From the NCBI RefSeq assembly GCF_020177335.1, contig NZ_JAIVMG010000001.1, positions 682,001-746,000 of the forward strand: a stretch of DNA of 64,000 nt. Direction: 5' to 3'. This DNA comes from Stappia indica. GTDB taxonomy: Bacteria > Pseudomonadota > Alphaproteobacteria > Rhizobiales > Stappiaceae. The notes below the pieces were generated by a model. It was not told where the DNA came from. It made no database searches and saw nothing but the letters and a program-made list of their open reading frames with translations. This document shows, piece by piece, positions 1-64,000 of this stretch. Within the stretch, counting starts at the first letter, position 1; each line of letters starts with the position of its first letter. Position numbers and translations under genes: made by a program.

Positions 1-727
1 CCGCAGGCGCATGCGGACCATCACCGATGTCATGGAAATTCGGGGCGATCTCGTGGAGCTTGTAGGCCACGGCGGTCACGAAATCGAACCCGTAGACGCC
101 ATCGAGCACGCCGCGCTCAAGCGCCTGATACACTTCGCCCGCCGCCATCGGCACAGCGATACCGCCAAAGCTCTCGATCACATCGGTGGCCACACCATAG
201 GCGCGGATTTTCTTGCCCTTGAGATCGGCAAGCGAGGTGATCGGCTCACGCAGGATCAGCGGCGCGTAGTTCCAGTTGGTCCAGTAAAGCACCTTGGAGC
301 GATGCCGATCTTCCCATTCCTGGCGCAGCGGCGCGAAGTTTTCGTACACGTCGCGGCACACCAGCTGCAATTCATCGGCGCGCTCCATGCGGAAATACCA
401 TTCAAGCCCGCGGGTGACCGGCAGTTCGGCCTGGTAATAGCCCGGCGAAATCAGGGTTGCGTCGCTCGTCCCATCGCGCACCGCGCCAAGATGCTCGCCC
501 ACCTTGTTGAGGCTTCCGGCCCAGTAATATTTCATACCGATTTCGCCGTTGGTGCGCTTCTCCAGTTCCTCAAAGAACCAGCGATCAATCCAGGACGGTC
601 CGGCGGTTTCGCTCACATAGCTGTCGAATTTCAGCGATGTCGCCGCATGCGCCAAACCGGGCAGGCTCGAGAGAATTCCGGCTCCAGCCAGTGCACCCGT
701 CGCTTTCAGAAAATCACGTCTTCTCAT
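1..727 (-). CDS. TRAP transporter substrate-binding protein, DctP family (3' end outside window)
   Basis: The reading frame starts at the ATG at 727-725 and stays open to the window edge, so the C-terminus is missing. It begins MRRRDFLKATGALAGAG, a twin-arginine signal (RRDFLK) with an AHA-type cleavage site near residue 28, so the protein should be exported folded. The body has DctP features such as LADLKGKKIRAYG followed by a segment on protein choice (YQALERGVLDGVYGFD). DctP proteins bind organic acids in the periplasm for a TRAP permease. It lies 58 bases downstream of an acyl-CoA synthetase in the same orientation, so a carboxylate that is later activated to a CoA ester is a reasonable guess. 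The permease genes are not in the window and presumably lie to the left. Confidence 0.85.
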   Translation of the reverse strand, partial: MRRRDFLKATGALAGAGILSSLPGLAHAATSLKFDSYVSETAGPSWIDRWFFEELEKRTNGEIGMKYYWAGSLNKVGEHLGAVRDGTSDATLISPGYYQAELPVTRGLEWYFRMERADELQLVCRDVYENFAPLRQEWEDRHRSKVLYWTNWNYAPLILREPITSLADLKGKKIRAYGVATDVIESFGGIAVPMAAGEVYQALERGVLDGVYGFDFVTAVAYKLHEIAPNFHDIGDGPHAPA

Positions 728-785
728 GGCGTTTTCTCCTCCAGTGAGACCGAGCTCCTCCGGCCCGGTTCTCTTGTTTTCCGGT

Positions 786-2297
786 TCACACCGGTGTCGT
801 CCCAGATCCAGCCTGGGTTCTGAGCTCCGTTTTCAGAATTTTGCCATAGCTGTTCTTGGGCAGATCCTTGACGAACTCGTAGTGTTTGGGCCGCTTGAAC
901 GCCGCAATATGCTGACGGCACCAACTGTCGAGCTCCGATATGCTGACACTGCGCCCTTGTTCGAAGACGACATAGGCGACCACCTGTTCGCCCCAGTCCG
1001 GTTCCGGCACGCCGATCACGGCAGCCTCGAACACGGCCGGGTGACGCAGCAGCGTTTCCTCGACTTCCCGGGGATAGATATTCGTCCCTCCGGAGATGAT
1101 CACATCCTTCGAGCGGTCGGTGAGGTAAAGAAACCCGTCCTCGTCCAGATGCCCGAGATCTCCCGTATGCAGCCATCCGTCTTTCAGGGCGTCCGCGCTG
1201 GCCTGCGCGTTCTTCCAGTAGCCCTTCATGACGGTCGGTCCCTTGACGCAAATCTCGCCCGTGCCCCCCGGCGGCAAAGGCGCTCCGTCCGCACCGAGCA
1301 CCGCGAGCGTGACGGCCCCCTGTGCGATCCCCACCGAGGCGCGGCGCGCCTGCCAGCGTGGATGGGACTGGTCCGCGACCAGGTCCCGTCCAAGGGCGGA
1401 GATCGTCATCGGCGTTTCGCCCTGACCGTAGATCTGGACGAAGCGGGGGCCATAACACGCAAGGGCTTCGTTGATGTCGTTGGCGTACATCGGCCCCCCG
1501 CCATAGATGATCGTCCGAATGCCCTCGCCGGAATATCCTTGCGCTTTCGAGACCGCGATCAGCCGCTTGACCATTGTCGGAGCCGCAAAGAAAACGAGCT
1601 GGCCCCGTGTTCTGGCAAGGTCAATGATCTCCTCACTGTCGAACCCATGGGATGCGGGAACGAGATGGGCGCCACCGGCGCGAATTTGCGCGAACATATA
1701 AAGCCCCGCCCCATGCGACATCGGCGCGGCGTAGAGCATATGATCATCAGACTGCGCGCAATCCACGTCCAAGGCGTAGCAAAGGGTCATCTGGCGCAGG
1801 TTGTCATGGCTCAGCATCACGCCCTTCGGGGTTCCTGTCGTCCCGGAGGTGTAGAACAGCCATGCGAGATCCTGCCCCTCGACAGGCGCGGGAGCCGTGA
1901 TCTTCTCATCCCGCGCACCGGATGCACTCAGGGGTGTCTCGTTGATGTCCGGCTGATCGGCAAAGACCGTACCGCTTTGCGTGAAAACCGCCTTGGCTTG
2001 CGAATCCCGAATGATCCATTCGGCTTCGAGCGGGTGAAGCTTGCAATTGATCGGCACCACCACGGCGCCAAGCCACCAACAGGCATGAAGCAGTTCGATG
2101 TATTCAGGGGCATTCTTGGCAAAAATCGCCAGCCTGTCGCCCGCCTGAACGTCGTGTTCGGCGCGCAACCAGGCGGCTCGGTTGCAGGTCGACTGCAGGA
2201 GCTCGGCATAGGTTTGACGCAATGCGTCGCCCTCATAAAGGGCTGGACGGTTCGGCCATGACAAGGCTGTCTGATACAGCCAGTTTGCGATGTTCAT
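786..2297 (-). CDS. acyl-CoA synthetase (AMP-forming, class I adenylate-forming family)
   Basis: The 503-residue protein activates a carboxylic acid with ATP and CoA. The P-loop-like motif YTSGTTGTPKG is at residues 149-159, the middle motif is GQGETPMT, and the C-terminal lid carries TGDLG, DRSKDVIISGGTNIYPREVE and the catalytic lysine in LPKNSYGKILK. The length fits medium/long-chain or aromatic acyl-CoA ligases of this family; the exact substrate cannot be read. The gene lies 28 bases behind the thiolase and 58 bases ahead of a TRAP binding-protein gene on the same strand, which suggests uptake, activation and thiolytic cleavage of one acid. Confidence 0.9.
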   Translation of the reverse strand: MNIANWLYQTALSWPNRPALYEGDALRQTYAELLQSTCNRAAWLRAEHDVQAGDRLAIFAKNAPEYIELLHACWWLGAVVVPINCKLHPLEAEWIIRDSQAKAVFTQSGTVFADQPDINETPLSASGARDEKITAPAPVEGQDLAWLFYTSGTTGTPKGVMLSHDNLRQMTLCYALDVDCAQSDDHMLYAAPMSHGAGLYMFAQIRAGGAHLVPASHGFDSEEIIDLARTRGQLVFFAAPTMVKRLIAVSKAQGYSGEGIRTIIYGGGPMYANDINEALACYGPRFVQIYGQGETPMTISALGRDLVADQSHPRWQARRASVGIAQGAVTLAVLGADGAPLPPGGTGEICVKGPTVMKGYWKNAQASADALKDGWLHTGDLGHLDEDGFLYLTDRSKDVIISGGTNIYPREVEETLLRHPAVFEAAVIGVPEPDWGEQVVAYVVFEQGRSVSISELDSWCRQHIAAFKRPKHYEFVKDLPKNSYGKILKTELRTQAGSGTTPV

Positions 2298-2325
2298 GAT
2301 CTTGTCGGTCTTTGGATTGTCTGTG

Positions 2326-3501
2326 TCAGGCGCGGTCGGCCTTCAAAACCGTCGCATAGTTGGCGACGGCGGCCCCACCCATGTTAAAGGCCAGGCCCCA
2401 TTCCGCGCCTTCGCGCTGGATCGCGCCTGCGCGCCCCGTCAATTGCCGGAACCCCAGTGCAAGCATGGAAACGCCGGTGGCTCCGACCGGGTGGCCCTTG
2501 GCCTTGAGGCCGCCGGACAGGTTCACCGGCGTACGGCCGTCCGCATAAACCGTTCCCTCAGCCAGAGCGCGGGCGCCCTGCCCTTTTTGAGCAAGGCCCA
2601 TTGCTTCGTAGATCAGCAATTCGGCGGGCGTGAAACAATCGTGCACCTCGGCGAAATCGAGATCGGAAACGTCGATCCCCGCCGCCTTGTAGGCCATCTG
2701 AATGGCCCGCTCCGGGCCTTCAAAGTCCAGGAATTCACGGCGGCTCATCGGCAGGAAATCGGAGACATGTTCGGCAGCGGCCACCAGAACCCGCGCCGAC
2801 GCATCCGCCGCATGGGCCTGGTCCGAGCTCAACACGATTGCGGCGGCGCCGTCCGTGACCAGAGAACAGTCGCTCAGCCGAAGCGGCGGCGCGATCAGGG
2901 GGTTTTTCTCGCTCACCTCACGACAAAATTCATAGGGCAATGCCTTGTGCATCTGCGCCAGGGGATTTTTCATCGCGTTTTCGTGGTTCTTGGCGGCAAT
3001 CCGCGCAAACGTGTCGGCGGGATCGCCATAGCGTTCGCCATAGCGCGCCGCCGCGATGGCGAACACCTGAGGAAAACTCAAGCCCGCCTCGGCCTCATCT
3101 CCCTGATATCCGGCCCCTGCCAGGGCGGCGGTGACATCCGGCGTCGAGCGATGGGTCATCTTCTCCGCGCCCACGACCAAGACATTTCGGGCGCGCCCGC
3201 CGCGAATGGCATTCAGGCCGGCGTGGAACGCCGCCGCCCCCGAGGCGCAGGCATTTTCGCAGCGCGCGGCAGGCGTGAAGCGCAGATCGGGATGAGCTTG
3301 CAGGATCAGGGACGACGCAAAACCATCTGGCACCAGTCCCGAATTGAAATGCCCCAGAAACACCGCATCAATCTCGGCAGGAGGGATCTGAGCCTCCTCC
3401 AAAGCCTCACGGGTCGCCTCGACGACCAGGTCCTCAAGGCTTTGTTCCAAACGGCCAAAACGGGTGTGACCGGAACCGGTGATGTAAATGTCTGTGTTCA
3501 T
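2326..3501 (-). CDS. thiolase family protein (SCP-x / acetyl-CoA acetyltransferase-like)
   Basis: This is a 391-residue thiolase. The nucleophile is C85 in ENACASG, and the C-terminal motifs are HDCFTPAE and KAKGHPVGATG, as in the SCP-x/nonspecific lipid transfer branch rather than classic PhaA. The start at 3501 is chosen because a perfect AGGAGG lies seven bases upstream; an upstream extension of 17 codons lacks a site. It is the first gene of a minus-strand operon with the acyl-CoA synthetase and the TRAP binding protein, divergent from the PAS-LuxR regulator, and probably controlled through the TACGTA repeats at 3560-3588. SCP-x thiolases often act on branched or bulky 3-ketoacyl-CoAs; the substrate here is unknown. 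Confidence 0.88.
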   Translation of the reverse strand: MNTDIYITGSGHTRFGRLEQSLEDLVVEATREALEEAQIPPAEIDAVFLGHFNSGLVPDGFASSLILQAHPDLRFTPAARCENACASGAAAFHAGLNAIRGGRARNVLVVGAEKMTHRSTPDVTAALAGAGYQGDEAEAGLSFPQVFAIAAARYGERYGDPADTFARIAAKNHENAMKNPLAQMHKALPYEFCREVSEKNPLIAPPLRLSDCSLVTDGAAAIVLSSDQAHAADASARVLVAAAEHVSDFLPMSRREFLDFEGPERAIQMAYKAAGIDVSDLDFAEVHDCFTPAELLIYEAMGLAQKGQGARALAEGTVYADGRTPVNLSGGLKAKGHPVGATGVSMLALGFRQLTGRAGAIQREGAEWGLAFNMGGAAVANYATVLKADRA

Positions 3502-3559
3502 GCAATTTCCTCCTGGCACTAGGCTCAGAAAAAAAACGCATGGCAGCAACACGTGTATT

Positions 3560-3588
3560 TACGTAGAAATCTACGTAGAAATTACGTA
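3560..3588. promoter_or_regulatory. three phased TACGTA palindromes, candidate operator
   Basis: TACGTA occurs at 3560-3565, 3572-3577 and 3583-3588, so the repeats start 12 and 11 bases apart, about one helical turn. The linkers are nearly identical (GAAATC, GAAAT). A CACGTG palindrome lies just before at 3550-3555. The array sits between the divergent thiolase (start 3501) and regulator (start 3619) genes. FixJ-type LuxR regulators bind TAMGTA-like cores, and the adjacent regulator has a FixJ-like helix, so autoregulation and control of the thiolase operon are inferred. Confidence 0.6.
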
Positions 3589-3618
3589 GACGCCTATGCA
3601 GCGAAGGCGGGAGGCCAG

Positions 3619-4185
3619 ATGAGCTACGATCAGATTTCCGAGGCAGACCTCGATCTCACCGGCTTCATGGATGCTCCGATCGGCCTGATGGTGCTGTCCA
3701 ATCGCGTCATTCGACGGGTCAATACGGAGATCGAACGGATCTTCGGATGGACACGGGACGAGCTTGAGGGGCAGTCCATCCGGATCCTTTACCCATCAAG
3801 TGTTGACTACGAGAAGACCGGCGCAAAGTGGCAACGGTGGCTCAAGGGCCAACCGCGCTATGTGGATGAGCGGTTCATGCAATGCCGCAGCGGGGAGATC
3901 ATATGGACCCGCGCCGCCGGTCGGACGTTGACCCCGGACGATCCCTTTCGGCTGATGGTCTGGACCTTTGAACATCTGGAAAACAGACCGGCGACATCGG
4001 CCACATTGACCCCGCGCGAGCGCGAGGTCGCGCGATATATCGTCAATGGCTACACCAGCAAGGAGACGGGGCAAGCCATGGGCATTTCCCCGCGCACGGT
4101 CGAGGTCCACCGCAGCTCCGTCATGAAAAAACTCGATGTCCACAACGCAGCCGAACTGGTCGCCAAGATGATTGTCCAGAGCTGA
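3619..4185 (+). CDS. PAS domain-containing LuxR (FixJ-like) transcriptional regulator
   Basis: The 188-residue protein has an N-terminal PAS domain (about residues 15-120, with NRVIRRVNTEIERIFGWTRDELEGQ and the RSGEIIWTRAAGR strand) and a C-terminal LuxR/GerE helix-turn-helix (LTPREREVARYIVNGYTSKE, then ISPRTVEVHRSSVMKKL). The recognition region matches FixJ closely, but there is no receiver domain, so the input is probably a ligand bound by PAS rather than phosphorylation. The start at 3619 follows GGGAGG by five bases; a longer frame to 3553 would run through the palindromic operator. It is divergent from the thiolase operon and is its likely regulator. Confidence 0.85.
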   Translation: MSYDQISEADLDLTGFMDAPIGLMVLSNRVIRRVNTEIERIFGWTRDELEGQSIRILYPSSVDYEKTGAKWQRWLKGQPRYVDERFMQCRSGEIIWTRAAGRTLTPDDPFRLMVWTFEHLENRPATSATLTPREREVARYIVNGYTSKETGQAMGISPRTVEVHRSSVMKKLDVHNAAELVAKMIVQS

Positions 4186-4194
4186 ACACTGGCC

Positions 4195-6939
4195 TCACCA
4201 ATTCTCGCGCTGCCCGATGCGGCGCGCGGAACGGCGTTTCGCGGAGACCGCCAACCACACCTGCCCCAGCCCCAGAACGGCAAGACCGGCGCAAAGGGGC
4301 AAAGCCAGATGCGACAGGTGGAGCGGCTGGAGCGCCATGACATCGGACAACCCGGGAAGGTAGAACGCGGCGGCGAGCAGCCCCGCGCACACCCCCAGCG
4401 CCGCCCACACGAAGGGGTTTCGGGTGACGCTGTTGCGCAGCCTTCCCTCGTCGCGCGCCCGCATGTTGAACACATGCAGCAACTGACAGACCGCCAGGGC
4501 CAGGAAGGCGATTGTCACCGCCTGCGACGAGGCCAGCTCGAACACGTGAAGCGCCGCCCAATAGACGGAAAGGGTCGCCAGCGTGACCAGCAAGCCGAAA
4601 ACGACGATATCCAGCCATTGCACACGCCCGATGATCGGCTCTTCGGGGCTGCGCGGCGGGCGTTTCATGACCCTTCTGTCGCCTTCGCCAAGCCCCAGCG
4701 CAAAGGCCGGGAACACATCCGTCACCAGGTTGAGAAACAGGATCTGCAAGGGAAGCAACGGGGCGGGCAGACCTGCCGCGATCGCCAGCCCGACCACCAG
4801 GATTTCGCTGAAGTTGCAGGACATCAGATAGATCACGAAGCGGCGAATGTTGGAAAAGATCACCCGCCCCTGGCGCATCGCGGCGATGATCGAGGCAAAC
4901 GCATCGTCCCTCAGGATCATATCCGCCGCATCGCGCGCCACCTGCGTGCCCCTTTGCCCCATCGCCACACCGATATCGGCCTTCTTCAGCGCCGGCGCGT
5001 CGTTCACACCGTCGCCGGTCATGGCAACGACATGGCCTGAGGACTGATAGGCCTCGACAAGGCGCAGCTTGGTTTCCGGCGAAACCCGCGCGAACACGTC
5101 GACCGCCATCAGGTCCGGCCCCGAGCGCCGGTCGGCGGTGTCGCTCCCCAGTTCGGCCAACTCGCGCCCGGACAGGGCGAGGATAGCGCCTTCCTCTCCC
5201 AATCCGGCCTGCCGGGCAATCTCGGTCGCCGTGGCCGGATGGTCGCCGGTCATCATGACCACGCGCACCCCGGCCCCCCGGCTCTGGCGGATCGCGGCCG
5301 GCACATCCGCACGCAAGGGATCGAGCAGGCGGACGAAGCCGACCAGAACCAGATCCTCCTCCAGACGCCCGGCACCGGCGTCGCCTTCCACGAAAGCGAG
5401 CCCGATCAGGCGAAATCCGCGCCTGGCGGCCTCCTCGATGCGCGCCAGCCAATCCGCACGGTCCGCTTCGGTCAGCACCTTGACGCCGGTCTCCGTCAGA
5501 ACCCGAGTTGCCTCGCGAAGAACCCGCTCCGGCACGCCCTTGATCGCCGCAAAGCCCCCGCCCTGACCGGAGTGCTGACTGACCATCAGGCCGGTGTCCG
5601 GATCGAACGGGCGCATGTCGTGCAAGGGATAGGCCTGGCCGAGCGCTGCGGGAGAAACACCGGCCTGCTCCGCCGCCTGCAACAACGCCACCTCCATCGG
5701 GTCGCCAACGCCGGCCTGTGGCGCCGTCTGCTCCCGTGTCCCGAGTTCGGCGGTGTTGCAAAGCGCCCCGATCTCCAGCGCCCGTTTCAACAACGGGTCG
5801 GCGGTCGCGGCCCCGGCGTTGATCTCCGCCACATCGTGCCCGTGAAGAAGGTAACCGCTCACCTCCATCCGGTTCTCCGTCAGGGTGCCGGTCTTGTCGG
5901 TGAGGATGATGGTGGTTGCCCCCAGGGTCTCGACCGCCGCCAGCCGTTCGATCAGGGCGTTGCGCCGGGCAAGGCGCAGCATGCCGCGCGCCAGCGCCAG
6001 GGTCGCCACCACCGGCAAGCCCTCCGGGACGGCGGCAACGGCAAGGGCAATCGCGGTTTGCGCCATGTCGGTCAGCGCCAGCCCATGCAGGTACCCGGCA
6101 AGCGCAATCAGTGCCGAGAGCGCGACCGTCACCCAGACCAGCGTCTCGCCGAGCCGGTCCAGACGTTTCTCCAGGGGCCGCTTGTCCGCCTCGGTCGATT
6201 GGGCCAGCTCCGCGATCCGCCCCACCTCGGTTTCCGGTCCGATCATCGCCACAACGCCGATGCCGGTACCGCGCATGACGGCCGTGCCCTTGAAGGCCAT
6301 GTTGGTCCGGTCATGAAGCACCGTATCGACGGCCAGCGCATCGGTGGATTTGCTGATCGGCGCGGATTCCCCGGTCAGGGCAGACTCGTTGCAGCGCAGG
6401 TCGGCGCAGTCCAGCAACCGCAGATCCGCCGGTACGGTGTCGCCACTTTCCAGAATGACGATATCGCCGGGGGTCAGATTCTGGACCGGCAGTATTCGCG
6501 AGCGCCCGTCCCGCCGCGCCCGCGCCGTCACCGCCGTCATCCGAAACAGCGCTTCCATCGACCGGATTGCATTCAGACTGGTGGTGAAACCGATTGCGGT
6601 GTTGATGACCAGCACGCTCAGGATCGCGATGGCTTCGGCCAGATCGCCCGAAAGGATCGAGACCGCCGCGGCACCGGCCAAAAGCCAGACGATCACGCTG
6701 CGGAACTGGTCGAGCAACAGCGACAGCCACCCGCGCCGCGCCGCACGGGCAATCGCGTTCTTGCCATAGTGCCGTTGCCGGGCCTGGGCCTCGCCCGCGC
6801 TCAACCCGAGATCGGCATCGGCGCCGAGCTTTCGCAGAACCTCCTCAGGGGGATCGGCGTGAACCGTTGAACGGCTTTCAAGATCGGCGACCACGCCCTC
6901 CCCTTTCCGTTTTGTATTCAAGACCTTGGGGCGCGTCAT
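4195..6939 (-). CDS. cation-translocating P-type ATPase (P2 type)
   Basis: This 914-residue membrane pump has the P-type hallmarks: TGES in the actuator domain, the phosphorylation site DKTGTLTENRM near residue 350, and the hinge MTGDGVNDAPALKKADIGVAMG near residue 640. The PEGLP motif in the fourth membrane helix and the C-terminal cation-ATPase membrane domain place it in the P2 (SERCA/PMR1-like) group, probably moving Ca2+ or another divalent or monovalent cation. Its ATG directly follows the ftsH stop codon, so the two genes are co-transcribed, very likely from the FNR-box promoter ahead of ftsH. Ion specificity cannot be settled by reading. Its end is nine bases from that of the convergent LuxR gene. 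Confidence 0.9.
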   Translation of the reverse strand: MTRPKVLNTKRKGEGVVADLESRSTVHADPPEEVLRKLGADADLGLSAGEAQARQRHYGKNAIARAARRGWLSLLLDQFRSVIVWLLAGAAAVSILSGDLAEAIAILSVLVINTAIGFTTSLNAIRSMEALFRMTAVTARARRDGRSRILPVQNLTPGDIVILESGDTVPADLRLLDCADLRCNESALTGESAPISKSTDALAVDTVLHDRTNMAFKGTAVMRGTGIGVVAMIGPETEVGRIAELAQSTEADKRPLEKRLDRLGETLVWVTVALSALIALAGYLHGLALTDMAQTAIALAVAAVPEGLPVVATLALARGMLRLARRNALIERLAAVETLGATTIILTDKTGTLTENRMEVSGYLLHGHDVAEINAGAATADPLLKRALEIGALCNTAELGTREQTAPQAGVGDPMEVALLQAAEQAGVSPAALGQAYPLHDMRPFDPDTGLMVSQHSGQGGGFAAIKGVPERVLREATRVLTETGVKVLTEADRADWLARIEEAARRGFRLIGLAFVEGDAGAGRLEEDLVLVGFVRLLDPLRADVPAAIRQSRGAGVRVVMMTGDHPATATEIARQAGLGEEGAILALSGRELAELGSDTADRRSGPDLMAVDVFARVSPETKLRLVEAYQSSGHVVAMTGDGVNDAPALKKADIGVAMGQRGTQVARDAADMILRDDAFASIIAAMRQGRVIFSNIRRFVIYLMSCNFSEILVVGLAIAAGLPAPLLPLQILFLNLVTDVFPAFALGLGEGDRRVMKRPPRSPEEPIIGRVQWLDIVVFGLLVTLATLSVYWAALHVFELASSQAVTIAFLALAVCQLLHVFNMRARDEGRLRNSVTRNPFVWAALGVCAGLLAAAFYLPGLSDVMALQPLHLSHLALPLCAGLAVLGLGQVWLAVSAKRRSARRIGQRENW

Positions 6940-8844
<1,905 letters not shown>

Positions 8845-8907
8845 ATTGCCACGCTCGCACCTCAGCTATCGCAGCCTAAACCCTCGCAAATCGCTCGCTC
8901 AAGGTCG

Positions 8908-8921
8908 TTGATGCAGGTCAA
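8908..8921 (-). promoter_or_regulatory. FNR/FixK-type box upstream of ftsH
   Basis: The sequence TTGAT-GCAG-GTCAA fits the FNR consensus TTGAT-N4-ATCAA with one mismatch. Its centre is 70 bases upstream of the ftsH ATG; placed at -41.5 it predicts a transcript start near 8873 and a TTTAGG -10 element at 8880-8875. Confidence 0.65.
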
Positions 8922-8979
8922 GGGCGGCAATCGGGCCCCTTCTGGAAAGACCAGGTTGCGGCATCGGCATTCGGCCTTG

Positions 8980-11601
8980 TCAGAGGCCGAAGGGGTAGGT
9001 TTCGTCTTCGCCCTTGGCGACCTCCGTTGGCAGGGGGACCACGGCGGTGGTTTCGTCGAACCAGACGAAGGCATCATACTGGTCGGGAAGGCAGGCGTAG
9101 GAATAGTGGCTCCAGCGTTCGGTTTCCGGACGGTAGATGACACCGATGTACCGCTCCAGCCGTCGGGCGGACAAGGCTTTGCGCAGATCGGCATTCCGAT
9201 CGGGCCGAAGGTCGAACAGGAAGCGCTCTTCTCCGATTTTGTGGCACAGCTCCTCGTAGCTATCGGCGCGCGAGGGCCGCACCGCCTTGATTTCCATCGG
9301 CGCATCCCAATCGGAGGCAGCGGCCACAGTCCCCGAATGGGTCCCGAAGCCGATGAGCACTGCCTCCCGGCCATAAGTCTGACGGCAAAGCTGCCCGAGG
9401 TTCAACTCGCCACGCTCGGCCCCCATGTCGGTCGCGCGCGCGTCGCCAATATGCGAGTTATGCGCCCAGACCACCGCCTTGCTGTCGCCGCCCGACCACG
9501 CCAGCAGGCGCTGCAGCGTGTCGAACATGTGGTTGTCGCGCAGGTTCCACGAATGGTGCGACCCGTAATACATGATCCGGTAGTAGCGCTCAGCATCGGC
9601 GATCAGCCGCGCGTTCTGCGTGGCATCGAAGAAACGCTCGCCATCATGCGGGACATAGGCCAGTTCCTTGCGCAGCATGTCCACCAGGCTTCGCGTCACG
9701 GGGTCTTCGCACATGGCATAGCCGCGGCTCAGCGCCGCGCGGCCATAGGCGGCTGGCTCCCGTGCCCAGGGTTCCAGACAGCCATAGCGCTCGCGCGCGA
9801 TCGCCGCCGCCTTGGGGTCGACCCTGTCGAGATAGGTCAGCACGGCGGCGATGGAGGCGGTCATGTTATAAAGGTCGAGACCATAAAACCCCGCCCGCTC
9901 ATCCGGCGGTTTGCCCGCGTTGTGGCGCCGCAGGAAGGCAACGAAGCTGTCCACATCCTTGTTGCGCCACATCCAGGTGGGGAAGCGGGTAAAGGGCGGC
10001 GTGTGCATCGGCTGGTGCGGCAAGTGGCGCACATGGCGGTCTATTGCGGCGGCATCCGGCCAATCCGCTTCGACGGCGACAATGGTGAAGCCGTGCCGCT
10101 CGATCAGGCGCCGGGTGATCGCGGCGCGGGCGCGGTAGAATTCCGAGGTGCCATGGGTGGCTTCGCCGAGCAGCACCACACGGGCATCCGCAAACCGATC
10201 GAAGAGAGCCGCGAATTCCGGATCTTCCGGCGCCGGCAAGGGTTCGGCCGCCGCGCGCAACGGATCGACGGCCGTCGGCCGAACGGCAATTTGCCTCTCG
10301 GGTTCAAGGTAGTGCTGGAACCAGGCGCCCGCCGCCGCCATCACCTGATCCATCGTGCCCGGCTCCTCAAAAAGATGCCCGGCACCGGGAATGATCTTCA
10401 GAAGCTTCTCGCAGGTGAGCGCCGTCAACGCCTTTCGATTGAGCTCAATCACCTGATCGTCATTGCCACCGACGATCAAAAGCGTCGGCGCCCGGACCTG
10501 CCCCAGTCGCGGGCCGGCGAGATCGGGGCGCCCGCCGCGCGACACCACCGCAGAAACCCGGTCCTGCATCTCGGCCGCCGCCAGAAGTGCCGCCCCGGCG
10601 CCGGTGCTGGCGCCGAACAGACCGAGCGGCAGATCAGCGATATCCGGTTCGGAGGCGATCCAAAGTGCCGTCTCGGCGAGCCGCTCGGCCAGCAGCGGGA
10701 TGTCGAAGACGTTGCGTCTGTCGCGCGCTTCGTCCGGCGTCAGCAGATCCATCAAGAGTGTCGCGAAGCCTTGCCCGTTAAGGCTTGCGGCGACGGCACG
10801 GTTGCGTGGCGACAACCGGCTCGACCCGCTTCCATGGGCGAACAGCACGATGCCACGGGGATTGGCGGGAACCGTCAGATCCGCCGCAAGGCCATGGGGC
10901 GGGATCAAGACCGAACGCGCTTCGCCCCCGGATGCCGGAACCTGCGCACTCCACCCCTGGCGCAACAGGCCGATCGTCTCCTCATCGGTGAGTTGATGGA
11001 AATCCGCAAAGAACCCGCCCACACCGCGAAAGGCACGCGACGGCGTCAGGCAGACGACATCGTCGGCCAGAGCCGCGATCTCGACCAGCGTTTCCTCCGG
11101 CGCGACGGGAATGGCGGCCACGATGCGCGCAGCCCCCTGCCGCCGGATGGCGGCAATCGCGGCTTTCATGGTGGCCCCGGTCGCCAGGCCGTCGTCGACG
11201 AGGATCGCCGTCCGTCCCGTGGGGTCAACCCGCTCACGGTCGCCGAGGTAAAGTGCACGGCGCCGCTCCATCTCGGCCAGCTCCTGGGTACGGGCGCGCT
11301 CGATATAGGCCTCATCGGCACCCGAGATCCGCCGAACATCCTCATTCAGGATCGTCTGGGGCACCGCGCCTTCGACAACTGCGCCCAGCGCCACTTCGGG
11401 ATTTGAGGGCGCACCGATCTTGCGGACCATCACAAGATCGAGCGGAGCTTCGAGCGCGCGCGATATCTCCACCGCGACGGGCACCCCGCCACGCGGAAGC
11501 GCATAGACCGCCGGGCGGTCCAGCCCCATAGACGCAAGCCGGGCCGCCAGTTGCCTTCCCGCCTCGGCCCGGTTGGTGAACACCCTTTCTCGATCATCCA
11601 T
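8980..11601 (-). CDS. phosphoribosyltransferase / alpha-beta hydrolase / erythromycin esterase fusion protein
   Basis: The 873-residue protein joins three domains. Residues 1 to about 215 are a PRTase-type domain with the PRPP loop VDDGLATGAT near residue 135. About 220-430 is a dienelactone-hydrolase-like alpha/beta hydrolase (HGSGSSRLSPRN; nucleophile in FGASTG near 330). About 440-870 is an erythromycin-esterase-like domain (LGEATHGTSEFYRAR near 479, EADWPDA, WAHNSHIGDAR). No signal peptide is seen. The ATG at 11601 is chosen because the conserved PRTase N-terminus begins there; upstream there is no ribosome binding site, only a TTG extension. Drug hydrolysis should not be assumed, since EreA-like domains occur widely in stress loci. 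Its neighbours are ftsH and an alcohol dehydrogenase. Confidence 0.88.
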   Translation of the reverse strand: MDDRERVFTNRAEAGRQLAARLASMGLDRPAVYALPRGGVPVAVEISRALEAPLDLVMVRKIGAPSNPEVALGAVVEGAVPQTILNEDVRRISGADEAYIERARTQELAEMERRRALYLGDRERVDPTGRTAILVDDGLATGATMKAAIAAIRRQGAARIVAAIPVAPEETLVEIAALADDVVCLTPSRAFRGVGGFFADFHQLTDEETIGLLRQGWSAQVPASGGEARSVLIPPHGLAADLTVPANPRGIVLFAHGSGSSRLSPRNRAVAASLNGQGFATLLMDLLTPDEARDRRNVFDIPLLAERLAETALWIASEPDIADLPLGLFGASTGAGAALLAAAEMQDRVSAVVSRGGRPDLAGPRLGQVRAPTLLIVGGNDDQVIELNRKALTALTCEKLLKIIPGAGHLFEEPGTMDQVMAAAGAWFQHYLEPERQIAVRPTAVDPLRAAAEPLPAPEDPEFAALFDRFADARVVLLGEATHGTSEFYRARAAITRRLIERHGFTIVAVEADWPDAAAIDRHVRHLPHQPMHTPPFTRFPTWMWRNKDVDSFVAFLRRHNAGKPPDERAGFYGLDLYNMTASIAAVLTYLDRVDPKAAAIARERYGCLEPWAREPAAYGRAALSRGYAMCEDPVTRSLVDMLRKELAYVPHDGERFFDATQNARLIADAERYYRIMYYGSHHSWNLRDNHMFDTLQRLLAWSGGDSKAVVWAHNSHIGDARATDMGAERGELNLGQLCRQTYGREAVLIGFGTHSGTVAAASDWDAPMEIKAVRPSRADSYEELCHKIGEERFLFDLRPDRNADLRKALSARRLERYIGVIYRPETERWSHYSYACLPDQYDAFVWFDETTAVVPLPTEVAKGEDETYPFGL

Positions 11602-11635
11602 ATCGCAGCAATATCCGATGGAACTGCGGGGCGCA

Positions 11636-11649
11636 TTGATCGCGCGCAA
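11636..11649. promoter_or_regulatory. degenerate FNR/FixK box between fusion gene and adh
   Basis: On the minus strand this reads TTGCG-CGCG-ATCAA: one perfect half-site and one TTGCG half-site, which FixK-type regulators are known to tolerate. Its centre is exactly 41.5 bases upstream of the ATG at 11601, so a class II promoter here would start transcription at the start codon. Confidence 0.4.
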
Positions 11650-11727
11650 TGAGCCGGCCGGACCGCCCTGTCACAAGGAAGAGGCTCCCTTGGGAGTATG
11701 TTCGGAACCGCCCCGGAGGATCCCCCT

Positions 11728-12711
11728 GTGCTTGCAATGACCGTCAGCGAAACCCCCGGCCGCCTGGAACAGGTGGAGCGGGACATTCCCTCCCCAGGCG
11801 CGCAGGAGGTTCTCATCCGGGTTCGCGCCTGCGGCGTTTGCCGCACCGACCTGCATGTGGTGGATCGCGAGTTGCCCGGGGTCAGGCCCGGCTTGGTCCC
11901 CGGGCACGAGATCGTCGGCACCATCGAACGCATGGGAGCGGATGTGAGCGGACTGTCTGTCGGTGAACGGGTGGGCGTTCCCTGGCTTGGCGAAACCTGT
12001 GGCTCCTGCCCCTATTGCCGGATGGGGGCGGAGAACCTGTGCGACGCGCCGGAGTTCACCGGCTACACCCGCAACGGCGGATATGCGGAGTATACCCTGG
12101 CCGACAGCCGCTACTGTTTCCCCCTGCCCGACAGCTATGGCGATGCCGAGGCCGCGCCACTTCTTTGCGCGGGGCTGATCGGATACAGGAGCCTGCGCAT
12201 GGCGGGCGACGGCAACACGCTGGGGATCTACGGCTTTGGCGCAGCGGCGCATATCGTCGCCCAGATCGCGACCTTCGAGGGTCGCCGGATCTTCGCCTTC
12301 ACGCGGCCGGGCGATACCGCGGCGCAAGAGTTCGCCCGGCGCATGGGGGCGACCTGGGCGGGCGGGTCGGATGAGGCGCCTCCGGCCCCGCTGGATGCTG
12401 CAATCATCTTCGCCGCCGCAGGGGAACTCGTGCCGGCAGCGCTCGGCGCGGTGCGCAAGGGGGGAACGGTGGTGTGCGGCGGCATTCACATGAGCGACAT
12501 CCCGGCATTCCCCTATCGGCTCCTATGGGGCGAGCGCTGCGTGCGATCGGTCGCCAACCTGACGCGGCAGGATGGCGTCGACTTCCTGGCACTGGCGCCG
12601 AAAGTCCCTGTTCGCACCGAGGTCACCGAGTTTCCCCTGGTCCGCGCCAACGAGGCGCTGAGCGCCCTGCGCGAGGGCACTCTGTCGGGCGCCGCCGTCC
12701 TGATCCCCTGA
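11728..12711 (+). CDS. zinc-dependent alcohol dehydrogenase family protein
   Basis: This medium-chain dehydrogenase oxidises alcohols or reduces aldehydes with NAD(P). It has the catalytic zinc ligands in CGVCRTDLH and GHEIVG, the four-cysteine structural zinc loop CGSCPYCRMGAENLC, and a GIYGFGAAAH nucleotide-binding turn. The length, 327 residues, is normal. I chose the GTG at 11728 because GGAGGA lies seven bases upstream (11715-11720); the ATG at 11698 would add ten residues with a poorer site. It is divergent from the fusion gene. Similar dehydrogenases often sit in low-oxygen stress loci and may dispose of reducing equivalents; that role is inference. Confidence 0.87.
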   Translation: MLAMTVSETPGRLEQVERDIPSPGAQEVLIRVRACGVCRTDLHVVDRELPGVRPGLVPGHEIVGTIERMGADVSGLSVGERVGVPWLGETCGSCPYCRMGAENLCDAPEFTGYTRNGGYAEYTLADSRYCFPLPDSYGDAEAAPLLCAGLIGYRSLRMAGDGNTLGIYGFGAAAHIVAQIATFEGRRIFAFTRPGDTAAQEFARRMGATWAGGSDEAPPAPLDAAIIFAAAGELVPAALGAVRKGGTVVCGGIHMSDIPAFPYRLLWGERCVRSVANLTRQDGVDFLALAPKVPVRTEVTEFPLVRANEALSALREGTLSGAAVLIP

Positions 12712-12724
12712 TCCGCCCACCTCG

Positions 12725-12738
12725 TTGACGGCTGTCAA
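12725..12738 (+). promoter_or_regulatory. FNR box and class II promoter of the CBS gene
   Basis: TTGAC-GGCT-GTCAA is a symmetric FNR-type box. A CATACT -10 element lies at 12761-12766, the spacing expected when the box is centred at -41.5, giving a start near 12773 and a 25-base leader before the ATG at 12798. Confidence 0.72.
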
Positions 12739-12797
12739 TGAGGCCGCTGCCACAACGGTCCATACTGTCGCTTCATCTCATCATGGAGGATGCGCTG

Positions 12798-13217
12798 ATG
12801 GACATACGCAAGGCAATGCATGAGCACGCCGATTGGGTCAGTGCCGATACTCCCGTCTGCGAGGCCGCACGGATGATGCAGAAGGACGACATCGGCGCGA
12901 TCCCTGTGGGCAAGAACGACAAGCTGATCGGCATGATCACCGACCGGGACATCGCGCTGCGGATCGTGGCTGCGGGACGCGATCCCGAAAAGACCACGGT
13001 CGAGGACGTGATGACCAAGGGTATCATCTATTGCCGGACCAACGAGACGGTGGAGGATGCCATCCACCTGATGGACCAGAAGAAGATCCGCCGTCTCCCG
13101 GTCATCGACGAAGACAAGCGACTGGTGGGTATGCTCGGTCTTGGTGACATCGCACATGCAGTCAATCACGAGCTGTCGGGCGAGCTTCTGCACGCAGTAG
13201 CCGAACACCACGCCTGA
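12798..13217 (+). CDS. tandem CBS domain protein
   Basis: The 139-residue protein is essentially two CBS motifs (about residues 8-62 and 72-126), the second with KKIRRLPVIDEDKRLVGMLGLGDIA. Such stand-alone CBS pairs bind adenine nucleotides and act as energy sensors or regulatory partners; no enzyme domain is attached. The start at 12798 follows GGAGG by eight bases. It is the first gene behind the FNR box at 12725 and ends before a hairpin, so it is likely a monocistronic low-oxygen gene. Confidence 0.88.
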   Translation: MDIRKAMHEHADWVSADTPVCEAARMMQKDDIGAIPVGKNDKLIGMITDRDIALRIVAAGRDPEKTTVEDVMTKGIIYCRTNETVEDAIHLMDQKKIRRLPVIDEDKRLVGMLGLGDIAHAVNHELSGELLHAVAEHHA

Positions 13218-13232
13218 CGCCACGCCTGACGC
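13209..13232. repeat. short tandem repeat, 12 bases twice
   Basis: CACGCCTGACGC is present twice head to tail directly at and after the CBS stop codon, followed by a partial third copy (CCCGCCTG). It has no evident function and may reflect local slippage. Confidence 0.6.
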
Positions 13233-13260
13233 CCCGCCTGTCGCCAGCGGAGGTCGGTGA

Positions 13261-13290
13261 AGCCGTTTGGCGGGCAATCGCCAAGCGGCT
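13261..13290. terminator. hairpin between convergent CBS and Crp/Fnr genes
   Basis: A 12-pair stem (arms 13261-13272 and 13279-13290, one G-T wobble) encloses a six-base loop. No long T-run follows, but the position between two convergent genes suggests a bidirectional terminator. Confidence 0.55.
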
Positions 13291-13329
13291 CCCTGCGGTC
13301 GCGCCCTGACGACGGCTGTTTCACGCCGT

Positions 13330-14079
13330 TCAGCGATCGCGTGCGTCCATTTCCCCTTCGTCCGCCTCGGCGGCGAGGGCCTCAATGTTGCGGATCTCAA
13401 TCAGGTCCGGGCGCAGGATTGCGATTTTTCCGTCATCGGCCAGAGCGTGATAGGCGCGGCTGATGGATTCAGGGCGCGCGCCCAGGAGATTGGCCTGATC
13501 GGCCCGGCTGATCGGTATCTTCACCTCAAACGTGCCGTGTCCGAAACTCTTGACGGCGGAAACGCCGCCGAACCGGGAGCAGAGCGCCAGAAGAAAGCCC
13601 GCCAGGCGACCCCGCACCTTCGGGATTGCCAGAATGGCCATCCAGTCGCGGGCCCGCTCCAGTTCGCTGCGCAGGTTCACGAGAACGCCCTGGCCCAGAG
13701 CCGGAGAGCGTAGGACAAGCGTCTTGAAAGGTTCACGCTGGAAGGCGCAGACCTCGGCATCACTGGCCGCTTCGATGGAGACCGCCAGGGACCCGCCGTC
13801 CATGCTCCCGAAGATATCTCCCTCGAACAAAAGCCCCACGATGTGCTGACGGCCATCGCCCAGGGTCTTTTGCATCCGCAGGATTCCTTTGACGACGCAG
13901 CAGATGCGGTCGGGCGCTTCCCCCTCACGCGCAACGGTTTCTCCCGCACGGAAACTCTTGCGCCGGCAGATCGCCGCCAACTCCTGCAAGGTCTCCGCCG
14001 GCACGTTCGCCAGCCACGGCACCTGCGCCAGCCCGCAGCCCACGCAAGAATGAAGGATCCCGCCCCGTTCCCGAACCAT
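13330..14079 (-). CDS. Crp/Fnr family transcriptional regulator with incomplete cysteine set
   Basis: This 249-residue regulator has a cyclic-nucleotide-binding-fold sensor (about 25-145) and a C-terminal winged helix with ISRADQANLLGARPESISRA. The E-x2-S-R recognition pattern is that of FNR, so TTGAT half-sites are expected. Near the N-terminus is HSCVGCGLAQ (C12, C15) and there is a cysteine at 111, matching the FNR central ligand, but the third N-terminal ligand is missing (next Cys is C38). It may hold a different or weaker cluster or respond to another signal. The ATG at 14079 follows GAGGG by seven bases. It is divergent, across a 527-base gap, from a second regulator with a complete cysteine set. 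Confidence 0.85.
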   Translation of the reverse strand: MVRERGGILHSCVGCGLAQVPWLANVPAETLQELAAICRRKSFRAGETVAREGEAPDRICCVVKGILRMQKTLGDGRQHIVGLLFEGDIFGSMDGGSLAVSIEAASDAEVCAFQREPFKTLVLRSPALGQGVLVNLRSELERARDWMAILAIPKVRGRLAGFLLALCSRFGGVSAVKSFGHGTFEVKIPISRADQANLLGARPESISRAYHALADDGKIAILRPDLIEIRNIEALAAEADEGEMDARDR

Positions 14080-14606
14080 CGCACCCTCGACCGGCGCTGC
14101 AACAAAATTACCTTAGGCGCAACATATTGGCATGTTTTCCCATTCCCGGATCGACATAATACCACAGCGGGTAAAATTGTTCGGCGCGTCATCTCGATCC
14201 TGCACTTCGCGCCCGCTCGATCGACTCTCACAATCCTCTGAGGATGCAAGAAGATTCATTTCCCGTTTGCAGCGAACAGCCTGAAATGCGTATTATCAAG
14301 ACTGTGGCGAGGCCCAAGGCATATGCATTTTTGGGAGTAACCGCGCACCCTGAACGTACGTCCGGGTGCCGAAGCCGTTCGACGAGCAGGCAGGCGATCG
14401 GGCAGTCGGATCGAGGCAATCGCCACAGATTGCGAATAGGCGAACGACTGGATGCGCGCGGTGCCCGGTCGCCCGACTGTCCCGTTCAGCCTCGTGGATG
14501 GCCCTGAGCTGAAGAGATGGCACGTCCTTCGCCAGGCCGCACGGGCGGAGCACGTGGAACAGTCCAGACGCACCATATCAGCGCCCTTCGCGGAAGGAGA
14601 GCGGAT
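14080..14606. other. 527-base gap between two divergent FNR-type regulators
   Basis: No convincing gene is seen. The left half is AT-rich compared with the surroundings and should carry both promoters. A weak FNR-like sequence, ATGCG-TATT-ATCAA, lies at 14286-14299 and an ACGTACGT palindrome near 14354; neither is strong enough to call as an operator. Confidence 0.4.
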
Positions 14607-15395
14607 ATGCCCCAAACCGTTGGCCGGCCCATCCCCGACAGGTGCCTCCACTGTGCGCTGCGCGGTGCCTCCCTGTGTGATCTCATCGACGCCGCCGACC
14701 TGCCGGGAGCCCGGCCGGTTCGATTGCGCCGAATTGCACGCAACGGTCTGGTGTTCGAACAAGGCAAGCAGCATGGCACCATCGGCGTGCTCCGCCGGGG
14801 CTACCTGCGCAAGGAAAGATTGAACCGGGTCGGGCGGCGTACGGTGTTCGACCTGGCCGTGCCGGGGGACATCATCGGCGAGCTTCCGGGACACAGCCTC
14901 ACCTATTCACTGGAGGCGGCGACGGATGCGGAGATCTGCTTATTCGACGACCAGACCGTACGGCGCATGATGGCAACAGACGGACAGTTCCGCCTTGGCC
15001 TGCTGCAAGCGACAGCCGACCAGCTTGCACGTCTGCAAGAGACAATCTGGCAACGCGGTGCGCTGACCTGCCGCGAACGGATCCTGGCGTTTCTTGCTTT
15101 GTCCGTCAGGGCCATGCCTACCGTCCCAGGGCCCGACGGCAGCATTGTCGTCACCATTGAGCTTGCCCGAAAGGACTGGGCGGCCCTGTCCAACACCACG
15201 GTTGAATCGATCAGCCGTGTGATGAGCCAGCTTTCGGAAAAGGGGCTGGTCAAGCCCCTTGCCCCCGACCGCTATTGGATCGCAGACCCGGCATGTCTGA
15301 TCCGCCTTGCCGGCATGGACCCAAGAGCGGACTGCGCCCCACCGCAGGCCGCCATGGCCGCGCGGCGCCACAACAGGCGAGATATCGCCGCCTGA
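14607..15395 (+). CDS. FNR-type transcriptional regulator (FnrL-like, 4Fe-4S ligands present)
   Basis: The 262-residue protein carries the oxygen-sensing cysteine pattern C13-x2-C16-x7-C24 plus C111, as expected for a 4Fe-4S FNR/FnrL protein, and the DNA-reading helix TTVESISRVM (E200, S203, R204), nearly identical to FNR. It should dimerise and bind TTGAT-N4-ATCAA when oxygen is low. The ATG at 14607 follows AGGAGA by six bases; a longer frame to 14517 lacks such a site. It is flanked by genes with FNR boxes (CBS protein, hsp20, phaC, ftsH, ttr), so it is the best local candidate for their regulator. The C-terminus has about 20 extra, basic residues. Confidence 0.9.
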   Translation: MPQTVGRPIPDRCLHCALRGASLCDLIDAADLPGARPVRLRRIARNGLVFEQGKQHGTIGVLRRGYLRKERLNRVGRRTVFDLAVPGDIIGELPGHSLTYSLEAATDAEICLFDDQTVRRMMATDGQFRLGLLQATADQLARLQETIWQRGALTCRERILAFLALSVRAMPTVPGPDGSIVVTIELARKDWAALSNTTVESISRVMSQLSEKGLVKPLAPDRYWIADPACLIRLAGMDPRADCAPPQAAMAARRHNRRDIAA

Positions 15396-15409
15396 TTGAC
15401 AGCCATCAA
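15396..15409 (+). promoter_or_regulatory. FNR box upstream of hsp20
   Basis: TTGAC-AGCC-ATCAA starts one base after the regulator stop codon. Centred at -41.5 it predicts a start near 15444, about 50 bases ahead of the hsp20 ATG. The -10 region (TCTAGT/TAGTGT around 15429-15436) is only moderate. Confidence 0.65.
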
Positions 15410-15495
15410 TGCAATAAATCCAGGCCGATCTAGTGTCGTTCCCGTTGTCAATACCACGCCATGCAGCACAGGCGTCGATGAAGGGAGGTCGAAGG

Positions 15496-16026
15496 ATGTC
15501 CGCCAAACCGTCGAATATTGAGGTCAAGCGTGAGCCGACAGCATCCGCTCCCACTCAGGCTGAAGGCTGGACTCCGCTCATGTCGTTGCGAGGCGAAATC
15601 GATCGGTTGTTCGACGATTTCGGAGCAGGTTTGTGGCACAGGCCGTTTTCGCGCCGGCTCCACGACCTTTTTCCCGCAGCAGACACTTGGGCGGTGATCC
15701 CGGCAATGGAACTGGCCGATTGCGATGGCGACTACCGGATCACGGCGGAGCTTCCTGGCCTCATGCCCGAAGACGTCGAGATCAAACTGGCCAACGGCTC
15801 GATCGTGATCCGGGGCGAAAAGTCGGAGGAAAAGAAAGAAGAGAAGGAGAACTACCTGCTCAAGGAACGTCGCTATGGCAGTTTCCATCGTAGTCTTCCC
15901 CTTCCTCCGGGCGTTGACGTGGATGGCATCTCCGCAAGCGTCTCCAATGGCGTCCTGACCGTGACGCTGCCCAAGAGCGCGGAAGCGAAGCAGCAGGAGC
16001 GCAAAATCAAGGTGAACGCGGCCTGA
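15496..16026 (+). CDS. Hsp20/alpha-crystallin small heat shock protein
   Basis: This is a 176-residue small heat shock protein. The alpha-crystallin domain spans about residues 70-165: it starts at VIPAMELADCDGDYRITAEL, includes a lysine/glutamate-rich loop (EEKKEEKEN) and ends with the GVLTVTLPK signature. The C-terminus lacks a clear I-x-I/V motif beyond RKIKVNAA, where IKV may serve. It is an ATP-independent holdase for unfolding proteins. The start at 15496 is preceded by GGGAGG and GAAGG. The FNR box at 15396 points to induction by oxygen limitation rather than heat alone. Confidence 0.92.
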   Translation: MSAKPSNIEVKREPTASAPTQAEGWTPLMSLRGEIDRLFDDFGAGLWHRPFSRRLHDLFPAADTWAVIPAMELADCDGDYRITAELPGLMPEDVEIKLANGSIVIRGEKSEEKKEEKENYLLKERRYGSFHRSLPLPPGVDVDGISASVSNGVLTVTLPKSAEAKQQERKIKVNAA

Positions 16027-16699
16027 TTGGCAGGCTCGGTCTTCAGATGCTGCTGGCGATGGCACTCCCGCGCCCCGACGACAGTCTTTCCTCGCGGGAC
16101 CGTCAGGTTCTGTCGCCAGCACCAGGCGGTGAAGGCTATCGGATGCGCGTCCGGGCTGGCGCCCCTTGCAGCGTCACTCTTCGCAACACCAGCGGGACAT
16201 GCACTTCATCTCCAGCACAACCGATTGACATTCATCAATGCGAATACTCCGCACCTCCGATATCTATCCTGAAAACGGCAGTGGCTGAGGTGAGAGAGGT
16301 TTGCCTGCGTCCCGTTGTCCCCCTCCCGCAAGCGAAGCAGGGCCGCCCTTTGGCATGGCTGTCCCCCCGTTCGGGTTCCATCGTGTGGCAACTGGCCTCC
16401 TCCGGCCGCCGGGCGCGTTTCGTGTGCCCACCGGTTTCAAGAGGCGCCTTGCTCCGTCGCGGGAACCATGGCCGCAGATGCGACACACTGGTGTCGTAAG
16501 CTGTCAATCGCGCGCGCCGGTATTGGCGAGGCGATGGGTTGCGTGCTGGAGGGCCGATCGCATTCCGGATCGAACATCGCGGTTCCCGATGACCGATCCA
16601 CATGCGGCGTTCGCACGATGGCCACCACGGCGCGACGGCACGGCGAGGACCGTTGGAACTTGGGGGGAAACATGATCAGTCGGATACCGGGAGGAAGAC
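16027..16699. other. 673-base gap between hsp20 and phaC, with an FNR promoter
   Basis: No convincing protein gene is seen. It holds the FNR box at 16225-16238 with a TATCTA -10 at 16261-16266; the predicted transcript start near 16273 is about 427 bases ahead of phaC. The space could be a long leader or encode a separate small RNA. Open frames inside have unnatural, Arg/Pro/Ser-rich composition. Confidence 0.5.
16225..16238 (+). promoter_or_regulatory. FNR box with -10 element upstream of phaC
   Basis: TTGAC-ATTC-ATCAA is followed by TATCTA at 16261-16266, exactly where a -10 element belongs for a box centred at -41.5. The predicted start is near 16273. Confidence 0.68.
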
Positions 16700-18538
16700 A
16701 TGACCGTAAACAGAGCGCGGAAAACGGCCCAGCCGCCCGGGAGCGACCATGCCGCCGCCCAGTTACGTGCGCTGATCTATCCTCAGACCGACTACCAGCC
16801 CAAACCGGATAGCGGAGCAGGGCCAGAGCATCCGCACGAAAACCTTGATCGCACGGTGCGGGCGACCGCAGCCCGGCTGACCGGCGGCGTGTCTCCCCAT
16901 GCGTTCATTGAGGCCTGGAGCGATTGGACACTGCATATGGCCCGCTCTCCCGGACGGCAGCTTGAGCTGATTGAGCACGCCCAGGAGAACGTATTCAAGC
17001 TGACAAACTATCTTCTGAACATCGATGACGCTGCCGAACCGCCCTTTGCGCCCAAGGCTCATGACCATCGCTTCGCACACGCCGGTTGGAACAGGGCGCC
17101 ATTTGAAATCTGGGCACAAGGCTTTCTCGCCGCACAGGATTGGTGGGACTACGCGACGGATCACCTGCGCGGCCTCAGGCCCGACGATGCGGATCGGACC
17201 CGCTTCATGATGCGGCAGATGCTGGACCTGATGTCACCATCGAATTTCCCGGCGCTGAACCCGGAGATCATCGAGGCAACCGTTCAGACCAGGGGCCGGA
17301 ACCTGAGCGAAGGCGCGGCTCATTTCGCCCACGATTACCTGCATACGCTGACGCAGGCGCACATCCCCGCCCCTCCGGGGTACCAAATCGGCAAGGATCT
17401 GGCCTGCACCCCGGGCGAGGTGGTGTTCCGCAACGATCTGTTCGAGCTGATCCAGTATGCGCCACAGAGCGAGACGGTGCAGGCCGAACCGATCCTGATC
17501 GTCCCCGCCTGGATCATGAAGTATTACATTCTCGATCTGTCACCAAGAAACTCGATGGTGAAATACCTCGTCAACCAGGGCTTCACCGTGTTCGTGATCT
17601 CGTGGTGCAATCCCACCGCCGAACAGGCCGCTCTCTCTCTGGAGGACTACCGCAAACACGGGGTCATGGAGGCGCTCAATGCCATCGGTGCGATCGTGCC
17701 GGGAGAAAAGGTGCAGGCGGTCGGCTATTGCCTTGGCGGCACCATCCTCGCCATCGCCGCGGCCACCATGGCGCGCGACGGCGATGACCGGCTGGCCTCG
17801 ATCACGCTGATGGCGGCCCAGGTCGACTTCGCCGAAGCCGGCGAGTTGCTGCTGTTTCTCGACGAAAGCCAGGTGGCTTTCCTTGAGGACATGATGTGGG
17901 ATCAGGGCTATCTCGACCGCCCGCAGATGGCCCGCGCCTTCGCGACCATCCGCGCCGAGGACCTGATCTACTCCCGTGCCGTGCGACGCTATTTTCTGGG
18001 GCAGGAAGACGCGCCGACCGATATGGGCGTGTGGTATGCCGACACCACGCGCATGCCTGCGCGCATGCATTCGGAGTATCTGCGTGGCCTGTTCCTGGAA
18101 AACCGGCTCTCGGCGGGGCGTTTCGCAGTCGAAGGCCAGGTGATTGCCCTGAAGGATATCCAGGCGCCGATGTTCGTGGTCGGCACGGAGGCCGACCATA
18201 TTGCCCCATGGAGATCGGTCTACAAGACCAAGCTGTTCACCGACAACGATTTGACATTCGTGCTGACCAACAGCGGCCACAATGGCGGCATCCTCAGCGA
18301 GCCGGGCCATGCCGGGCGTCACTATCGCATTTCGCCTCGCCCAGCCGGCGCGCTTTATATGGGCCCCGACGCATGGCTCGCCCGACATGCGCCAAGACAA
18401 GGCTCCTGGTGGGGGGAATGGTCACAGTGGCTGATGGACAACAGCAGTGGCAAGACGAGCGCCCCGGCCATGGGCGCCCCGGAGTTGGGCTATCCCCCGA
18501 TCACGGCAGCACCCGGCACCTATATTCACCAAACGTAA
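16700..18538 (+). CDS. phaC: class I poly(3-hydroxyalkanoate) synthase PhaC
   Basis: The 612-residue enzyme polymerises (R)-3-hydroxyacyl-CoA into storage polyester. It shows the PhaC N-terminal domain (WxxW-like YATDHLRGLRPDDADRTRFMMRQMLDLMSPSNFPALNPE), then the alpha/beta hydrolase core with the lipase-like box GYCLGGT (nucleophile C344), the aspartate in GTEADHIAPW and the histidine in TNSGHNGGI. The length fits class I. GGGAGGA lies five bases before the ATG. No PhaR or phasin gene is adjacent. The placement with FNR-controlled stress genes suggests polymer formation as an electron sink when oxygen falls; that is inference. Confidence 0.95.
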   Translation: MTVNRARKTAQPPGSDHAAAQLRALIYPQTDYQPKPDSGAGPEHPHENLDRTVRATAARLTGGVSPHAFIEAWSDWTLHMARSPGRQLELIEHAQENVFKLTNYLLNIDDAAEPPFAPKAHDHRFAHAGWNRAPFEIWAQGFLAAQDWWDYATDHLRGLRPDDADRTRFMMRQMLDLMSPSNFPALNPEIIEATVQTRGRNLSEGAAHFAHDYLHTLTQAHIPAPPGYQIGKDLACTPGEVVFRNDLFELIQYAPQSETVQAEPILIVPAWIMKYYILDLSPRNSMVKYLVNQGFTVFVISWCNPTAEQAALSLEDYRKHGVMEALNAIGAIVPGEKVQAVGYCLGGTILAIAAATMARDGDDRLASITLMAAQVDFAEAGELLLFLDESQVAFLEDMMWDQGYLDRPQMARAFATIRAEDLIYSRAVRRYFLGQEDAPTDMGVWYADTTRMPARMHSEYLRGLFLENRLSAGRFAVEGQVIALKDIQAPMFVVGTEADHIAPWRSVYKTKLFTDNDLTFVLTNSGHNGGILSEPGHAGRHYRISPRPAGALYMGPDAWLARHAPRQGSWWGEWSQWLMDNSSGKTSAPAMGAPELGYPPITAAPGTYIHQT

Positions 18539-18659
18539 GGTCCAGAAAGCACTTTCCCTTTGATTTAGAACATGTTCCGGTTCGAATATCACACATATGT
18601 TGGGGCAAGGCACTGAGGCGCCCTCCCCACTGGCGCGGCACGAACCGGAAGGAAAGAAG

Positions 18660-20267
18660 ATGCCCGATCCACGACTGACCTTCCATGGTGCCGCGCGGGC
18701 CGTCACCGGTTCCTGCTTCCGGCTGGAGACCGATCACGGCCAGATCCTCATTGATTGCGGGTTGTTCCAGGGCGCCAAGACCGAAAAGGAACTGAACTAC
18801 CGCCCCTTTCCCTTTGAGCCGGACAAGATTACCGCGGTGATCCTCAGCCACGCGCATATCGACCATTCCGGCCTTTTGCCCAAGCTGGTGCGCCACGGGT
18901 TCAAGGGTCCGATTCACGCCACCCAGGCAACCGCCGATCTGGCCGGGGTGATGCTGCCGGACAGCGCCCATATCCAGGAATATGAGGTCCAGCAGTTCAA
19001 CCGCCGCGCCGCCCGCCGCAATCGCGGTCAGGTCTCGCCGATCTATACCGGCGCCGATGCGGCGGCCTGCCTCATGCAGTTCCGCGCGCATGACTACGAC
19101 ACCTGGTTCGCGGTCCTGCCCGGCGTGCGCGCCCGGTTCTGGAATGCAGGGCATCTGCTCGGCTCGGCCTCGGTCGAAATCGAGGTGGCACAGGAGGGCA
19201 CCCCGGAGCCGATGCGGCTTCTGTTCTCCGCCGATATCGGGCCGGACTACAAGCTGATGCATCCCGATCCGGAAGGCCCGAGCGGGATCGACTATCTGAT
19301 CTGCGAATCCACCTATGGCGACCGCGACCGCATCGACGCCACCGCCGAACGCCGCCGCGAACTCTTGTGCGAGGAAGTGCGCGCGGCAACCAACCCCAAT
19401 GGTGCGCTGCTGATCCCCTCCTTCGCGGTGGAACGCGCACAGGAGTTGATCAGCGACCTCAGCCGCCTGATCGCCGAAAGCAGGTTGCCGCCGATCCCGA
19501 TCTATGTGGACAGTCCGCTCGCCACCCGGGCGACGGAAGTCTTTGCCAAGCACAACAAGGAACTGGAAGAAGGGGCGGTGCTGATGCGCGGCCTCGCGTC
19601 CCGGCACCTGCACTTCACCGAAACCCGGGAACAGAGCATCGCTCTGGACCACGTGCGCGGCTTTCACATCGTCATTGCCGCCTCCGGCATGTGCGATGCG
19701 GGGCGCATCCGTCACCGGCTGAAGAACTGGCTGTGGCGCGATGAAGCGACCGTGCTGTTCACCGGCTTCCAGGCCGAAGGCACGCTGGGGCGCATTCTGC
19801 AGAACGGGGCGCGCTCGGTGCGCATTCAGGGCGAGGAGTTCAAGGTGCGGGCACGGATACGCTCGCTCGACCTTTATTCCGGCCATGCCGATGGCACCGA
19901 ACTGGTCGACTGGATCAAGGCCCGCCTGCCGCTGCGCCACGACCTGTTTCTGGTGCACGGAGAAGAAGCGGCGATTGACGGGCTGGCGGCACGGCTGGCA
20001 GGGATCGTCGATCTCGGCCATGTGCTGCGGCCAGTGCTCGATGAGAGCTTTGTCTTGACGCGAACGGGCGTCGAGCGTCTCTCCGTCCCCACGCCGCCGC
20101 GCCTCGGTCCGGAAAAGATCGCGCGGCTCGACTGGCACAACGACGTGTCGCGGCTCATTCTGGATATCAACGATGCCCTGGCCGGCGCTGCGGACGAGCG
20201 CTCGCGCGATGTCCTGATCCGACGCCTGCAACGCGCACTACAGGACGACGAGGCCGACGAGAACTGA
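18660..20267 (+). CDS. MBL-fold metallo-hydrolase with beta-CASP and RNA-specificity domains
   Basis: The 535-residue protein resembles CPSF73/YSH1-type RNases. The metallo-beta-lactamase core has SHAHIDHSG (H64, H66, D68, H69), GHLLGSASVE and FSADIGPD; the beta-CASP insertion has CESTYGDRDR and SFAVERAQEL; the C-terminal part has ASGMCDAGRIRHRL, GFQAEGTLGR and SGHADGTELVDW. It likely cleaves RNA; bacterial members are poorly characterised. The ATG at 18660 follows AAGGAAAG. It lies 121 bases after phaC and may share its transcript. A strong hairpin follows. Confidence 0.88.
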   Translation: MPDPRLTFHGAARAVTGSCFRLETDHGQILIDCGLFQGAKTEKELNYRPFPFEPDKITAVILSHAHIDHSGLLPKLVRHGFKGPIHATQATADLAGVMLPDSAHIQEYEVQQFNRRAARRNRGQVSPIYTGADAAACLMQFRAHDYDTWFAVLPGVRARFWNAGHLLGSASVEIEVAQEGTPEPMRLLFSADIGPDYKLMHPDPEGPSGIDYLICESTYGDRDRIDATAERRRELLCEEVRAATNPNGALLIPSFAVERAQELISDLSRLIAESRLPPIPIYVDSPLATRATEVFAKHNKELEEGAVLMRGLASRHLHFTETREQSIALDHVRGFHIVIAASGMCDAGRIRHRLKNWLWRDEATVLFTGFQAEGTLGRILQNGARSVRIQGEEFKVRARIRSLDLYSGHADGTELVDWIKARLPLRHDLFLVHGEEAAIDGLAARLAGIVDLGHVLRPVLDESFVLTRTGVERLSVPTPPRLGPEKIARLDWHNDVSRLILDINDALAGAADERSRDVLIRRLQRALQDDEADEN

Positions 20268-20294
20268 CGGCCCGCCGAAACGCGGATCGTTGCC

Positions 20295-20338
20295 GGCGGA
20301 ACAATACCGGGGCGGGAAACCCCTCGCGTTGTTCCGCC
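20295..20338. terminator. bidirectional terminator hairpin
   Basis: A perfect 10-base inverted repeat (GGCGGAACAA / TTGTTCCGCC) at 20295-20304 and 20329-20338 encloses a smaller GC-rich hairpin. It lies between the convergent MBL hydrolase and acyl-CoA dehydrogenase genes. Confidence 0.7.
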
Positions 20339-20371
20339 GACCTTGATCAGAGCAGTGCCCCGGCGCGCGGC

Positions 20372-21343
20372 TCACGCGGCAGCGATCACCGGAGCGTTGC
20401 GCATCATCCGTTTGACATAAGTGCCGACCTGGCATTCTTCGGTCATGCCGATGCCGCCATGAAGCTGGATCGCCTCCTCCCCCACCTTCTGACCTGCGGC
20501 ACGTGCCTTGCTCCACGCGGCGGATGCCAGACGGGCGCTGTCCTCATGGTTCTGGCTGGCGGCCATGGCCGCCGCCATCACCAGAGCGCGGGTTTCCTCC
20601 AGGGCGATCGACATATCCACCAGACGGTGCTGCAGCGCCTGGAAGGCGGACAGCGCCCGGCCGAACTGGTTGCGGGTCTTGGTGTACTCCAGCGTCTGAT
20701 CGAACAACTGTCGCATGGCGCCCAGATGATCGGCGGCGGCCGTCACCTCGGCGGCGACGCGCAGGCGCGCCGCCAGATCCGCGGAGACCGGGACGCCGGC
20801 ATGAGCGGACGGCAGAACGGCGACCTCGGCCATCCGGCGGCCGTCGATCCAGCTTTCCTCCGACACAGGCGCCGGCAGGTCGCCAGCCTCGATCAGCGCA
20901 AGCACCTGCCCCTCGCCCGCCGGCAACAGGGCCAGATAGACATCGGCCTCAAGATCCTGCGGCTTGCGCAGCACGCAAGCGCCCTCCGCCGTGGTCGTGC
21001 CGGTCCCGGCGAGCATGCAGAAGCTGCGCTCGCCGCCAAGAAAGGCATCGAGCGGTGCGCTGTCGCCGGCTTCGGCAAGCGCGCCGAGCGCAATGGCCGG
21101 AAGCACCGCGAAAGACTGCCAGAGGATCGGTGAGAGCGCCGCGCCGAAGCTTTCGGCGATCAGGAACGGCCCATTGAGGCCGAGGCCGAAACCGCCCTGA
21201 TCCTCGGGAACAGAGGCGCAATGCCAACCCATTTCCCGGCTGTGCGCCCATTGCCGGTCCGCGTCCCAGCCGACCGCCTGTTCTTCGAAACGGGCCAGAC
21301 TGTCGGCCAGCATCCGCTCGGTGTCGTTCAGTTCGAAGTCCAT
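20372..21343 (-). CDS. acyl-CoA dehydrogenase family protein (small subunit type)
   Basis: The 323-residue flavoprotein-family member is shorter than a typical acyl-CoA dehydrogenase (about 380). It has an abbreviated N-terminal/middle domain and the C-terminal helical domain with YTKTRNQFGRALSAFQALQHRLVDM and QLHGGIGMTEE. Paired short and full-length ACADs are known from steroid side-chain degradation as alpha2beta2 heterotetramers, and the gene here starts ten bases after a full-length ACAD, with AGGAGG before its ATG. It is the last gene of the long minus-strand unit and probably forms a complex with its neighbour, introducing an alpha-beta double bond into an acyl-CoA. Confidence 0.87.
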   Translation of the reverse strand: MDFELNDTERMLADSLARFEEQAVGWDADRQWAHSREMGWHCASVPEDQGGFGLGLNGPFLIAESFGAALSPILWQSFAVLPAIALGALAEAGDSAPLDAFLGGERSFCMLAGTGTTTAEGACVLRKPQDLEADVYLALLPAGEGQVLALIEAGDLPAPVSEESWIDGRRMAEVAVLPSAHAGVPVSADLAARLRVAAEVTAAADHLGAMRQLFDQTLEYTKTRNQFGRALSAFQALQHRLVDMSIALEETRALVMAAAMAASQNHEDSARLASAAWSKARAAGQKVGEEAIQLHGGIGMTEECQVGTYVKRMMRNAPVIAAA

Positions 21344-21353
21344 CTTCGCCTCC

Positions 21354-22469
21354 TCAGATGCCGAGCACGACCTTGGCCATGACATTGCGCTGGATCTCGT
21401 TCGAGCCGCCCCAGATCGTCAGCTTGCGCAGGTTCAGCCAGGTTTCCTCGGCGTTGTGCAGAATGTCGGGAAGCGGCGCCGCCCAGGCGCGGGCCATATC
21501 GAGCCGCAACAGCGAGATGGCTTGCGCAATCTCGGTTCCCCGGATCTTCAGGGCCGAGGTGCGCGGGCCCGGGTTCTGGCCCGCATTCATGGTGGAGAGC
21601 AGGCGCAGCTCCAGATATTCCAGCGCCAGAAGCTCCACATCGAGTTGCCGGAACCGTTCTGCGAACCGGCCATCGTCGAGCGCCCGCAAGGCATCGAGAT
21701 CGCGGCGCGAGCGGGACGAGCCGGACATGATGAAGCGCTCATGCTCCAAGAGGACCTTCGCATAGGTCCAGCCCTGCCCTTCCGCGCCGATCAGGTTCTC
21801 TGCCGGCACCCGCACATTGTCGAGGAACACCTCGTTGATCTCGGTGTCGCCGTCGATGGTGCGGATCGGGCGAATGGTGATGCCCGGTGTCTTCATGTCG
21901 ATCAGCAGGAAACTGATACCCGCCTGCGGCTTCACCGTCAGGTCGGTCTTGACCAGGCAGAACATCCAATCGGCCCATTGCGCCCAGGTCGTCCAGGTCT
22001 TCTGGCCGTTGACCACATAGGCATCGCCATCGCGCACGGCGGTCGTCCGCAGGCTGGCAAGATCGGATCCGGCACCCGGCTCGGAATAGCCCTGACACCA
22101 CCACGCCTTGTTCTGGCGGATATCGGGCAGAAACCGGTTCTTCTGCGCCGCGTTGCCATAGGTGTAGAGGATCGGTCCGACCATGGTGATGCCGAACTGA
22201 ACCGGCGGCGGCGCATAGGTTGCGCCATAGGCCTGCTCGAACAGATAGCGCTGGGTGGGCGTGAAGCCCGGCCCGCCGAATTCCGCCGGCCAGCCGGCGG
22301 CCAGCCAGTTGTGCCGCGCCAGAACATCCTGCCAGGCGAGATGCTCGGCCCGCTCCAGGATTTCGTTGCGCCGCACCCTGGCGGCGATCGCCGGATCGAG
22401 TTCGGCGGACAAGGTCGCTTTCACGTGGTCGAAAAACGCCCGGTCCTCGGGCGAAAAGGCCAAATCCAT
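21354..22469 (-). CDS. acyl-CoA dehydrogenase
   Basis: The 371-residue protein has the complete ACAD fold: N-terminal helices, the FAD/substrate middle domain (GYSEPGAGSDLASLRTTAVRDGDAYVVNGQKTWTTW, split here by family motifs) and the C-terminal domain ending TIWGGSNEIQRNVMAK. The YEG position that carries the base in medium-chain enzymes is WGG, so the base must come from elsewhere, as in isovaleryl- or FadE-type enzymes; E in LALEYLELRLL is a candidate. Its ATG overlaps the stop of the CoA-transferase gene. With the short ACAD downstream it probably oxidises the acid activated by the CoA-transferase. Confidence 0.9.
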   Translation of the reverse strand: MDLAFSPEDRAFFDHVKATLSAELDPAIAARVRRNEILERAEHLAWQDVLARHNWLAAGWPAEFGGPGFTPTQRYLFEQAYGATYAPPPVQFGITMVGPILYTYGNAAQKNRFLPDIRQNKAWWCQGYSEPGAGSDLASLRTTAVRDGDAYVVNGQKTWTTWAQWADWMFCLVKTDLTVKPQAGISFLLIDMKTPGITIRPIRTIDGDTEINEVFLDNVRVPAENLIGAEGQGWTYAKVLLEHERFIMSGSSRSRRDLDALRALDDGRFAERFRQLDVELLALEYLELRLLSTMNAGQNPGPRTSALKIRGTEIAQAISLLRLDMARAWAAPLPDILHNAEETWLNLRKLTIWGGSNEIQRNVMAKVVLGI

Positions 22470-23641
22470 CAGGTATTCTCCTGTTCGCGGCTCTTGGCGA
22501 GGATCGCATCCACATGCGCACGGTCACCGCCGAGGGCGGGCGCCGACGCCTGCTGCCCACGCGGGGAGCCGGAAAAGACGACGGGTTGTTCGGGCAGGTC
22601 GAGCGGACCGGCGGCGGTCGCGACCTGACGGGTGAGAAGGTTGCGCGCCGCGACCTGCGGGCTCGCCGCCGCTTCCGCGACATCCCAGATCGGCGCGGCG
22701 GGGATGCCGTGCTCTTCCAGCCGGGCAATGACCTCGGCGGCGGAGAAGGCGCCTGCCCATCCTTCGAGGATCTCGCGCAGCGCCGGTTCGTTGGCACGCC
22801 GGTTCTGATCGCTGTCAAAGCGCGGATCGTCGGGCAAGTCCGGGCGGCCGATCAGCTCCGCCAGGCGCTGAAACAGCGGACGGTTGGCCACGGCGAGGAT
22901 GAAATAGCCGTCGCCGGCGCGATAGGCGCCGAACGGCGCGGACAAGGGGTGGATCGCACCGGAGCGTTGCGGCGCCTCCCCCGTCGACTGAAGCTGCGAC
23001 AGCGCGGTGGGCAGGAGCGAGAACAGGCTGTCGAACATCGCGACATCGATGCGCTCGCCCTGCCCTGTCCGCTCACGCTTGAACAGCGCGGCGCAGATCG
23101 CCCAGGCGGCATAGATGCCCGGCACCGTGTCACCGATGGAATCCCCGGCGAAGACGGGCGACCCGTCCGGCTCGCCGGTCACGCTCATGAAGCCGCTCAT
23201 GGCCTGCGCGACAACATCATAGCTTGGCGCCCGCGCCAGCGGCCCGTCCTGACCGAAGCCGGAAATCGAGCAGTAGATCAGATCGGGACGCAGGGCCGAC
23301 AGGGTTTCATGGTCGAGCCCCAGCCGCGCGGCGACGCCGGGGCGGAAGTTCTCCACCACCACATCGCAGGAGGGCAGCAGCCGGCGCACGATCTCCTGAT
23401 CGGCTTCGGACTTGAGGTCGAGGCACAGGCTTTTCTTGTTGCGGTTGATCAGCTCGAAATTGATCGAGTGGCCATTGCGAACGGCACCCATATGCCGCTG
23501 GTCATCACCCGAAGCGCTTTCGATCTTGATGACATCGGCGCCGATATCGGCAAGCAACGCGGTACAGAAGGGGCCGGCCAGAACGCGGGTGAAGTCGAGA
23601 ATCCTCACCCCGTCCAGCGGACGGCCGGAAGCGGTCGACAT
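22469..23641 (-). CDS. CaiB/BaiF type III CoA-transferase
   Basis: The 390-residue protein shows the family III features GVRILDFTRVLAGPFCTALLADIGADVIKIE at the N-terminus and NRNKKSLCLDLKS, followed by VVENFRPGVAARLGLD. The aspartate nucleophile is expected in the SYDVVAQAMSG segment. These enzymes move CoA between carboxylic acids without ATP. It lies ten bases behind dctM of the TRAP importer and overlaps the ACAD gene by one base, so it should activate the imported acid or a breakdown product. The donor could be the product CoA ester, as in carnitine metabolism; this is inference. Confidence 0.9.
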   Translation of the reverse strand: MSTASGRPLDGVRILDFTRVLAGPFCTALLADIGADVIKIESASGDDQRHMGAVRNGHSINFELINRNKKSLCLDLKSEADQEIVRRLLPSCDVVVENFRPGVAARLGLDHETLSALRPDLIYCSISGFGQDGPLARAPSYDVVAQAMSGFMSVTGEPDGSPVFAGDSIGDTVPGIYAAWAICAALFKRERTGQGERIDVAMFDSLFSLLPTALSQLQSTGEAPQRSGAIHPLSAPFGAYRAGDGYFILAVANRPLFQRLAELIGRPDLPDDPRFDSDQNRRANEPALREILEGWAGAFSAAEVIARLEEHGIPAAPIWDVAEAAASPQVAARNLLTRQVATAAGPLDLPEQPVVFSGSPRGQQASAPALGGDRAHVDAILAKSREQENT

Positions 23642-23651
23642 GTCTGTCTCC

Positions 23652-24944
23652 TTAGACGAGGGCCAGCATCAGGCCGGGGAACAGCAGGAAGATCACGATG
23701 CGCAGCACGTCGACGAGCACGAAGGGCGTCAGACCGGCATAGATCTGCCTGAGCTTCAGGTCGGGCCGCATGCCATGCAGCACGAAGATGTTGATGCCCA
23801 CCGGCGGCGTGATCATGCCGATCTCGATGATCATCACATTCATGATGCCCCACCAGACCGGATCGTAGCCGAGCTGGCCGACCACCAGCGGGAAGACGAA
23901 GGGCATGGTCAGGATCATCGCGGCCATGGCGTCGAACAGGCAGCCGAGCAGGATGTAGAGCAGGATCACCACCGAGACGATCAACAGCGGCGGCAGGTCG
24001 AGACCGCCGACCCAATCGACCGTCGCGGCCGGCAGGCCGGAAAGCGTGAGGAAGCTCTTGTAGATCTCCGCCCCGATCAGGATCAGGTAGATCATGCCGA
24101 TGTTGGAGGCCGCGCGGATCAGCGTCTGGATGAAGTTCTCACGGGTCAGCCGGCGGCGAACCAGGCAGGTCACCAGCACCATAAGCACGCCGATGGCCGC
24201 TCCCTCGTTGACGGTGAAAATGCCGGAATAGATGCCGCCGAGCATCACGCCGGCGACCATCAGCGTCAGCCGGGCCTGTCCGGTGGCACGCGCCCGCTCG
24301 CCCCAGGTGGAGCGCGGCAGGGCCTCGCCGTCCTGCGGATTGCGCAAGAGGACCAGACGGATCGCCACGAAGTAGAGAAGCACGGCCACAATCGAGGGAA
24401 CGATCGCCGCCCGGAACAGGTCAAGCACGCTCTGCTGGGTGAGAATGGCGTAGACGACCATGATCACGGAGGGCGGAATGAGCGAGCCGAGCGTGCCGCC
24501 ACCGGCGATGGAGCCGGCAATCAGCGCGTTGGAATAGCCGCGCTTGCGCATTTCCGGCAAGGCAACCTGCACCATCGTTGCCGTGGTGGCGACGGACGAG
24601 CCGCAGATCGCCCCGAAGATCGCGCTGGTACCGACGGTGGTCAGGGCGAGACCGCCACGAAAGTGGCCGATCCAGGCATGAGAGAGGCGGTAGATCTCCT
24701 TCGACAGGCCAGCAATGATCGCGAAACCGCCCATCAGGATGAACAGCGGAATGACGATCAGTTCCTGCGAGGAAAGAGCCTGCACGGTGGCGGTGCCGAA
24801 CAGGGAGAAGACGGAAGCCTGGGCATCGAGGAACAGGGTTCCGAGGACGCCGACCGCAGCCATGGCGGCGGCGATGGGGACATTGAGCAGGATGACCGCA
24901 AGCAGCGCGGCCAAGCCCAGAAGGCCGATCAGGACAGGAGACAT
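23652..24944 (-). CDS. dctM: TRAP transporter large permease, DctM family
   Basis: The 430-residue integral membrane protein has about twelve helices and the DctM signatures GSLIPPSVIMVVYAI and PVGINIFVLHGM. It uses the sodium or proton gradient to import a carboxylate delivered by the binding protein. The three TRAP genes are contiguous in the order P-Q-M, with only three bases between the dctQ stop and this start. It sits in the centre of the hydantoinase/HutU/ACAD unit, so the substrate is probably the compound degraded by that unit. Confidence 0.92.
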   Translation of the reverse strand: MSPVLIGLLGLAALLAVILLNVPIAAAMAAVGVLGTLFLDAQASVFSLFGTATVQALSSQELIVIPLFILMGGFAIIAGLSKEIYRLSHAWIGHFRGGLALTTVGTSAIFGAICGSSVATTATMVQVALPEMRKRGYSNALIAGSIAGGGTLGSLIPPSVIMVVYAILTQQSVLDLFRAAIVPSIVAVLLYFVAIRLVLLRNPQDGEALPRSTWGERARATGQARLTLMVAGVMLGGIYSGIFTVNEGAAIGVLMVLVTCLVRRRLTRENFIQTLIRAASNIGMIYLILIGAEIYKSFLTLSGLPAATVDWVGGLDLPPLLIVSVVILLYILLGCLFDAMAAMILTMPFVFPLVVGQLGYDPVWWGIMNVMIIEIGMITPPVGINIFVLHGMRPDLKLRQIYAGLTPFVLVDVLRIVIFLLFPGLMLALV

Positions 24945-24947
24945 GGG

Positions 24948-25523
24948 CTACTCGATCTCGCTAACGCTGGGCGGAAGGGTGGGCGGTTCGACCTTTGCGA
25001 AGACCACCGCCACCTGCCGGAGGGCCACGACCGTCTGAATGACGACGCCGAGCCAGAGACAGACACAGGTGATGGCGAAGGCCGGCCAGCGGGGGATTTC
25101 CAAGAGCCAGGTCGTTTCGCCCGAGTGCCAGAGGTCGAGCGCGTATTCGCTCGTCCACCAGGCCATCAGGCCAAACATCGCCAGCAGCATGCCGGCCCCG
25201 AACGCCTCGAAGGCTTCCCGGAAGCGCCAGGGAAAGTTTTGGGTGAGGAAGCGCACGGTGATCGCCGAGCGGGTGACCAGCATCGCCGGGAAACAGGCCG
25301 CGACGGCGACGATCCCCAGCGGTGCGTAAAGGTCGGACAGCCCGTCGAACCCATGTTCCAGCAGCCACATGTCCAGATGTGGCCAACTGTCCCGCAGGGC
25401 GAGGACGGCGCTCGAACGCAGCAACACATCGAGCAGAACCAGAGCCGTCACCGCCAGCAAGGCGGTCAGGCCGACCACCGCGATCGCGTTGGCCAGCCTC
25501 ACCAGGAGTGGTTCGCCTCTCAC
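24948..25523 (-). CDS. dctQ: TRAP transporter small permease, DctQ family
   Basis: This protein of about 191 residues has four hydrophobic helices and the usual W-rich loops of DctQ subunits. I place the start at the GTG at 25523, which overlaps the dctP stop as GTGA; an upstream ORF start would overlap dctP by 67 bases, and a GTG at 25502 is also possible. It bridges the binding protein and DctM in the membrane. Confidence 0.85.
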   Translation of the reverse strand: MRGEPLLVRLANAIAVVGLTALLAVTALVLLDVLLRSSAVLALRDSWPHLDMWLLEHGFDGLSDLYAPLGIVAVAACFPAMLVTRSAITVRFLTQNFPWRFREAFEAFGAGMLLAMFGLMAWWTSEYALDLWHSGETTWLLEIPRWPAFAITCVCLWLGVVIQTVVALRQVAVVFAKVEPPTLPPSVSEIE

Positions 25524-26533
25524 TTGCCGAGCGCGGCATGCGCCGCCGCGAGAATGTCGGCATTCTTGTCCGACCGCGCGAGCCACTGCTTCTCGACCTG
25601 CTTCAGCACGGTCTTGGCCTTGGTCAGGTCACTCTCGGACAACTCGATGAAGTGGTGGGCGTCCGAGGCTTCCAGCCGCGCCACGACATCGGCGGTCTGG
25701 CCATCCATGTTCTTGCCGAGTTCCGTCGTGTACCACTCGCCCTTGAGCTGATCGATGGCGGCCTTGGCCTTGGGCGGCAGCGCCTCATAGCTGTCTTCCG
25801 ACAAACCGAACAGCACGGCGAACGCGCCGAGCGGCAGATTGGTGACGTGATAGGTCAGAAGATCGCCGACGCCGAAGTTGTAGAGGTTGCCGGTGTCCAC
25901 CAGCGCGCCGTCGATCAGGCTGCGGCTGACGTTTTCGGCAAGCGCCGTGGCGGGGATGTTGGAGACCGGCACCGCGCCGAGGCGGGCAACGATCTGCGCC
26001 TGCATCTGGCCGGAGATCCGCAGCTTCTTGCCGCGCAGATCGGCCAGGCTCTTGATCGGCTCGGCGAGATGAATGAAGTACGGGCCGGACTGCAACATGC
26101 CGAGCGGGATCAACCCGTCCATCCCGTCGATCAACCCCTGCTCGATCAGGGCGAGGCTGGCGAGGGCGCCGTCGGAATTGCTGGAGGTCAGGCCCGGCAG
26201 TTCGAACACGTCAAGACCGGTAATGCGGCCCGGGGTATAGGGCAGCGGAATCTCGGCGATATCGGCGACACCGTCCTGCACCAGCTTGAGCTGGACCTCG
26301 CCGCCGGAGACAAGCGAACCGCCCGGATAAAGCTCGATTTTCAAGGTGCCGTCGGACAGTTCAGCCGCCTTGTCGATCAACGCCTTGGCCGACAGGGCAT
26401 TGTTGACCGTCGTCGCCGGCAGGAAGGAGGAATATTTCAGCGTCGCCTGCTCCTCGGCAATGGCCGGAGTGGCCAGTGTGAGTGCCGCGGCCGCGATGAG
26501 GCTTCCCAGTTTCAGTTTGCGCAGTGCCAGCAT
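25520..26533 (-). CDS. dctP: TRAP transporter substrate-binding protein, DctP family
   Basis: The 337-residue protein starts with a Sec signal peptide (LGSLIAAAALTLATPAIA, cleavage after residue 26) and then has a DctP fold with LADLRGKKLRISGQMQAQIVARLGAVPV and the downstream helix DGALVDTGNLYNFGV. It binds the TRAP substrate in the periplasm. It differs clearly from the Tat-dependent DctP at the left edge of the window. It lies 69 bases after the HutU-like gene, the largest gap inside the unit, so an internal promoter is possible. Confidence 0.92.
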   Translation of the reverse strand: MLALRKLKLGSLIAAAALTLATPAIAEEQATLKYSSFLPATTVNNALSAKALIDKAAELSDGTLKIELYPGGSLVSGGEVQLKLVQDGVADIAEIPLPYTPGRITGLDVFELPGLTSSNSDGALASLALIEQGLIDGMDGLIPLGMLQSGPYFIHLAEPIKSLADLRGKKLRISGQMQAQIVARLGAVPVSNIPATALAENVSRSLIDGALVDTGNLYNFGVGDLLTYHVTNLPLGAFAVLFGLSEDSYEALPPKAKAAIDQLKGEWYTTELGKNMDGQTADVVARLEASDAHHFIELSESDLTKAKTVLKQVEKQWLARSDKNADILAAAHAALGK

Positions 26534-26602
26534 GGTGTTCCCCTTGTGCTGTTTATTGGTGGAAGGTGCTCCGGCCAGCGTGCCGGCCGGAGCGGGCAGA
26601 AC

Positions 26603-28261
26603 TCAGGTCCTGATGTGTCCGACGCTCTTCTTTTGTGCTTCGTCGAGCGCATCCGCATAGCCTGCATCGGCATAGCGGATGACGCCGAGCGCCGTGTCGT
26701 TGGTCAAAGACAGGTCGATACGGGTATCGGCATCTTCCGTCCCGTCAGCAACCACGGTCACGCCGGCGGAGGTCATGTATCCCGCATATCCACCACCGCC
26801 AGAGTGAATGGCGACCAGATCCGCGCCGGAGGAGCACAGCGCCATGGCATCGAGCAACGGCCAGTCGGCGATGGCGTCCGATCCGTCGCGCATCCCCTCG
26901 GTCATGATGTTGGGATGCGCCATGCCGCCGGCATCGAGATGATCGCGCGAGAAGGCGACCGGCCCGGCCAGTTCACCGGAGGCGACCAGACGGTTGACCG
27001 CCTTGGCAAGCTCCGTGCGTTCGCCGTGACCGAGCCAGGCGATGCGCGCCGGCAACCCCTCGAAGGGAACGTTCTCGCGGGCGAGCCTGATCCAGTTGGT
27101 GACGATCTTGTTGTCCGGGAACATCTCCAGAAGGAGATCGTCGATCCGGGCAATGTCGCTTTCCTCGCCCGACAGCGCCATCCAGCGGAACGGGCCAATG
27201 GCACGGGCGAACAGCGGACGCAGATAGGCTTCGGTAAAGATCGGAATGGAGAAAGCGTTCTCGACCCCGCCCTCCCTGGCCTGGGTGCGGATCAGATTGC
27301 CGTTGTCGAACACCTCCGCTCCACGCTCCTGAAACGTCAGCATGGCACGGACATGATGGGTGATGCTCTCGCGCCCCGCCTCGATCAGCTCTTCCGGATT
27401 TTGCTCGCGCAGACGGCGGACACGATCAAGGTCATAGCCGGCGGGAACATAACCGTAGACCAGGTCATGGGCGCTGGTCTGATCGGTGACGATGTCCGGG
27501 GTGATGCCGCGCGCGGCGATCTCGGGGAAGACCTCGGCGGCGTTGCCAACGAGGCCGACGGAGAGCGCCCGGCCTTCCGCACGAGCCGCCTCGATACGCG
27601 CCAGCGCATCGTCCAGATCCGTGGCAATCTCGTCGAGGAAACCGATTTCGCGGCGCTTTTCGGCCCGCTCCGCATCCACGTCGACGCACAGGATCGCAGC
27701 CCCGGCCATGCGCCCGGCCAGCGGCTGGGCGCCGCCCATGCCACCGAGACCGGCGGTCAGGATGAAGCGGCCCTTCAGCTTGCCCTCGAAGCGGCGCTCG
27801 GCGATCCGCATGAAGATCTCGTAGGTGCCCTGAATGACCCCTTGCGAGCCGATATACTGCCAGGCGCCGGCGGTCAGCCCGCCCCAGCAGATCAGGCCCT
27901 TGCGCTCCAGATCGTAGAAGACATCCGCCTTCGCCCACTGGCCGACCAGGTTGCAGTTGGCCATGATCACCATGGGCGCATCCTTGTGGGTGCGCAGCAG
28001 ACCGACCGGCTTGCCGGACTGGATCACCAGCGTCTGGTCCTCTTCCATCTCAAGCAGCGCCTTGACGATGGCGTCATGGGCCGGCCAGGTCCGCGCGGCG
28101 CGGCCGAGGGCGGCATAGACGATCAGCTTTTCCGGCGCCTCGCCGACGGCCAGGACGTTTTCCATCAGCCGCAGCAGGCCTTCCGCGCGCCAGGTCCGGG
28201 CACGGCGCTCGGGCCCGCCGGGGATCGGGAAGTCGGGATGACGGGGATTGGGTTTAGGCAT
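26603..28261 (-). CDS. hutU: urocanate hydratase family protein (HutU-like, altered active site)
   Basis: The 552-residue protein is a clear urocanase homolog: VIQSGKPVGLLRTHKDAP, YIGSQGVIQGTYE, and the NAD-binding TAGLGGMGGAQPLAGRM near residue 170. Several active-site positions differ from ordinary HutU. The canonical PARICW cysteine is alanine (A408), RDHLDSGSVASPNRETE reads RDHLDAGGMAHPNIMTE, and HHGGGVGMGYSQH reads HSGGGGYAGYMTS. There is no hutH, hutI or hutG nearby. The enzyme may therefore act on a modified urocanate, for example a thio- or S-methylthio-urocanate. The ATG at 28261 overlaps the DUF917 gene by eight bases. Family assignment is certain, substrate is not. Confidence 0.88.
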   Translation of the reverse strand: MPKPNPRHPDFPIPGGPERRARTWRAEGLLRLMENVLAVGEAPEKLIVYAALGRAARTWPAHDAIVKALLEMEEDQTLVIQSGKPVGLLRTHKDAPMVIMANCNLVGQWAKADVFYDLERKGLICWGGLTAGAWQYIGSQGVIQGTYEIFMRIAERRFEGKLKGRFILTAGLGGMGGAQPLAGRMAGAAILCVDVDAERAEKRREIGFLDEIATDLDDALARIEAARAEGRALSVGLVGNAAEVFPEIAARGITPDIVTDQTSAHDLVYGYVPAGYDLDRVRRLREQNPEELIEAGRESITHHVRAMLTFQERGAEVFDNGNLIRTQAREGGVENAFSIPIFTEAYLRPLFARAIGPFRWMALSGEESDIARIDDLLLEMFPDNKIVTNWIRLARENVPFEGLPARIAWLGHGERTELAKAVNRLVASGELAGPVAFSRDHLDAGGMAHPNIMTEGMRDGSDAIADWPLLDAMALCSSGADLVAIHSGGGGYAGYMTSAGVTVVADGTEDADTRIDLSLTNDTALGVIRYADAGYADALDEAQKKSVGHIRT

Positions 28262-29354
28262 TCGACGGCTCCAGCGCGTATTTCGCGAGTTCAATACCCA
28301 TGGCTTTTTCGACCGACGGGTAGACGGCCGGATCGAGAACGCCCGCGCCGAGCGGGATCACCGACTTCGGAACATGCAGGATGTGCACCCGCATGCCTTC
28401 CTCAAGCTGTCCGACGGACAGCGGTTCGGCGTCGGTCGACAAGGTGGTGATGACATCGGGGAAGCTGGCGATGCGATTGCCGCCGGCATCATCGATGGCC
28501 ATGTATTCGTTCATGACATGAAGGGTCAGCGCCTTGTCGCCCGAGCCGACAACCACGGTGCCGACATCAAAGGCTTCGTTCGTGTAGACGACGTTCTTCT
28601 TCGTGACGACGTCCTCGATCAGGATCGCGCCGCGCGTCTGCTCGACGATGGTGTCGATCACCGCCGCCGTGCCCTTCGGCTCGGCCGCCAGGATCGCATG
28701 GCCCAGATCGAGCGCCATGGAGATGCCGCCGAGCGCGGCATTGCGCGCCACATACGACGCGCGCAGCGGATTGCGCGCGCTTGCGATGAAGCCGCCGGAC
28801 ATGTCCGAGGCGGTGCGCAGGATCGGCGAGACCTTGGCGGTGGCGCCGCGCACGGTCAGTTCGATGTAACGGTTCTGCTCGCGATTGCCGCCGACGGCGG
28901 TCTGGATCATCTGTTCCTGCGAGCCGGCCATGCCGATGGAGCCCATGTCGCCGGTCGGGTGGGCGCGGATGTCGCCAACCGCGTCGATCACCTTGCAGCC
29001 AAGGATCGCGGACGGAAGCCAGCCATTCAAGGTGGAGGATTTGCCGTTCTGGCCAACGATCAGACCGGAAACCGGCGTGCCGAGTGCCTCGTTGAGCATC
29101 CGCACGGCCTTCACGTAGTCGACGCCGCGCATTTCCCAGGGGGTGGTGCTGGCCGGCGCGCCGATGGCGGCAGCGGTGGCGACCCAGTCGTCATCGTTCA
29201 ACTCATCGATGGACACCAGTTCCGGCGCTCCGGCGCCAACAGCGGCATAGCCGAGCTTGCGGCCGTGATCCGCCCAGCCGCCGCCGCCGGCAGCATAGAC
29301 CGAGCCGCCGCGTACGGCCGGTTCGACGTCCTTTTCGGTCAAGGTACGACGCAT
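28254..29354 (-). CDS. DUF917 family protein (S-methyl-thiohydantoin desulfurase-like)
   Basis: The 366-residue protein matches the DUF917 family throughout, with EKDVEPAVRGGSVYAAGGGG at the N-terminus and DIRAHPTGDMGSIGMAG in the middle. Members are related to hydantoinase/oxoprolinase proteins, and the family has more recently been linked to removal of sulfur from thiohydantoins. It lies between the carbamoylase and the HutU-like gene with overlapping or 21-base junctions, so its substrate is probably the product of that hydratase, a hydantoin-type propionate. No signal peptide or membrane segment is seen. The reaction is inferred from family and context. Confidence 0.8.
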   Translation of the reverse strand: MRRTLTEKDVEPAVRGGSVYAAGGGGWADHGRKLGYAAVGAGAPELVSIDELNDDDWVATAAAIGAPASTTPWEMRGVDYVKAVRMLNEALGTPVSGLIVGQNGKSSTLNGWLPSAILGCKVIDAVGDIRAHPTGDMGSIGMAGSQEQMIQTAVGGNREQNRYIELTVRGATAKVSPILRTASDMSGGFIASARNPLRASYVARNAALGGISMALDLGHAILAAEPKGTAAVIDTIVEQTRGAILIEDVVTKKNVVYTNEAFDVGTVVVGSGDKALTLHVMNEYMAIDDAGGNRIASFPDVITTLSTDAEPLSVGQLEEGMRVHILHVPKSVIPLGAGVLDPAVYPSVEKAMGIELAKYALEPSNA

Positions 29355-29375
29355 TTCCTCTCCTCTCGTCAGGTC

Positions 29376-30602
29376 TCAGCCCTGGTCCAGGGCGATAACG
29401 GTTTCGGCCAGAACTTCCGCGCCTAGCGCGATGTCGGCGGTTTCGGCCCATTCTTCCGGGCAGTGTGACCGCCCCCCGAGACAGGGGACGAAAACCATGG
29501 CCGCCGGCGCAATCCGCGCCATGAAGGCGGCATCGTGACCGGCGCCGGAGACCATCCGGCGGTGCCGCGCCCCGCAGCGGTCGGCAGCGGCATCCAGCCG
29601 GTCGATCAAAGCGCCATCCATCGGCGTCGGCTGGTTGTCGGACAGGCGCCTCACCTCCACCGCAATGGCTTCGGGCAATGCGGCGCAGCGCGCATCAATC
29701 CAGTCGAGGAAACCGAGCATCTGCGCCCGGTCGGCGGCTCGGGCATCGATCAACATCCGCACCCGGCCTGGCACGACATTGGCGGCATTGGGTTCCATCG
29801 AGAACTCGCCCACGGTGGCGGTGAAATGACTGCCCTGTGCGGCACGGTCACGGGCTTCCGCCTCGATGGCGGAGACCAGCCCGGCGGCGGCGACCAGCGC
29901 GTCGCTGCGCCCGGTCATCGGCGTGGTGCCGGCATGATCCGGGCGGCCCGTCAGCACGATCTCAACGCGGGTGATGCCGGCAATGGCGGTGACAATGCCC
30001 AGATCGCAGCCGCTGTCTTCCAGAACGGGCCCCTGCTCGATGTGCAGTTCCAGGAAGGCGCGGATATCATCACGCGCGGCGATGCCCTCCGGCGCGCCGC
30101 CGACGTCGCGCATCGCCGTTTCCAGCGTCCGTCCCTCGTGGGTAAGTGCCATCCAGTCCGCCGGCAGCACCCCGGCCATGGCGCGCGAGCCGATGCAAGA
30201 AACGCCGAAGACGGAGACCTCCTCCGCCAGGAAGTCGACAATGCCGAGATCGTGACGCAGGACGTGACCGCGTTCCGCCAGGGTCCGCGCCACTTCAAGG
30301 GCGACCACCACACCGGCGATACCGTCGAAGCGCCCGCCATCGGGCACGGTGTCGGAATGGGAGCCGAGCAGGATCGTACCCAGCCCGCCGGCGCTGCCGG
30401 CACGCCGCCCGATCAGATTGCCGCCAGCATCATGCGAGACGGTGAGACCAGCTTCCGCGAAGCGGCGGGCAAGCCACCCCCGCCCCTCATCGAAACGGGG
30501 CGAAAAGGCCCGGCGGGTCCAGGGGCGGCCGGGATCGGTGATCGCGGCAAGCGCCTCAAGATCGGATTGAATGCGGTTGGCGTCGACCCGGAGATTGCGC
30601 AT
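29376..30602 (-). CDS. M20 family Zn-dependent amidase/hydrolase (N-carbamoyl-amino-acid hydrolase type)
   Basis: The 408-residue enzyme has the M20 metal motifs GSHSDTVPDGGRFDG (H82, D84, D93), a LAEEVSVFG glutamate pair, and a dimerisation domain with GRPDHAGTTPM. This subgroup includes L-carbamoylases, allantoate amidohydrolase and beta-ureidopropionase. Its ATG overlaps the stop of the hydantoinase-like gene as TGATG, a classic hydantoinase/carbamoylase pairing. It likely opens an N-carbamoyl amino acid, N-carbamoyl-L-glutamate if the pathway proposal for this unit is right, releasing the amino acid, CO2 and ammonia. Confidence 0.87.
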   Translation of the reverse strand: MRNLRVDANRIQSDLEALAAITDPGRPWTRRAFSPRFDEGRGWLARRFAEAGLTVSHDAGGNLIGRRAGSAGGLGTILLGSHSDTVPDGGRFDGIAGVVVALEVARTLAERGHVLRHDLGIVDFLAEEVSVFGVSCIGSRAMAGVLPADWMALTHEGRTLETAMRDVGGAPEGIAARDDIRAFLELHIEQGPVLEDSGCDLGIVTAIAGITRVEIVLTGRPDHAGTTPMTGRSDALVAAAGLVSAIEAEARDRAAQGSHFTATVGEFSMEPNAANVVPGRVRMLIDARAADRAQMLGFLDWIDARCAALPEAIAVEVRRLSDNQPTPMDGALIDRLDAAADRCGARHRRMVSGAGHDAAFMARIAPAAMVFVPCLGGRSHCPEEWAETADIALGAEVLAETVIALDQG

Positions 30603-31984
30603 CAGTGCACCGCCTTGCGCAGGCCAAGGGGCCGCTCGGGGCGCACGAAGGTGCCCGTGCCCGGCGCCGCACAAACGCTCGTACCGTCGAAGACTTGCTG
30701 GCCGCGCAGCCAGGTCGCGGCGGTGGTCCAGGGCAGTTCGATCCCGTCATAGGGCGACCAGCCGGCGAGCGAATGACGGCTGGCGGCTGCGTCATAGACG
30801 CGGGCGACCGGCTCCAGAACCGTGAGGTCGGCGTCGCGCCCGGCGGCAATGCCGCCCTTGGCATGATCGAGGCGGAAATGGCGGGCAGGATTGTCCGCCA
30901 TCAGCCGGGCCGCCCAGGTCAGCGAGATGCCCCGCTCCAGCGCGCCCTTGACGAAGAGCGGAACCATCACTTCCAGCCCCGGCACGCCGGAGGCGTTCTT
31001 CAGCATCTCCGGATCGGTCTTGCGATCCTCCGACCAGCTCACGTGATCGGTGGAGACCATGGAGATGTTGCCGGCGGCCACATGGCGCCACAGGGTCTCG
31101 ACCTCGGCACGCGGACGGATCGGCGGGTTGATCTTGGCCTTGCCGCCAAGCCGCGCGACGTCGTTTTCCTCATCGAGCGTCAGATAATGGATGCAGCATT
31201 CGGCAGTGGCGTGGTGCCCCTCCGCACGGTAGCGGCTGGCGATCTCATAGCCGCGCCCGAGGGAACAATGCACCACATGCGCCGGACAGCCGGTCGCCGC
31301 TCCGGTCTCATAGATCTGCAACATGGCCAGGATTTCGGTCATCGGCGGCCGGGACAGGCCATGGGCACGCCAGTCGGTGATCCCGGCGGCCTCGACTGCG
31401 GCAACCGCTTCGCGCACGAAGGCATCGTCTTCATTGTGTACGCCGGCGGCCAGGCCGGTCTTGGCGACTTCCGCGAAACAGGCCATCAGAAGGGCCGGCG
31501 GAATGCGGGGGAACCGCGTCGGGTGGGTGCCGAAGGTGGAGAACTTGAAGGCAGCGACGCCGGCCTCGGCCTGCTCGGCAACGCGGACCGGGCCCTCGGT
31601 CGGATCGACCGTGCCATAAAGCGCCACGTCGACGCGGGCTTCGGCCTCCGCCTCAGCGGCCTTGCGCCGCACGGCTTCGGCGGAGCAGACCAGATTGCCC
31701 TCGTCATAGGGCATGTCGACGATGGTGGTGACACCGCCGGCAGCAGCTGCGGCGGTGGAGGCGGCGAAACCTTCCGCACCCTTCTGCGACAGAGAATGAA
31801 CCTGGGCATCGACCGCACCGGGCAGGATCAGCGCCGCGCCGAGGTCATGCCGCTCACGCGCGGCCGGGGCGCTGCCTTCGCCCACCAGGGCGACCTTGCC
31901 GTCGCGTACAGCGACGAAACCACCCTCGACCTCACGGTCCGTCAGAACGACGCGGCCGCGCAGCACCAGATCAAAATCGGACAT
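30602..31984 (-). CDS. dihydroorotase/hydantoinase-like amidohydrolase
   Basis: The 460-residue enzyme belongs to the cyclic-amidase branch (hydantoinase, allantoinase, dihydroorotase). The metal-bridging lysine is K147 (AFKFSTFGTH), other ligands are in HNEDD, HVVHCSLG and STDHVSW. The first metal motif, normally D-x-H-x-H, reads DAQVH (Q61, H63), so the first histidine is glutamine; this looks like a subfamily trait, and zinc binding may be mono- or binuclear with a changed ligand. The ATG at 31984 follows GAGGGGGG by six bases. It should open a hydantoin ring for the overlapping carbamoylase gene. Confidence 0.87.
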   Translation of the reverse strand: MSDFDLVLRGRVVLTDREVEGGFVAVRDGKVALVGEGSAPAARERHDLGAALILPGAVDAQVHSLSQKGAEGFAASTAAAAAGGVTTIVDMPYDEGNLVCSAEAVRRKAAEAEAEARVDVALYGTVDPTEGPVRVAEQAEAGVAAFKFSTFGTHPTRFPRIPPALLMACFAEVAKTGLAAGVHNEDDAFVREAVAAVEAAGITDWRAHGLSRPPMTEILAMLQIYETGAATGCPAHVVHCSLGRGYEIASRYRAEGHHATAECCIHYLTLDEENDVARLGGKAKINPPIRPRAEVETLWRHVAAGNISMVSTDHVSWSEDRKTDPEMLKNASGVPGLEVMVPLFVKGALERGISLTWAARLMADNPARHFRLDHAKGGIAAGRDADLTVLEPVARVYDAAASRHSLAGWSPYDGIELPWTTAATWLRGQQVFDGTSVCAAPGTGTFVRPERPLGLRKAVH

Positions 31985-32104
31985 GATGTCCCCCCTCACG
32001 TCTTGTGTGACAAAACGCTAGCGAGCGATGCGCAAAAGGGGCATATCCCAAAACATGGACAGACGATGCGCTGTTTCGCTCAGGCGGAAGAGCGATGAGA
32101 TGTT

Positions 32105-33268
32105 TCAGAAAAGCTCTTGAATTTGCTCAACAAAGCGCTGACTCCGTGCATCATGACGAGAGATCAGGGAGAGCGTCTGAAGGTAGTCGGCCGGTAGCAG
32201 AAGACGCTTGACGCACGCCCCGGCCGGCAGGCGCAGCGAAGCCGGCAGGACCGAGATCGCACCCTGATAGAGCACGGCGTTCAGTGTCACGGGCACCGAA
32301 TCTATCTCCATCAGACGGATCTTCCAGCGCCAGTCGGGGCCGCAGAAGTCATCCAGGAATTGCGTCGTCTTCTGACGCAATCCGCTGCGCAGGCTCTGCA
32401 GGGCAAGAGGCGCACGCGACAGTGCTTCCATCAACTCAGGACCGGCGAGCGTGTCGGGCAAATCCTTGCCATAGAGCGCAAGCCGCCCGGCCAGCATCGG
32501 CACGCAGCGGTAGCGGTCCTCCACCGTTCCGCTGTCCAGAAGAACGGCGTCGTAGCGCCCCTCATCGAGACCGGTCATCAATTCCTCCGCCGTCGCCGAC
32601 GCAATGAACAGTGGCATGGGGAAGCGCTGGAGCCAGCGGACGGAAATGCGGGCCATCACCTCCGCAATTTCGCTCTGGCTGCCGGAAGGGATGACCGATC
32701 CCAGGGAACGACCGCGCACGCCACGTTCGAACCGGTTGTCCGAAGTGCGGCTGAGATGCGACCAGCGGTCCTGCAACTCGTCGATGACCTCGATCAAGGC
32801 CAGACCCTCCGCCGTGGGCGTGACGCCGTGGCTGCCGCGCTCCATCAGCACGCGCCCCAACCGCTGTTCGATCTGGGTGATTGTGCGGGTCAGTTGCGGC
32901 TGACCAAGTTGCATTTCCAATGCCGCCTTGCGGATGCTTCCAGCCCGCAGGACGCCGGCCAGGCGGAACAAAGCCTCCAGGGTGACGGGCGTGGTGAGGA
33001 TCGCGCCGAGCGAATCGTCAGGTGACAACCGGTAAACCCGGCGGCATAGAGTGCTGAGGCGTTCCAGGCTGTTGCGCAGCTGTTCGCCCTGGACCGAGAG
33101 CGCCAGATCACCGCCGCCGCGACGCACCAGTTGCAAGGAAAGCTCCGCCTCCAGTCGCGTCAGCGCGGACGCAACGGTCGACACCGGCGCCCCGCTGATC
33201 CGCGCCGCAGCCCGAACACCATTTTCGCGAAGCACAAGATCGCCCAGAATGATTGTCAGGAGACGCAT
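32105..33268 (-). CDS. LysR-type regulator with two tandem N-terminal HTH domains
   Basis: The 387-residue protein is about 80-90 residues longer than a normal LysR protein because it has two winged helix-turn-helix segments. The first spans about 3-70 (RENGVRAAARISGAPVSTVASAL, TRLEAELSLQLVRR); the second about 93-160 (RAGSIRKAALEMQLGQPQL, TRTITQIEQRLGRVLMERG, VTPTAEGLALIE). A periplasmic-binding-like effector domain follows (about 190-387). It precedes, in the same orientation and by 120 bases, the hydantoinase-like gene and is the likely regulator of that unit. LysR regulators are normally divergent from their targets, so the arrangement is also less usual. Confidence 0.88.
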   Translation of the reverse strand: MRLLTIILGDLVLRENGVRAAARISGAPVSTVASALTRLEAELSLQLVRRGGGDLALSVQGEQLRNSLERLSTLCRRVYRLSPDDSLGAILTTPVTLEALFRLAGVLRAGSIRKAALEMQLGQPQLTRTITQIEQRLGRVLMERGSHGVTPTAEGLALIEVIDELQDRWSHLSRTSDNRFERGVRGRSLGSVIPSGSQSEIAEVMARISVRWLQRFPMPLFIASATAEELMTGLDEGRYDAVLLDSGTVEDRYRCVPMLAGRLALYGKDLPDTLAGPELMEALSRAPLALQSLRSGLRQKTTQFLDDFCGPDWRWKIRLMEIDSVPVTLNAVLYQGAISVLPASLRLPAGACVKRLLLPADYLQTLSLISRHDARSQRFVEQIQELF

Positions 33269-33834
33269 CGGTGAGGCCTATCCCACGTTTTCCGGCCAGG
33301 ACTAAGAAGCCCCCCCAGCGACACCAGATCAGACGGCAGCGCCACCGCCCTGAAGTTGAACCCGCACAAGGACGGACGTCATGCGGGAGGCTGAGCGCCG
33401 CGTTTTCCCGCCCCGCCCCTAAACAAGTTGTGGACCTCCTCGCCGAAGACCCTGAAACGAACTCCCTCCCCCTCGCGCAAGTCCCTCCGCCAACATGCGT
33501 CGCGTGGTAGATTTGAAACCTGTCGAAGCGCCAAAGCGGAAAGACCGCTCTTCCATCGGCGAAGACCGCCTTTACAGCATTCAGACAGACATCCCTTCGA
33601 GAGGCGGGCCGCCGTGCATGCTTCCCTTGCGATAGATCGTCCAGAGCCCTGCATTCCAGGACACCCTCCCATGCATAAAAGTCATAACCGACTGATTATT
33701 TTGGGTTTTTGACCTCGATCAAATCGCCACTGAACACCGCGACCTAATTTCAGCTCAGCGAAATTTGCGCTGGCGCGACGACCGTTCCGATTCTGGGCGG
33801 CCTCAGCCGGCATGCCAGTCACTCTGGAGGCCAC
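33269..33834. other. 566-base gap between divergent LysR and ttr operon
   Basis: It holds the LysR promoter on the left and the FNR-controlled ttr promoter on the right (33709-33750). The stretch between, about 33300-33700, has open frames on both strands but none with credible composition or a ribosome site. Confidence 0.5.
33709..33722 (+). promoter_or_regulatory. FNR box and class II promoter of the ttr operon
   Basis: TTGAC-CTCG-ATCAA is followed by TAATTT at 33745-33750, exactly the -10 position for a box centred at -41.5. The predicted start is near 33757, giving a 78-base leader before the ATG at 33835. Confidence 0.75.
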
Positions 33835-34614
33835 ATGGATCTTGCAAGACGGATGTTCATGGGACAGCTCGCGCGGTTTGCCGCCGGCGCGAGCCTTGTG
33901 CCGCTGGCCACCGTTGCGGAGGCCGCCATCAACGAACAGCCGCCGCGGCGCGGCGGCGATCCCGCCAAACGCTACGCCATGCTGATCGACCTGCGCCGCT
34001 GCATCGGCTGCCAGGCCTGCACGGTGTCGTGCCATCTGGAAAACGACGCGCCACTCGGCAAGTTCCGCACCATCGTCTCTCAATACGAGGTCGACGATCC
34101 GGAAACCGGCGACATGTCGACCTTCTTCCTGCCGCGTCTGTGCAACCATTGCGACAACCCGCCTTGCGTGCCGGTCTGTCCGGTGCAGGCCACCTACCAG
34201 CAGGAAGACGGCATCGTCGTCGTCGATGCCGAGCGCTGTGTCGGCTGCGCCTATTGCGTTCAGGCCTGCCCCTATGACGCGCGCTTCATCAACGACAAGA
34301 CCCAGACGGCGGACAAGTGCACCTTCTGCACCCACCGGCTGGAGGCAGGGCTTTTGCCCGCCTGCGTGGAAAGCTGCGTCGGCGGCGCCCGCATCATCGG
34401 CGACCTCAACGATCCGGAGAGCACGATTTCGAAGATGGTCGCCGAGCATCACGGCGAGCTGAAAGTGCTGCAACCGGAAAAGGGCACCAGCCCGCACGTC
34501 TTCTATCTGGGGATGGACGAACGGTTCATCGACCGGCCCGAGGCTTTCGCCTCGATCTGGGACATTCACGGCAAGGACAACAAGGAGCTGCACTATGAAT
34601 TCAGCGGTCATTGA
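33835..34614 (+). CDS. ttrB: tetrathionate reductase-type iron-sulfur subunit (TtrB-like)
   Basis: The 259-residue protein binds four 4Fe-4S clusters through CIGCQACTVSC, CNHCDNPPCVPVC, CVGCAYCVQAC and CTFCTHRLEAG...CVESC. The N-terminus has a Tat-like segment (ARRMFMGQLARFAAGASLVPLATVAEA), so it acts in the periplasm with the catalytic subunit, as known for TtrB. It passes electrons between the quinol-oxidising membrane subunit and the molybdenum subunit. It is the first gene of the operon and overlaps the next by 20 bases. Closely related PhsB/PsrB proteins for thiosulfate or polysulfide are the main alternative. Confidence 0.85.
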   Translation: MDLARRMFMGQLARFAAGASLVPLATVAEAAINEQPPRRGGDPAKRYAMLIDLRRCIGCQACTVSCHLENDAPLGKFRTIVSQYEVDDPETGDMSTFFLPRLCNHCDNPPCVPVCPVQATYQQEDGIVVVDAERCVGCAYCVQACPYDARFINDKTQTADKCTFCTHRLEAGLLPACVESCVGGARIIGDLNDPESTISKMVAEHHGELKVLQPEKGTSPHVFYLGMDERFIDRPEAFASIWDIHGKDNKELHYEFSGH

Positions 34615-35755
34615 GATCCTTGCCCCGCGCTACCAGATCGCCTGGTACCCCTGGGCCGTGCAGTACTTCTTCATGATCGCGCTGGCCTATGCGTCGCTGT
34701 GGCTTGCCCTGCCCGGCCTTCTGGGGGCGGCCCGCTGGAAGGCAACCGCGCGCTTTGCCATGCTGGGCGCCATGACGACGGCAATCGTCGCGCCGATCGC
34801 GCTGCTGGCCGACCTGCATCAGCCGCTGCGGTTCTGGCATTTCTATGCGTATTTCACCCCCTGGTCCTGGATGTCGATCGGCAGCCTGATGCTGCCGCCC
34901 TTCGTCTTCGCGATCATCGCCCTGGCCTGGCTGGTCTGGCGCGAGCCGATGCTGGCCTGGCGCGACCGCAGCGATCTGTTCGGCATGATCGCCCGGCTGG
35001 TGACGCTGGGCAGCTGGCAGACCCCGCGCTTCCTCGTGGTCACCCTGGCGTTGGCGACCGCCGCGCTGTCGCTTGGCATCGCCGTCTACACCGGCAGCGA
35101 GGTCGCCATCGTCAAGGGACGGCCGCTGTGGAACACCGTGTGGCTGCTGCCGTTCTTCGCCACCACCGGCCTCATCGGCGCCGGCGGTCTGGTGCTGCTG
35201 CTGTCGCGCATCGCCGGCCCGCGCGATCCCGACACTGCCCGCAACATGCTCTGGGTGGTGTCCGCCGCCGCCGTGGCCACCGCTGGCGTTGCCCTGATGT
35301 GGGTGCTGGAAGGTCTTTACGTGGAGAACAGCTCGGTCGCCGCCGCGCTGCGCTCGGTCCGCCACAGCGCGGAATGGCGCACCACCTCCGCCTGGGGCCT
35401 GGGCGTCGGCACCGCCCTCACCCTCGGCTGCCTGCTTCTGTTGTGGCGCAAGCCCCAGCGCGGCTGGAGCTGGATCGTCGGCCTTGTCGCCCTGCACCTT
35501 GCCTGGATGGCCCGCTGGGTCGTGCTGATGGACGTGCAGACCGTGCAGAAACAGACGGCGGGCTATCTGGAATACACCGTTGGCTGGGGCTCCAGCGGCT
35601 GGCTCGGCGTGGTCGGCACCTTCGGCCTGTGGATCGCGCTGATCCTCGTCATCGACATGCTCGTGCCCTGGCGCGGGGCTCTTGGCGGCACCGCCGGAGA
35701 CGCGCCGGACACGACCCCAGACTACTCGGCGAAAGGAGCCGCGAGCCATGGATAA
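34595..35755 (+). CDS. ttrC: NrfD/TtrC-like quinol-oxidising membrane subunit
   Basis: The 386-residue protein is very hydrophobic, with about nine membrane helices, and belongs to the NrfD/PsrC family (DLHQPLRFWHFYAYFTPWSWMS early, LMDVQTVQKQTAGYLEYTVGWGS late). It anchors the complex in the inner membrane and takes electrons from menaquinol or ubiquinol. The gene overlaps the end of the FeS-subunit gene and its last eight bases overlap the catalytic-subunit start. Confidence 0.85.
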   Translation: MNSAVIEILAPRYQIAWYPWAVQYFFMIALAYASLWLALPGLLGAARWKATARFAMLGAMTTAIVAPIALLADLHQPLRFWHFYAYFTPWSWMSIGSLMLPPFVFAIIALAWLVWREPMLAWRDRSDLFGMIARLVTLGSWQTPRFLVVTLALATAALSLGIAVYTGSEVAIVKGRPLWNTVWLLPFFATTGLIGAGGLVLLLSRIAGPRDPDTARNMLWVVSAAAVATAGVALMWVLEGLYVENSSVAAALRSVRHSAEWRTTSAWGLGVGTALTLGCLLLLWRKPQRGWSWIVGLVALHLAWMARWVVLMDVQTVQKQTAGYLEYTVGWGSSGWLGVVGTFGLWIALILVIDMLVPWRGALGGTAGDAPDTTPDYSAKGAASHG

Positions 35756-38700
35756 GACACGTCGCAATCTGCTCAAGGGCGGCGCCATCGCTGCCGGTGC
35801 GGCCACCTTTGCCGCCGGCTATTCCGAACCCCTGACCCGCATGGCCAAGGGCCTGACGGGCAGCTCGGGCGAGAAGCCCAAGCATCCGGTCTATGGCAAT
35901 GCGCTCGATCCGGAATACCGGGTGGATCTGGAGACCGGAGACATCACGCTGAATCCGGACCAGCGCGTCGCCTTCACCGTCTGCTATGGCTGCACGACCC
36001 TATGCGGCGTGCGGGTGCGGATCGACAACCGTAGCGAGACCGTTCTGCGCTCGGTCGGCAATCCGTTCAACCCGCTGTCGGCGGATGAGCACGCGGATGA
36101 GACCCTGCCGGTCAAGGATGCACTGCTGCGCACCACCGCGTTTCAGGATCAAGGCTGGGCGGCGCGCTCGACCACCTGCGCGCGCGGCAATGCGATGATC
36201 GCCCAGATCACCAGCCCGCACCGCATCACCCAGTGCCTGAAGCGCGCCGGCAAGCGCGGCGAAGGCAAGTGGGAGACGATCAGCTTCGAACAGTTGATCG
36301 AGGAAATCGTCGAGGGCGGCGACCTGTTCGGCGAAGGCCATGTGGACGGTCTGGCGGCCATCAACGACTACGACACGCCGCTCGACCCGGAAAACCCGGA
36401 ATACGGGCCGAAGACCAATCAGCTCCTGGTCATGGAAGCGACCGATTACGGCCGCTCGGCCGTGCTGCGCCGCTTCTCCGACAAGGCGTTCGGCACCCGC
36501 AACTACGGCCACCACGGTTCCTATTGCGGCCTCGCCTTCCGCATGGGCGCCGGCGCGATGATGAACGACCTCGCCAAGAACGCGCATCTGAAGCCGGACT
36601 TCGAGAAGGCCACCTTCGGCCTGTTCATCGGCACGGCACCGTCGCAGGCGGGCAACCCGTTCAAGCGCCAGGGCCGGCTTTTGTCGAAGGCCCGCGTCGA
36701 CGAAACGCTGGAGTACATCGTCGTCGACCCGGCGCTGAACGCCTCCGTCGCCCGCGCCGCCGGTCCGCGCGCCAACTGGGTGCCGATCCGTCCGGGCAGT
36801 GACACCGCGCTCGGCATGGCGTTGATGCGCCTTCTGTTCGAAACCGAAGGCTATGCGGCGGAATATCTTTCGATCCCCAATGCCGCGGCGGCGAAGGCCG
36901 CGGGCGAGCCATCGAACAGCAACGCCGTGCATCTGGTCATCACCAGCGACGATCATCCGCGCGCCGGGGCTTTCTTGCGCGAATCCGATCTCGGCCTGAA
37001 GCCGGCGGACGCGGAAGACGACGCGCCGATGGTCGTGGATGCGGCCGGCGCGATCGTGCCGGCGAATACGGTGGATCGCGCGGAGCTTTTCACTGATGCC
37101 AAGGTCACGCTGGCCGATGGCACCAGTGTCGAGGTGCGCACCTCCCTGCGCCTCCTGCGCGACGAAGCGCTGTCCCATCCGCTCGACGAAATGGCGGCGG
37201 AATGCGGCGTGTCGGTGGAGCAGCTCCAGCACATGGCCGGCAAGCTGAAGGAGCACGGCCGCACGGCGGCGGTGGACTGCCACGGCGGCATGATGTCGGG
37301 CGCGGGCTTTTATTCCGCCTACGCCCTGCAATTGCTCAATGTGCTGGTCGGCAACGTCAACCACACGGGCGGCAGCGCCCATGGCGGCGGCAAGTTCAAC
37401 GGTGCCGGCAAGGGCCCGCGCTACAACCTCGCCGGCTTCAAGGGCGCCCGCAAGCCCAAGGGCGTGTTCCTGTCCCGCTCGCGCTTCCCGTATGAGAAGA
37501 CCAGCGAATTCAAGCGACTGAAGGCGGCAGGAAAGAGCCCCTACCCCGCCCGCGCGCCCTGGCGCCGGCTGGCCCCACCGGTGCTGACGGATCACATCAC
37601 CGCAGCCATTGACGGGTATCCCTATCCGATCAAGGCGATGATCGGCGTGATGTGCAATCCGATCTACGGCCAGGCCGGGCTGAAGACGCTGATCGCCGAC
37701 AAGCTGCGCGACCCGAAGGTTCTGCCGCTTTATGTCGCCGTGGATGGTTTCATCAACGAGACCAGCACCTATGCCGACTACATCGTGCCGGATTCGGTGA
37801 TGTATGAGGTGTGGGGCTTCGCCGGTGCCTGGTCGGGCAACCTGACCAAGATGACGACCGCCTGCTGGCCGATCGTCGAGCCGCGCCAGGCGAAGACCGC
37901 CGATGGCCAACCGGTCAGCATGGAAAGCTTCTTCATCAAGCTGGCCAAGCGGCTCGGCCTTGACGGCTTTGGCGACAACGCCATCACCGATGCGGAGGGT
38001 GGAACCCATCCGCTGAACCGGGCGGAGGACTTCTACCTGCGTGCGGCGGCCAACATCGCCTTCATGGGCAAGCCGCTGCCGGACGCGAGCGAGGATGACA
38101 TCCGCTTTTCCGGTCTGGAACGGCTGCTGCCGGAGATCGAGGCGACGCTTCCGGCCGACGAGCGCGGTCCGGTCGCCCATCTTTACTCCCGTGGCGGTCG
38201 CTATCAGACCTTCGACAAGGCCCGCGATGGCGAAGCGCTCGGCAACCAGTGGAAGCGGACGCTCTGCGTCTGGAACGAACAGGTCGGCACCTGCATCGAC
38301 AGCATGACCGGCAAACGGATGTTCGGCACCGCCCGCTTCCTGCGTCCGGCGATGGCCGATGGCTCGGCCATGCGCGACCATTTCGCGGAGGCCGATTGGC
38401 CGATGCTGGCGTTCTCCTACAAGTCGAACGTGATGAACAGCTATGCCATCGGACTGGAGCGGCTGCGGATGATCAAGCCGTACAACCCGATCCTGGTCAA
38501 TCACGACGACGCGGAACGGCTTGGCATCGCCCACGGCGCGGAGATCCTGGTCGAAAGCCCGGGCGGCCGGTTGCGCGGTCTGGCGATCGTCACCAAGGGC
38601 GTGATGCCCGGGGCCATCGGCATCGAGCACAGCTTCGGCCATACCGAACTGGGGGCGCGGGATCATGTCATCGACGGCGAGACGGTGCCCGGCAACCCGT

Positions 38701-38834
38701 GGATCGCCGCTGGTGTGAACATCAACGATCTCGGCTTTGCCGACCCGACGCGCAAGACCCTCGGCACCTGGCTGGAGCCGGTTTCCGGCGCTTCCGTCCG
38801 TCAGGGCCTGCCGGTGCGGATCAGCACCGTGTGA
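35748..38834 (+). CDS. ttrA: molybdopterin oxidoreductase, tetrathionate reductase catalytic subunit-like (TtrA)
   Basis: The 1028-residue protein has a Tat signal (MDKTRRNLLKGGAIAAGAAT), a 4Fe-4S site C79-x2-C82-x3-C86 with C144, and a cysteine in HHGSYCG (C260) in the place of the molybdenum ligand, as in Ttr/Psr-type enzymes. Length and sequence texture fit TtrA (about 1020 residues) better than PhsA/PsrA (about 760). It should reduce tetrathionate or a related sulfur compound in the periplasm. The start at 35748 follows AAGGAG by nine bases; a longer frame to 35682 is an overlap artifact. No ttrRS sensor pair is present, and the FNR box at 33709 is the visible control. Confidence 0.87.
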   Translation: MDKTRRNLLKGGAIAAGAATFAAGYSEPLTRMAKGLTGSSGEKPKHPVYGNALDPEYRVDLETGDITLNPDQRVAFTVCYGCTTLCGVRVRIDNRSETVLRSVGNPFNPLSADEHADETLPVKDALLRTTAFQDQGWAARSTTCARGNAMIAQITSPHRITQCLKRAGKRGEGKWETISFEQLIEEIVEGGDLFGEGHVDGLAAINDYDTPLDPENPEYGPKTNQLLVMEATDYGRSAVLRRFSDKAFGTRNYGHHGSYCGLAFRMGAGAMMNDLAKNAHLKPDFEKATFGLFIGTAPSQAGNPFKRQGRLLSKARVDETLEYIVVDPALNASVARAAGPRANWVPIRPGSDTALGMALMRLLFETEGYAAEYLSIPNAAAAKAAGEPSNSNAVHLVITSDDHPRAGAFLRESDLGLKPADAEDDAPMVVDAAGAIVPANTVDRAELFTDAKVTLADGTSVEVRTSLRLLRDEALSHPLDEMAAECGVSVEQLQHMAGKLKEHGRTAAVDCHGGMMSGAGFYSAYALQLLNVLVGNVNHTGGSAHGGGKFNGAGKGPRYNLAGFKGARKPKGVFLSRSRFPYEKTSEFKRLKAAGKSPYPARAPWRRLAPPVLTDHITAAIDGYPYPIKAMIGVMCNPIYGQAGLKTLIADKLRDPKVLPLYVAVDGFINETSTYADYIVPDSVMYEVWGFAGAWSGNLTKMTTACWPIVEPRQAKTADGQPVSMESFFIKLAKRLGLDGFGDNAITDAEGGTHPLNRAEDFYLRAAANIAFMGKPLPDASEDDIRFSGLERLLPEIEATLPADERGPVAHLYSRGGRYQTFDKARDGEALGNQWKRTLCVWNEQVGTCIDSMTGKRMFGTARFLRPAMADGSAMRDHFAEADWPMLAFSYKSNVMNSYAIGLERLRMIKPYNPILVNHDDAERLGIAHGAEILVESPGGRLRGLAIVTKGVMPGAIGIEHSFGHTELGARDHVIDGETVPGNPWIAAGVNINDLGFADPTRKTLGTWLEPVSGASVRQGLPVRISTV

Positions 38835-38882
38835 CCTTGCCGGCCACGGGGCCCCACCCCATCGGCAATTGGAAAAACACAG

Positions 38883-38909
38883 CGGGCCGCCAGTTGGCGG
38901 CCCGTTTTT
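38883..38909 (+). terminator. Rho-independent terminator of the ttr operon
   Basis: A perfect nine-base stem (CGGGCCGCC / GGCGGCCCG) with an AGTT loop is followed by five T at 38905-38909, 48 bases after the ttrA stop. Confidence 0.9.
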
Positions 38910-38929
38910 CGTTCGGGCGGGCGCTTTCC

Positions 38930-39124
38930 TCAACCGACACTACAGGCCGGGCAATGCCCCGCATGGGCGCGCGGCAGCGGCCGGTCGCAACGGCGGCAGA
39001 TCGCACGGACTGGCGTCACGGCCCGGTTGACGGGATGGCTGCACAAGGGGCAGCGCAGCAGCGCGGCACGGGGCAGCACCGCATCGCAATGAACACAAAT
39101 CGAACGTGGAAGTAACGAGCTCAT
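38930..39124 (-). CDS. small double zinc-ribbon protein
   Basis: The 64-residue protein is almost only two zinc ribbons: CVHC with CPLC, then CRRC with CPAC at the C-terminus. The ATG at 39124 follows AGGAG by six bases. It lies 136 bases downstream of rnk in the same orientation. It resembles the small zinc-ribbon proteins used as nucleic-acid or protein adaptors; no specific function can be assigned. Confidence 0.7.
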   Translation of the reverse strand: MSSLLPRSICVHCDAVLPRAALLRCPLCSHPVNRAVTPVRAICRRCDRPLPRAHAGHCPACSVG

Positions 39125-39260
39125 CGGGGGCTCCTGAAGACTGGACGCAAACGGGTTCGCCGATCCCGGAGAAGGCCCCCCGATGCCTGTCACATCAGGG
39201 GCAGCCCGCTCCGGGCGAAGGACGTGCGGCCGCACGGGCTCCTTTCGTCCGGATCATGGG

Positions 39261-39695
39261 TCAGTCCTTCTCTTCCGTGTCGCCCGGTTCGACCCGGACA
39301 ACGGTGAGCTGCCGCCGGTGATCATCCAGCGTATCCCAGTGGAACGAAGCGCCCTCGGTCAGGCCCATGAGCGCCACGCCAATGGGGGTCATCACCGAAA
39401 TCCGCTGCCGGTCGATATCAGCATCGTCCGGAAACACCAGTGTGACGGTGCGCTCCTGCCCGGTGGTCTCGTCGTGGTAGGTCACCTTGTTGCCGATCGC
39501 CACGACCTTGGCCGGCAGGCGCTTCTGCGGCACCACACGGGCGCGGTCGATCTCTTCAAGCAGGCGTTCGGCCAGGGACGGGTTGCGCGCCATGGCCGCC
39601 TCGGCAAGCGCTTCGAGACGCTCCAGCGTCTCCTCGCCGAGGGTGATTTTCGGCCGGCGCCCGGACGGGCGACGCGGCTTGGCAGCAGTGGTCAT
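39261..39695 (-). CDS. rnk: GreA/GreB-family nucleoside diphosphate kinase regulator (Rnk-like)
   Basis: The 144-residue protein has an N-terminal short coiled-coil region (EETLERLEALAEAAMARNPSLAERLLEEIDRA) and the C-terminal FKBP-like GreA/B domain, with VAIGNKVTYHDETTGQERTVTLVFPDDAD and VMTPIGVALMGL. Rnk binds RNA polymerase near the secondary channel but lacks the long GreA coiled coil and does not stimulate RNA cleavage. AAGGAGA lies six bases before the ATG. A possible promoter with a leader peptide is about 400 bases upstream. Confidence 0.87.
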   Translation of the reverse strand: MTTAAKPRRPSGRRPKITLGEETLERLEALAEAAMARNPSLAERLLEEIDRARVVPQKRLPAKVVAIGNKVTYHDETTGQERTVTLVFPDDADIDRQRISVMTPIGVALMGLTEGASFHWDTLDDHRRQLTVVRVEPGDTEEKD

Positions 39696-40014
39696 GCGAA
39701 GTCTCCTTGGAAGGCCAGTGGCCGGGGACAGAAACGGAACGATTGACGATCAGGCCGGCGGCGCACCCGGCGTTCAAGGGACGCAAGGCAGAAGTCACCG
39801 GATGAATGAAGCGCGTTTGCAGGTCCATGGCCGCCATCTGCGACAACAGCCGGACTTCAATCAGAACTGCCGGCAGACCGACCGGTCGAAGAGCGTGGTC
39901 AGGGATATCAAGGGAAAGCCGAATGCCCTTCGCCGCTTCCTGGATGCCATGTTTCCGGTGACCGGCCGGTCACCCTTTCAACTCGAAAATGTAAGGAAGC
40001 CCCGGGGGTAAGAC

Positions 40015-40052
40015 AGGCGCAATACGCCTAGGCCGCCCGGGGGAAGGGGCGG
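40015..40052 (-). other. pair of small hairpins downstream of leader ORF
   Basis: Two stems follow the leader ORF on the minus strand: GGGCGG/CCGCCC (40047-40052 with 40033-40038) and AGGCG/CGCCT (40025-40029 with 40015-40019). They could be attenuator structures, but no T-run follows directly. Confidence 0.35.
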
Positions 40053-40053
40053 G

Positions 40054-40083
40054 TCAGCAGAAGAAATCGAAAATGATCTGCAT
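40054..40083 (-). CDS. putative leader peptide MQIIFDFFC
   Basis: A nine-codon frame, rich in Phe and ending Cys-stop, begins 12 bases from the start site predicted by a consensus promoter at 40101-40129 and is followed by two hairpins. No strong ribosome site is present. A second frame in another phase (ATG at 40093, 21 residues) cannot be excluded. Confidence 0.3.
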   Translation of the reverse strand: MQIIFDFFC

Positions 40084-40100
40084 GGAGCAACATACCTAAA

Positions 40101-40129
40101 CAGATAGGCACGGCGGAGCGGGGTGTCAA
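40101..40129 (-). promoter_or_regulatory. consensus sigma-70-type promoter (minus strand)
   Basis: TTGACA (40129-40124) and TATCTG (40106-40101) are separated by exactly 17 bases. The predicted start is near 40095. It reads toward the leader ORF and rnk. Confidence 0.6.
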
Positions 40130-40297
40130 TTGCCCATTGTGACGCGCGCCCTGGTCTGCCGATTCCACCCTCCATGGCCCGGGATCGAGAGCAGCGCTCC
40201 CTCCTCCGCTTCCACCCGGGGATGCCGAAGACGGGCGTCTGCCCCACCGGAAAGCGGCACGACATCAAGGGTTGCACCATTCCCTGAATGCGCCCAG

Positions 40298-40323
40298 TGA
40301 AAACCATTTTTATTTCATATAAT
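40298..40323 (+). promoter_or_regulatory. inverted repeat overlapping a TATAAT element ahead of the ABC operon
   Basis: TGAAA-N10-TTTCA (40298-40317) ends immediately before a TATAAT at 40318-40323. GAAAATTTC recurs at 40348-40356. The -35 region is weak. GAAA/TTTC dyads suit an RpiR-type repressor, and an RpiR gene lies in the same locus; the link is inference. Confidence 0.45.
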
Positions 40324-40577
40324 TCAACACCTTGATCAGGAACGGAGGAAAATTTCAGGGCATCACAAAACTGAAGCAAAACTCCAATAGGGTTCCCACC
40401 ATCGGCCTTCCGGCAGGTGCCGCACGACAAGATCCGTAGAAGCGCACAACCGGCGAGCCACTCAAATGATCCAGACGAGACGACAGACCCGGCAGCGTAC
40501 AGCGGCCGGGATGGGGCGGCGTGTGCCTTGCGCGCCGGCCGGTCGGACGGCTGACCAAACACACTGGGGAACCATCC

Positions 40578-41729
40578 GTGTCCGCGAAGGTTGAACTGGA
40601 AAATATCGAGAAATCCTATGGCGCGACGCAGACCCTGCGTTCCGCCTCCCTGACCATCGAGGCCGGGGAGTTCATGACCCTGGTCGGTCCCTCCGGCTGC
40701 GGCAAGTCCACCTTGCTGCGCATCATGGCGGGCCTGCAGCCGCAAAGCGCCGGTGAAATCCGCATCGACGGGACAAGCGTCGACCATTTGCGTCCCCGGG
40801 AACGGGACATCGCCATGGTGTTCCAGTCCTACGCGCTCTACCCGCATATGAGCGTGGAGCAGAACATCGGCACGCCCTTGCGGGTCCGCCGGCTGCCCAC
40901 CGCAGTCCGCCTGCCGGTGCTGGGCCGGTTGGTGCCGGGCCAGCGCACCGCCCGCCGTGAAATTCAGGAGGCCGTGCGCGAGGTCGCCGATCAGGTGGAA
41001 ATCGGCCACCTGCTGCCGCGCAAACCGGCCGCCCTCTCCGGTGGTCAGCGTCAGCGCGTCGCCCTTGCCCGCGCCATCATCCGCAACCCCAAGGTGTTCC
41101 TGATGGACGAGCCTCTGTCCAATCTGGATGCACGGCTTCGGGTCACCATGCGCGGCGAGATCACCAGCCTGCACCGGCGGCTCGGTGCCACCTTCATCTA
41201 CGTCACCCACGACCAGACCGAGGCGATGACCATGTCGGACCGGGTGGCGGTGATGATGGATGGCGAGATCGTGCAATGCGCCAGCCCGCAGGAGCTTTAC
41301 ACCAACCCGCAGGACCTGCGCGTCGCCCGCTTCATCGGCTCGCCGGAAATCAATGTGGTGTCGACCGAAGAGACCGCGCGCTGGACCGGCCAGCCGCTGC
41401 CGGACGGCATCGCCCATATCGCCTTCCGTCCCGAGGCTATCGACTTCACGCCCAAATCGGCGGGCATCGGCGTCGACGCCCGGCTGCTGCGCCATGAGCT
41501 CCTGGGCCATGACGTGCTGGTGTTCCTGCAGACCGATCAGGGCACCGAGGTCACCGGGCGCATTCCCGCCGCGCAGTGGAGCGGCCTTGCCGTCGCCGAT
41601 GGCCAGATCGCCTTCACCCTGCGGCCGGAGGCGCTGCTGGCATTCGACCCGTCAGGCAAGCGCGCGCCCCTGCCCTTTTCACCTGACGGCATGATGCCGG
41701 CGGACAGGATGCTGTCCCATGCCAGCTGA
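40578..41729 (+). CDS. ABC transporter ATP-binding protein (UgpC/MalK type)
   Basis: The 383-residue ATPase has Walker A GPSGCGKST near residue 37, the signature LSGGQ near 152, Walker B VFLMDEP and a C-terminal TOBE domain. An insertion of about 25 residues (LPTAVRLPVLGRLVPGQ) precedes the signature. I start it at the GTG at 40578 because the conserved N-terminus VELENIEKSYG begins there. It energises the two permeases that follow, the first of which overlaps it by 11 bases. Confidence 0.88.
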   Translation: MSAKVELENIEKSYGATQTLRSASLTIEAGEFMTLVGPSGCGKSTLLRIMAGLQPQSAGEIRIDGTSVDHLRPRERDIAMVFQSYALYPHMSVEQNIGTPLRVRRLPTAVRLPVLGRLVPGQRTARREIQEAVREVADQVEIGHLLPRKPAALSGGQRQRVALARAIIRNPKVFLMDEPLSNLDARLRVTMRGEITSLHRRLGATFIYVTHDQTEAMTMSDRVAVMMDGEIVQCASPQELYTNPQDLRVARFIGSPEINVVSTEETARWTGQPLPDGIAHIAFRPEAIDFTPKSAGIGVDARLLRHELLGHDVLVFLQTDQGTEVTGRIPAAQWSGLAVADGQIAFTLRPEALLAFDPSGKRAPLPFSPDGMMPADRMLSHAS

Positions 41730-42660
41730 TATCGCCGCCTTCCCCGGCCCTGCCCCCGTCGCCGTGTCGCCGCGCCGCCGGCATGGCGCGCAGATCCCCG
41801 GCTGGGTCAGCTGGTCGCTCGCCGGCCCCTCCGTCGTCCTGCTGGTCTTGTTGATGCTGCTGCCGATCGCGGCGATCGTCCTGCTCAGCTTCACCGACTA
41901 CCGCTTCGGCGCGCTGGAGGTGTCCTTCGTCGGGCTCGACAACTACGTCGACCTGAACAGCGACCGCGCCTTCTGGCGAGCGCTCGGCAACACCTTCACC
42001 TATGTGGCGATGGTGGTGCCGGCCAGCGTCTTTCTCGGCCTGTTGCTGGCGGTGCTGATCAACGGCCTCACCCGCGGTCGCAAGATCTACCAGCTCATCT
42101 TCTTCCTGCCGGTCACCGCGACGCTCGTCGCCATGGCCACCGTCTGGAAGTACCTGCTGCACGGCACCATCGGTCCGTTCAACCTGCTGCTGAAATCCTG
42201 GGGCCTGCCAGCCATCGACTTCTTCAGCGACCCGGACCTGGTGCTGGGCGGCCTTGCCCTGATCAACATCTGGAGCCTTGCCGGGTTCAACATGGTGCTG
42301 TTCATCGCCGGGCTGACCGCGATCCCGGAGGAGCTTTACGACGCCGCGTCGGTCGATGGCATGGAAAACCCGCTCGACCGCTTCTTTTCCGTGACCCTGC
42401 CGCTGCTCGGGCCGACCACGATGTTCGTGATCATCACCTCCACCATCACCGCCTTCAAGGTGTTCGACACGGTGGCGGTGATCACCCGGGGCGGTCCCCG
42501 TCGCGGAGCCTCGGACGTGCTGCTCTACACCACCTATCTGGAAGGCTTCACCTACTTCCGCATGGGTTCGGCGGCGGCGATGACCGTCGTCTTCCTCGCC
42601 ATCATCATGATCTTCGCCTTTCTTCAGGCGCGGGTGCTGGACCGGAAGGTGCACTACTGA
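41719..42660 (+). CDS. ABC transporter permease (UgpA/MalF type)
   Basis: The 313-residue protein has six membrane helices and the EAA loop EELYDAASVDGMENPLDRFFSVTLPLL that docks on the ATPase. It belongs to the CUT1 carbohydrate family of inner-membrane permeases. It overlaps both neighbouring genes by a few bases, so the three genes form a translationally coupled set. Confidence 0.9.
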   Translation: MPADIAAFPGPAPVAVSPRRRHGAQIPGWVSWSLAGPSVVLLVLLMLLPIAAIVLLSFTDYRFGALEVSFVGLDNYVDLNSDRAFWRALGNTFTYVAMVVPASVFLGLLLAVLINGLTRGRKIYQLIFFLPVTATLVAMATVWKYLLHGTIGPFNLLLKSWGLPAIDFFSDPDLVLGGLALINIWSLAGFNMVLFIAGLTAIPEELYDAASVDGMENPLDRFFSVTLPLLGPTTMFVIITSTITAFKVFDTVAVITRGGPRRGASDVLLYTTYLEGFTYFRMGSAAAMTVVFLAIIMIFAFLQARVLDRKVHY

Positions 42661-43514
42661 TGTCAAAGACCCGACAGGCCGGCGCCGGCATGCGCTACAC
42701 CCTCGGCCAGTTCGCCTCCCATGCATTCCTGCTGGCGCTGGCGTTCATCTTCATGTTCCCGTTCTACGTGATGCTGGTGACCTCGTTCCGGGCACCGCAG
42801 GAGCTGTTCACGCCGGAGTTCAACTGGCTGCCGCAAGTCTTTACTGGCGCGCATTATTACATCGAGTCGCTGACTGCCACGCCGGTGCTGACCTTCATGA
42901 AGAACGGCGTGATCATCTCCCTCGGCATTCTGCTGGTGCAACTGCTGACGGCGATCCCGTGCGCCTATGCGCTGGCCAAGTTCGAATTTCGCGGCCGCAA
43001 GCTGCTGTTCGCCATCGTCATCTTCGCCTTGACGGTGCCGATCCAGGTGCCGGCGCTGCCGCTCTTTCTCGGGCTCAACGCGATTGGCGCGCTCGACACC
43101 TACTTCGCCGCTATGATGCCGTTCTTCCTCTCGGTGTTCGCGATCTTCCTGTTCCGCCAGAGCTTCAAGTCCTATCCGGATGAGATCATCCACGCGGCGC
43201 GGCTCGACGGCATGTCGGAATGGGCGATCCTGTGGACCATCGTCGTGCCCGGCTCGGTTCCCGCCATCGCCGCCTTCTCGGTGTTCTCGCTGACCAGCCA
43301 CTGGAACGACCTCTACTGGCCGATGATCGTGATCCGCTCCAACGAGCTGATGACGCCGCCGCTGGGGCTGGCCTATTTCGCGGATTCCGAAAGCGGCGAG
43401 AACTACGGCGCGCTGATGGCAACCGCCACCATCCTGACCGCGCCCCTGATGCTGGCCTTCCTCTTCGCCCAGCGCCAGTTCATCCGCGGCATCACCATGA
43501 CCGGCGTGAAATAA
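42660..43514 (+). CDS. ABC transporter permease (UgpE/MalG type)
   Basis: The 284-residue second CUT1 permease has six helices and the EAA loop DEIIHAARLDGMSEWAILWTIVVPGS. It pairs with the preceding permease, and its start overlaps that gene's stop by one base. The C-terminal QRQFIRGITMTGVK end is typical of the MalG side. Confidence 0.9.
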   Translation: MSKTRQAGAGMRYTLGQFASHAFLLALAFIFMFPFYVMLVTSFRAPQELFTPEFNWLPQVFTGAHYYIESLTATPVLTFMKNGVIISLGILLVQLLTAIPCAYALAKFEFRGRKLLFAIVIFALTVPIQVPALPLFLGLNAIGALDTYFAAMMPFFLSVFAIFLFRQSFKSYPDEIIHAARLDGMSEWAILWTIVVPGSVPAIAAFSVFSLTSHWNDLYWPMIVIRSNELMTPPLGLAYFADSESGENYGALMATATILTAPLMLAFLFAQRQFIRGITMTGVK

Positions 43515-43685
43515 GCGCCTTGCTGACAAATCGGGAGCCGGGCCGCCATGAGGTCAAGGCCCGCTCCCCGACGAGATCGCGTTGACAAGCGCGAGACGCG
43601 GAAGGTGGCTGCCACCACCCCCGCGCAACCCGCGGCCCTGAGGCCGCATCAAACGGGGATACTCCCCCCTTCGACAGGGAAAACG

Positions 43686-44966
43686 ATGAAACAGTTGCTT
43701 AGCACCGCCGCCCTTGGCGCAACTCTACTGGCAAGCACGGTCGCGGCACAAGCCGAGGTCACGTTGAATGTGCTGCACGCATGGCCGGGCCACCGCCACT
43801 TCCATGAAGACGTCGCCAACGCCTTCATGGAGAAGAACCCGGACATCAAGATCAACTTCCTCGCCCCGGCCGAGAGCTACGACCAGGCTCACCAGGCGAT
43901 CATCCGCGATGCGCTGACCGGCAATCTCCCGGATATCGTCTTCTCCGGCTACCACCTGCTGCCGGAGCTGATCGAGCAGCTTCAGGCGCGCGAGCTGGAT
44001 GTGCCGCTTGCCCCGTTCATCGAGGCCGCCGGCGGTGCCGAATGGCTGGAGAAGAACTACAATCCGGCGATGATCAACCTGACCACCGTGAAGGGTGAGA
44101 TCTACGGCCTGCCGTTCAACGCTTCCACGCCGATCGTTTTCTACAACGCGGACCTGGTCAAGAAGGCCGGCGGCGATCTGGACAACATGCCTGAGGACTG
44201 GGACGGCTGGATCGAGCTGGCCGGCAAGGTCGACGCGCTCGGCGATGACATCACCGGCATGTCCTATGCGGTCGACGCCTGGCCGGACGACTGGCTGTGG
44301 CGCGCGCTGATCTCGCAGCAGGGCGCCCCGTTCATGAACGAGGACGGCACCGCCGTTGCCTGGAATGACGACAGCGGCAAGAAGGCCCTGGAACTGGCCG
44401 TGCGCTTCGTCAAGGACGCCGGCATGAAGCAGATGGAGTTCTCGCAGAGCCGTCAGCAGTTCGCCGCTGGCCTCACGGGCTTCACCATTCAGTCGGTCAA
44501 CTCCGCACGCTCCTTCGAAGAGCTGGCCAAGGGCAAATTCACCGTCGGCTCGACCATCTACCCGGTTGCCGACAAGGCGAACGGCAAGGTGCCGACCGGC
44601 GGCAACGGCGGTATCATCACCACCCAGGACGCAGAACGGCAGAAGGCCGCCTTCGAGTACATCAAGTTCGCTGCGAGCCCCGAGGGACAGAAGCTCGCCG
44701 TGCTCGGTTCCGGCTACATGCCCACCAACCAGCTGGCGATGGCGCCGGAACTGCTTGGTGACTTCTACGCCAAGAACCCCAACTGGAAGACCTCGCTGAA
44801 CCAGCTTGAGCGGGCGATCCCGTGGGGCGGCTACCCGGGCACCAACGCGGTCGAGATCTGGCGCACCCAGCGCGACATCATCAGCGCGGTGATGGCCGGC
44901 GACCTGTCCGTCGAGGACGGTCTGGCCGAGATGGTCGATGAGACCAACGCCCTGATCGGCAAGTAA
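43686..44966 (+). CDS. ABC transporter substrate-binding protein (UgpB-like, CUT1)
   Basis: The 426-residue protein has a Sec signal (MKQLLSTAALGATLLASTVAAQA) and the cluster-D binding-protein fold, with TLNVLHAWPGHRHFHEDVANAF and a characteristic GLPFNASTPIVFYNADLVKKAG. This texture resembles UgpB-like binders of glycerol phosphates or sugars. The ATG at 43686 begins the signal peptide; longer frames read through non-coding leader. The 12-base hairpin behind it may protect this high-abundance message end. Confidence 0.9.
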   Translation: MKQLLSTAALGATLLASTVAAQAEVTLNVLHAWPGHRHFHEDVANAFMEKNPDIKINFLAPAESYDQAHQAIIRDALTGNLPDIVFSGYHLLPELIEQLQARELDVPLAPFIEAAGGAEWLEKNYNPAMINLTTVKGEIYGLPFNASTPIVFYNADLVKKAGGDLDNMPEDWDGWIELAGKVDALGDDITGMSYAVDAWPDDWLWRALISQQGAPFMNEDGTAVAWNDDSGKKALELAVRFVKDAGMKQMEFSQSRQQFAAGLTGFTIQSVNSARSFEELAKGKFTVGSTIYPVADKANGKVPTGGNGGIITTQDAERQKAAFEYIKFAASPEGQKLAVLGSGYMPTNQLAMAPELLGDFYAKNPNWKTSLNQLERAIPWGGYPGTNAVEIWRTQRDIISAVMAGDLSVEDGLAEMVDETNALIGK

Positions 44967-44976
44967 GCCTGGGTTC

Positions 44977-45010
44977 CCGGCCCGCCAGGACCCTGGTTCT
45001 GGCGGGCCGG
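44977..45010 (+). terminator. strong hairpin after the binding-protein gene
   Basis: A perfect 12-base stem (CCGGCCCGCCAG / CTGGCGGGCCGG) with a ten-base loop but no T-run. It probably stabilises the 3' end or reduces read-through into the HAD gene. Confidence 0.65.
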
Positions 45011-45084
45011 TTCCGGACCCGCTCCGCCTACAGCCGGAGCGCCCCGCCTCCGGCGGCGCCCTTCTTCAGAGAAACGAGCAAGAT

Positions 45085-45753
45085 TTGAGAGAGCTTTTCT
45101 TTTTCGATTGCGATGGAGTGCTGGTCGACAGCGAAGTGCTCTCCGCCGCGACCACCAGCGAGATCCTTGCCGAACACGGCATCGCCCTCAGCGTCCAGGA
45201 CGCCATCCGCATCTTCACCGGCAAGACCATTGGCGATGCGGCCAGGCTGGTCGCCGAACGGTACGACGTGACGCTGCCGGAGGACTATGCCGCCCGGCAC
45301 GAAGCGGCCCTCATGCGCCGTTTCACCGAGGAGCTGCGCGAGATCGCCGGCATCCGCCAGGTGCTGGAGACTTGTTCCGCGCCGGTCTGCGTCACCTCCA
45401 ACAGCACCCATTCGCGGCTTGCGCTGACGCTGAAGACCACCGATCTGCTGCGCTACTTCGGACGCAACGTGTTCAGCGCCGAGGACGTGGCCGCGCCCAA
45501 GCCGGCGCCCGACCTGTTCCGGCACGCCGCAGCAGCCTTTGGCGTCGATCCCTCACGCTGCATCACCATTGACGACAGCGTGTCCGGCATCGCCGGTGCG
45601 CGGGCGGCGGGCGCCCGGGCCATCGGTTTTTGCGGCGGCAGCCACATCACTGACGGCACGCCCGCGCAACTGCTGGCCGCCGGCGCCGAAATCTGCCTTC
45701 ATTCCATGGCCGAGCTGCAGGACTACCTGCATTCGTCCGCCCCCAACCGATGA
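45085..45753 (+). CDS. HAD-superfamily phosphatase (beta-phosphoglucomutase-like)
   Basis: The 222-residue protein has the HAD motifs DCDGVLVDSE (D8, D10), TSNSTHSRL, KPAPDLF and DDSVSGIAGA, with a helical cap between. It starts with TTG because no ATG or GTG precedes the essential first strand. Such enzymes dephosphorylate small sugar phosphates or act as mutases. In this cluster it may process the imported compound or remove a toxic phosphate intermediate. Confidence 0.85.
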   Translation: MRELFFFDCDGVLVDSEVLSAATTSEILAEHGIALSVQDAIRIFTGKTIGDAARLVAERYDVTLPEDYAARHEAALMRRFTEELREIAGIRQVLETCSAPVCVTSNSTHSRLALTLKTTDLLRYFGRNVFSAEDVAAPKPAPDLFRHAAAAFGVDPSRCITIDDSVSGIAGARAAGARAIGFCGGSHITDGTPAQLLAAGAEICLHSMAELQDYLHSSAPNR

Positions 45754-45763
45754 GACTGACGAG

Positions 45764-46666
45764 ATGACCCCGCTTCCTCCCTTCGACCGCACCGGCCCGC
45801 TTCTCAAGGGCAACATTCATACCCATTCCACCCGGTCCGACGGCGCCCTGCCGCCGGAGGAAGTGGTGCGCCGCTACAAGGCCGGCGGCTATGACTTCCT
45901 GTGCATGACCGACCATTTCCTGGCGCAGTTCGACTTTCCGCTGACGGATATCTCGACCTTCGCCGATAGCAGCTTCACCCCGCTTCACGGCGCGGAACTG
46001 CACGCGCCGCGCACGGAAATGAGCGATCTGTGGCACCTGGTCGCCGTTGGTCTGCCGCGCGATTTCGCGCCGACCCGGTCCGACGAGGATGGCCCCGCTC
46101 TTGCCCGCCGCGCCTATGAGGCCGGTGCCTTCGTCGGCATGGCGCATCCGGCCTGGTACGAGCTGTCCCTCGATGACGCGGAAACGCTGGTCGAGCATTG
46201 CCATGCGGTCGAGATCTACAATCACGGCTGCCACCTGATGCATGACAAGGGCGACGGCGCCTACATGCTCGACGGGCTGGCCGACAAGGGCCACCGGATG
46301 CTCACCTACGCCTGCGACGACGCCCATTTCAAATCGCCGGACTTCGGTGGCGGCTGGATCCACCTGCGCGCCGCCGACCGCTCTCCCGAGGCGATCCTCG
46401 AAGCGCTGAAGGGCGGCAGCTACTATTCCACGCAAGGGCCGCAGATCAACATGGTCGCGCTCACCGACGAGGGCATCGTGGTGGAATGCAGCCCGGCCTC
46501 CGGCATCGTCGCCATCGGTCAGGGCTACCAGTACAGCTTCCAGTTCGGCCAGTGCCTCAGCCGGGTGGTCCTGCCGCTCGACGGCCTGAAGGGCAGCCCC
46601 TGGATGCGCCTGATCGTCACCGATGCGGCAGGCAAGCGCGCCTGGACGAACCCGCACTGGTTCTGA
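45764..46666 (+). CDS. PHP-domain metal-dependent phosphoesterase (CehA/McbA-like)
   Basis: The 300-residue protein has the PHP metal motifs NIHTHSTRSDG (H19, H21, D26), CMTDHF and CDDAHF. Family members hydrolyse phosphoesters; CehA/McbA-type proteins also cleave carbamates. It starts ten bases after the HAD gene stop. Together with UgpB-like uptake this hints at a phosphodiester or phosphorylated polyol substrate, although that is uncertain. Confidence 0.83.
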   Translation: MTPLPPFDRTGPLLKGNIHTHSTRSDGALPPEEVVRRYKAGGYDFLCMTDHFLAQFDFPLTDISTFADSSFTPLHGAELHAPRTEMSDLWHLVAVGLPRDFAPTRSDEDGPALARRAYEAGAFVGMAHPAWYELSLDDAETLVEHCHAVEIYNHGCHLMHDKGDGAYMLDGLADKGHRMLTYACDDAHFKSPDFGGGWIHLRAADRSPEAILEALKGGSYYSTQGPQINMVALTDEGIVVECSPASGIVAIGQGYQYSFQFGQCLSRVVLPLDGLKGSPWMRLIVTDAAGKRAWTNPHWF

Positions 46667-46769
46667 CCGACACGGCCATCGGCATACCGTCCCCCTGAGG
46701 ACCGACGCCTTGCGCCCACGGGCGCAAGGCAGCAACGCCACACACGGCATCGCGGAGGAGGAGACGGAG

Positions 46770-47576
46770 ATGGCGGCGGAGTGGAACGGAAAAAATGGCT
46801 TCGGACAAGGCACCATCGCCCGCATCGAAGCCACCATCGACACCTGTCCCAAGGCGCTGTCGCGCATTGCCAGCTACATCACCCGCGAGCCCGAACGCTC
46901 CGCCCGCGCCTCGATGGCGGAGCTGGCGGAACTGTGCGGCAGCGGTGAAGCCAGCATCGTCCGCTTCTGCCGGTTTCTCGGCTACAAGGGCTTCCGCGAC
47001 TTCAAGATCGCCCTGGCCTCCGACATCGCCTATCAGCAGCGCGCCCAGCCGCACGCGGTGCCGGAGGCGGTGGCTCGGGTCAATGCCGCCGTTCTGGCCA
47101 CCTCCGCCGCCCTGTCCAATGACGAGATCACCCAGGTCGCACGGATGTTGATCGCGGCCCGCTGCATCAACCTGTTCGGCTCCGGTGTGTCCGGCATCGT
47201 CGCCGAGCTGTTCGCCTATCGCTTTTCCCGGCTGGGGCTTGTCGCCCGCGCCTTTCAGGACGGGGTCGCCGCCGCCGAGGTCGCCAACAAGCCCGGCGGG
47301 CGCTCGGTCTTCATGGTGATTTCCGAAACCGGGCTGACCCGTCACAACGAAGGACTTCTGCGGCTTGCGCGAAAGTCGGGCGCCCACACCATCGCCGTTT
47401 CCGGCCGGCGCATGCCGCAGCTCGGTGCCCTGTGCGACACGATCCTGCTGGCCACCCCGCTTTCGCCGCTGCCTGAACGGGGCGAGACCAGCCCCGCCAT
47501 CGCCAAGATCTTCATCTGCGAATTGCTGGCGCAAGAGATCAAGCGACTGACGGCCCCTTCCCCCGACGACGCCTGA
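46770..47576 (+). CDS. RpiR-family transcriptional regulator (HTH plus SIS domain)
   Basis: The 268-residue protein has the N-terminal RpiR HTH (about 1-80, with SMAELAELCGSGEASIVRFCRFLGYKGFRDFKIALA) and a C-terminal SIS sugar-phosphate-binding domain (about 105-240, INLFGSGVSGIVAELFAYRFSRLG). The ATG at 46770 has GGAGGAGGAGACGGAG in front. It probably senses a phospho-sugar formed in this pathway and controls the importer operon, perhaps at the TGAAA-N10-TTTCA site near 40300. Confidence 0.9.
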   Translation: MAAEWNGKNGFGQGTIARIEATIDTCPKALSRIASYITREPERSARASMAELAELCGSGEASIVRFCRFLGYKGFRDFKIALASDIAYQQRAQPHAVPEAVARVNAAVLATSAALSNDEITQVARMLIAARCINLFGSGVSGIVAELFAYRFSRLGLVARAFQDGVAAAEVANKPGGRSVFMVISETGLTRHNEGLLRLARKSGAHTIAVSGRRMPQLGALCDTILLATPLSPLPERGETSPAIAKIFICELLAQEIKRLTAPSPDDA

Positions 47577-47666
47577 CACAGCCTTCACGCGCCTTGCCTT
47601 GCATCCTTCGACAGGACGCCGTTACCTGTTGCGGCTCTTGGGCTTTTCTATGGGGGAGGATGCGGC

Positions 47667-49196
47667 ATGGGCGAAGCGTTTCTCGGGATCGACATCGGCA
47701 CCTCCGCCTGCAAGATCCTGACCCTGTCGGCGGAAGGGCAGATTCTGGCGCGCGGCACCGCCGCCTATGGGCTGGCCCAGCCCCGCCCCGGCTGGAGCGA
47801 ACAGGACCCCACCCTGTGGATCGAGGCCGTCCGCTCCGCGCTTGCCGGCGTTCTGGCCGTGGTACGCCCCAATGAGATCGCCGGCATCGGCCTCACCGGC
47901 CAGATGCACGGGCTGACGCCGGTCGACCGGGATCACAAGGTGCTGCGCCCGGCGATCCTGTGGAACGATCAGCGCAACGCCCATGAGGCCGAGGAACTGA
48001 CCCGGCTTGCCGGCGGCTCGGCGGCGCTGCGGCAGATGACCAACAACCGGATGCTGGCCGGCTACACCGGCGGCAAGATCCTGTGGCTGCAACGGCACGA
48101 ACCGCATCTGTTCGAGCGGATGCGGCACGCCCTCAACCCGAAGGACTATCTCCGGCTGGTACTGACCGGCGAGGTGGCGACCGAAGTGTCGGACGCCTCC
48201 GGTACCGGGCTTTTCGACACGCACCGACGGCAATGGTCCGATGAGCTGCTCGCGCGGATGCCCTTCGATGCAGCGCTGCTGCCGCCGTGTTTCGAATCCT
48301 CCGAGGTCACGGGCCGGGTAAGCCGGAGCGGCGCCGCGCTGTTCGGCCTTAGCGAGGGTACGCCCGTGATCGGCGGCGGCGGCGATGCGGTGGTCCAGAC
48401 CCTCGGCTCCGGCATCACCGCGCCGGGCGAATTGCAAACCACCATCGGCACCGCCGGCATTCTCGCCGCCGTGCTCGATGCCCCGCGCGACAATGACGAT
48501 GGACGGTTGCAGATCTTCTGCAACGTGGCGCCGGAGAGCTGGCATTGCATGGGGGTTTCGCTCAATGCCGGCGGCGCAATGGCCTGGCTCCGGGACGTGT
48601 TGTCCGAAGGGACCGGCTCCCCGCCCACGTTCGACAGTCTGGTCGCGGCGGCGGAAAAGAGCGTCCCCGGCGCCGGCGGCCTGCTGTTCCTGCCCTATCT
48701 CAACGGTGAGCGCTGCCCCCATCCGGACCCGGCCGCACGCGGCGGCTTCATCGGCCTCACCGCCCGGCATGGCGCCGGCGACATGGTGCGCGCCACCATG
48801 GAGGGGGTTGTTTTCGCGCTCTACGACATCTTCGCGCTGATGCGCCGCCTCGGAGTGGAGGGGAGCCTGATCAAGGCCTCCGGCGGCGGGGCCAGCGCGC
48901 CGCTGTGGCGGCAGATCCAGGCGGATCTGTTCGATTGCGACGTGGTCACCACCGAGGGCGCGGCGGAGGGCGCGGCCTTCGGCGCCGCGCTGCTGGCCGG
49001 TGTCGGCTGCGGCGTTTGGAGGGATTCCGGCGAGGCCGCCCGCCTCTGCCGCCCCCTCACCGTGCAACACCCCGACCGGCACGACGGTGCGCGCTACCGG
49101 GAGCTCTACTCCGCCTATGCCGCTCTTTATCCCGCTCTGACGGAGAGTTTTTCAATGCTTTCCGCCCTTTCGGCAACCGAGACCCGTGCAACCTGA
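47667..49196 (+). CDS. xylB: xylulokinase (FGGY carbohydrate kinase)
   Basis: The 509-residue kinase has the FGGY fold, with IDIGTSACKILTL for phosphate binding, GQMHGLTPVD and ILWNDQR typical of xylulokinases, and KASGGGASAPLWRQIQADLF near the C-terminus. It phosphorylates D-xylulose or a closely related ketose or polyol. GGGGGAGGAT precedes the ATG. It closes the carbohydrate cluster. Specificity for another pentulose is possible. Confidence 0.88.
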   Translation: MGEAFLGIDIGTSACKILTLSAEGQILARGTAAYGLAQPRPGWSEQDPTLWIEAVRSALAGVLAVVRPNEIAGIGLTGQMHGLTPVDRDHKVLRPAILWNDQRNAHEAEELTRLAGGSAALRQMTNNRMLAGYTGGKILWLQRHEPHLFERMRHALNPKDYLRLVLTGEVATEVSDASGTGLFDTHRRQWSDELLARMPFDAALLPPCFESSEVTGRVSRSGAALFGLSEGTPVIGGGGDAVVQTLGSGITAPGELQTTIGTAGILAAVLDAPRDNDDGRLQIFCNVAPESWHCMGVSLNAGGAMAWLRDVLSEGTGSPPTFDSLVAAAEKSVPGAGGLLFLPYLNGERCPHPDPAARGGFIGLTARHGAGDMVRATMEGVVFALYDIFALMRRLGVEGSLIKASGGGASAPLWRQIQADLFDCDVVTTEGAAEGAAFGAALLAGVGCGVWRDSGEAARLCRPLTVQHPDRHDGARYRELYSAYAALYPALTESFSMLSALSATETRAT

Positions 49197-49367
49197 GGGA
49201 CCGCGCCCCGCTCCCTCGAAGAAGAGATCCTTCTTCCCTTCGGAGATACGAAGTAGATTATTTCGCATTCTGCCCAAGAATAAGGGCTTCTGGCAGGATA
49301 TTTCGGCCGCTGAGAGAGTAAAATCGCGGCAACGCTACCTCATCCGGGCCACGCCTCCCGGCACTGA

Positions 49368-50660
<1,293 letters not shown>

Positions 50661-50661
50661 C

Positions 50662-51675
50662 ATGGCACGCATGACCATGATCGAGGCGATCCGCAGCGCC
50701 CATGACCTTGCCATGGAGCGGGACGAGCGGGTCGTCGTCTTCGGCGAGGATGTCGGCTACTTCGGCGGCGTTTTCCGCTGCACCGCCGGCTTGCAGAAGA
50801 AATACGGCAGCAGCCGCTGTTTCGATGCGCCAATCAACGAAAGCGGCATCGTCGGAGCGGGCATCGGCATGGCCGCCTACGGGCTGAAGCCGGTGGTGGA
50901 GATCCAGTTCGCCGACTACATGTACCCCGCCTATGACCAGATCGTCAGCGAGGCGGCGCGCATGCGCCACCGCTCCGCCGGCCAGTTCACCTGCCAGATG
51001 GTGATCCGCATGCCGACCGGCGGCGGCATCTTCGGCGGCCAGACTCACAGCCAGAGCCCGGAAGCGCTGTTCACCCATGTTTCCGGACTGAAGGTGGTGG
51101 TGCCGTCGAACCCGCAGGACGCCAAGGGCCTGCTGCTTGCCGCCATCGAGGATCCGGATCCGGTAATCTTCCTGGAGCCTAAACGGCTCTACAACGGCCC
51201 GTTCGACGGTCATCACGACCGGCCGGTGGTGCCGTGGAAGGCCCATCCGCTGGGCGAGGTGGAGGACGGCCCCTACACCGTTCCGCTTGGCAAGGCGGCA
51301 ATCCGCCGTCCGGGCTCGGCTCTCACCGTGCTGGCCTATGGCACCATGGTGCATGTGGCCGAGGCGGCGGCGGAGGACGCAGGCGTCGATGCGGAGGTGA
51401 TCGATCTGCGCACCCTCATCCCCTACGACCTTGAGACCATCACCGCCTCGGTGAAGAAGACCGGCCGCTGCGTTGTCGTGCATGAGGCGACCCGCACCTC
51501 CGGTTTCGGCGCGGAGCTGAGCGCCCTGGTGCAGGAGACCTGCTTCTATCACCTGGAGGCGCCGGTGGTGCGGGTGACCGGCTGGGACACCCCCTATCCG
51601 CATGCGCAGGAATGGGCCTACTTCCCCGGCCCGGACCGGATCCGCCGGGCGTTCAAAGCGGTTCTGGAGGGCTGA
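50662..51675 (+). CDS. branched-chain 2-oxoacid dehydrogenase E1 beta subunit
   Basis: The 337-residue partner carries VVVFGEDVGYFGGVFRCTAGL at the N-terminus and the transketolase C-terminal segment with TGRCVVVHEATRTSGFGAELS. It forms the alpha2beta2 E1 with the preceding subunit; its ATG lies two bases after that stop. Confidence 0.92.
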   Translation: MARMTMIEAIRSAHDLAMERDERVVVFGEDVGYFGGVFRCTAGLQKKYGSSRCFDAPINESGIVGAGIGMAAYGLKPVVEIQFADYMYPAYDQIVSEAARMRHRSAGQFTCQMVIRMPTGGGIFGGQTHSQSPEALFTHVSGLKVVVPSNPQDAKGLLLAAIEDPDPVIFLEPKRLYNGPFDGHHDRPVVPWKAHPLGEVEDGPYTVPLGKAAIRRPGSALTVLAYGTMVHVAEAAAEDAGVDAEVIDLRTLIPYDLETITASVKKTGRCVVVHEATRTSGFGAELSALVQETCFYHLEAPVVRVTGWDTPYPHAQEWAYFPGPDRIRRAFKAVLEG

Positions 51676-51678
51676 GGC

Positions 51679-53019
51679 ATGGGCATTTACACGATCACCC
51701 TGCCCGACGTCGGCGAGGGCATCGCTGAAGCGGAACTGACCGAATGGAACGTGGCCATCGGCGATCATGTGGAAGAGGACGACGTTCTCGGCATCGTGAT
51801 GACAGACAAGGCGGCGGTGGAGGTGCCCTCGACCGTATCCGGCACCGTGGCCTGGCTGTGCGGCGAGCCCGGCGATTTCATTCCCATCGGCGGCAAGTTC
51901 ATTCAGATCGAGGTCGAGGGGCCGGGCAACACCGACAAGGCGGCCGCTGCGCCGGCGGTGAAAGCCGAAACGCCGCCACCGCCCCCCGCAGCGGAACCGG
52001 AACCGGAGCCAACCGCCTCTGCGCCGGCGAAACCCGCCGAAACTCCTCTGCCTGCGGCCACGAATGCCACCGGCAATGGCAAGGCCAGAACCGGCGTTCC
52101 TGCCGCCGGGCCCCGCAGCCGGCCGCTGGCCATTGGCGAAAAACCGCTGGCCGCACCTTCGGTGCGTCGGCGTGCGCAGGAAAGTGGCATCGACTTGCGC
52201 CTTCTCACCGGCAGCGGCCCGGAAGGGCGCATCCTGCATGAGGATCTCGATGCCTGGGCGGAGCCGTCCTCTGGCTCCGCGGGCACCGCGCCACGGCGTA
52301 TTGCCCGCCCACCGGCGACGGGCGTGCGCGAGATCAAGGTGGTCGGCATGCGCCGCAAGATCGCCGAGAAGATGGCTCTGGCCAAGGCGCGCATCCCGCA
52401 TATCACCATTGTCGAGGAGGTGGATGTCTCCGCGTTGGAAGACCTGCGGGCGAGCCTCAACGCCCGGCATGGCGCCGCGCGCGGCAAGCTGACGCTGCTG
52501 CCCTTCGTCATGCGGGCCATCGTCACCGCCCTGCGCGAGCAGCCGGAGATGAACGCCCATTATGACGACGAGGCCGGCGTGATCCGCCAGTTCGACGGGG
52601 TGCATATCGGCATCGCCACCCAGACCGGCGCCGGCTTGACCGTGCCGGTCGCCGGGCATGTGGAAACCCACGGGCTCTGGGACAGTGCCGAAGAGCTGAC
52701 CCGGCTTGCGGAGGCGGCGCGCAGCGGCGCGGCGACCCGCGAGGAGCTGTCCGGCTCGACCATCACCATCACCTCGCTCGGCCCGCTCGGGGCCATCGCC
52801 ACCACACCGATCATCAACCACCCGGAGGTGGCCATCGTCGGCATCAACAAGATGGCGGTCCGGCCGATCTGGGACGGCCAGGCCTTCCAGCCGCGCAAGA
52901 TGATGAACATCTCCTGCGCCTTCGATCACCGGGTGATCGACGGCTGGGACGCGGCGGTGTTCGTGCAGGCACTGAAGAAGCTGCTGGAGACCCCTGCCCT
53001 GTTGTTCATCGAGGACTGA
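51679..53019 (+). CDS. branched-chain 2-oxoacid dehydrogenase E2 (dihydrolipoamide acyltransferase)
   Basis: The 446-residue protein has one N-terminal lipoyl domain (lipoyl lysine K44 in TDKAAVEVPS), a flexible Ala/Pro-rich linker (about 85-145), a peripheral subunit-binding domain (about 153-195, APSVRRRAQESGIDL) and the catalytic acyltransferase domain with CAFDHRVIDGWDAAVF near the C-terminus. It forms the core of the complex. The linker repeats of PAAEPEPEP type are normal for E2. Confidence 0.93.
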   Translation: MGIYTITLPDVGEGIAEAELTEWNVAIGDHVEEDDVLGIVMTDKAAVEVPSTVSGTVAWLCGEPGDFIPIGGKFIQIEVEGPGNTDKAAAAPAVKAETPPPPPAAEPEPEPTASAPAKPAETPLPAATNATGNGKARTGVPAAGPRSRPLAIGEKPLAAPSVRRRAQESGIDLRLLTGSGPEGRILHEDLDAWAEPSSGSAGTAPRRIARPPATGVREIKVVGMRRKIAEKMALAKARIPHITIVEEVDVSALEDLRASLNARHGAARGKLTLLPFVMRAIVTALREQPEMNAHYDDEAGVIRQFDGVHIGIATQTGAGLTVPVAGHVETHGLWDSAEELTRLAEAARSGAATREELSGSTITITSLGPLGAIATTPIINHPEVAIVGINKMAVRPIWDGQAFQPRKMMNISCAFDHRVIDGWDAAVFVQALKKLLETPALLFIED

Positions 53020-53023
53020 GCCG

Positions 53024-54421
53024 ATGCGCGTAGAGACCTGCAAGCTTCTGATCATCGGCGGCGGCCCCGGCGGCTATGTCTGCGGCATCCGTGCCGGCCA
53101 GCTCGGCATCGACACGATCCTCGTGGAGGAAGACACCCCCGGCGGAACCTGCCTGACCGTCGGTTGCATTCCCTCCAAGGCGTTGATCCACGCGGCGGAG
53201 GAGTTTCACAAGCTGCGCGGTTTTGCCGGCGGCACCTCCCCCCTTGGCATCTCCGCCAAGGCCCCTGCCATCGATCTTGCCGCCACCCTCTCCTGGAAGG
53301 ACGGCATCGTCGAACGCCTGACCCGGGGCGTTGCCGGGCTCTTGAAAAAAGCCGGAACCCGCATTCTCGCCGGGCGAGCGGAATTCGTCGATGGCAAGAC
53401 CGTGCGGGTACGCGGGCCGGAAGGCGTGCGCGAGGTTCATGCCGAGGCGGTGGTGATCGCCACCGGTTCCGCGCCGGTGGAGCTGCCGTTCCTGCCCTTT
53501 GACGGCAAGGTGATCGGTTCCACTGAAGCGCTTGCCCTCGATGCGGTGCCGGAACGGCTGGTCGTGGTCGGTGGCGGCTACATCGGGCTTGAGATCGGCA
53601 CGGCCTTTGCCAAGCTTGGGTCACAGGTCACCGTGGTCGAGGCCACAAACCGCATCCTGCCGCAGTACGACGCCGCGTTGACGAAGCCTGTGCTCGCGTC
53701 CCTCAAGGCGCTGGGGGTCACAGTGATGATCGACACCCGCGCGCTCGGCCTGTCGGATGATGGCCTTCAGGTCGGGCGCGGTGAAGACGGCGCGGAGCCC
53801 CTCGACCTGCCGGCGGACCGGATCCTCGTCACCGTTGGCCGGCGGCCCCGGTCGGACGGCGCCGGCATTCCCGATCTCGGTCTCACCATGGACGGCGGGT
53901 TCATCCGCATCGACGCGACCTGCCGCACCTCCATGCGCGGCGTCTTCGCCATTGGCGACGTCACCGGCGAGCCGATGCTGGCGCATCGGGCGATGGCGCA
54001 AGGGGAAATGGTGGCTGAGATCGTCGCCGGCCATCGTCGCCAGTGGGACGCGCGCTGTATTCCCGCCGTCTGTTTCACCGATCCGGAGATCGTCACCTGC
54101 GGGCTGTCTCCGGAGGAGGCAAAGGCGCAAGGGATCGCCATCCGCACCGGCCAGTTCCCCTTCGCCGCCAATGGCCGGGCGATGACGATGCAGGCAGAGA
54201 GCGGTTTCGTGCGCGCCGTCGCCCGCGAGGACAACAACATCCTCCTCGGGTTGCAGGCAGTCGGCGCCGGCGTCTCGGAACTTTCCGCCGCGTTTTCCAC
54301 CGCCATCGAGATGGGCGCCCGGCTCGATGACATCGGCGCGGTGATCCACGCCCATCCGACCCAGAGCGAAGCCGTGCAGGAAGCCTGCCTCGCCGCCCTC
54401 GGCAAGGCGCTGCATATCTGA
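53024..54421 (+). CDS. lpd: dihydrolipoyl dehydrogenase (E3)
   Basis: The 465-residue flavoprotein has the FAD motif IIGGGPGGYVCGIRAGQ, the redox pair C43/C48 in GGTCLTVGCIPSK, the NAD motif VVVGGGYIGLEIGTAFAKLG and the C-terminal HAHPTQSE base region. It reoxidises dihydrolipoamide of the E2 core. It is the last gene of the operon and is likely complex-specific rather than the housekeeping E3. Confidence 0.93.
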   Translation: MRVETCKLLIIGGGPGGYVCGIRAGQLGIDTILVEEDTPGGTCLTVGCIPSKALIHAAEEFHKLRGFAGGTSPLGISAKAPAIDLAATLSWKDGIVERLTRGVAGLLKKAGTRILAGRAEFVDGKTVRVRGPEGVREVHAEAVVIATGSAPVELPFLPFDGKVIGSTEALALDAVPERLVVVGGGYIGLEIGTAFAKLGSQVTVVEATNRILPQYDAALTKPVLASLKALGVTVMIDTRALGLSDDGLQVGRGEDGAEPLDLPADRILVTVGRRPRSDGAGIPDLGLTMDGGFIRIDATCRTSMRGVFAIGDVTGEPMLAHRAMAQGEMVAEIVAGHRRQWDARCIPAVCFTDPEIVTCGLSPEEAKAQGIAIRTGQFPFAANGRAMTMQAESGFVRAVAREDNNILLGLQAVGAGVSELSAAFSTAIEMGARLDDIGAVIHAHPTQSEAVQEACLAALGKALHI

Positions 54422-54447
54422 CACGGGGGCAGTGCTGCGGATATGCC

Positions 54448-55221
54448 CTAGACGCCCGCTGACAGGAATCCGCCATCCACGACCATCACCTCTCCGGTAA
54501 CGAAACTGGCGGATGGGGACACCAGAAAGCCAATTGCCTCGGCCAGCTCTTCCGGCTCGCCATAGCGGCGCAGCGGAATACGCGCGGTCCATTGATCCGC
54601 GCCTCCTTCCGCATGGAGCGCGGTGACCATGGGCGTGCGCACCGGCCCGGGCGCCACCGCGTTGACGCGAATGCCGAGTTCGGCAAGTTCGGTCGCCATC
54701 ACCCGGGTCAAGGCGATCACCGCGCCCTTGGACGCGCCATAGGCGGAACGGCCGGTGTTGCCGGTCATGCCGGAGACCGAGGTGATGTTGACGATCGCCG
54801 CCCCCTCCTCAGGACCGCTGTCGACAAAGGCCCGCGCACACAGGAATGTGCCGACCACATTGACATCGAGCACCTGACGCATCATCGCCGCCGAAGTGTC
54901 GACAAATGGCACATTGCGCGCAATCCCGGCGCAGTTGACGAGGCCGGAGAGCGACGCCATGAAGTGCCCCCGCACAGCCGCAAAGGCGGCAAACACGCTG
55001 TCCTCGTCGCAAATATCCACCAGCTCCGTGGCGACCCTTTCATCTGCCGGGTCAGGCGCCTCCTGCAACAACAACCGTTGCGCCTCGGCGAGCCGGTCTT
55101 CATCGAGATCGAGGAGTGCGACCCGCGCCCCATCCGCCAACAGCCGGCGCGCGGTGGCAAGGCCGATCCCCGAGGCCCCGCCGGTGACCACGTAACAGCG
55201 TCCCGTCAGATCCCGCCCCAT
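54448..55221 (-). CDS. SDR family oxidoreductase
   Basis: The 257-residue short-chain dehydrogenase has TGGASGIG (13-20), an aspartate-rich turn after the second strand (LLDLDEDRL, pointing to NAD), NITSVSG, and the YGASK catalytic pair. Its C-terminus FVTGEVMVVDGGFLSAGV is classic. It converges on the BCKDH operon. A role in branched-chain or hydroxyacid catabolism is possible but not shown. Confidence 0.88.
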   Translation of the reverse strand: MGRDLTGRCYVVTGGASGIGLATARRLLADGARVALLDLDEDRLAEAQRLLLQEAPDPADERVATELVDICDEDSVFAAFAAVRGHFMASLSGLVNCAGIARNVPFVDTSAAMMRQVLDVNVVGTFLCARAFVDSGPEEGAAIVNITSVSGMTGNTGRSAYGASKGAVIALTRVMATELAELGIRVNAVAPGPVRTPMVTALHAEGGADQWTARIPLRRYGEPEELAEAIGFLVSPSASFVTGEVMVVDGGFLSAGV

Positions 55222-55655
55222 CCGCCTGTCCTCCGTCGCCCCTCTCGAGCCGTATGCTCACTATCGTCCGCCCTCATGGGCGACCTGCCGCAAAGGCACA
55301 CGAAAATCTCTGGATATGGAAAAACAAATTTCAGTGTGAGGGAAGCCCGCCAGCTCCTCCCACGTCCAAACATCGCTTTATTCGGGAAATCGTCTTCCCC
55401 TCTGACGCCCCTTTTCTTCGGGTTCTACCCAGATGGTAGCGTCTTAACACCTGTTGCGCATTTGTTTTTATTGGTGGCTTTGCCATCGCCGCGCAGACAA
55501 CGCGAAGCTGACACCCCTTTTATGTCCTGCGACAGGGTGGGTCTTGGGCCAGATCAGAGCGCTGCCGGAGGGGCGGCCCGGAAAGGGGCGGGACGCGAGT
55601 TTCCCGCCCCATTGAACCGGGGAATATGCGAGGGCCGCCGCCGTTTGGGTGACCT
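55222..55655. other. 434-base gap upstream of the SDR gene
   Basis: It should contain the minus-strand SDR promoter and, at its right end, the LysR terminator hairpin (55585-55610). I see no gene in it. Confidence 0.45.
55585..55610 (-). terminator. hairpin downstream of the LysR gene
   Basis: A nine-base perfect stem (GGGGCGGGA / TCCCGCCCC) with an eight-base loop; on the minus strand it is followed by TTTCC. It lies 46 bases after the LysR stop. Confidence 0.6.
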
Positions 55656-56633
55656 CTAGATCGCCCCGTTCTGACGGTGCCGCTCTCTCGTTGCGGCCAT
55701 CAGGACCGGGGTCAGCGTGGGCATATCTTCCACGTCCCCTTGCGCCTCGGCGGCCTCAACGAGGCGGTTCACCGTCGGCGACGGATCGTCCCGGCGCCAG
55801 GCGAGGCCGGTCTCGATGGTTGGGGGCTTCTCGGCAAGCGACAGGTAGCGCACACCGGGCCGGGCAAGCTGACACAGCGAGCCAGGCACCAGTGCCACCC
55901 CGATCCCGGCGGAGACCAGACTGATGATCGTCTGCATCTGGATCGCCTCCTGGCCGATGACCGGCCGGGTGCCGTTGACCTCGAAATAGTTGGTGATGAT
56001 ATCGTGAAAGACTGGAGCGCTGCGCCGGGGAAAGAGCACCAGGGGCTCGCGCGCCACCTCAGCCAGTGGCAGCCGTCCCTCGACCGGCGTGAGACGTCCG
56101 CTCGCGACCCATGCTTCCGGCACCGCCGCCACCAGCGGTTCGTGGTGCAGCGGCAGATAGGACAACGAGGCGTGCAAGGTCGTATGCAGCGGGGTCATCA
56201 ATCCGGCATCGATCTCCCCCTGCAACAGAGCCTCGACCTGAAGGTCGCTGTTCATCTCCCGCAAGGAAATCTTCACCTTGGGATAGCTCTGCCGATAGCG
56301 GCCAATCAGCGTGGGCAGCAAGCTGTAATCCGCAGTGGTCACGAACCCCAGATTCAGCGCCCCGACCTCTCCGCGCGCCAGCTCGCGGGCAAGGCCGGGC
56401 AACTCCTCCACCTCCTCCAGCAGCCTGGTGACATGAGGCAGCAATTGTTTGCCGACGGGCGTTAGCGCCACATGGCGCTTCGTCCGCTCGAACAAGGTGA
56501 CCGACAGTTCCTGTTCCAAGGCAAGAATGGCCTGGCTCAAAGGGGGCTGTGTCATGCACAACCGCTCGGCAGCGCGTCCGAAATGCAACTCTTCCGCGAC
56601 GGTGACGAAAAACCGTAACCTCCTGAGATTCAT
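55656..56633 (-). CDS. LysR-family transcriptional regulator
   Basis: The 325-residue regulator has one normal LysR HTH at residues 1-60 (LHFGRAAERLCMTQPPLSQAI, ALEQELSVTLFERTKRHVALT) and a two-lobe effector domain. The CMTQPPLSQAI signature is that of the BenM/CatM/CbnR-like branch. I prefer the ATG at 56633 (AAGG upstream) over one five codons earlier. Its target is unknown; both the SDR downstream and genes across the 620-base AT-rich gap are candidates. Confidence 0.88.
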   Translation of the reverse strand: MNLRRLRFFVTVAEELHFGRAAERLCMTQPPLSQAILALEQELSVTLFERTKRHVALTPVGKQLLPHVTRLLEEVEELPGLARELARGEVGALNLGFVTTADYSLLPTLIGRYRQSYPKVKISLREMNSDLQVEALLQGEIDAGLMTPLHTTLHASLSYLPLHHEPLVAAVPEAWVASGRLTPVEGRLPLAEVAREPLVLFPRRSAPVFHDIITNYFEVNGTRPVIGQEAIQMQTIISLVSAGIGVALVPGSLCQLARPGVRYLSLAEKPPTIETGLAWRRDDPSPTVNRLVEAAEAQGDVEDMPTLTPVLMAATRERHRQNGAI

Positions 56634-57270
56634 CGAATGCCTTCTCATGTTCGGTTTTGGGGAGCGGGTCGAGAGACGTATTCGTCAACGCAAGCAGGCG
56701 ACCGCGCGCGCCTGCCACACCTCAGGGCTTTGACCGGAACGACAAACCGACGAGATCGACCCCACCCCGCCAGTCGCTGCCAGACCTATTCGACCGGTAA
56801 ACATATTCCTCTCTCGAAAAGCTGGAACCTCAATTTCGGTAGTGCGCATGCATGATACAACCAAAACGCGCAGGCGCAACCGAACTCGCTATTGAATTTT
56901 TGAGTCTCTTTTATTTCAATAGGTTGCCCTCCCTCTGGGAGGACCACGACTCAAAATTTGATCAGATAAATAATCATATCGATATTGTTGGTTGTTTTCT
57001 CTTTTAATACTCTTTTTGCGTGCAATTCTCGAGATGGCCACCGTTCCGCCAGAGGCCGCGCGCCCAGATCGCCCCTTATCCCGCACGTCAGATCGCGCCG
57101 GACAGGTCGGCCTGATCGTACCTTCCTGCAGCATCCCGGTTCCTTCCGGCGTGTCGTGATCCTCGCGCGCCGCAATGACATCCGTGCATTGCAAAGCTCT
57201 GGAGTCGCCCCGGTCGAGGTGCTATCCGCTTGAGCGTCGCCTGTGCGGCACAAGCGATGACGGAGACACC
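56634..57270. other. 637-base gap with an AT-rich core and inverted repeats
   Basis: It carries an AT-rich stretch of about 130 bases (roughly 56880-57010) unlike the rest of the window. Inside are an eight-base inverted repeat CTATTGAA/TTCAATAG (56889-56896 and 56915-56922) and a CCTCCC-TCT-GGGAGG hairpin (56928-56942). These may be regulatory sites for the divergent LysR and methyltransferase genes. No gene is supported. Confidence 0.5.
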
Positions 57271-57891
57271 ATGACCGACAAGAGAAAAGCGCACTGGGAC
57301 ACGGTTTATGACCAGAAGTCCGAGATGCAACTGAGCTGGCACCAGGAGGAGGCGCAGCTCTCGCTGGAACTGGCCAAACTGGCGGGCATTTCCGCCACCT
57401 CCTCCGCCATCGACATCGGCGGCGGCACATCCCGATTTGCTGGAACGCTGCTGGATCTGGGGCTCCGGGACGTCACGGTCCTCGACCTTTCCCAAGTCGC
57501 TCTCGATGCGGCGCGGCAGCGGCTGGGACAAGCCGGCGACGCCGTGACCTGGGTTGCCGCCGACATCACAACCTGGAGCCCCGACCGCCAGTATGATTTC
57601 TGGCACGACAGGGCCGTGTTCCATTTCCTGGTCGATGCCGAAGACCGCGCGGCCTATCTGAACAACCTCACAAAAGGATTGGTCGTTGGTGGCCATGCGA
57701 TGATCGCGACCTTCGCGCCGGACGGGCCCGAGACCTGCAGCGGCCTCCCGGTTGCCCGGTACAGCCCGGAAGGCCTTGCCGAGGTTCTTGGGGAGCGCTT
57801 CGCGCTTGTCGCGCAGCGGCACCACCTGCACCAGACCCCATGGGGAAAGCCGCAGTCTTTCCAGTTCAGTCTCTTCCGCAAAGATCATTGA
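57271..57891 (+). CDS. class I SAM-dependent methyltransferase
   Basis: The 206-residue protein has the SAM motif AIDIGGGTSRFAG, acidic motif II VTVLDLSQVALDAAR and the NNLTKGLVVGGHAMIATFAPDGP strand. The N-terminus HWDTVYDQKSEMQLSWHQ is typical of a family found beside metal or thiol stress genes; the acceptor is unknown. The ATG at 57271 follows GGAG by seven bases. Confidence 0.85.
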   Translation: MTDKRKAHWDTVYDQKSEMQLSWHQEEAQLSLELAKLAGISATSSAIDIGGGTSRFAGTLLDLGLRDVTVLDLSQVALDAARQRLGQAGDAVTWVAADITTWSPDRQYDFWHDRAVFHFLVDAEDRAAYLNNLTKGLVVGGHAMIATFAPDGPETCSGLPVARYSPEGLAEVLGERFALVAQRHHLHQTPWGKPQSFQFSLFRKDH

Positions 57892-58191
57892 TCCAGCGTC
57901 CGGCCCGGAGGAGACCGGACGGCTTCCAAGGAGGCCTCAGAACCAGTCTCGTCATCGCCCGTACCCCGCTCCACGGCCTGCCCGCACAGCTTGCCGTGCA
58001 GACGCAGGGCGGTGCCACGCCTTGCGGCTCCAGCATTCGGCTATTCCGAATACTGTTTCCGTGATTCCGGTAATTCTCCGTGCCTCACCAACGAGGCTAG
58101 GCTCCGGTCACACAGATGGCGTACGCCCTGGACCGACAAGACATCTTGCTGGCGGTCCGGCGTGCGCCTTCCCTCTCGCATGGAGCCTGCC
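57892..58191. other. 300-base gap ahead of the MDR oxidoreductase
   Basis: No gene is seen. A six-base inverted repeat, ATTCGG/CCGAAT, lies at 58035-58051 and could be an operator for the gene that follows. Confidence 0.35.
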
Positions 58192-59211
58192 ATGAAAGCC
58201 ATTGCCCTCACCCGCTATCTGCCGATCGATGATCCGGAAGCGCTCCTGGATGTCGACCTGCCCCGTCCGCAGCCGCAAGGCCGCGACCTTCTCGTCGCGG
58301 TCAAGGCGGTCGCGGTCAATCCGGTCGACACGAAGATACGCGCCCCCAAGGATGCGGTCGAGGAGGCCCCGCGCGTTCTGGGTTGGGACGCCAGCGGCGT
58401 CGTCGAGGCGGTCGGTCCGGATGTGACCCTGTTCCAGCCGGGCGATGCGGTGTTCTACGCCGGCGACATCACCCGCCCCGGCAGCAACCAGCAATTCCAG
58501 CTGGTGGATGAGCGGATCGTCGGGCGCAAGCCGAAGAGCCTCAGTCACGCGGAGGCGGCCGCCCTGCCGCTAACCTCGATCACCGCCTATGAGGCGTTCT
58601 TTCACCGGCTCGGCATTGACCGGGATGGCGCCGATGCCGGCCAGACACTCCTGATCATCGGCGGCGCCGGCGGGGTCGGCTCGATCGGCATCCAGCTCGC
58701 CAAGCGCGCCGGGCTCACCGTGCTTGCCACCGCCTCGCGCCCTGAAACCATCGCCTGGGTGAAGGAGCTTGGCGCGGATCACGTGATCAATCACCGCGAA
58801 CCGATGGTCGAGCAGGTGCGGGCGCTTGGCATGGAGCACGTGGATCACATCGCCATCTTCAACGACATGCGTCACTGGGCGGAGGCCGTCGAACTGATCC
58901 GGCCGCAGGGTGGCATCGTCTCCATCGACGACACCGATCTGCCGATGCCCATGGAGCTGATGAAGACCAAGGCAGCCAGTCTGCACTGGGAACTGATGTT
59001 CACCCGCGCCATGTTCCGGACGCCGGACATGATCGAGCAGCACCGGCTGCTGTGCTTCATCGCCGACCAGATCGACCGCGGCTTTCTTCGCACCACCCTC
59101 GACACGGAGCTATCGCCGATCAACGCGGCGACCTTGCGCGAGGCGCACCGGCGCATCGAAACCGGAACCGCCAGGGGCAAGATCGTGATCAGCGGTTTCG
59201 ACGCAGCCTGA
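58192..59211 (+). CDS. MDR-family NAD(P)-dependent quinone/alcohol oxidoreductase
   Basis: The 339-residue protein has the medium-chain dehydrogenase fold with NPVDTKIRAP, LGWDASGVVEAVG and the nucleotide site IIGGAGGVGSIGIQLAK, but no zinc-ligand cysteines, so it is a quinone-oxidoreductase-like (zinc-type alcohol dehydrogenase-like) enzyme. GGAG lies six bases before the ATG. It may reduce quinones or activated alkenes. The gene ends in a hairpin shared with the V-ATPase operon. Confidence 0.87.
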   Translation: MKAIALTRYLPIDDPEALLDVDLPRPQPQGRDLLVAVKAVAVNPVDTKIRAPKDAVEEAPRVLGWDASGVVEAVGPDVTLFQPGDAVFYAGDITRPGSNQQFQLVDERIVGRKPKSLSHAEAAALPLTSITAYEAFFHRLGIDRDGADAGQTLLIIGGAGGVGSIGIQLAKRAGLTVLATASRPETIAWVKELGADHVINHREPMVEQVRALGMEHVDHIAIFNDMRHWAEAVELIRPQGGIVSIDDTDLPMPMELMKTKAASLHWELMFTRAMFRTPDMIEQHRLLCFIADQIDRGFLRTTLDTELSPINAATLREAHRRIETGTARGKIVISGFDAA

Positions 59212-59220
59212 TCCGACAAA

Positions 59221-59255
59221 CTCCGGCGCCGGCAGGTCATCCACCGGCGCCGGAG
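59221..59255. terminator. bidirectional terminator hairpin
   Basis: A perfect 12-base inverted repeat (CTCCGGCGCCGG / CCGGCGCCGGAG) with an 11-base loop lies between the convergent MDR gene and the V-ATPase operon. Confidence 0.7.
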
Positions 59256-59290
59256 CGCATCACTTGGGCCGTGCTCGCCTCACCCCCTCT

Positions 59291-59998
59291 TCAGGCCGGG
59301 ACGCCCAGGCGGGTGAGTGCCTGGGGCAGGTCCTCAAGACTGTCGATCAAAAGATCGGCGCCAAGATCCTCCGCCGGGACGGTGGTGTAGCCGCCACGCA
59401 CGGCAATGGAGGCCATGGCAGCCGCCTTCGCCGCGTCGATATCGGCAGGGCTGTCGCCAACCATCACGCAGCCGGAGACCGGAAACCCGAGCGCGGTGGC
59501 CGTATGAAGAAGCATGTCCGGCGCGGGCTTGCGCACCGGTCCGCTGTCGCCGCCAAGGATCAGGGCCACGTACGCATCCAGACCGAAATGGCTGACGATC
59601 CTGCGGGACAGGGCCTCGGGCTTGTTGGTCACCACCGCCGCCGCGATGCCGCGTTGCGCACAAAATGCAAGAATGTCCGCCGCGCCGGGCAGCAGCACCG
59701 TCTCGTCGACGAGATGGCGACCGTAGATCTCCATCATCGCGGCGACCTCGCCATCGAACCTTTCGCCCGCAAGCATATGTCCCCGCGCGGCAAACGCCCG
59801 CTCCACCAGCTTGGCGATGCCGTTGCCGACCATCGCCCGCACCTCATCGGAGGACAGCGGCGGCTCGCCGCGCGCCTCCAGCAACAGGTTCACCGATGTG
59901 GTCAGGTCCGGCACGGAATCGATCAGCGTCCCATCGAGATCGAACAGGATCGCCTGGGGTTGTGCTTCCGCCCTCATCGGTTGGTTCGTCCCGGTCAT
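59291..59998 (-). CDS. gph: HAD-family phosphatase (phosphoglycolate phosphatase-like)
   Basis: The 235-residue protein carries FDLDGTLIDS (D20, D22), TNKPEALSRR and GDSPADIDAAKAA, with the helical cap of Gph-type HADs. It should dephosphorylate 2-phosphoglycolate or a similar small phosphate. Its ATG overlaps the stop of the V-ATPase A gene as ATGA, so it is translated as the last member of that operon, an unusual partner for an ATPase. Confidence 0.85.
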   Translation of the reverse strand: MTGTNQPMRAEAQPQAILFDLDGTLIDSVPDLTTSVNLLLEARGEPPLSSDEVRAMVGNGIAKLVERAFAARGHMLAGERFDGEVAAMMEIYGRHLVDETVLLPGAADILAFCAQRGIAAAVVTNKPEALSRRIVSHFGLDAYVALILGGDSGPVRKPAPDMLLHTATALGFPVSGCVMVGDSPADIDAAKAAAMASIAVRGGYTTVPAEDLGADLLIDSLEDLPQALTRLGVPA

Positions 59999-61839
59999 TG
60001 TGCAGCGTCCCTGTAGGCCGTCGGCGCGCTGGCAAGCGTCTGGCGGATATGGGCGATCTGTTCCGCCCGCCCCGTGCTGCCATCGGCCGCGTAGTTGAGA
60101 TTGCGGAACTGGCCGGTCAGCCGGGTGAAGAACGCCCGCACGGCGGCTTTGTCCGGAAATTCGAACTCCTGCGCCGCCACCTGATAGACCAGATCGAAGG
60201 TCTCCTTCTGGCGCGGCAACGGCGCGGAGGCATCCACATCGTCAAAGGCATCCTGCTGCAGATAGACCATATCCAGGAACAGCGCCTTCTGCTGGGTGAC
60301 GAAATCCTCGGTGGTCACGCCGTCCTCGCCGGTCACCTGCATCATGCGGGCGATCTCGTCGCCGCGCCTGAGCAGTTCCACCATCTCATCGACACGCTCG
60401 CCCCAATCATCCCCGGCTTCGCGGGCGTACCAGTCGGCGAGTTGCGGGCGGTAGCGCGACCAGGACAGCAGCGGATCGACCGCCGGATAGAACCGCTTGT
60501 AGGCGCGGTCATAGGACAGGCCGAGAAAGGTCTTGACCGTGCCGAGGGTCGACTGGGTCACCGGCTCCTCGAAATTGCCGCCGGCCGGCGACACCGTGCC
60601 CATCACCGTCAGGCTGCCGGTCTCGCCATGGGCGGTACGGAACACGCCGGCGCGCTCGTAGATGCCCTTGATGGCCGAATCCAGATAGGCCGGGAACGCC
60701 TCCTCGCCGGGGATTTCCTCCAGTCGCCCGGAGGTCTCGCGCATGGCCTGCGCCCAGCGCGAGGTGGAATCGGCGATCAGCAACACGTCGTAGCCCATCT
60801 GCCGGTAGTACTCGCCCAGCGTGATGCCCGTGTAGATCGAGGCCTCGCGCGCCGCCACCGGCATGGAGGAGGTGTTGCAGACCAGAACGGTGCGGTCCAT
60901 CAGCGTGCCGTCGCCGGACGGATCCGGCTGGCTGGGAAACTCGGTGATCGTCTCCACCACCTCGCCGGCGCGCTCGCCGCAGGCAACCACGATAACGATA
61001 TCGACGGCGGAAAACCGCGAGATCAGCGATTGCAGCACGGTCTTGCCGGCGCCGAACGGCCCGGGAATGCAGCCCGTTCCACCACGGGCGATGGGAAAGA
61101 AGGTGTCGATCAGGCGAATGGTGGTGATCAGCGGTTCGGACGGGTAAAGCCGCTCGCTCTGACCAGTGCGGGTCAGTGCCTCGGGGATCGACCGGCGCAC
61201 GGGCCAGCGCTGCATCAAGGTCAGGTCATGGCGCTCGCCGCGCGCATCGCGCAAGGTCGCAACCACCTCCTCGATGGTGAAGGCCCCTTCCCGCACCCGC
61301 TCCACGGTAAAGCTGCCGCGAAAGCCGAAGGGCACCATGATCCGGTGGGCAAAGCGCCCCTCCGGCACCGTGCCCAAGGTGTCGCCGGCGCGGACCACAT
61401 CGCCGGAGGCCACCGTCGGGGTGAAGGCCCACTTGCGCCGGGTGTCGAGGGCGGGCACCAGCACGCCGCGCGGCAGGAAGAAGCCATGGCTGGCCGCGAC
61501 CTCGGCAAGCGGCGTCTGCATGCCGTCGAACACACCGCTGAGCAGGCCCGGTCCGAGCATCGCCGAGAGCATCTCGCCGCTCTGGATCACCTTGTCGCCG
61601 ATCCGCACCCCTTGCGTGCTTTCGAACACCTGCGCCTCGGCGGATGTGCCGCGCACACGCAGGACCTCCGCCTTCAGATATTCGCGGGGGCGGCCCAGCC
61701 GCTCCGGGCCGTGCGGGATGATGTAGATCACCTCGTTCTTGACCAGCGGCGCATCGCCCAGCGGGGCAATGGACACCAGGTCATCCTGAACGGCGATGAC
61801 CTCGGCGGTCGGTTCGGGCAGGGCAGCATCCCGGGTCAT
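59995..61839 (-). CDS. atpA: V/A-type ATP synthase/ATPase catalytic subunit A
   Basis: The 614-residue protein is a V/A-type A subunit: the N-terminal barrel, the long non-homologous insertion (about 110-190), Walker A GPFGAGKT at residues 260-267, and catalytic glutamate region ERAGEVVE. It hydrolyses or makes ATP in the soluble head together with the B subunit, which is not in the window. The gene overlaps its neighbours by four bases on both sides. Confidence 0.93.
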   Translation of the reverse strand: MTRDAALPEPTAEVIAVQDDLVSIAPLGDAPLVKNEVIYIIPHGPERLGRPREYLKAEVLRVRGTSAEAQVFESTQGVRIGDKVIQSGEMLSAMLGPGLLSGVFDGMQTPLAEVAASHGFFLPRGVLVPALDTRRKWAFTPTVASGDVVRAGDTLGTVPEGRFAHRIMVPFGFRGSFTVERVREGAFTIEEVVATLRDARGERHDLTLMQRWPVRRSIPEALTRTGQSERLYPSEPLITTIRLIDTFFPIARGGTGCIPGPFGAGKTVLQSLISRFSAVDIVIVVACGERAGEVVETITEFPSQPDPSGDGTLMDRTVLVCNTSSMPVAAREASIYTGITLGEYYRQMGYDVLLIADSTSRWAQAMRETSGRLEEIPGEEAFPAYLDSAIKGIYERAGVFRTAHGETGSLTVMGTVSPAGGNFEEPVTQSTLGTVKTFLGLSYDRAYKRFYPAVDPLLSWSRYRPQLADWYAREAGDDWGERVDEMVELLRRGDEIARMMQVTGEDGVTTEDFVTQQKALFLDMVYLQQDAFDDVDASAPLPRQKETFDLVYQVAAQEFEFPDKAAVRAFFTRLTGQFRNLNYAADGSTGRAEQIAHIRQTLASAPTAYRDAAQ

Positions 61840-62558
61840 GAAGCGATCTCCCGATGGGTGAACACACCGGCGGCAATACCGTCGGAGGGCGCGGCGTCCA
61901 TGGCCGCGTCGAGCAAACCGCCGAGCCGCGCCGTAGCCCGCTCCGCGTCATACTGGCGCCAGCGCTCCACCAGCCGCCAGCGCAGCACGTAGATCACCAC
62001 CGCCTCGAAATCGAATTCGTGGCCCTCGGCCAGCCGGTCCATCTGCCGGAAGGCCTCCGACAGGATCACCCGCTCCAGACCGATGCGGTCATCCTTCGCC
62101 AGCTTTGCCTGCGCCTCGCCGACCCAGGGCATGAAATGGCCGAGACCGAAGGCGGGATCGGACCAGTTGGCGCGCATGGTGCCAAGCCAGCGGCCATAGC
62201 CCCAGTCGGCAATCTCGCCCGCATCACCCGCCCCGTCCCGCCGCCGCCGCAAGGCCGCGACGATGGTGCGCGTCTCCAGCCGGGCCCGCAGGATCTCCTG
62301 CAAGGCCGGATAAGCCCCAAGCCGCCCCATCACCTGCCGGCAGCGATCGATGATCTGCGCATCGCTGTCCAGTTGCGCCACCCGGTCCCAGGCAATCGCC
62401 GCGACGACCTCGTCAAGCAATGCCCGATGCTCCGCACTAAGCTGTTCCAGCCGGGCTTCCAGCCGAAACCGGGAGATCGGCAGATGCGCCTCGGTGAAGA
62501 GCCGCCCCAGATAGGGAAGACTGGCGGCAAGGGTGACATACTCGTAGCGGCCGGGCAT
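61836..62558 (-). CDS. DUF2764 family protein of the V-ATPase operon
   Basis: The 240-residue protein begins MPGRYEYVTLAASLPYLG, the DUF2764 N-terminus (YYYLVASLP-like), and is helix-rich with conserved aromatic residues. This family is found between E and A genes in bacterial V-ATPase operons such as those of chlamydiae and spirochaetes and may replace subunit C. The ATG at 62558 lies four bases after the E gene; an earlier ATG overlaps E. Confidence 0.8.
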   Translation of the reverse strand: MPGRYEYVTLAASLPYLGRLFTEAHLPISRFRLEARLEQLSAEHRALLDEVVAAIAWDRVAQLDSDAQIIDRCRQVMGRLGAYPALQEILRARLETRTIVAALRRRRDGAGDAGEIADWGYGRWLGTMRANWSDPAFGLGHFMPWVGEAQAKLAKDDRIGLERVILSEAFRQMDRLAEGHEFDFEAVVIYVLRWRLVERWRQYDAERATARLGGLLDAAMDAAPSDGIAAGVFTHREIAS

Positions 62559-62562
62559 CAGA

Positions 62563-63264
62563 TCAGCGCACCACGCCATCCATCACCGCATGGAAGCGCG
62601 GCTGAAGGTGCTTCATCAGCAGCGGCGCAATCGCCTCCTCGGTGATGTTGACCGTCAGGTCCTTGTTGACAATGCGAATGCGAATGCCCTCGAACCCCGC
62701 CCCCGCGCTGAAGGTCACACCCTCGCGCAGCACATTGGCGGCCAGCGACACGACGAAATGGCTGAGGGTGCCCTCGCGCGCCTCTTCGGGAGAGCGGCGC
62801 AATTCCTCGAAGGTGACGACCCGCTCCGGCAACTCGATCTCCACCTGATCGGCGTTGTCCATGTCCGCATCCTGCCGCGCGCGTCCGGCCATCGCCAGGA
62901 TCAGCTTTTGCAGGAAAGCCTCGTCGGCGAAGGATTCGCGCAAAAGGCGGGAGGTTTCCTCGCCAATGCGTGCGGCGATCTCGTTGCGCAGGCTGAGCAC
63001 CACATCGCGGGCAGCGATCTTCAGGGCATCCGCCGTCGCCGCCTTTTCCGCTTCCGCATCCCGGTGCGCCGCGTCGCGCAGATGTGCCGCCTGGGCCTCC
63101 GCCTCGGCGATGATCGCCTCCGCCTTGGCACGGGCGGAGGCCAGCAGGGCCTCGGCCTGCTCTTGCCCGGCGGCGATCCCCTCGCCGCGCAACCGGTCGA
63201 TCAGCGCCTGAACGCCCTCGCCCGCCGCGCTTGGAACGGTGTTGTTGTCGCCCGTCTTTGCCAT
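62563..63264 (-). CDS. atpE: V/A-type ATPase subunit E
   Basis: The 233-residue protein has a long N-terminal Ala/Glu-rich coiled coil (about 20-95, QAEALLASARAKAEAIIAEAEAQAAHL) and a globular C-terminus, as expected for the peripheral stalk E subunit. No partner G gene is seen in the window. Confidence 0.85.
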   Translation of the reverse strand: MAKTGDNNTVPSAAGEGVQALIDRLRGEGIAAGQEQAEALLASARAKAEAIIAEAEAQAAHLRDAAHRDAEAEKAATADALKIAARDVVLSLRNEIAARIGEETSRLLRESFADEAFLQKLILAMAGRARQDADMDNADQVEIELPERVVTFEELRRSPEEAREGTLSHFVVSLAANVLREGVTFSAGAGFEGIRIRIVNKDLTVNITEEAIAPLLMKHLQPRFHAVMDGVVR

Positions 63265-63292
63265 GATCCTGTTCCCGTTCGTTGCGGCGTGG

Positions 63293-63742
63293 TTACCCCG
63301 GAATGGTACCGCTCAGCACCAGCGCGAACACCAGCGCGAACACCGCGAAGCCTTCCAGCACCGCCGCCGGCGCCAGCGAGATGCCGAAGATTTCCGGCTT
63401 GGCCTTGGAGGCGCTGATGGCAGAGGCGAGCACGTCGCCCTGGCGCAGGCCGATGTACAGAAGGGCAATGCCCGCCAGCAGGCCGATGCCGAAGATCGCG
63501 GTTGCGGCCTCGGCGGTCATCGGATCGCGCTGCAGCGAGAACATGATGACGATGCCGTAGATCACCTGGGAGGACGGCATCAGCGACACGCCGATGAACC
63601 GGCCATAACCGGACTCGGTGTCGAGCATCGCACCGATCGCCGCGCTGCCGGCGCGGGCACAGCCAATGCTGCTGCCGATGGCCCCGAGCGCCACCGGCGC
63701 GAAGAGACCGACCCACCCAAGAACGAGAAGGAGTTCAGTCAC
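63293..63742 (-). CDS. atpK: V/A-type ATPase proteolipid subunit K
   Basis: The 149-residue membrane protein has four helices in two hairpins. The essential acid is E130 in the last helix (PAAVLEGFAVF). S58-Q59, Y62, Q101 and E130 match the spacing of the Na+ ligands of Enterococcus hirae NtpK (T64-Q65, Y68, Q110, E139), so a sodium-binding rotor is likely. I start at the GTG at 63742, which overlaps the subunit I stop as GTGA and has GAGGAG upstream; the first hairpin has no acid, as in the typical duplicated ring. Confidence 0.9.
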   Translation of the reverse strand: MTELLLVLGWVGLFAPVALGAIGSSIGCARAGSAAIGAMLDTESGYGRFIGVSLMPSSQVIYGIVIMFSLQRDPMTAEAATAIFGIGLLAGIALLYIGLRQGDVLASAISASKAKPEIFGISLAPAAVLEGFAVFALVFALVLSGTIPG

Positions 63743-64000
63743 AAGCGTGTCTCCTCTTTGCGGAATGGGCGGAATGGACGCCCCTCTTCCGACATACCCC
63801 AATTGAAGAATTCGATGACGTTGAGCCGCAGCCCGTGAACAGTGCCGGCGATCAGCCCCAGCCCCATGTTGATGGCATGCCCGGCCACCAGCACCACCAG
63901 CGCCAGCAGCACGCCGACGCCGGGCACCGCATGTACCAGTTGCCCGGCCTGGGCGTTGATGGTCGCCGCCAGCGACGCAGCGGCAAGGCCGAGGGCGAAC
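63739..64000 (-). CDS. atpI: V/A-type ATPase subunit I, C-terminal part
   Basis: The frame is open to the right window edge. It encodes the last two membrane helices (FALGLAAASLAATI and GVLLALVVLVAGHAINMGLGLI) and the conserved end GLRLNVIEFFNWGMSEEGRPFRPFRKEE, where HGLRLNVIEFF fits the conserved C-terminal motif of the stator/ion-channel subunit. The N-terminal cytoplasmic domain lies outside. Confidence 0.85.
   Translation of the reverse strand, partial: FALGLAAASLAATINAQAGQLVHAVPGVGVLLALVVLVAGHAINMGLGLIAGTVHGLRLNVIEFFNWGMSEEGRPFRPFRKEETRL

Follow-up and report, generated by a model that had tools for sequence, protein, structure and literature searches.

The window, a stretch of 64,000 nucleotides from the marine bacterium Stappia indica, in a genome that closely resembles Stappia taiwanensis, contains an operon that probably encodes a thiourocanate-to-glutamate pathway in which a type III CoA-transferase and a pair of acyl-CoA dehydrogenases (ACADs) form the entry module in place of ergothionase, with thio-imidazole propionate as substrate. 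The unusual feature is this entry module and not the core; we infer its substrate, direction and CoA recycling from genome context.

The operon (20372-31984, minus strand) comprises ten co-directional genes with exactly matching boundaries and no internal stops, in the order given in Table 1 from ErtD to the small ACAD subunit. Intergenic spacing ranges from -8 to +69 bp, with 1 bp overlaps between ErtD and ErtE and between the CoA-transferase and large ACAD genes, and an 8 bp overlap between the desulfurase and hydratase genes. Several genes are assigned starts downstream of the longest ORF start (ErtE, 30602; HutU-like, 28261; ACAD small subunit, 21343), and the GTG at 25502 is our own choice for the uncertain start of DctQ. 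The stretch has 12 minus-strand ORFs of at least 185 aa, whereas 100 mononucleotide shuffles gave 2.03 on average and never more than 6. The ORF check, together with Pfam and NCBIfam, bears out the initial annotation, which had described ten co-directional genes of these families with overlaps or short gaps. A LysR-type gene 120 bp upstream of ErtD on the same strand (32105-33268) also belongs to the cluster, though it lies beyond the limits drawn previously, and its product is the probable regulator; related LysR-type regulators adjoin the core in Paracoccus aminophilus pAMI4 (36 % identity, L088) and in an uncultured Rhodobacteraceae bacterium (62 % identity, L014).

Table 1. Genes of the cluster, in order of transcription, with the matches on which the assignments are based
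Feature	Coordinates	Strand	Evidence
LysR-type regulator, probable	32105..33268	-	Pfam HTH_1 (two stretches) and LysR_substrate; two N-terminal helix-turn-helix domains
ErtD, hydantoin-5-propionate amidohydrolase	30602..31984	-	NF058538, 768.3 bits (cut-off 600)
ErtE, N-carbamyl-L-glutamate amidohydrolase (M20)	29376..30602	-	NF058540, 588.6 bits (cut-off 520)
Thiohydantoin desulfurase (former DUF917)	28254..29354	-	NF058529, 585.2 bits (cut-off 440)
Thiourocanate hydratase (HutU-like)	26603..28261	-	NF058530, 1029.6 bits (cut-off 930); tree
TRAP importer solute-binding protein DctP	25520..26533	-	PF03480
TRAP importer small permease DctQ	24948..25502	-	PF04290, 34 bits (cut-off 28.3)
TRAP importer large permease DctM	23652..24944	-	PF06808; TIGR00786, 277.2 bits (cut-off 268.45)
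Type III CoA-transferase	22469..23641	-	PF02515, 421.6 bits, residues 9-373
Acyl-CoA dehydrogenase, large subunit	21354..22469	-	Three Pfam ACAD domains
Acyl-CoA dehydrogenase, small subunit	20372..21343	-	PF00441, PF02771; middle domain unrecognised by Pfam

The core, thiourocanate hydratase, thiohydantoin desulfurase, ErtD and ErtE, almost certainly acts to give L-glutamate, as the initial annotation had proposed for the four enzymes in series: each scores above its NCBIfam equivalog cut-off, although ErtE scores higher still with a general Zn-dependent hydrolase model (NF009531, 616.2 bits, cut-off 486). The HutU-like protein also exceeds the loose cut-off of the hutU model (695.6 bits, cut-off 375), but in a tree that left out characterised reference enzymes it groups with 16 other thiourocanate-type hydratases and apart from five hut-operon urocanases, with 100/100 support for the split, so that the clustering with histidine-pathway urocanases named beforehand as grounds for abandoning the proposal did not occur. 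The hut pathway shares the chemical logic of a hydratase acting on an imidazole acrylate, and some hut operons also carry a CoA-transferase/ACAD pair, but tblastn (E≤1e-8) found no hutH, hutI or hutG anywhere in the 64 kb, in line with the original remark that none was nearby; these model scores, the tree and this absence rule out plain histidine use for the operon. The hydratase and desulfurase are likewise homologous to those of the S-methyl-thiourocanate branch (NF058531, NF058532), but both fall under its cut-offs (733.6 bits against 880 and 293.9 bits against 450, respectively), and that pathway was rejected. A wholly new pathway was rejected as well: the core is already known, with equivalog models in NCBIfam for all four steps, so the earlier reading of the core reactions stands while its presentation as a new candidate does not.

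The operon thus covers the four-step route from thiourocanate to L-glutamate that NCBIfam models for the ergothioneine utilisation (ert) pathway (NF058530, NF058529, NF058538, NF058540), but differs from this pathway in that three lyase queries found no ergothionase-like match in the window, which carries instead the CoA-transferase, the ACAD pair and the TRAP importer. It is these genes that set the operon apart, since it lacks the entry enzyme specific to ergothioneine; the initial annotation assigned them no role. In the scheme that we propose, the TRAP system would import a thio-imidazole monocarboxylate, the CoA-transferase would form the CoA ester of thio-imidazole propionate, and the ACAD pair would oxidise 3-(2-thioxo-imidazol-4-yl)propionyl-CoA to thiourocanoyl-CoA. 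The CoA-transferase would then pass the CoA to the next substrate molecule, freeing thiourocanate, which the hydratase, desulfurase, ErtD and ErtE would take to L-glutamate.

The proteins of the entry module retain conserved catalytic positions. The PF02515 match of the CoA-transferase is full-length, and its Asp171 aligns with an Asp of YfdE that has a carrier role. The best solved relatives of the large ACAD subunit are 4x28_A (167 bits) and 6wy8_B, and that of the small subunit is 6wy8_A (58 bits), the partner chain of 6wy8_B; 6wy8 is Tcur3481-Tcur3483 and 4x28 is ChsE4-ChsE5, heteromeric ACADs of alpha2beta2 assembly with a steroid side-chain role. Glu244 of the large subunit, conserved in all four module-bearing lineages, aligns with position 247 of 4x28_A, presumably the catalytic base. 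As in these heteromeric enzymes, the large and small genes are adjacent and each product matches the corresponding chain, and judged from these alignments the two are probably subunits of one heteromeric enzyme; the similarity is distant, however, and the genomic partners here are thiourocanate genes. A single-chain prediction of the small subunit, of low confidence (mean pLDDT 60.6), places strands between residues 108 and 186, so that the middle domain may be present in divergent form and not missing. Relatives of the large subunit at 48-52 % identity adjoin ordinary beta-oxidation genes, those in Bradyrhizobium (L089) and Paracoccus yeei (L090) lying near thiolases, enoyl-CoA hydratase or related genes, and the subfamily by itself is thus no predictor of substrate.

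The same genome carries a hutC/F/I/H/G/U set elsewhere (G000:C8, L087) and, on another contig, a PF00221 lyase (G000:C6:235597-237174), which raises the possibility of ordinary ergothioneine use, with this lyase making thiourocanate and the CoA-transferase and ACADs merely co-transcribed and serving another carbon source. The best PDB match of the lyase is the Treponema denticola ergothionase 6s7j, and it has GSMGESDMSPI where 6s7j shows SSIGEGDITTL, without the Ala-Ser-Gly of the MIO triad at the MIO position. Ergothioneine could therefore feed the pathway through this lyase in the window's own genome, but the case for it as the missing ergothionase is weak. It is about 20 residues shorter than 6s7j, lies downstream of a gene judged by eye to encode an IclR-type regulator, and has no ert gene within 8-9 kb on either side. 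Among 13 other genomes of the genus it has no relative above 34 % identity, and these include G086 (99 % complete), which has the same operon at 97-100 % identity (L100) and matches an ergothionase-like query in only two pieces (29-34 %), beside its hutU. We regard this explanation of the operon as unlikely; it also fails to account for the recurrence of the module beside the core in four lineages, none of which has a lyase next to it.

That recurrence emerged from 96 thiourocanate hydratase loci, of which seven have the CoA-transferase and both ACADs without a lyase, nine have neither and none has both. The remaining 80 have an ergothionase-like lyase without the module, but most of these are from related rhizobia and do not represent 80 independent events, and the lyase threshold could in principle admit a distant hutH (L099 is doubtful). 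The mutual exclusion is based on four module-bearing lineages: Stappia (three records), Celeribacter persicus, one Rhodobacteraceae metagenome-assembled genome (twice) and P. aminophilus. On pAMI4 of the last, module and core are divergently oriented, with the module not at the tail of the core, and the hydratase falls outside a clade of seven (98/99) in which three module-bearing and four lyase-bearing loci are mixed, while the four thiourocanate-linked CoA-transferases, that of P. aminophilus included, form one clade (100/98); the module has thus been joined to the core more than once, or been kept or lost independently of it. Across a plasmid collection, only one of 1,226 records with a CoA-transferase match reaches at least 60 % identity, and that gene is separated by about 5 kb from a thiourocanate hydratase, itself one of just nine of at least 60 % identity. 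Whole genomes added little to the sample of module-bearing loci: the hydratase is above cut-off in 2 of 87 genomes of the family and 5 of 385 of the class, and among 394 genomes of another family a single one, already represented by L014, has a match at E≤1e-250.

A module found where the lyase is missing might instead act on ergothioneine itself: after activation with CoA, an ACAD-type enzyme would eliminate trimethylamine, so that the module replaces ergothionase and yields the same product. Carnitine-type betaines are processed by type III CoA-transferases and ACADs, and CaiB is a distant homologue of the CoA-transferase. The trimethylammonium of ergothioneine is on the alpha carbon, however, and on chemical grounds its elimination would need deprotonation at the beta carbon, a step that a CoA thioester would not promote; TRAP importers are chiefly carboxylate carriers, and the same enzyme types adjoin hutH, whose substrate is no betaine, in hut operons. 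This alternative seems to us quite improbable.

The importer bears on a further alternative, that thiourocanate is imported directly and the entry module acts on some other side substrate, for instance an acid with a longer side chain. DctP relatives (67-75 % identity) adjoin thiourocanate hydratase in L009, L014 and L015, and the two best plasmid matches of DctP (44 and 43 %) adjoin thiourocanate or hut genes. In Martelella (L015) the related TRAP system (DctP, 67 %) accompanies a lyase with an apparent signal peptide, judged by eye, and no CoA-transferase or ACAD, an arrangement consistent with periplasmic production of thiourocanate followed by its import; in Thalassospira a TRAP system occurs with a UbiD-family gene, with neither lyase nor CoA-transferase in the stretch examined. 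Direct import has the same transporter logic as our scheme but would leave the module of the window without a substrate linked to the core, and the modules embedded in hut operons point to the propionate analogue; we consider it very unlikely.

These analogous modules occur as hutI-H-G-CoA-transferase-ACAD-U on plasmids of Paracoccus alcaliphilus, P. aminophilus (pAMI6) and Thioclava, and as hutI-H-CoA-transferase-ACAD-U on a Pseudorhodobacter plasmid, and G128 has a fifth hut cluster of looser arrangement; P. aminophilus therefore has both versions, on pAMI4 and pAMI6. The seven plasmid records with a hut-type ACAD of at least 60 % identity, all inspected, comprise four hut operons, two cases of a hutC-like regulator with an ABC importer and one Rieske oxygenase set. 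Of the 16 hut-type pairs inspected, 7, including one in this genome, are solitary and lack any hut gene within the stretch examined, so that such pairings probably also serve other acids. The hut-operon ACAD is a single protein of a different subfamily (26 % identity to the large subunit over 245 residues; the top-scoring NCBIfam model, acryloyl-CoA reductase, does not reach its cut-off), and four of five hut CoA-transferases fall in a clade separate from the thio ones, so that the parallel between the two modules is one of logic and not of orthology.

Returning to thio-imidazole propionate as the substrate, we lean slightly towards a wider picture in which two parallel CoA-transferase/ACAD modules, in the thiourocanate core and in hut operons, salvage two reduced side products, thio-imidazole propionate and imidazole propionate, through re-oxidation to thiourocanate and urocanate, respectively. 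Thiourocanate would then be a hub with interchangeable entry modules: a cytosolic or apparently exported ergothionase, the CoA-transferase with ACADs, and perhaps UbiD or a luciferase-type monooxygenase. Thiourocanate arises in the breakdown of ergothioneine, a dietary antioxidant, and is reduced to the propionate, and imidazole propionate is a gut metabolite linked to diabetes. Aerobic imidazolylpropionate breakdown via urocanate was reportedly described in Pseudomonas testosteroni by Coote and Hassall in 1973, to our knowledge without identification of the genes; there too a saturated propionate side chain becomes an acrylate that enters the urocanate pathway, but the substrate is non-sulfur. 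Our literature search, in which few subscription journals were covered, returned mostly reviews and metabolomics, and among the results listed we identified no paper that deals with the CoA-dependent step or names such genes. Thiourocanic acid is reported to be growth-supporting for anaerobic gut bacteria (PMC13405746). If our reading is true, the loop of carbon, nitrogen and sulfur would be closed by aerobic bacteria that return the reduced acid to glutamate, and the modules would provide candidate genes for bacterial imidazole propionate breakdown. A CoA-transferase/ACAD pair beside a thiourocanate or urocanate hydratase would then suggest, as a rule for annotation, growth on the corresponding propionate.

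The ten-gene operon claimed in the initial annotation is real, as judged from the gene layout, the gaps, the stop-free frames and a shuffle control (the minus strand has 12 ORFs of 185 aa or more, against a mean of 2.03 and a maximum of 6 in 100 mononucleotide shuffles). The core enzymes were assigned with NCBIfam equivalog models and their cut-offs: thiourocanate hydratase (1029.6 bits, cut-off 930), thiohydantoin desulfurase (585.2 bits, cut-off 440), ErtD (768.3 bits, cut-off 600) and ErtE (588.6 bits, cut-off 520). A general Zn-hydrolase model outscores the ErtE model (616.2, cut-off 486), and the substrate of ErtE is therefore the least certain among the four. The window proteins score below the cut-offs of the NCBIfam models for S-methyl-specific hydratases and desulfurases. 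The phylogeny of the HutU-like protein proposed in the same annotation, built with 17 thiourocanate-type hydratases and five hut-operon urocanases, splits these types at 100/100; the window enzyme, 99 % identical to that of Stappia taiwanensis (L006), a closeness that puts the window in or next to this species, lies among the former and not with the hut urocanases, which include the genome's own HutU (L087). Since the four enzymes belong to named families, the core very probably converts thiourocanate, through thiohydantoin propionate, hydantoin-5-propionate and N-carbamyl-L-glutamate, to L-glutamate. A serial pathway to L-glutamate had thus been read correctly from the outset, as the equivalog scores and the tree indicate, but it is already known rather than new, its enzymology reportedly coming from the Burkholderia sp. 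HME13 work and that of the Seebeck group. Two papers give trimethylamine and thiourocanic acid as the products of ergothionase, and glutamate as a possible end point of the latter (PMC13405746, PMC7653990); another fate is attack by a thiourocanate desulfhydrase in anaerobic gut bacteria (PMC13405746).

The usual entry enzyme beside the core is an ergothionase-like lyase of the PF00221 type, as in Rhizobium johnstonii, where its best PDB match is the Treponema denticola ergothionase 6s7j. At the aligned place of the MIO triad these two proteins read GSIGCADIGLM and SSIGEGDITTL, respectively, both without the Ala-Ser-Gly motif of MIO lyases. When 96 loci (95 fetched and the window) were scored with three lyase queries, the type III CoA-transferase (CoA-T) and both acyl-CoA dehydrogenases (ACADs), 80 had the lyase only, seven the CoA-T/ACAD module only, nine neither and none both, counts whose scope is set by the flank length (about 9-14 kb), by contig ends, by the many related rhizobia and by one weak lyase call (L099). 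The seven module loci represent four lineages. An ergothionase-like lyase without the MIO triad is encoded on contig C6 of the window's genome, remote from the operon; compared with ergothionase it lacks about 20 residues in its middle part, the gene upstream reads by eye as IclR-type, and no match above 34 % identity was found in 13 other genomes of the genus, including the operon-bearing G086.

Asp171 of the type III CoA-T aligns with an Asp of YfdE. Of the solved ACAD pair 6wy8, ACAD large matches one chain and ACAD small the other; 6wy8 is the best solved match for the small protein and the second-best, after 4x28_A, for the large one. Glu244 of ACAD large, conserved in all four module-bearing lineages, corresponds in the alignment to position 247 of 4x28_A. 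The CoA-Ts of these lineages form a single clade (100/98). A hydratase clade of seven (98/99) mixes module loci (the window, L009 and L014) with lyase loci (L010, L015, L085 and L093); the hydratase of Paracoccus aminophilus, in which the module is divergent in arrangement, falls outside it. A CoA-T reaching 60 % identity occurs just once in 72,556 plasmid records, in P. aminophilus pAMI4; only nine thiourocanate hydratases in these records reach the same level, and one of them lies about 5 kb away from this CoA-T. Related LysR-type regulators adjoin the core in several lineages, and those of the window and pAMI4 both have a tandem pair of helix-turn-helix stretches.

We propose that the substrate would be imported by the TRAP system and receive CoA from the CoA-T; the ACADs would dehydrogenate thio-imidazole-propionyl-CoA to thiourocanoyl-CoA, thiourocanate would be freed by CoA transfer, and the core would take it to glutamate. 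Thio-imidazole propionate is a natural product of the gut reduction of thiourocanate. Judged from sequence, an entry module acting on this compound is moderately probable, although the few lineages that carry it and the remote ergothionase-like gene of the window's genome speak against it. The solute-binding protein of the importer, DctP, has its best plasmid match (44 %) in Thalassospira, within a thiourocanate operon that also holds a UbiD-family gene, and its second-best (43 %) in Paracoccus saliphilus, where hutC adjoins it and hutI lies about 8 kb away; a Martelella relative (67 %) adjoins a lyase. Such neighbours are in keeping with a TRAP subfamily whose substrates are (thio)imidazole acids and not ergothioneine.

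CoA-T and ACAD genes are also found in hut operons. A search starting from the CoA-T led to Paracoccus alcaliphilus, in which a CoA-T and a single ACAD lie between hutG and hutU. This order recurs on pAMI6 of P. aminophilus and on a plasmid of Thioclava, where tblastn identified hutG and part of hutU; Pseudorhodobacter has the order hutI-H-CoA-T-ACAD-U, and genome G128 a looser hut cluster with such a pair. Four of these five pairs stand immediately before hutU. The 16 hut-type pairs opened comprise 11 plasmid loci (all seven whose ACAD reaches 60 % identity to the P. alcaliphilus one, and four from the CoA-T search) and all five places passing E≤1e-90 in 385 genomes of the class; five lie in hut clusters, three (L121, L129 and L130) have an amino-acid ABC transporter and a hutC-like regulator as neighbours, one (L134) adjoins a Rieske oxygenase/aminotransferase set, and seven stand alone, one of them in the window's genome (L124, G000:C3). 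On the simplest reading the hut-embedded pairs would convert imidazole propionate to urocanate, and they are candidate genes for imidazole propionate degradation. The hut ACAD, which shares 26 % identity with ACAD large across 245 residues, belongs to a different subfamily, and the two modules are therefore analogous; P. aminophilus carries both.

Other arrangements were seen beside thiourocanate cores. The UbiD-family decarboxylase of the Thalassospira marina plasmid is possibly another entry route; neither a lyase nor CoA-T/ACAD genes were found in that fetched stretch (L091). Rhizobium and Neorhizobium plasmids combine the core with a luciferase-type monooxygenase (called by Pfam in L095, by annotation in L103), a HutC-like regulator and an amino-acid ABC transporter, and Paracoccus aurantiacus (L008) has a molybdopterin-binding protein gene, followed by apparent further ones (by eye); no ergothionase-like match was found in these three fetched stretches. 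The apparent N-terminal signal peptide of the Martelella lyase (by eye) suggests periplasmic cleavage of ergothioneine.

Next to the operon in the window, the TtrB/TtrC/TtrA-like trio scores below all tetrathionate reductase cut-offs, the first protein exceeding that for DsrO (239.5, cut-off 200); these genes are perhaps a sulfur-related neighbour, and the adjacency may be chance. The metallo-beta-lactamase/beta-CASP protein falls below the NCBIfam cut-offs for type VII Cas14 (338.8, cut-off 800) and aCPSF1 (241.6, cut-off 580.2).

Coordinates of the operon, its neighbours and related loci (L, fetched locus)
Feature	Location	Remarks
Ten-gene operon	window 20372-31984	minus strand; gaps -8 to +69 bp; internal stops absent
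LysR-type regulator gene	window 32105-33268	120 bp upstream of operon; two HTH_1 stretches
LysR-type regulator, pAMI4	L088:8897-10102	
TtrB/TtrC/TtrA-like genes	window 33835-38834	adjoin operon
Metallo-beta-lactamase/beta-CASP gene	window 18597-20267	
PHA synthase-like gene	window 16700-18538	507.4, cut-off 622.65; adjoins beta-CASP gene
Module, Stappia lineage	window, L006, L100	L006 and L100 hydratase DNA identical
Module, Celeribacter persicus lineage	L009	
Module, Rhodobacteraceae MAG lineage	L014, L104	hydratase DNA identical
Module, P. aminophilus lineage	pAMI4 (L088)	
CoA-T + ACAD pairs in hut operons/clusters	L119:11998-14285, L131:7853-10164, L132:7797-10128, L133:7811-10134, L126:7653-10009	
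R. johnstonii lyase	L026:4305-5891	immediately upstream of ertD
Ergothionase-like lyase, window's genome	G000:C6:235597-237174 (L086:9598-11178)	
Martelella lyase	L015:7900-9576	next to related TRAP importer
UbiD-family decarboxylase, T. marina	L091:13677-15095	between thiourocanate hydratase and TRAP genes
Core with monooxygenase, Rhizobium	L095:2473-6703	
Core with monooxygenase, Neorhizobium	L103:1630-6782	
Molybdopterin-binding protein gene, P. aurantiacus	L008:11688-13928	convergent with core

No description of the CoA-dependent step was recognised in the literature searched, which covered few subscription journals, and the step is not mentioned in the accessible parts of two imidazole propionate papers (PMC13320830, PMC11872695). 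The novelty lies in the entry module and in its counterpart in hut operons; the entry-module proposal is open to direct testing.
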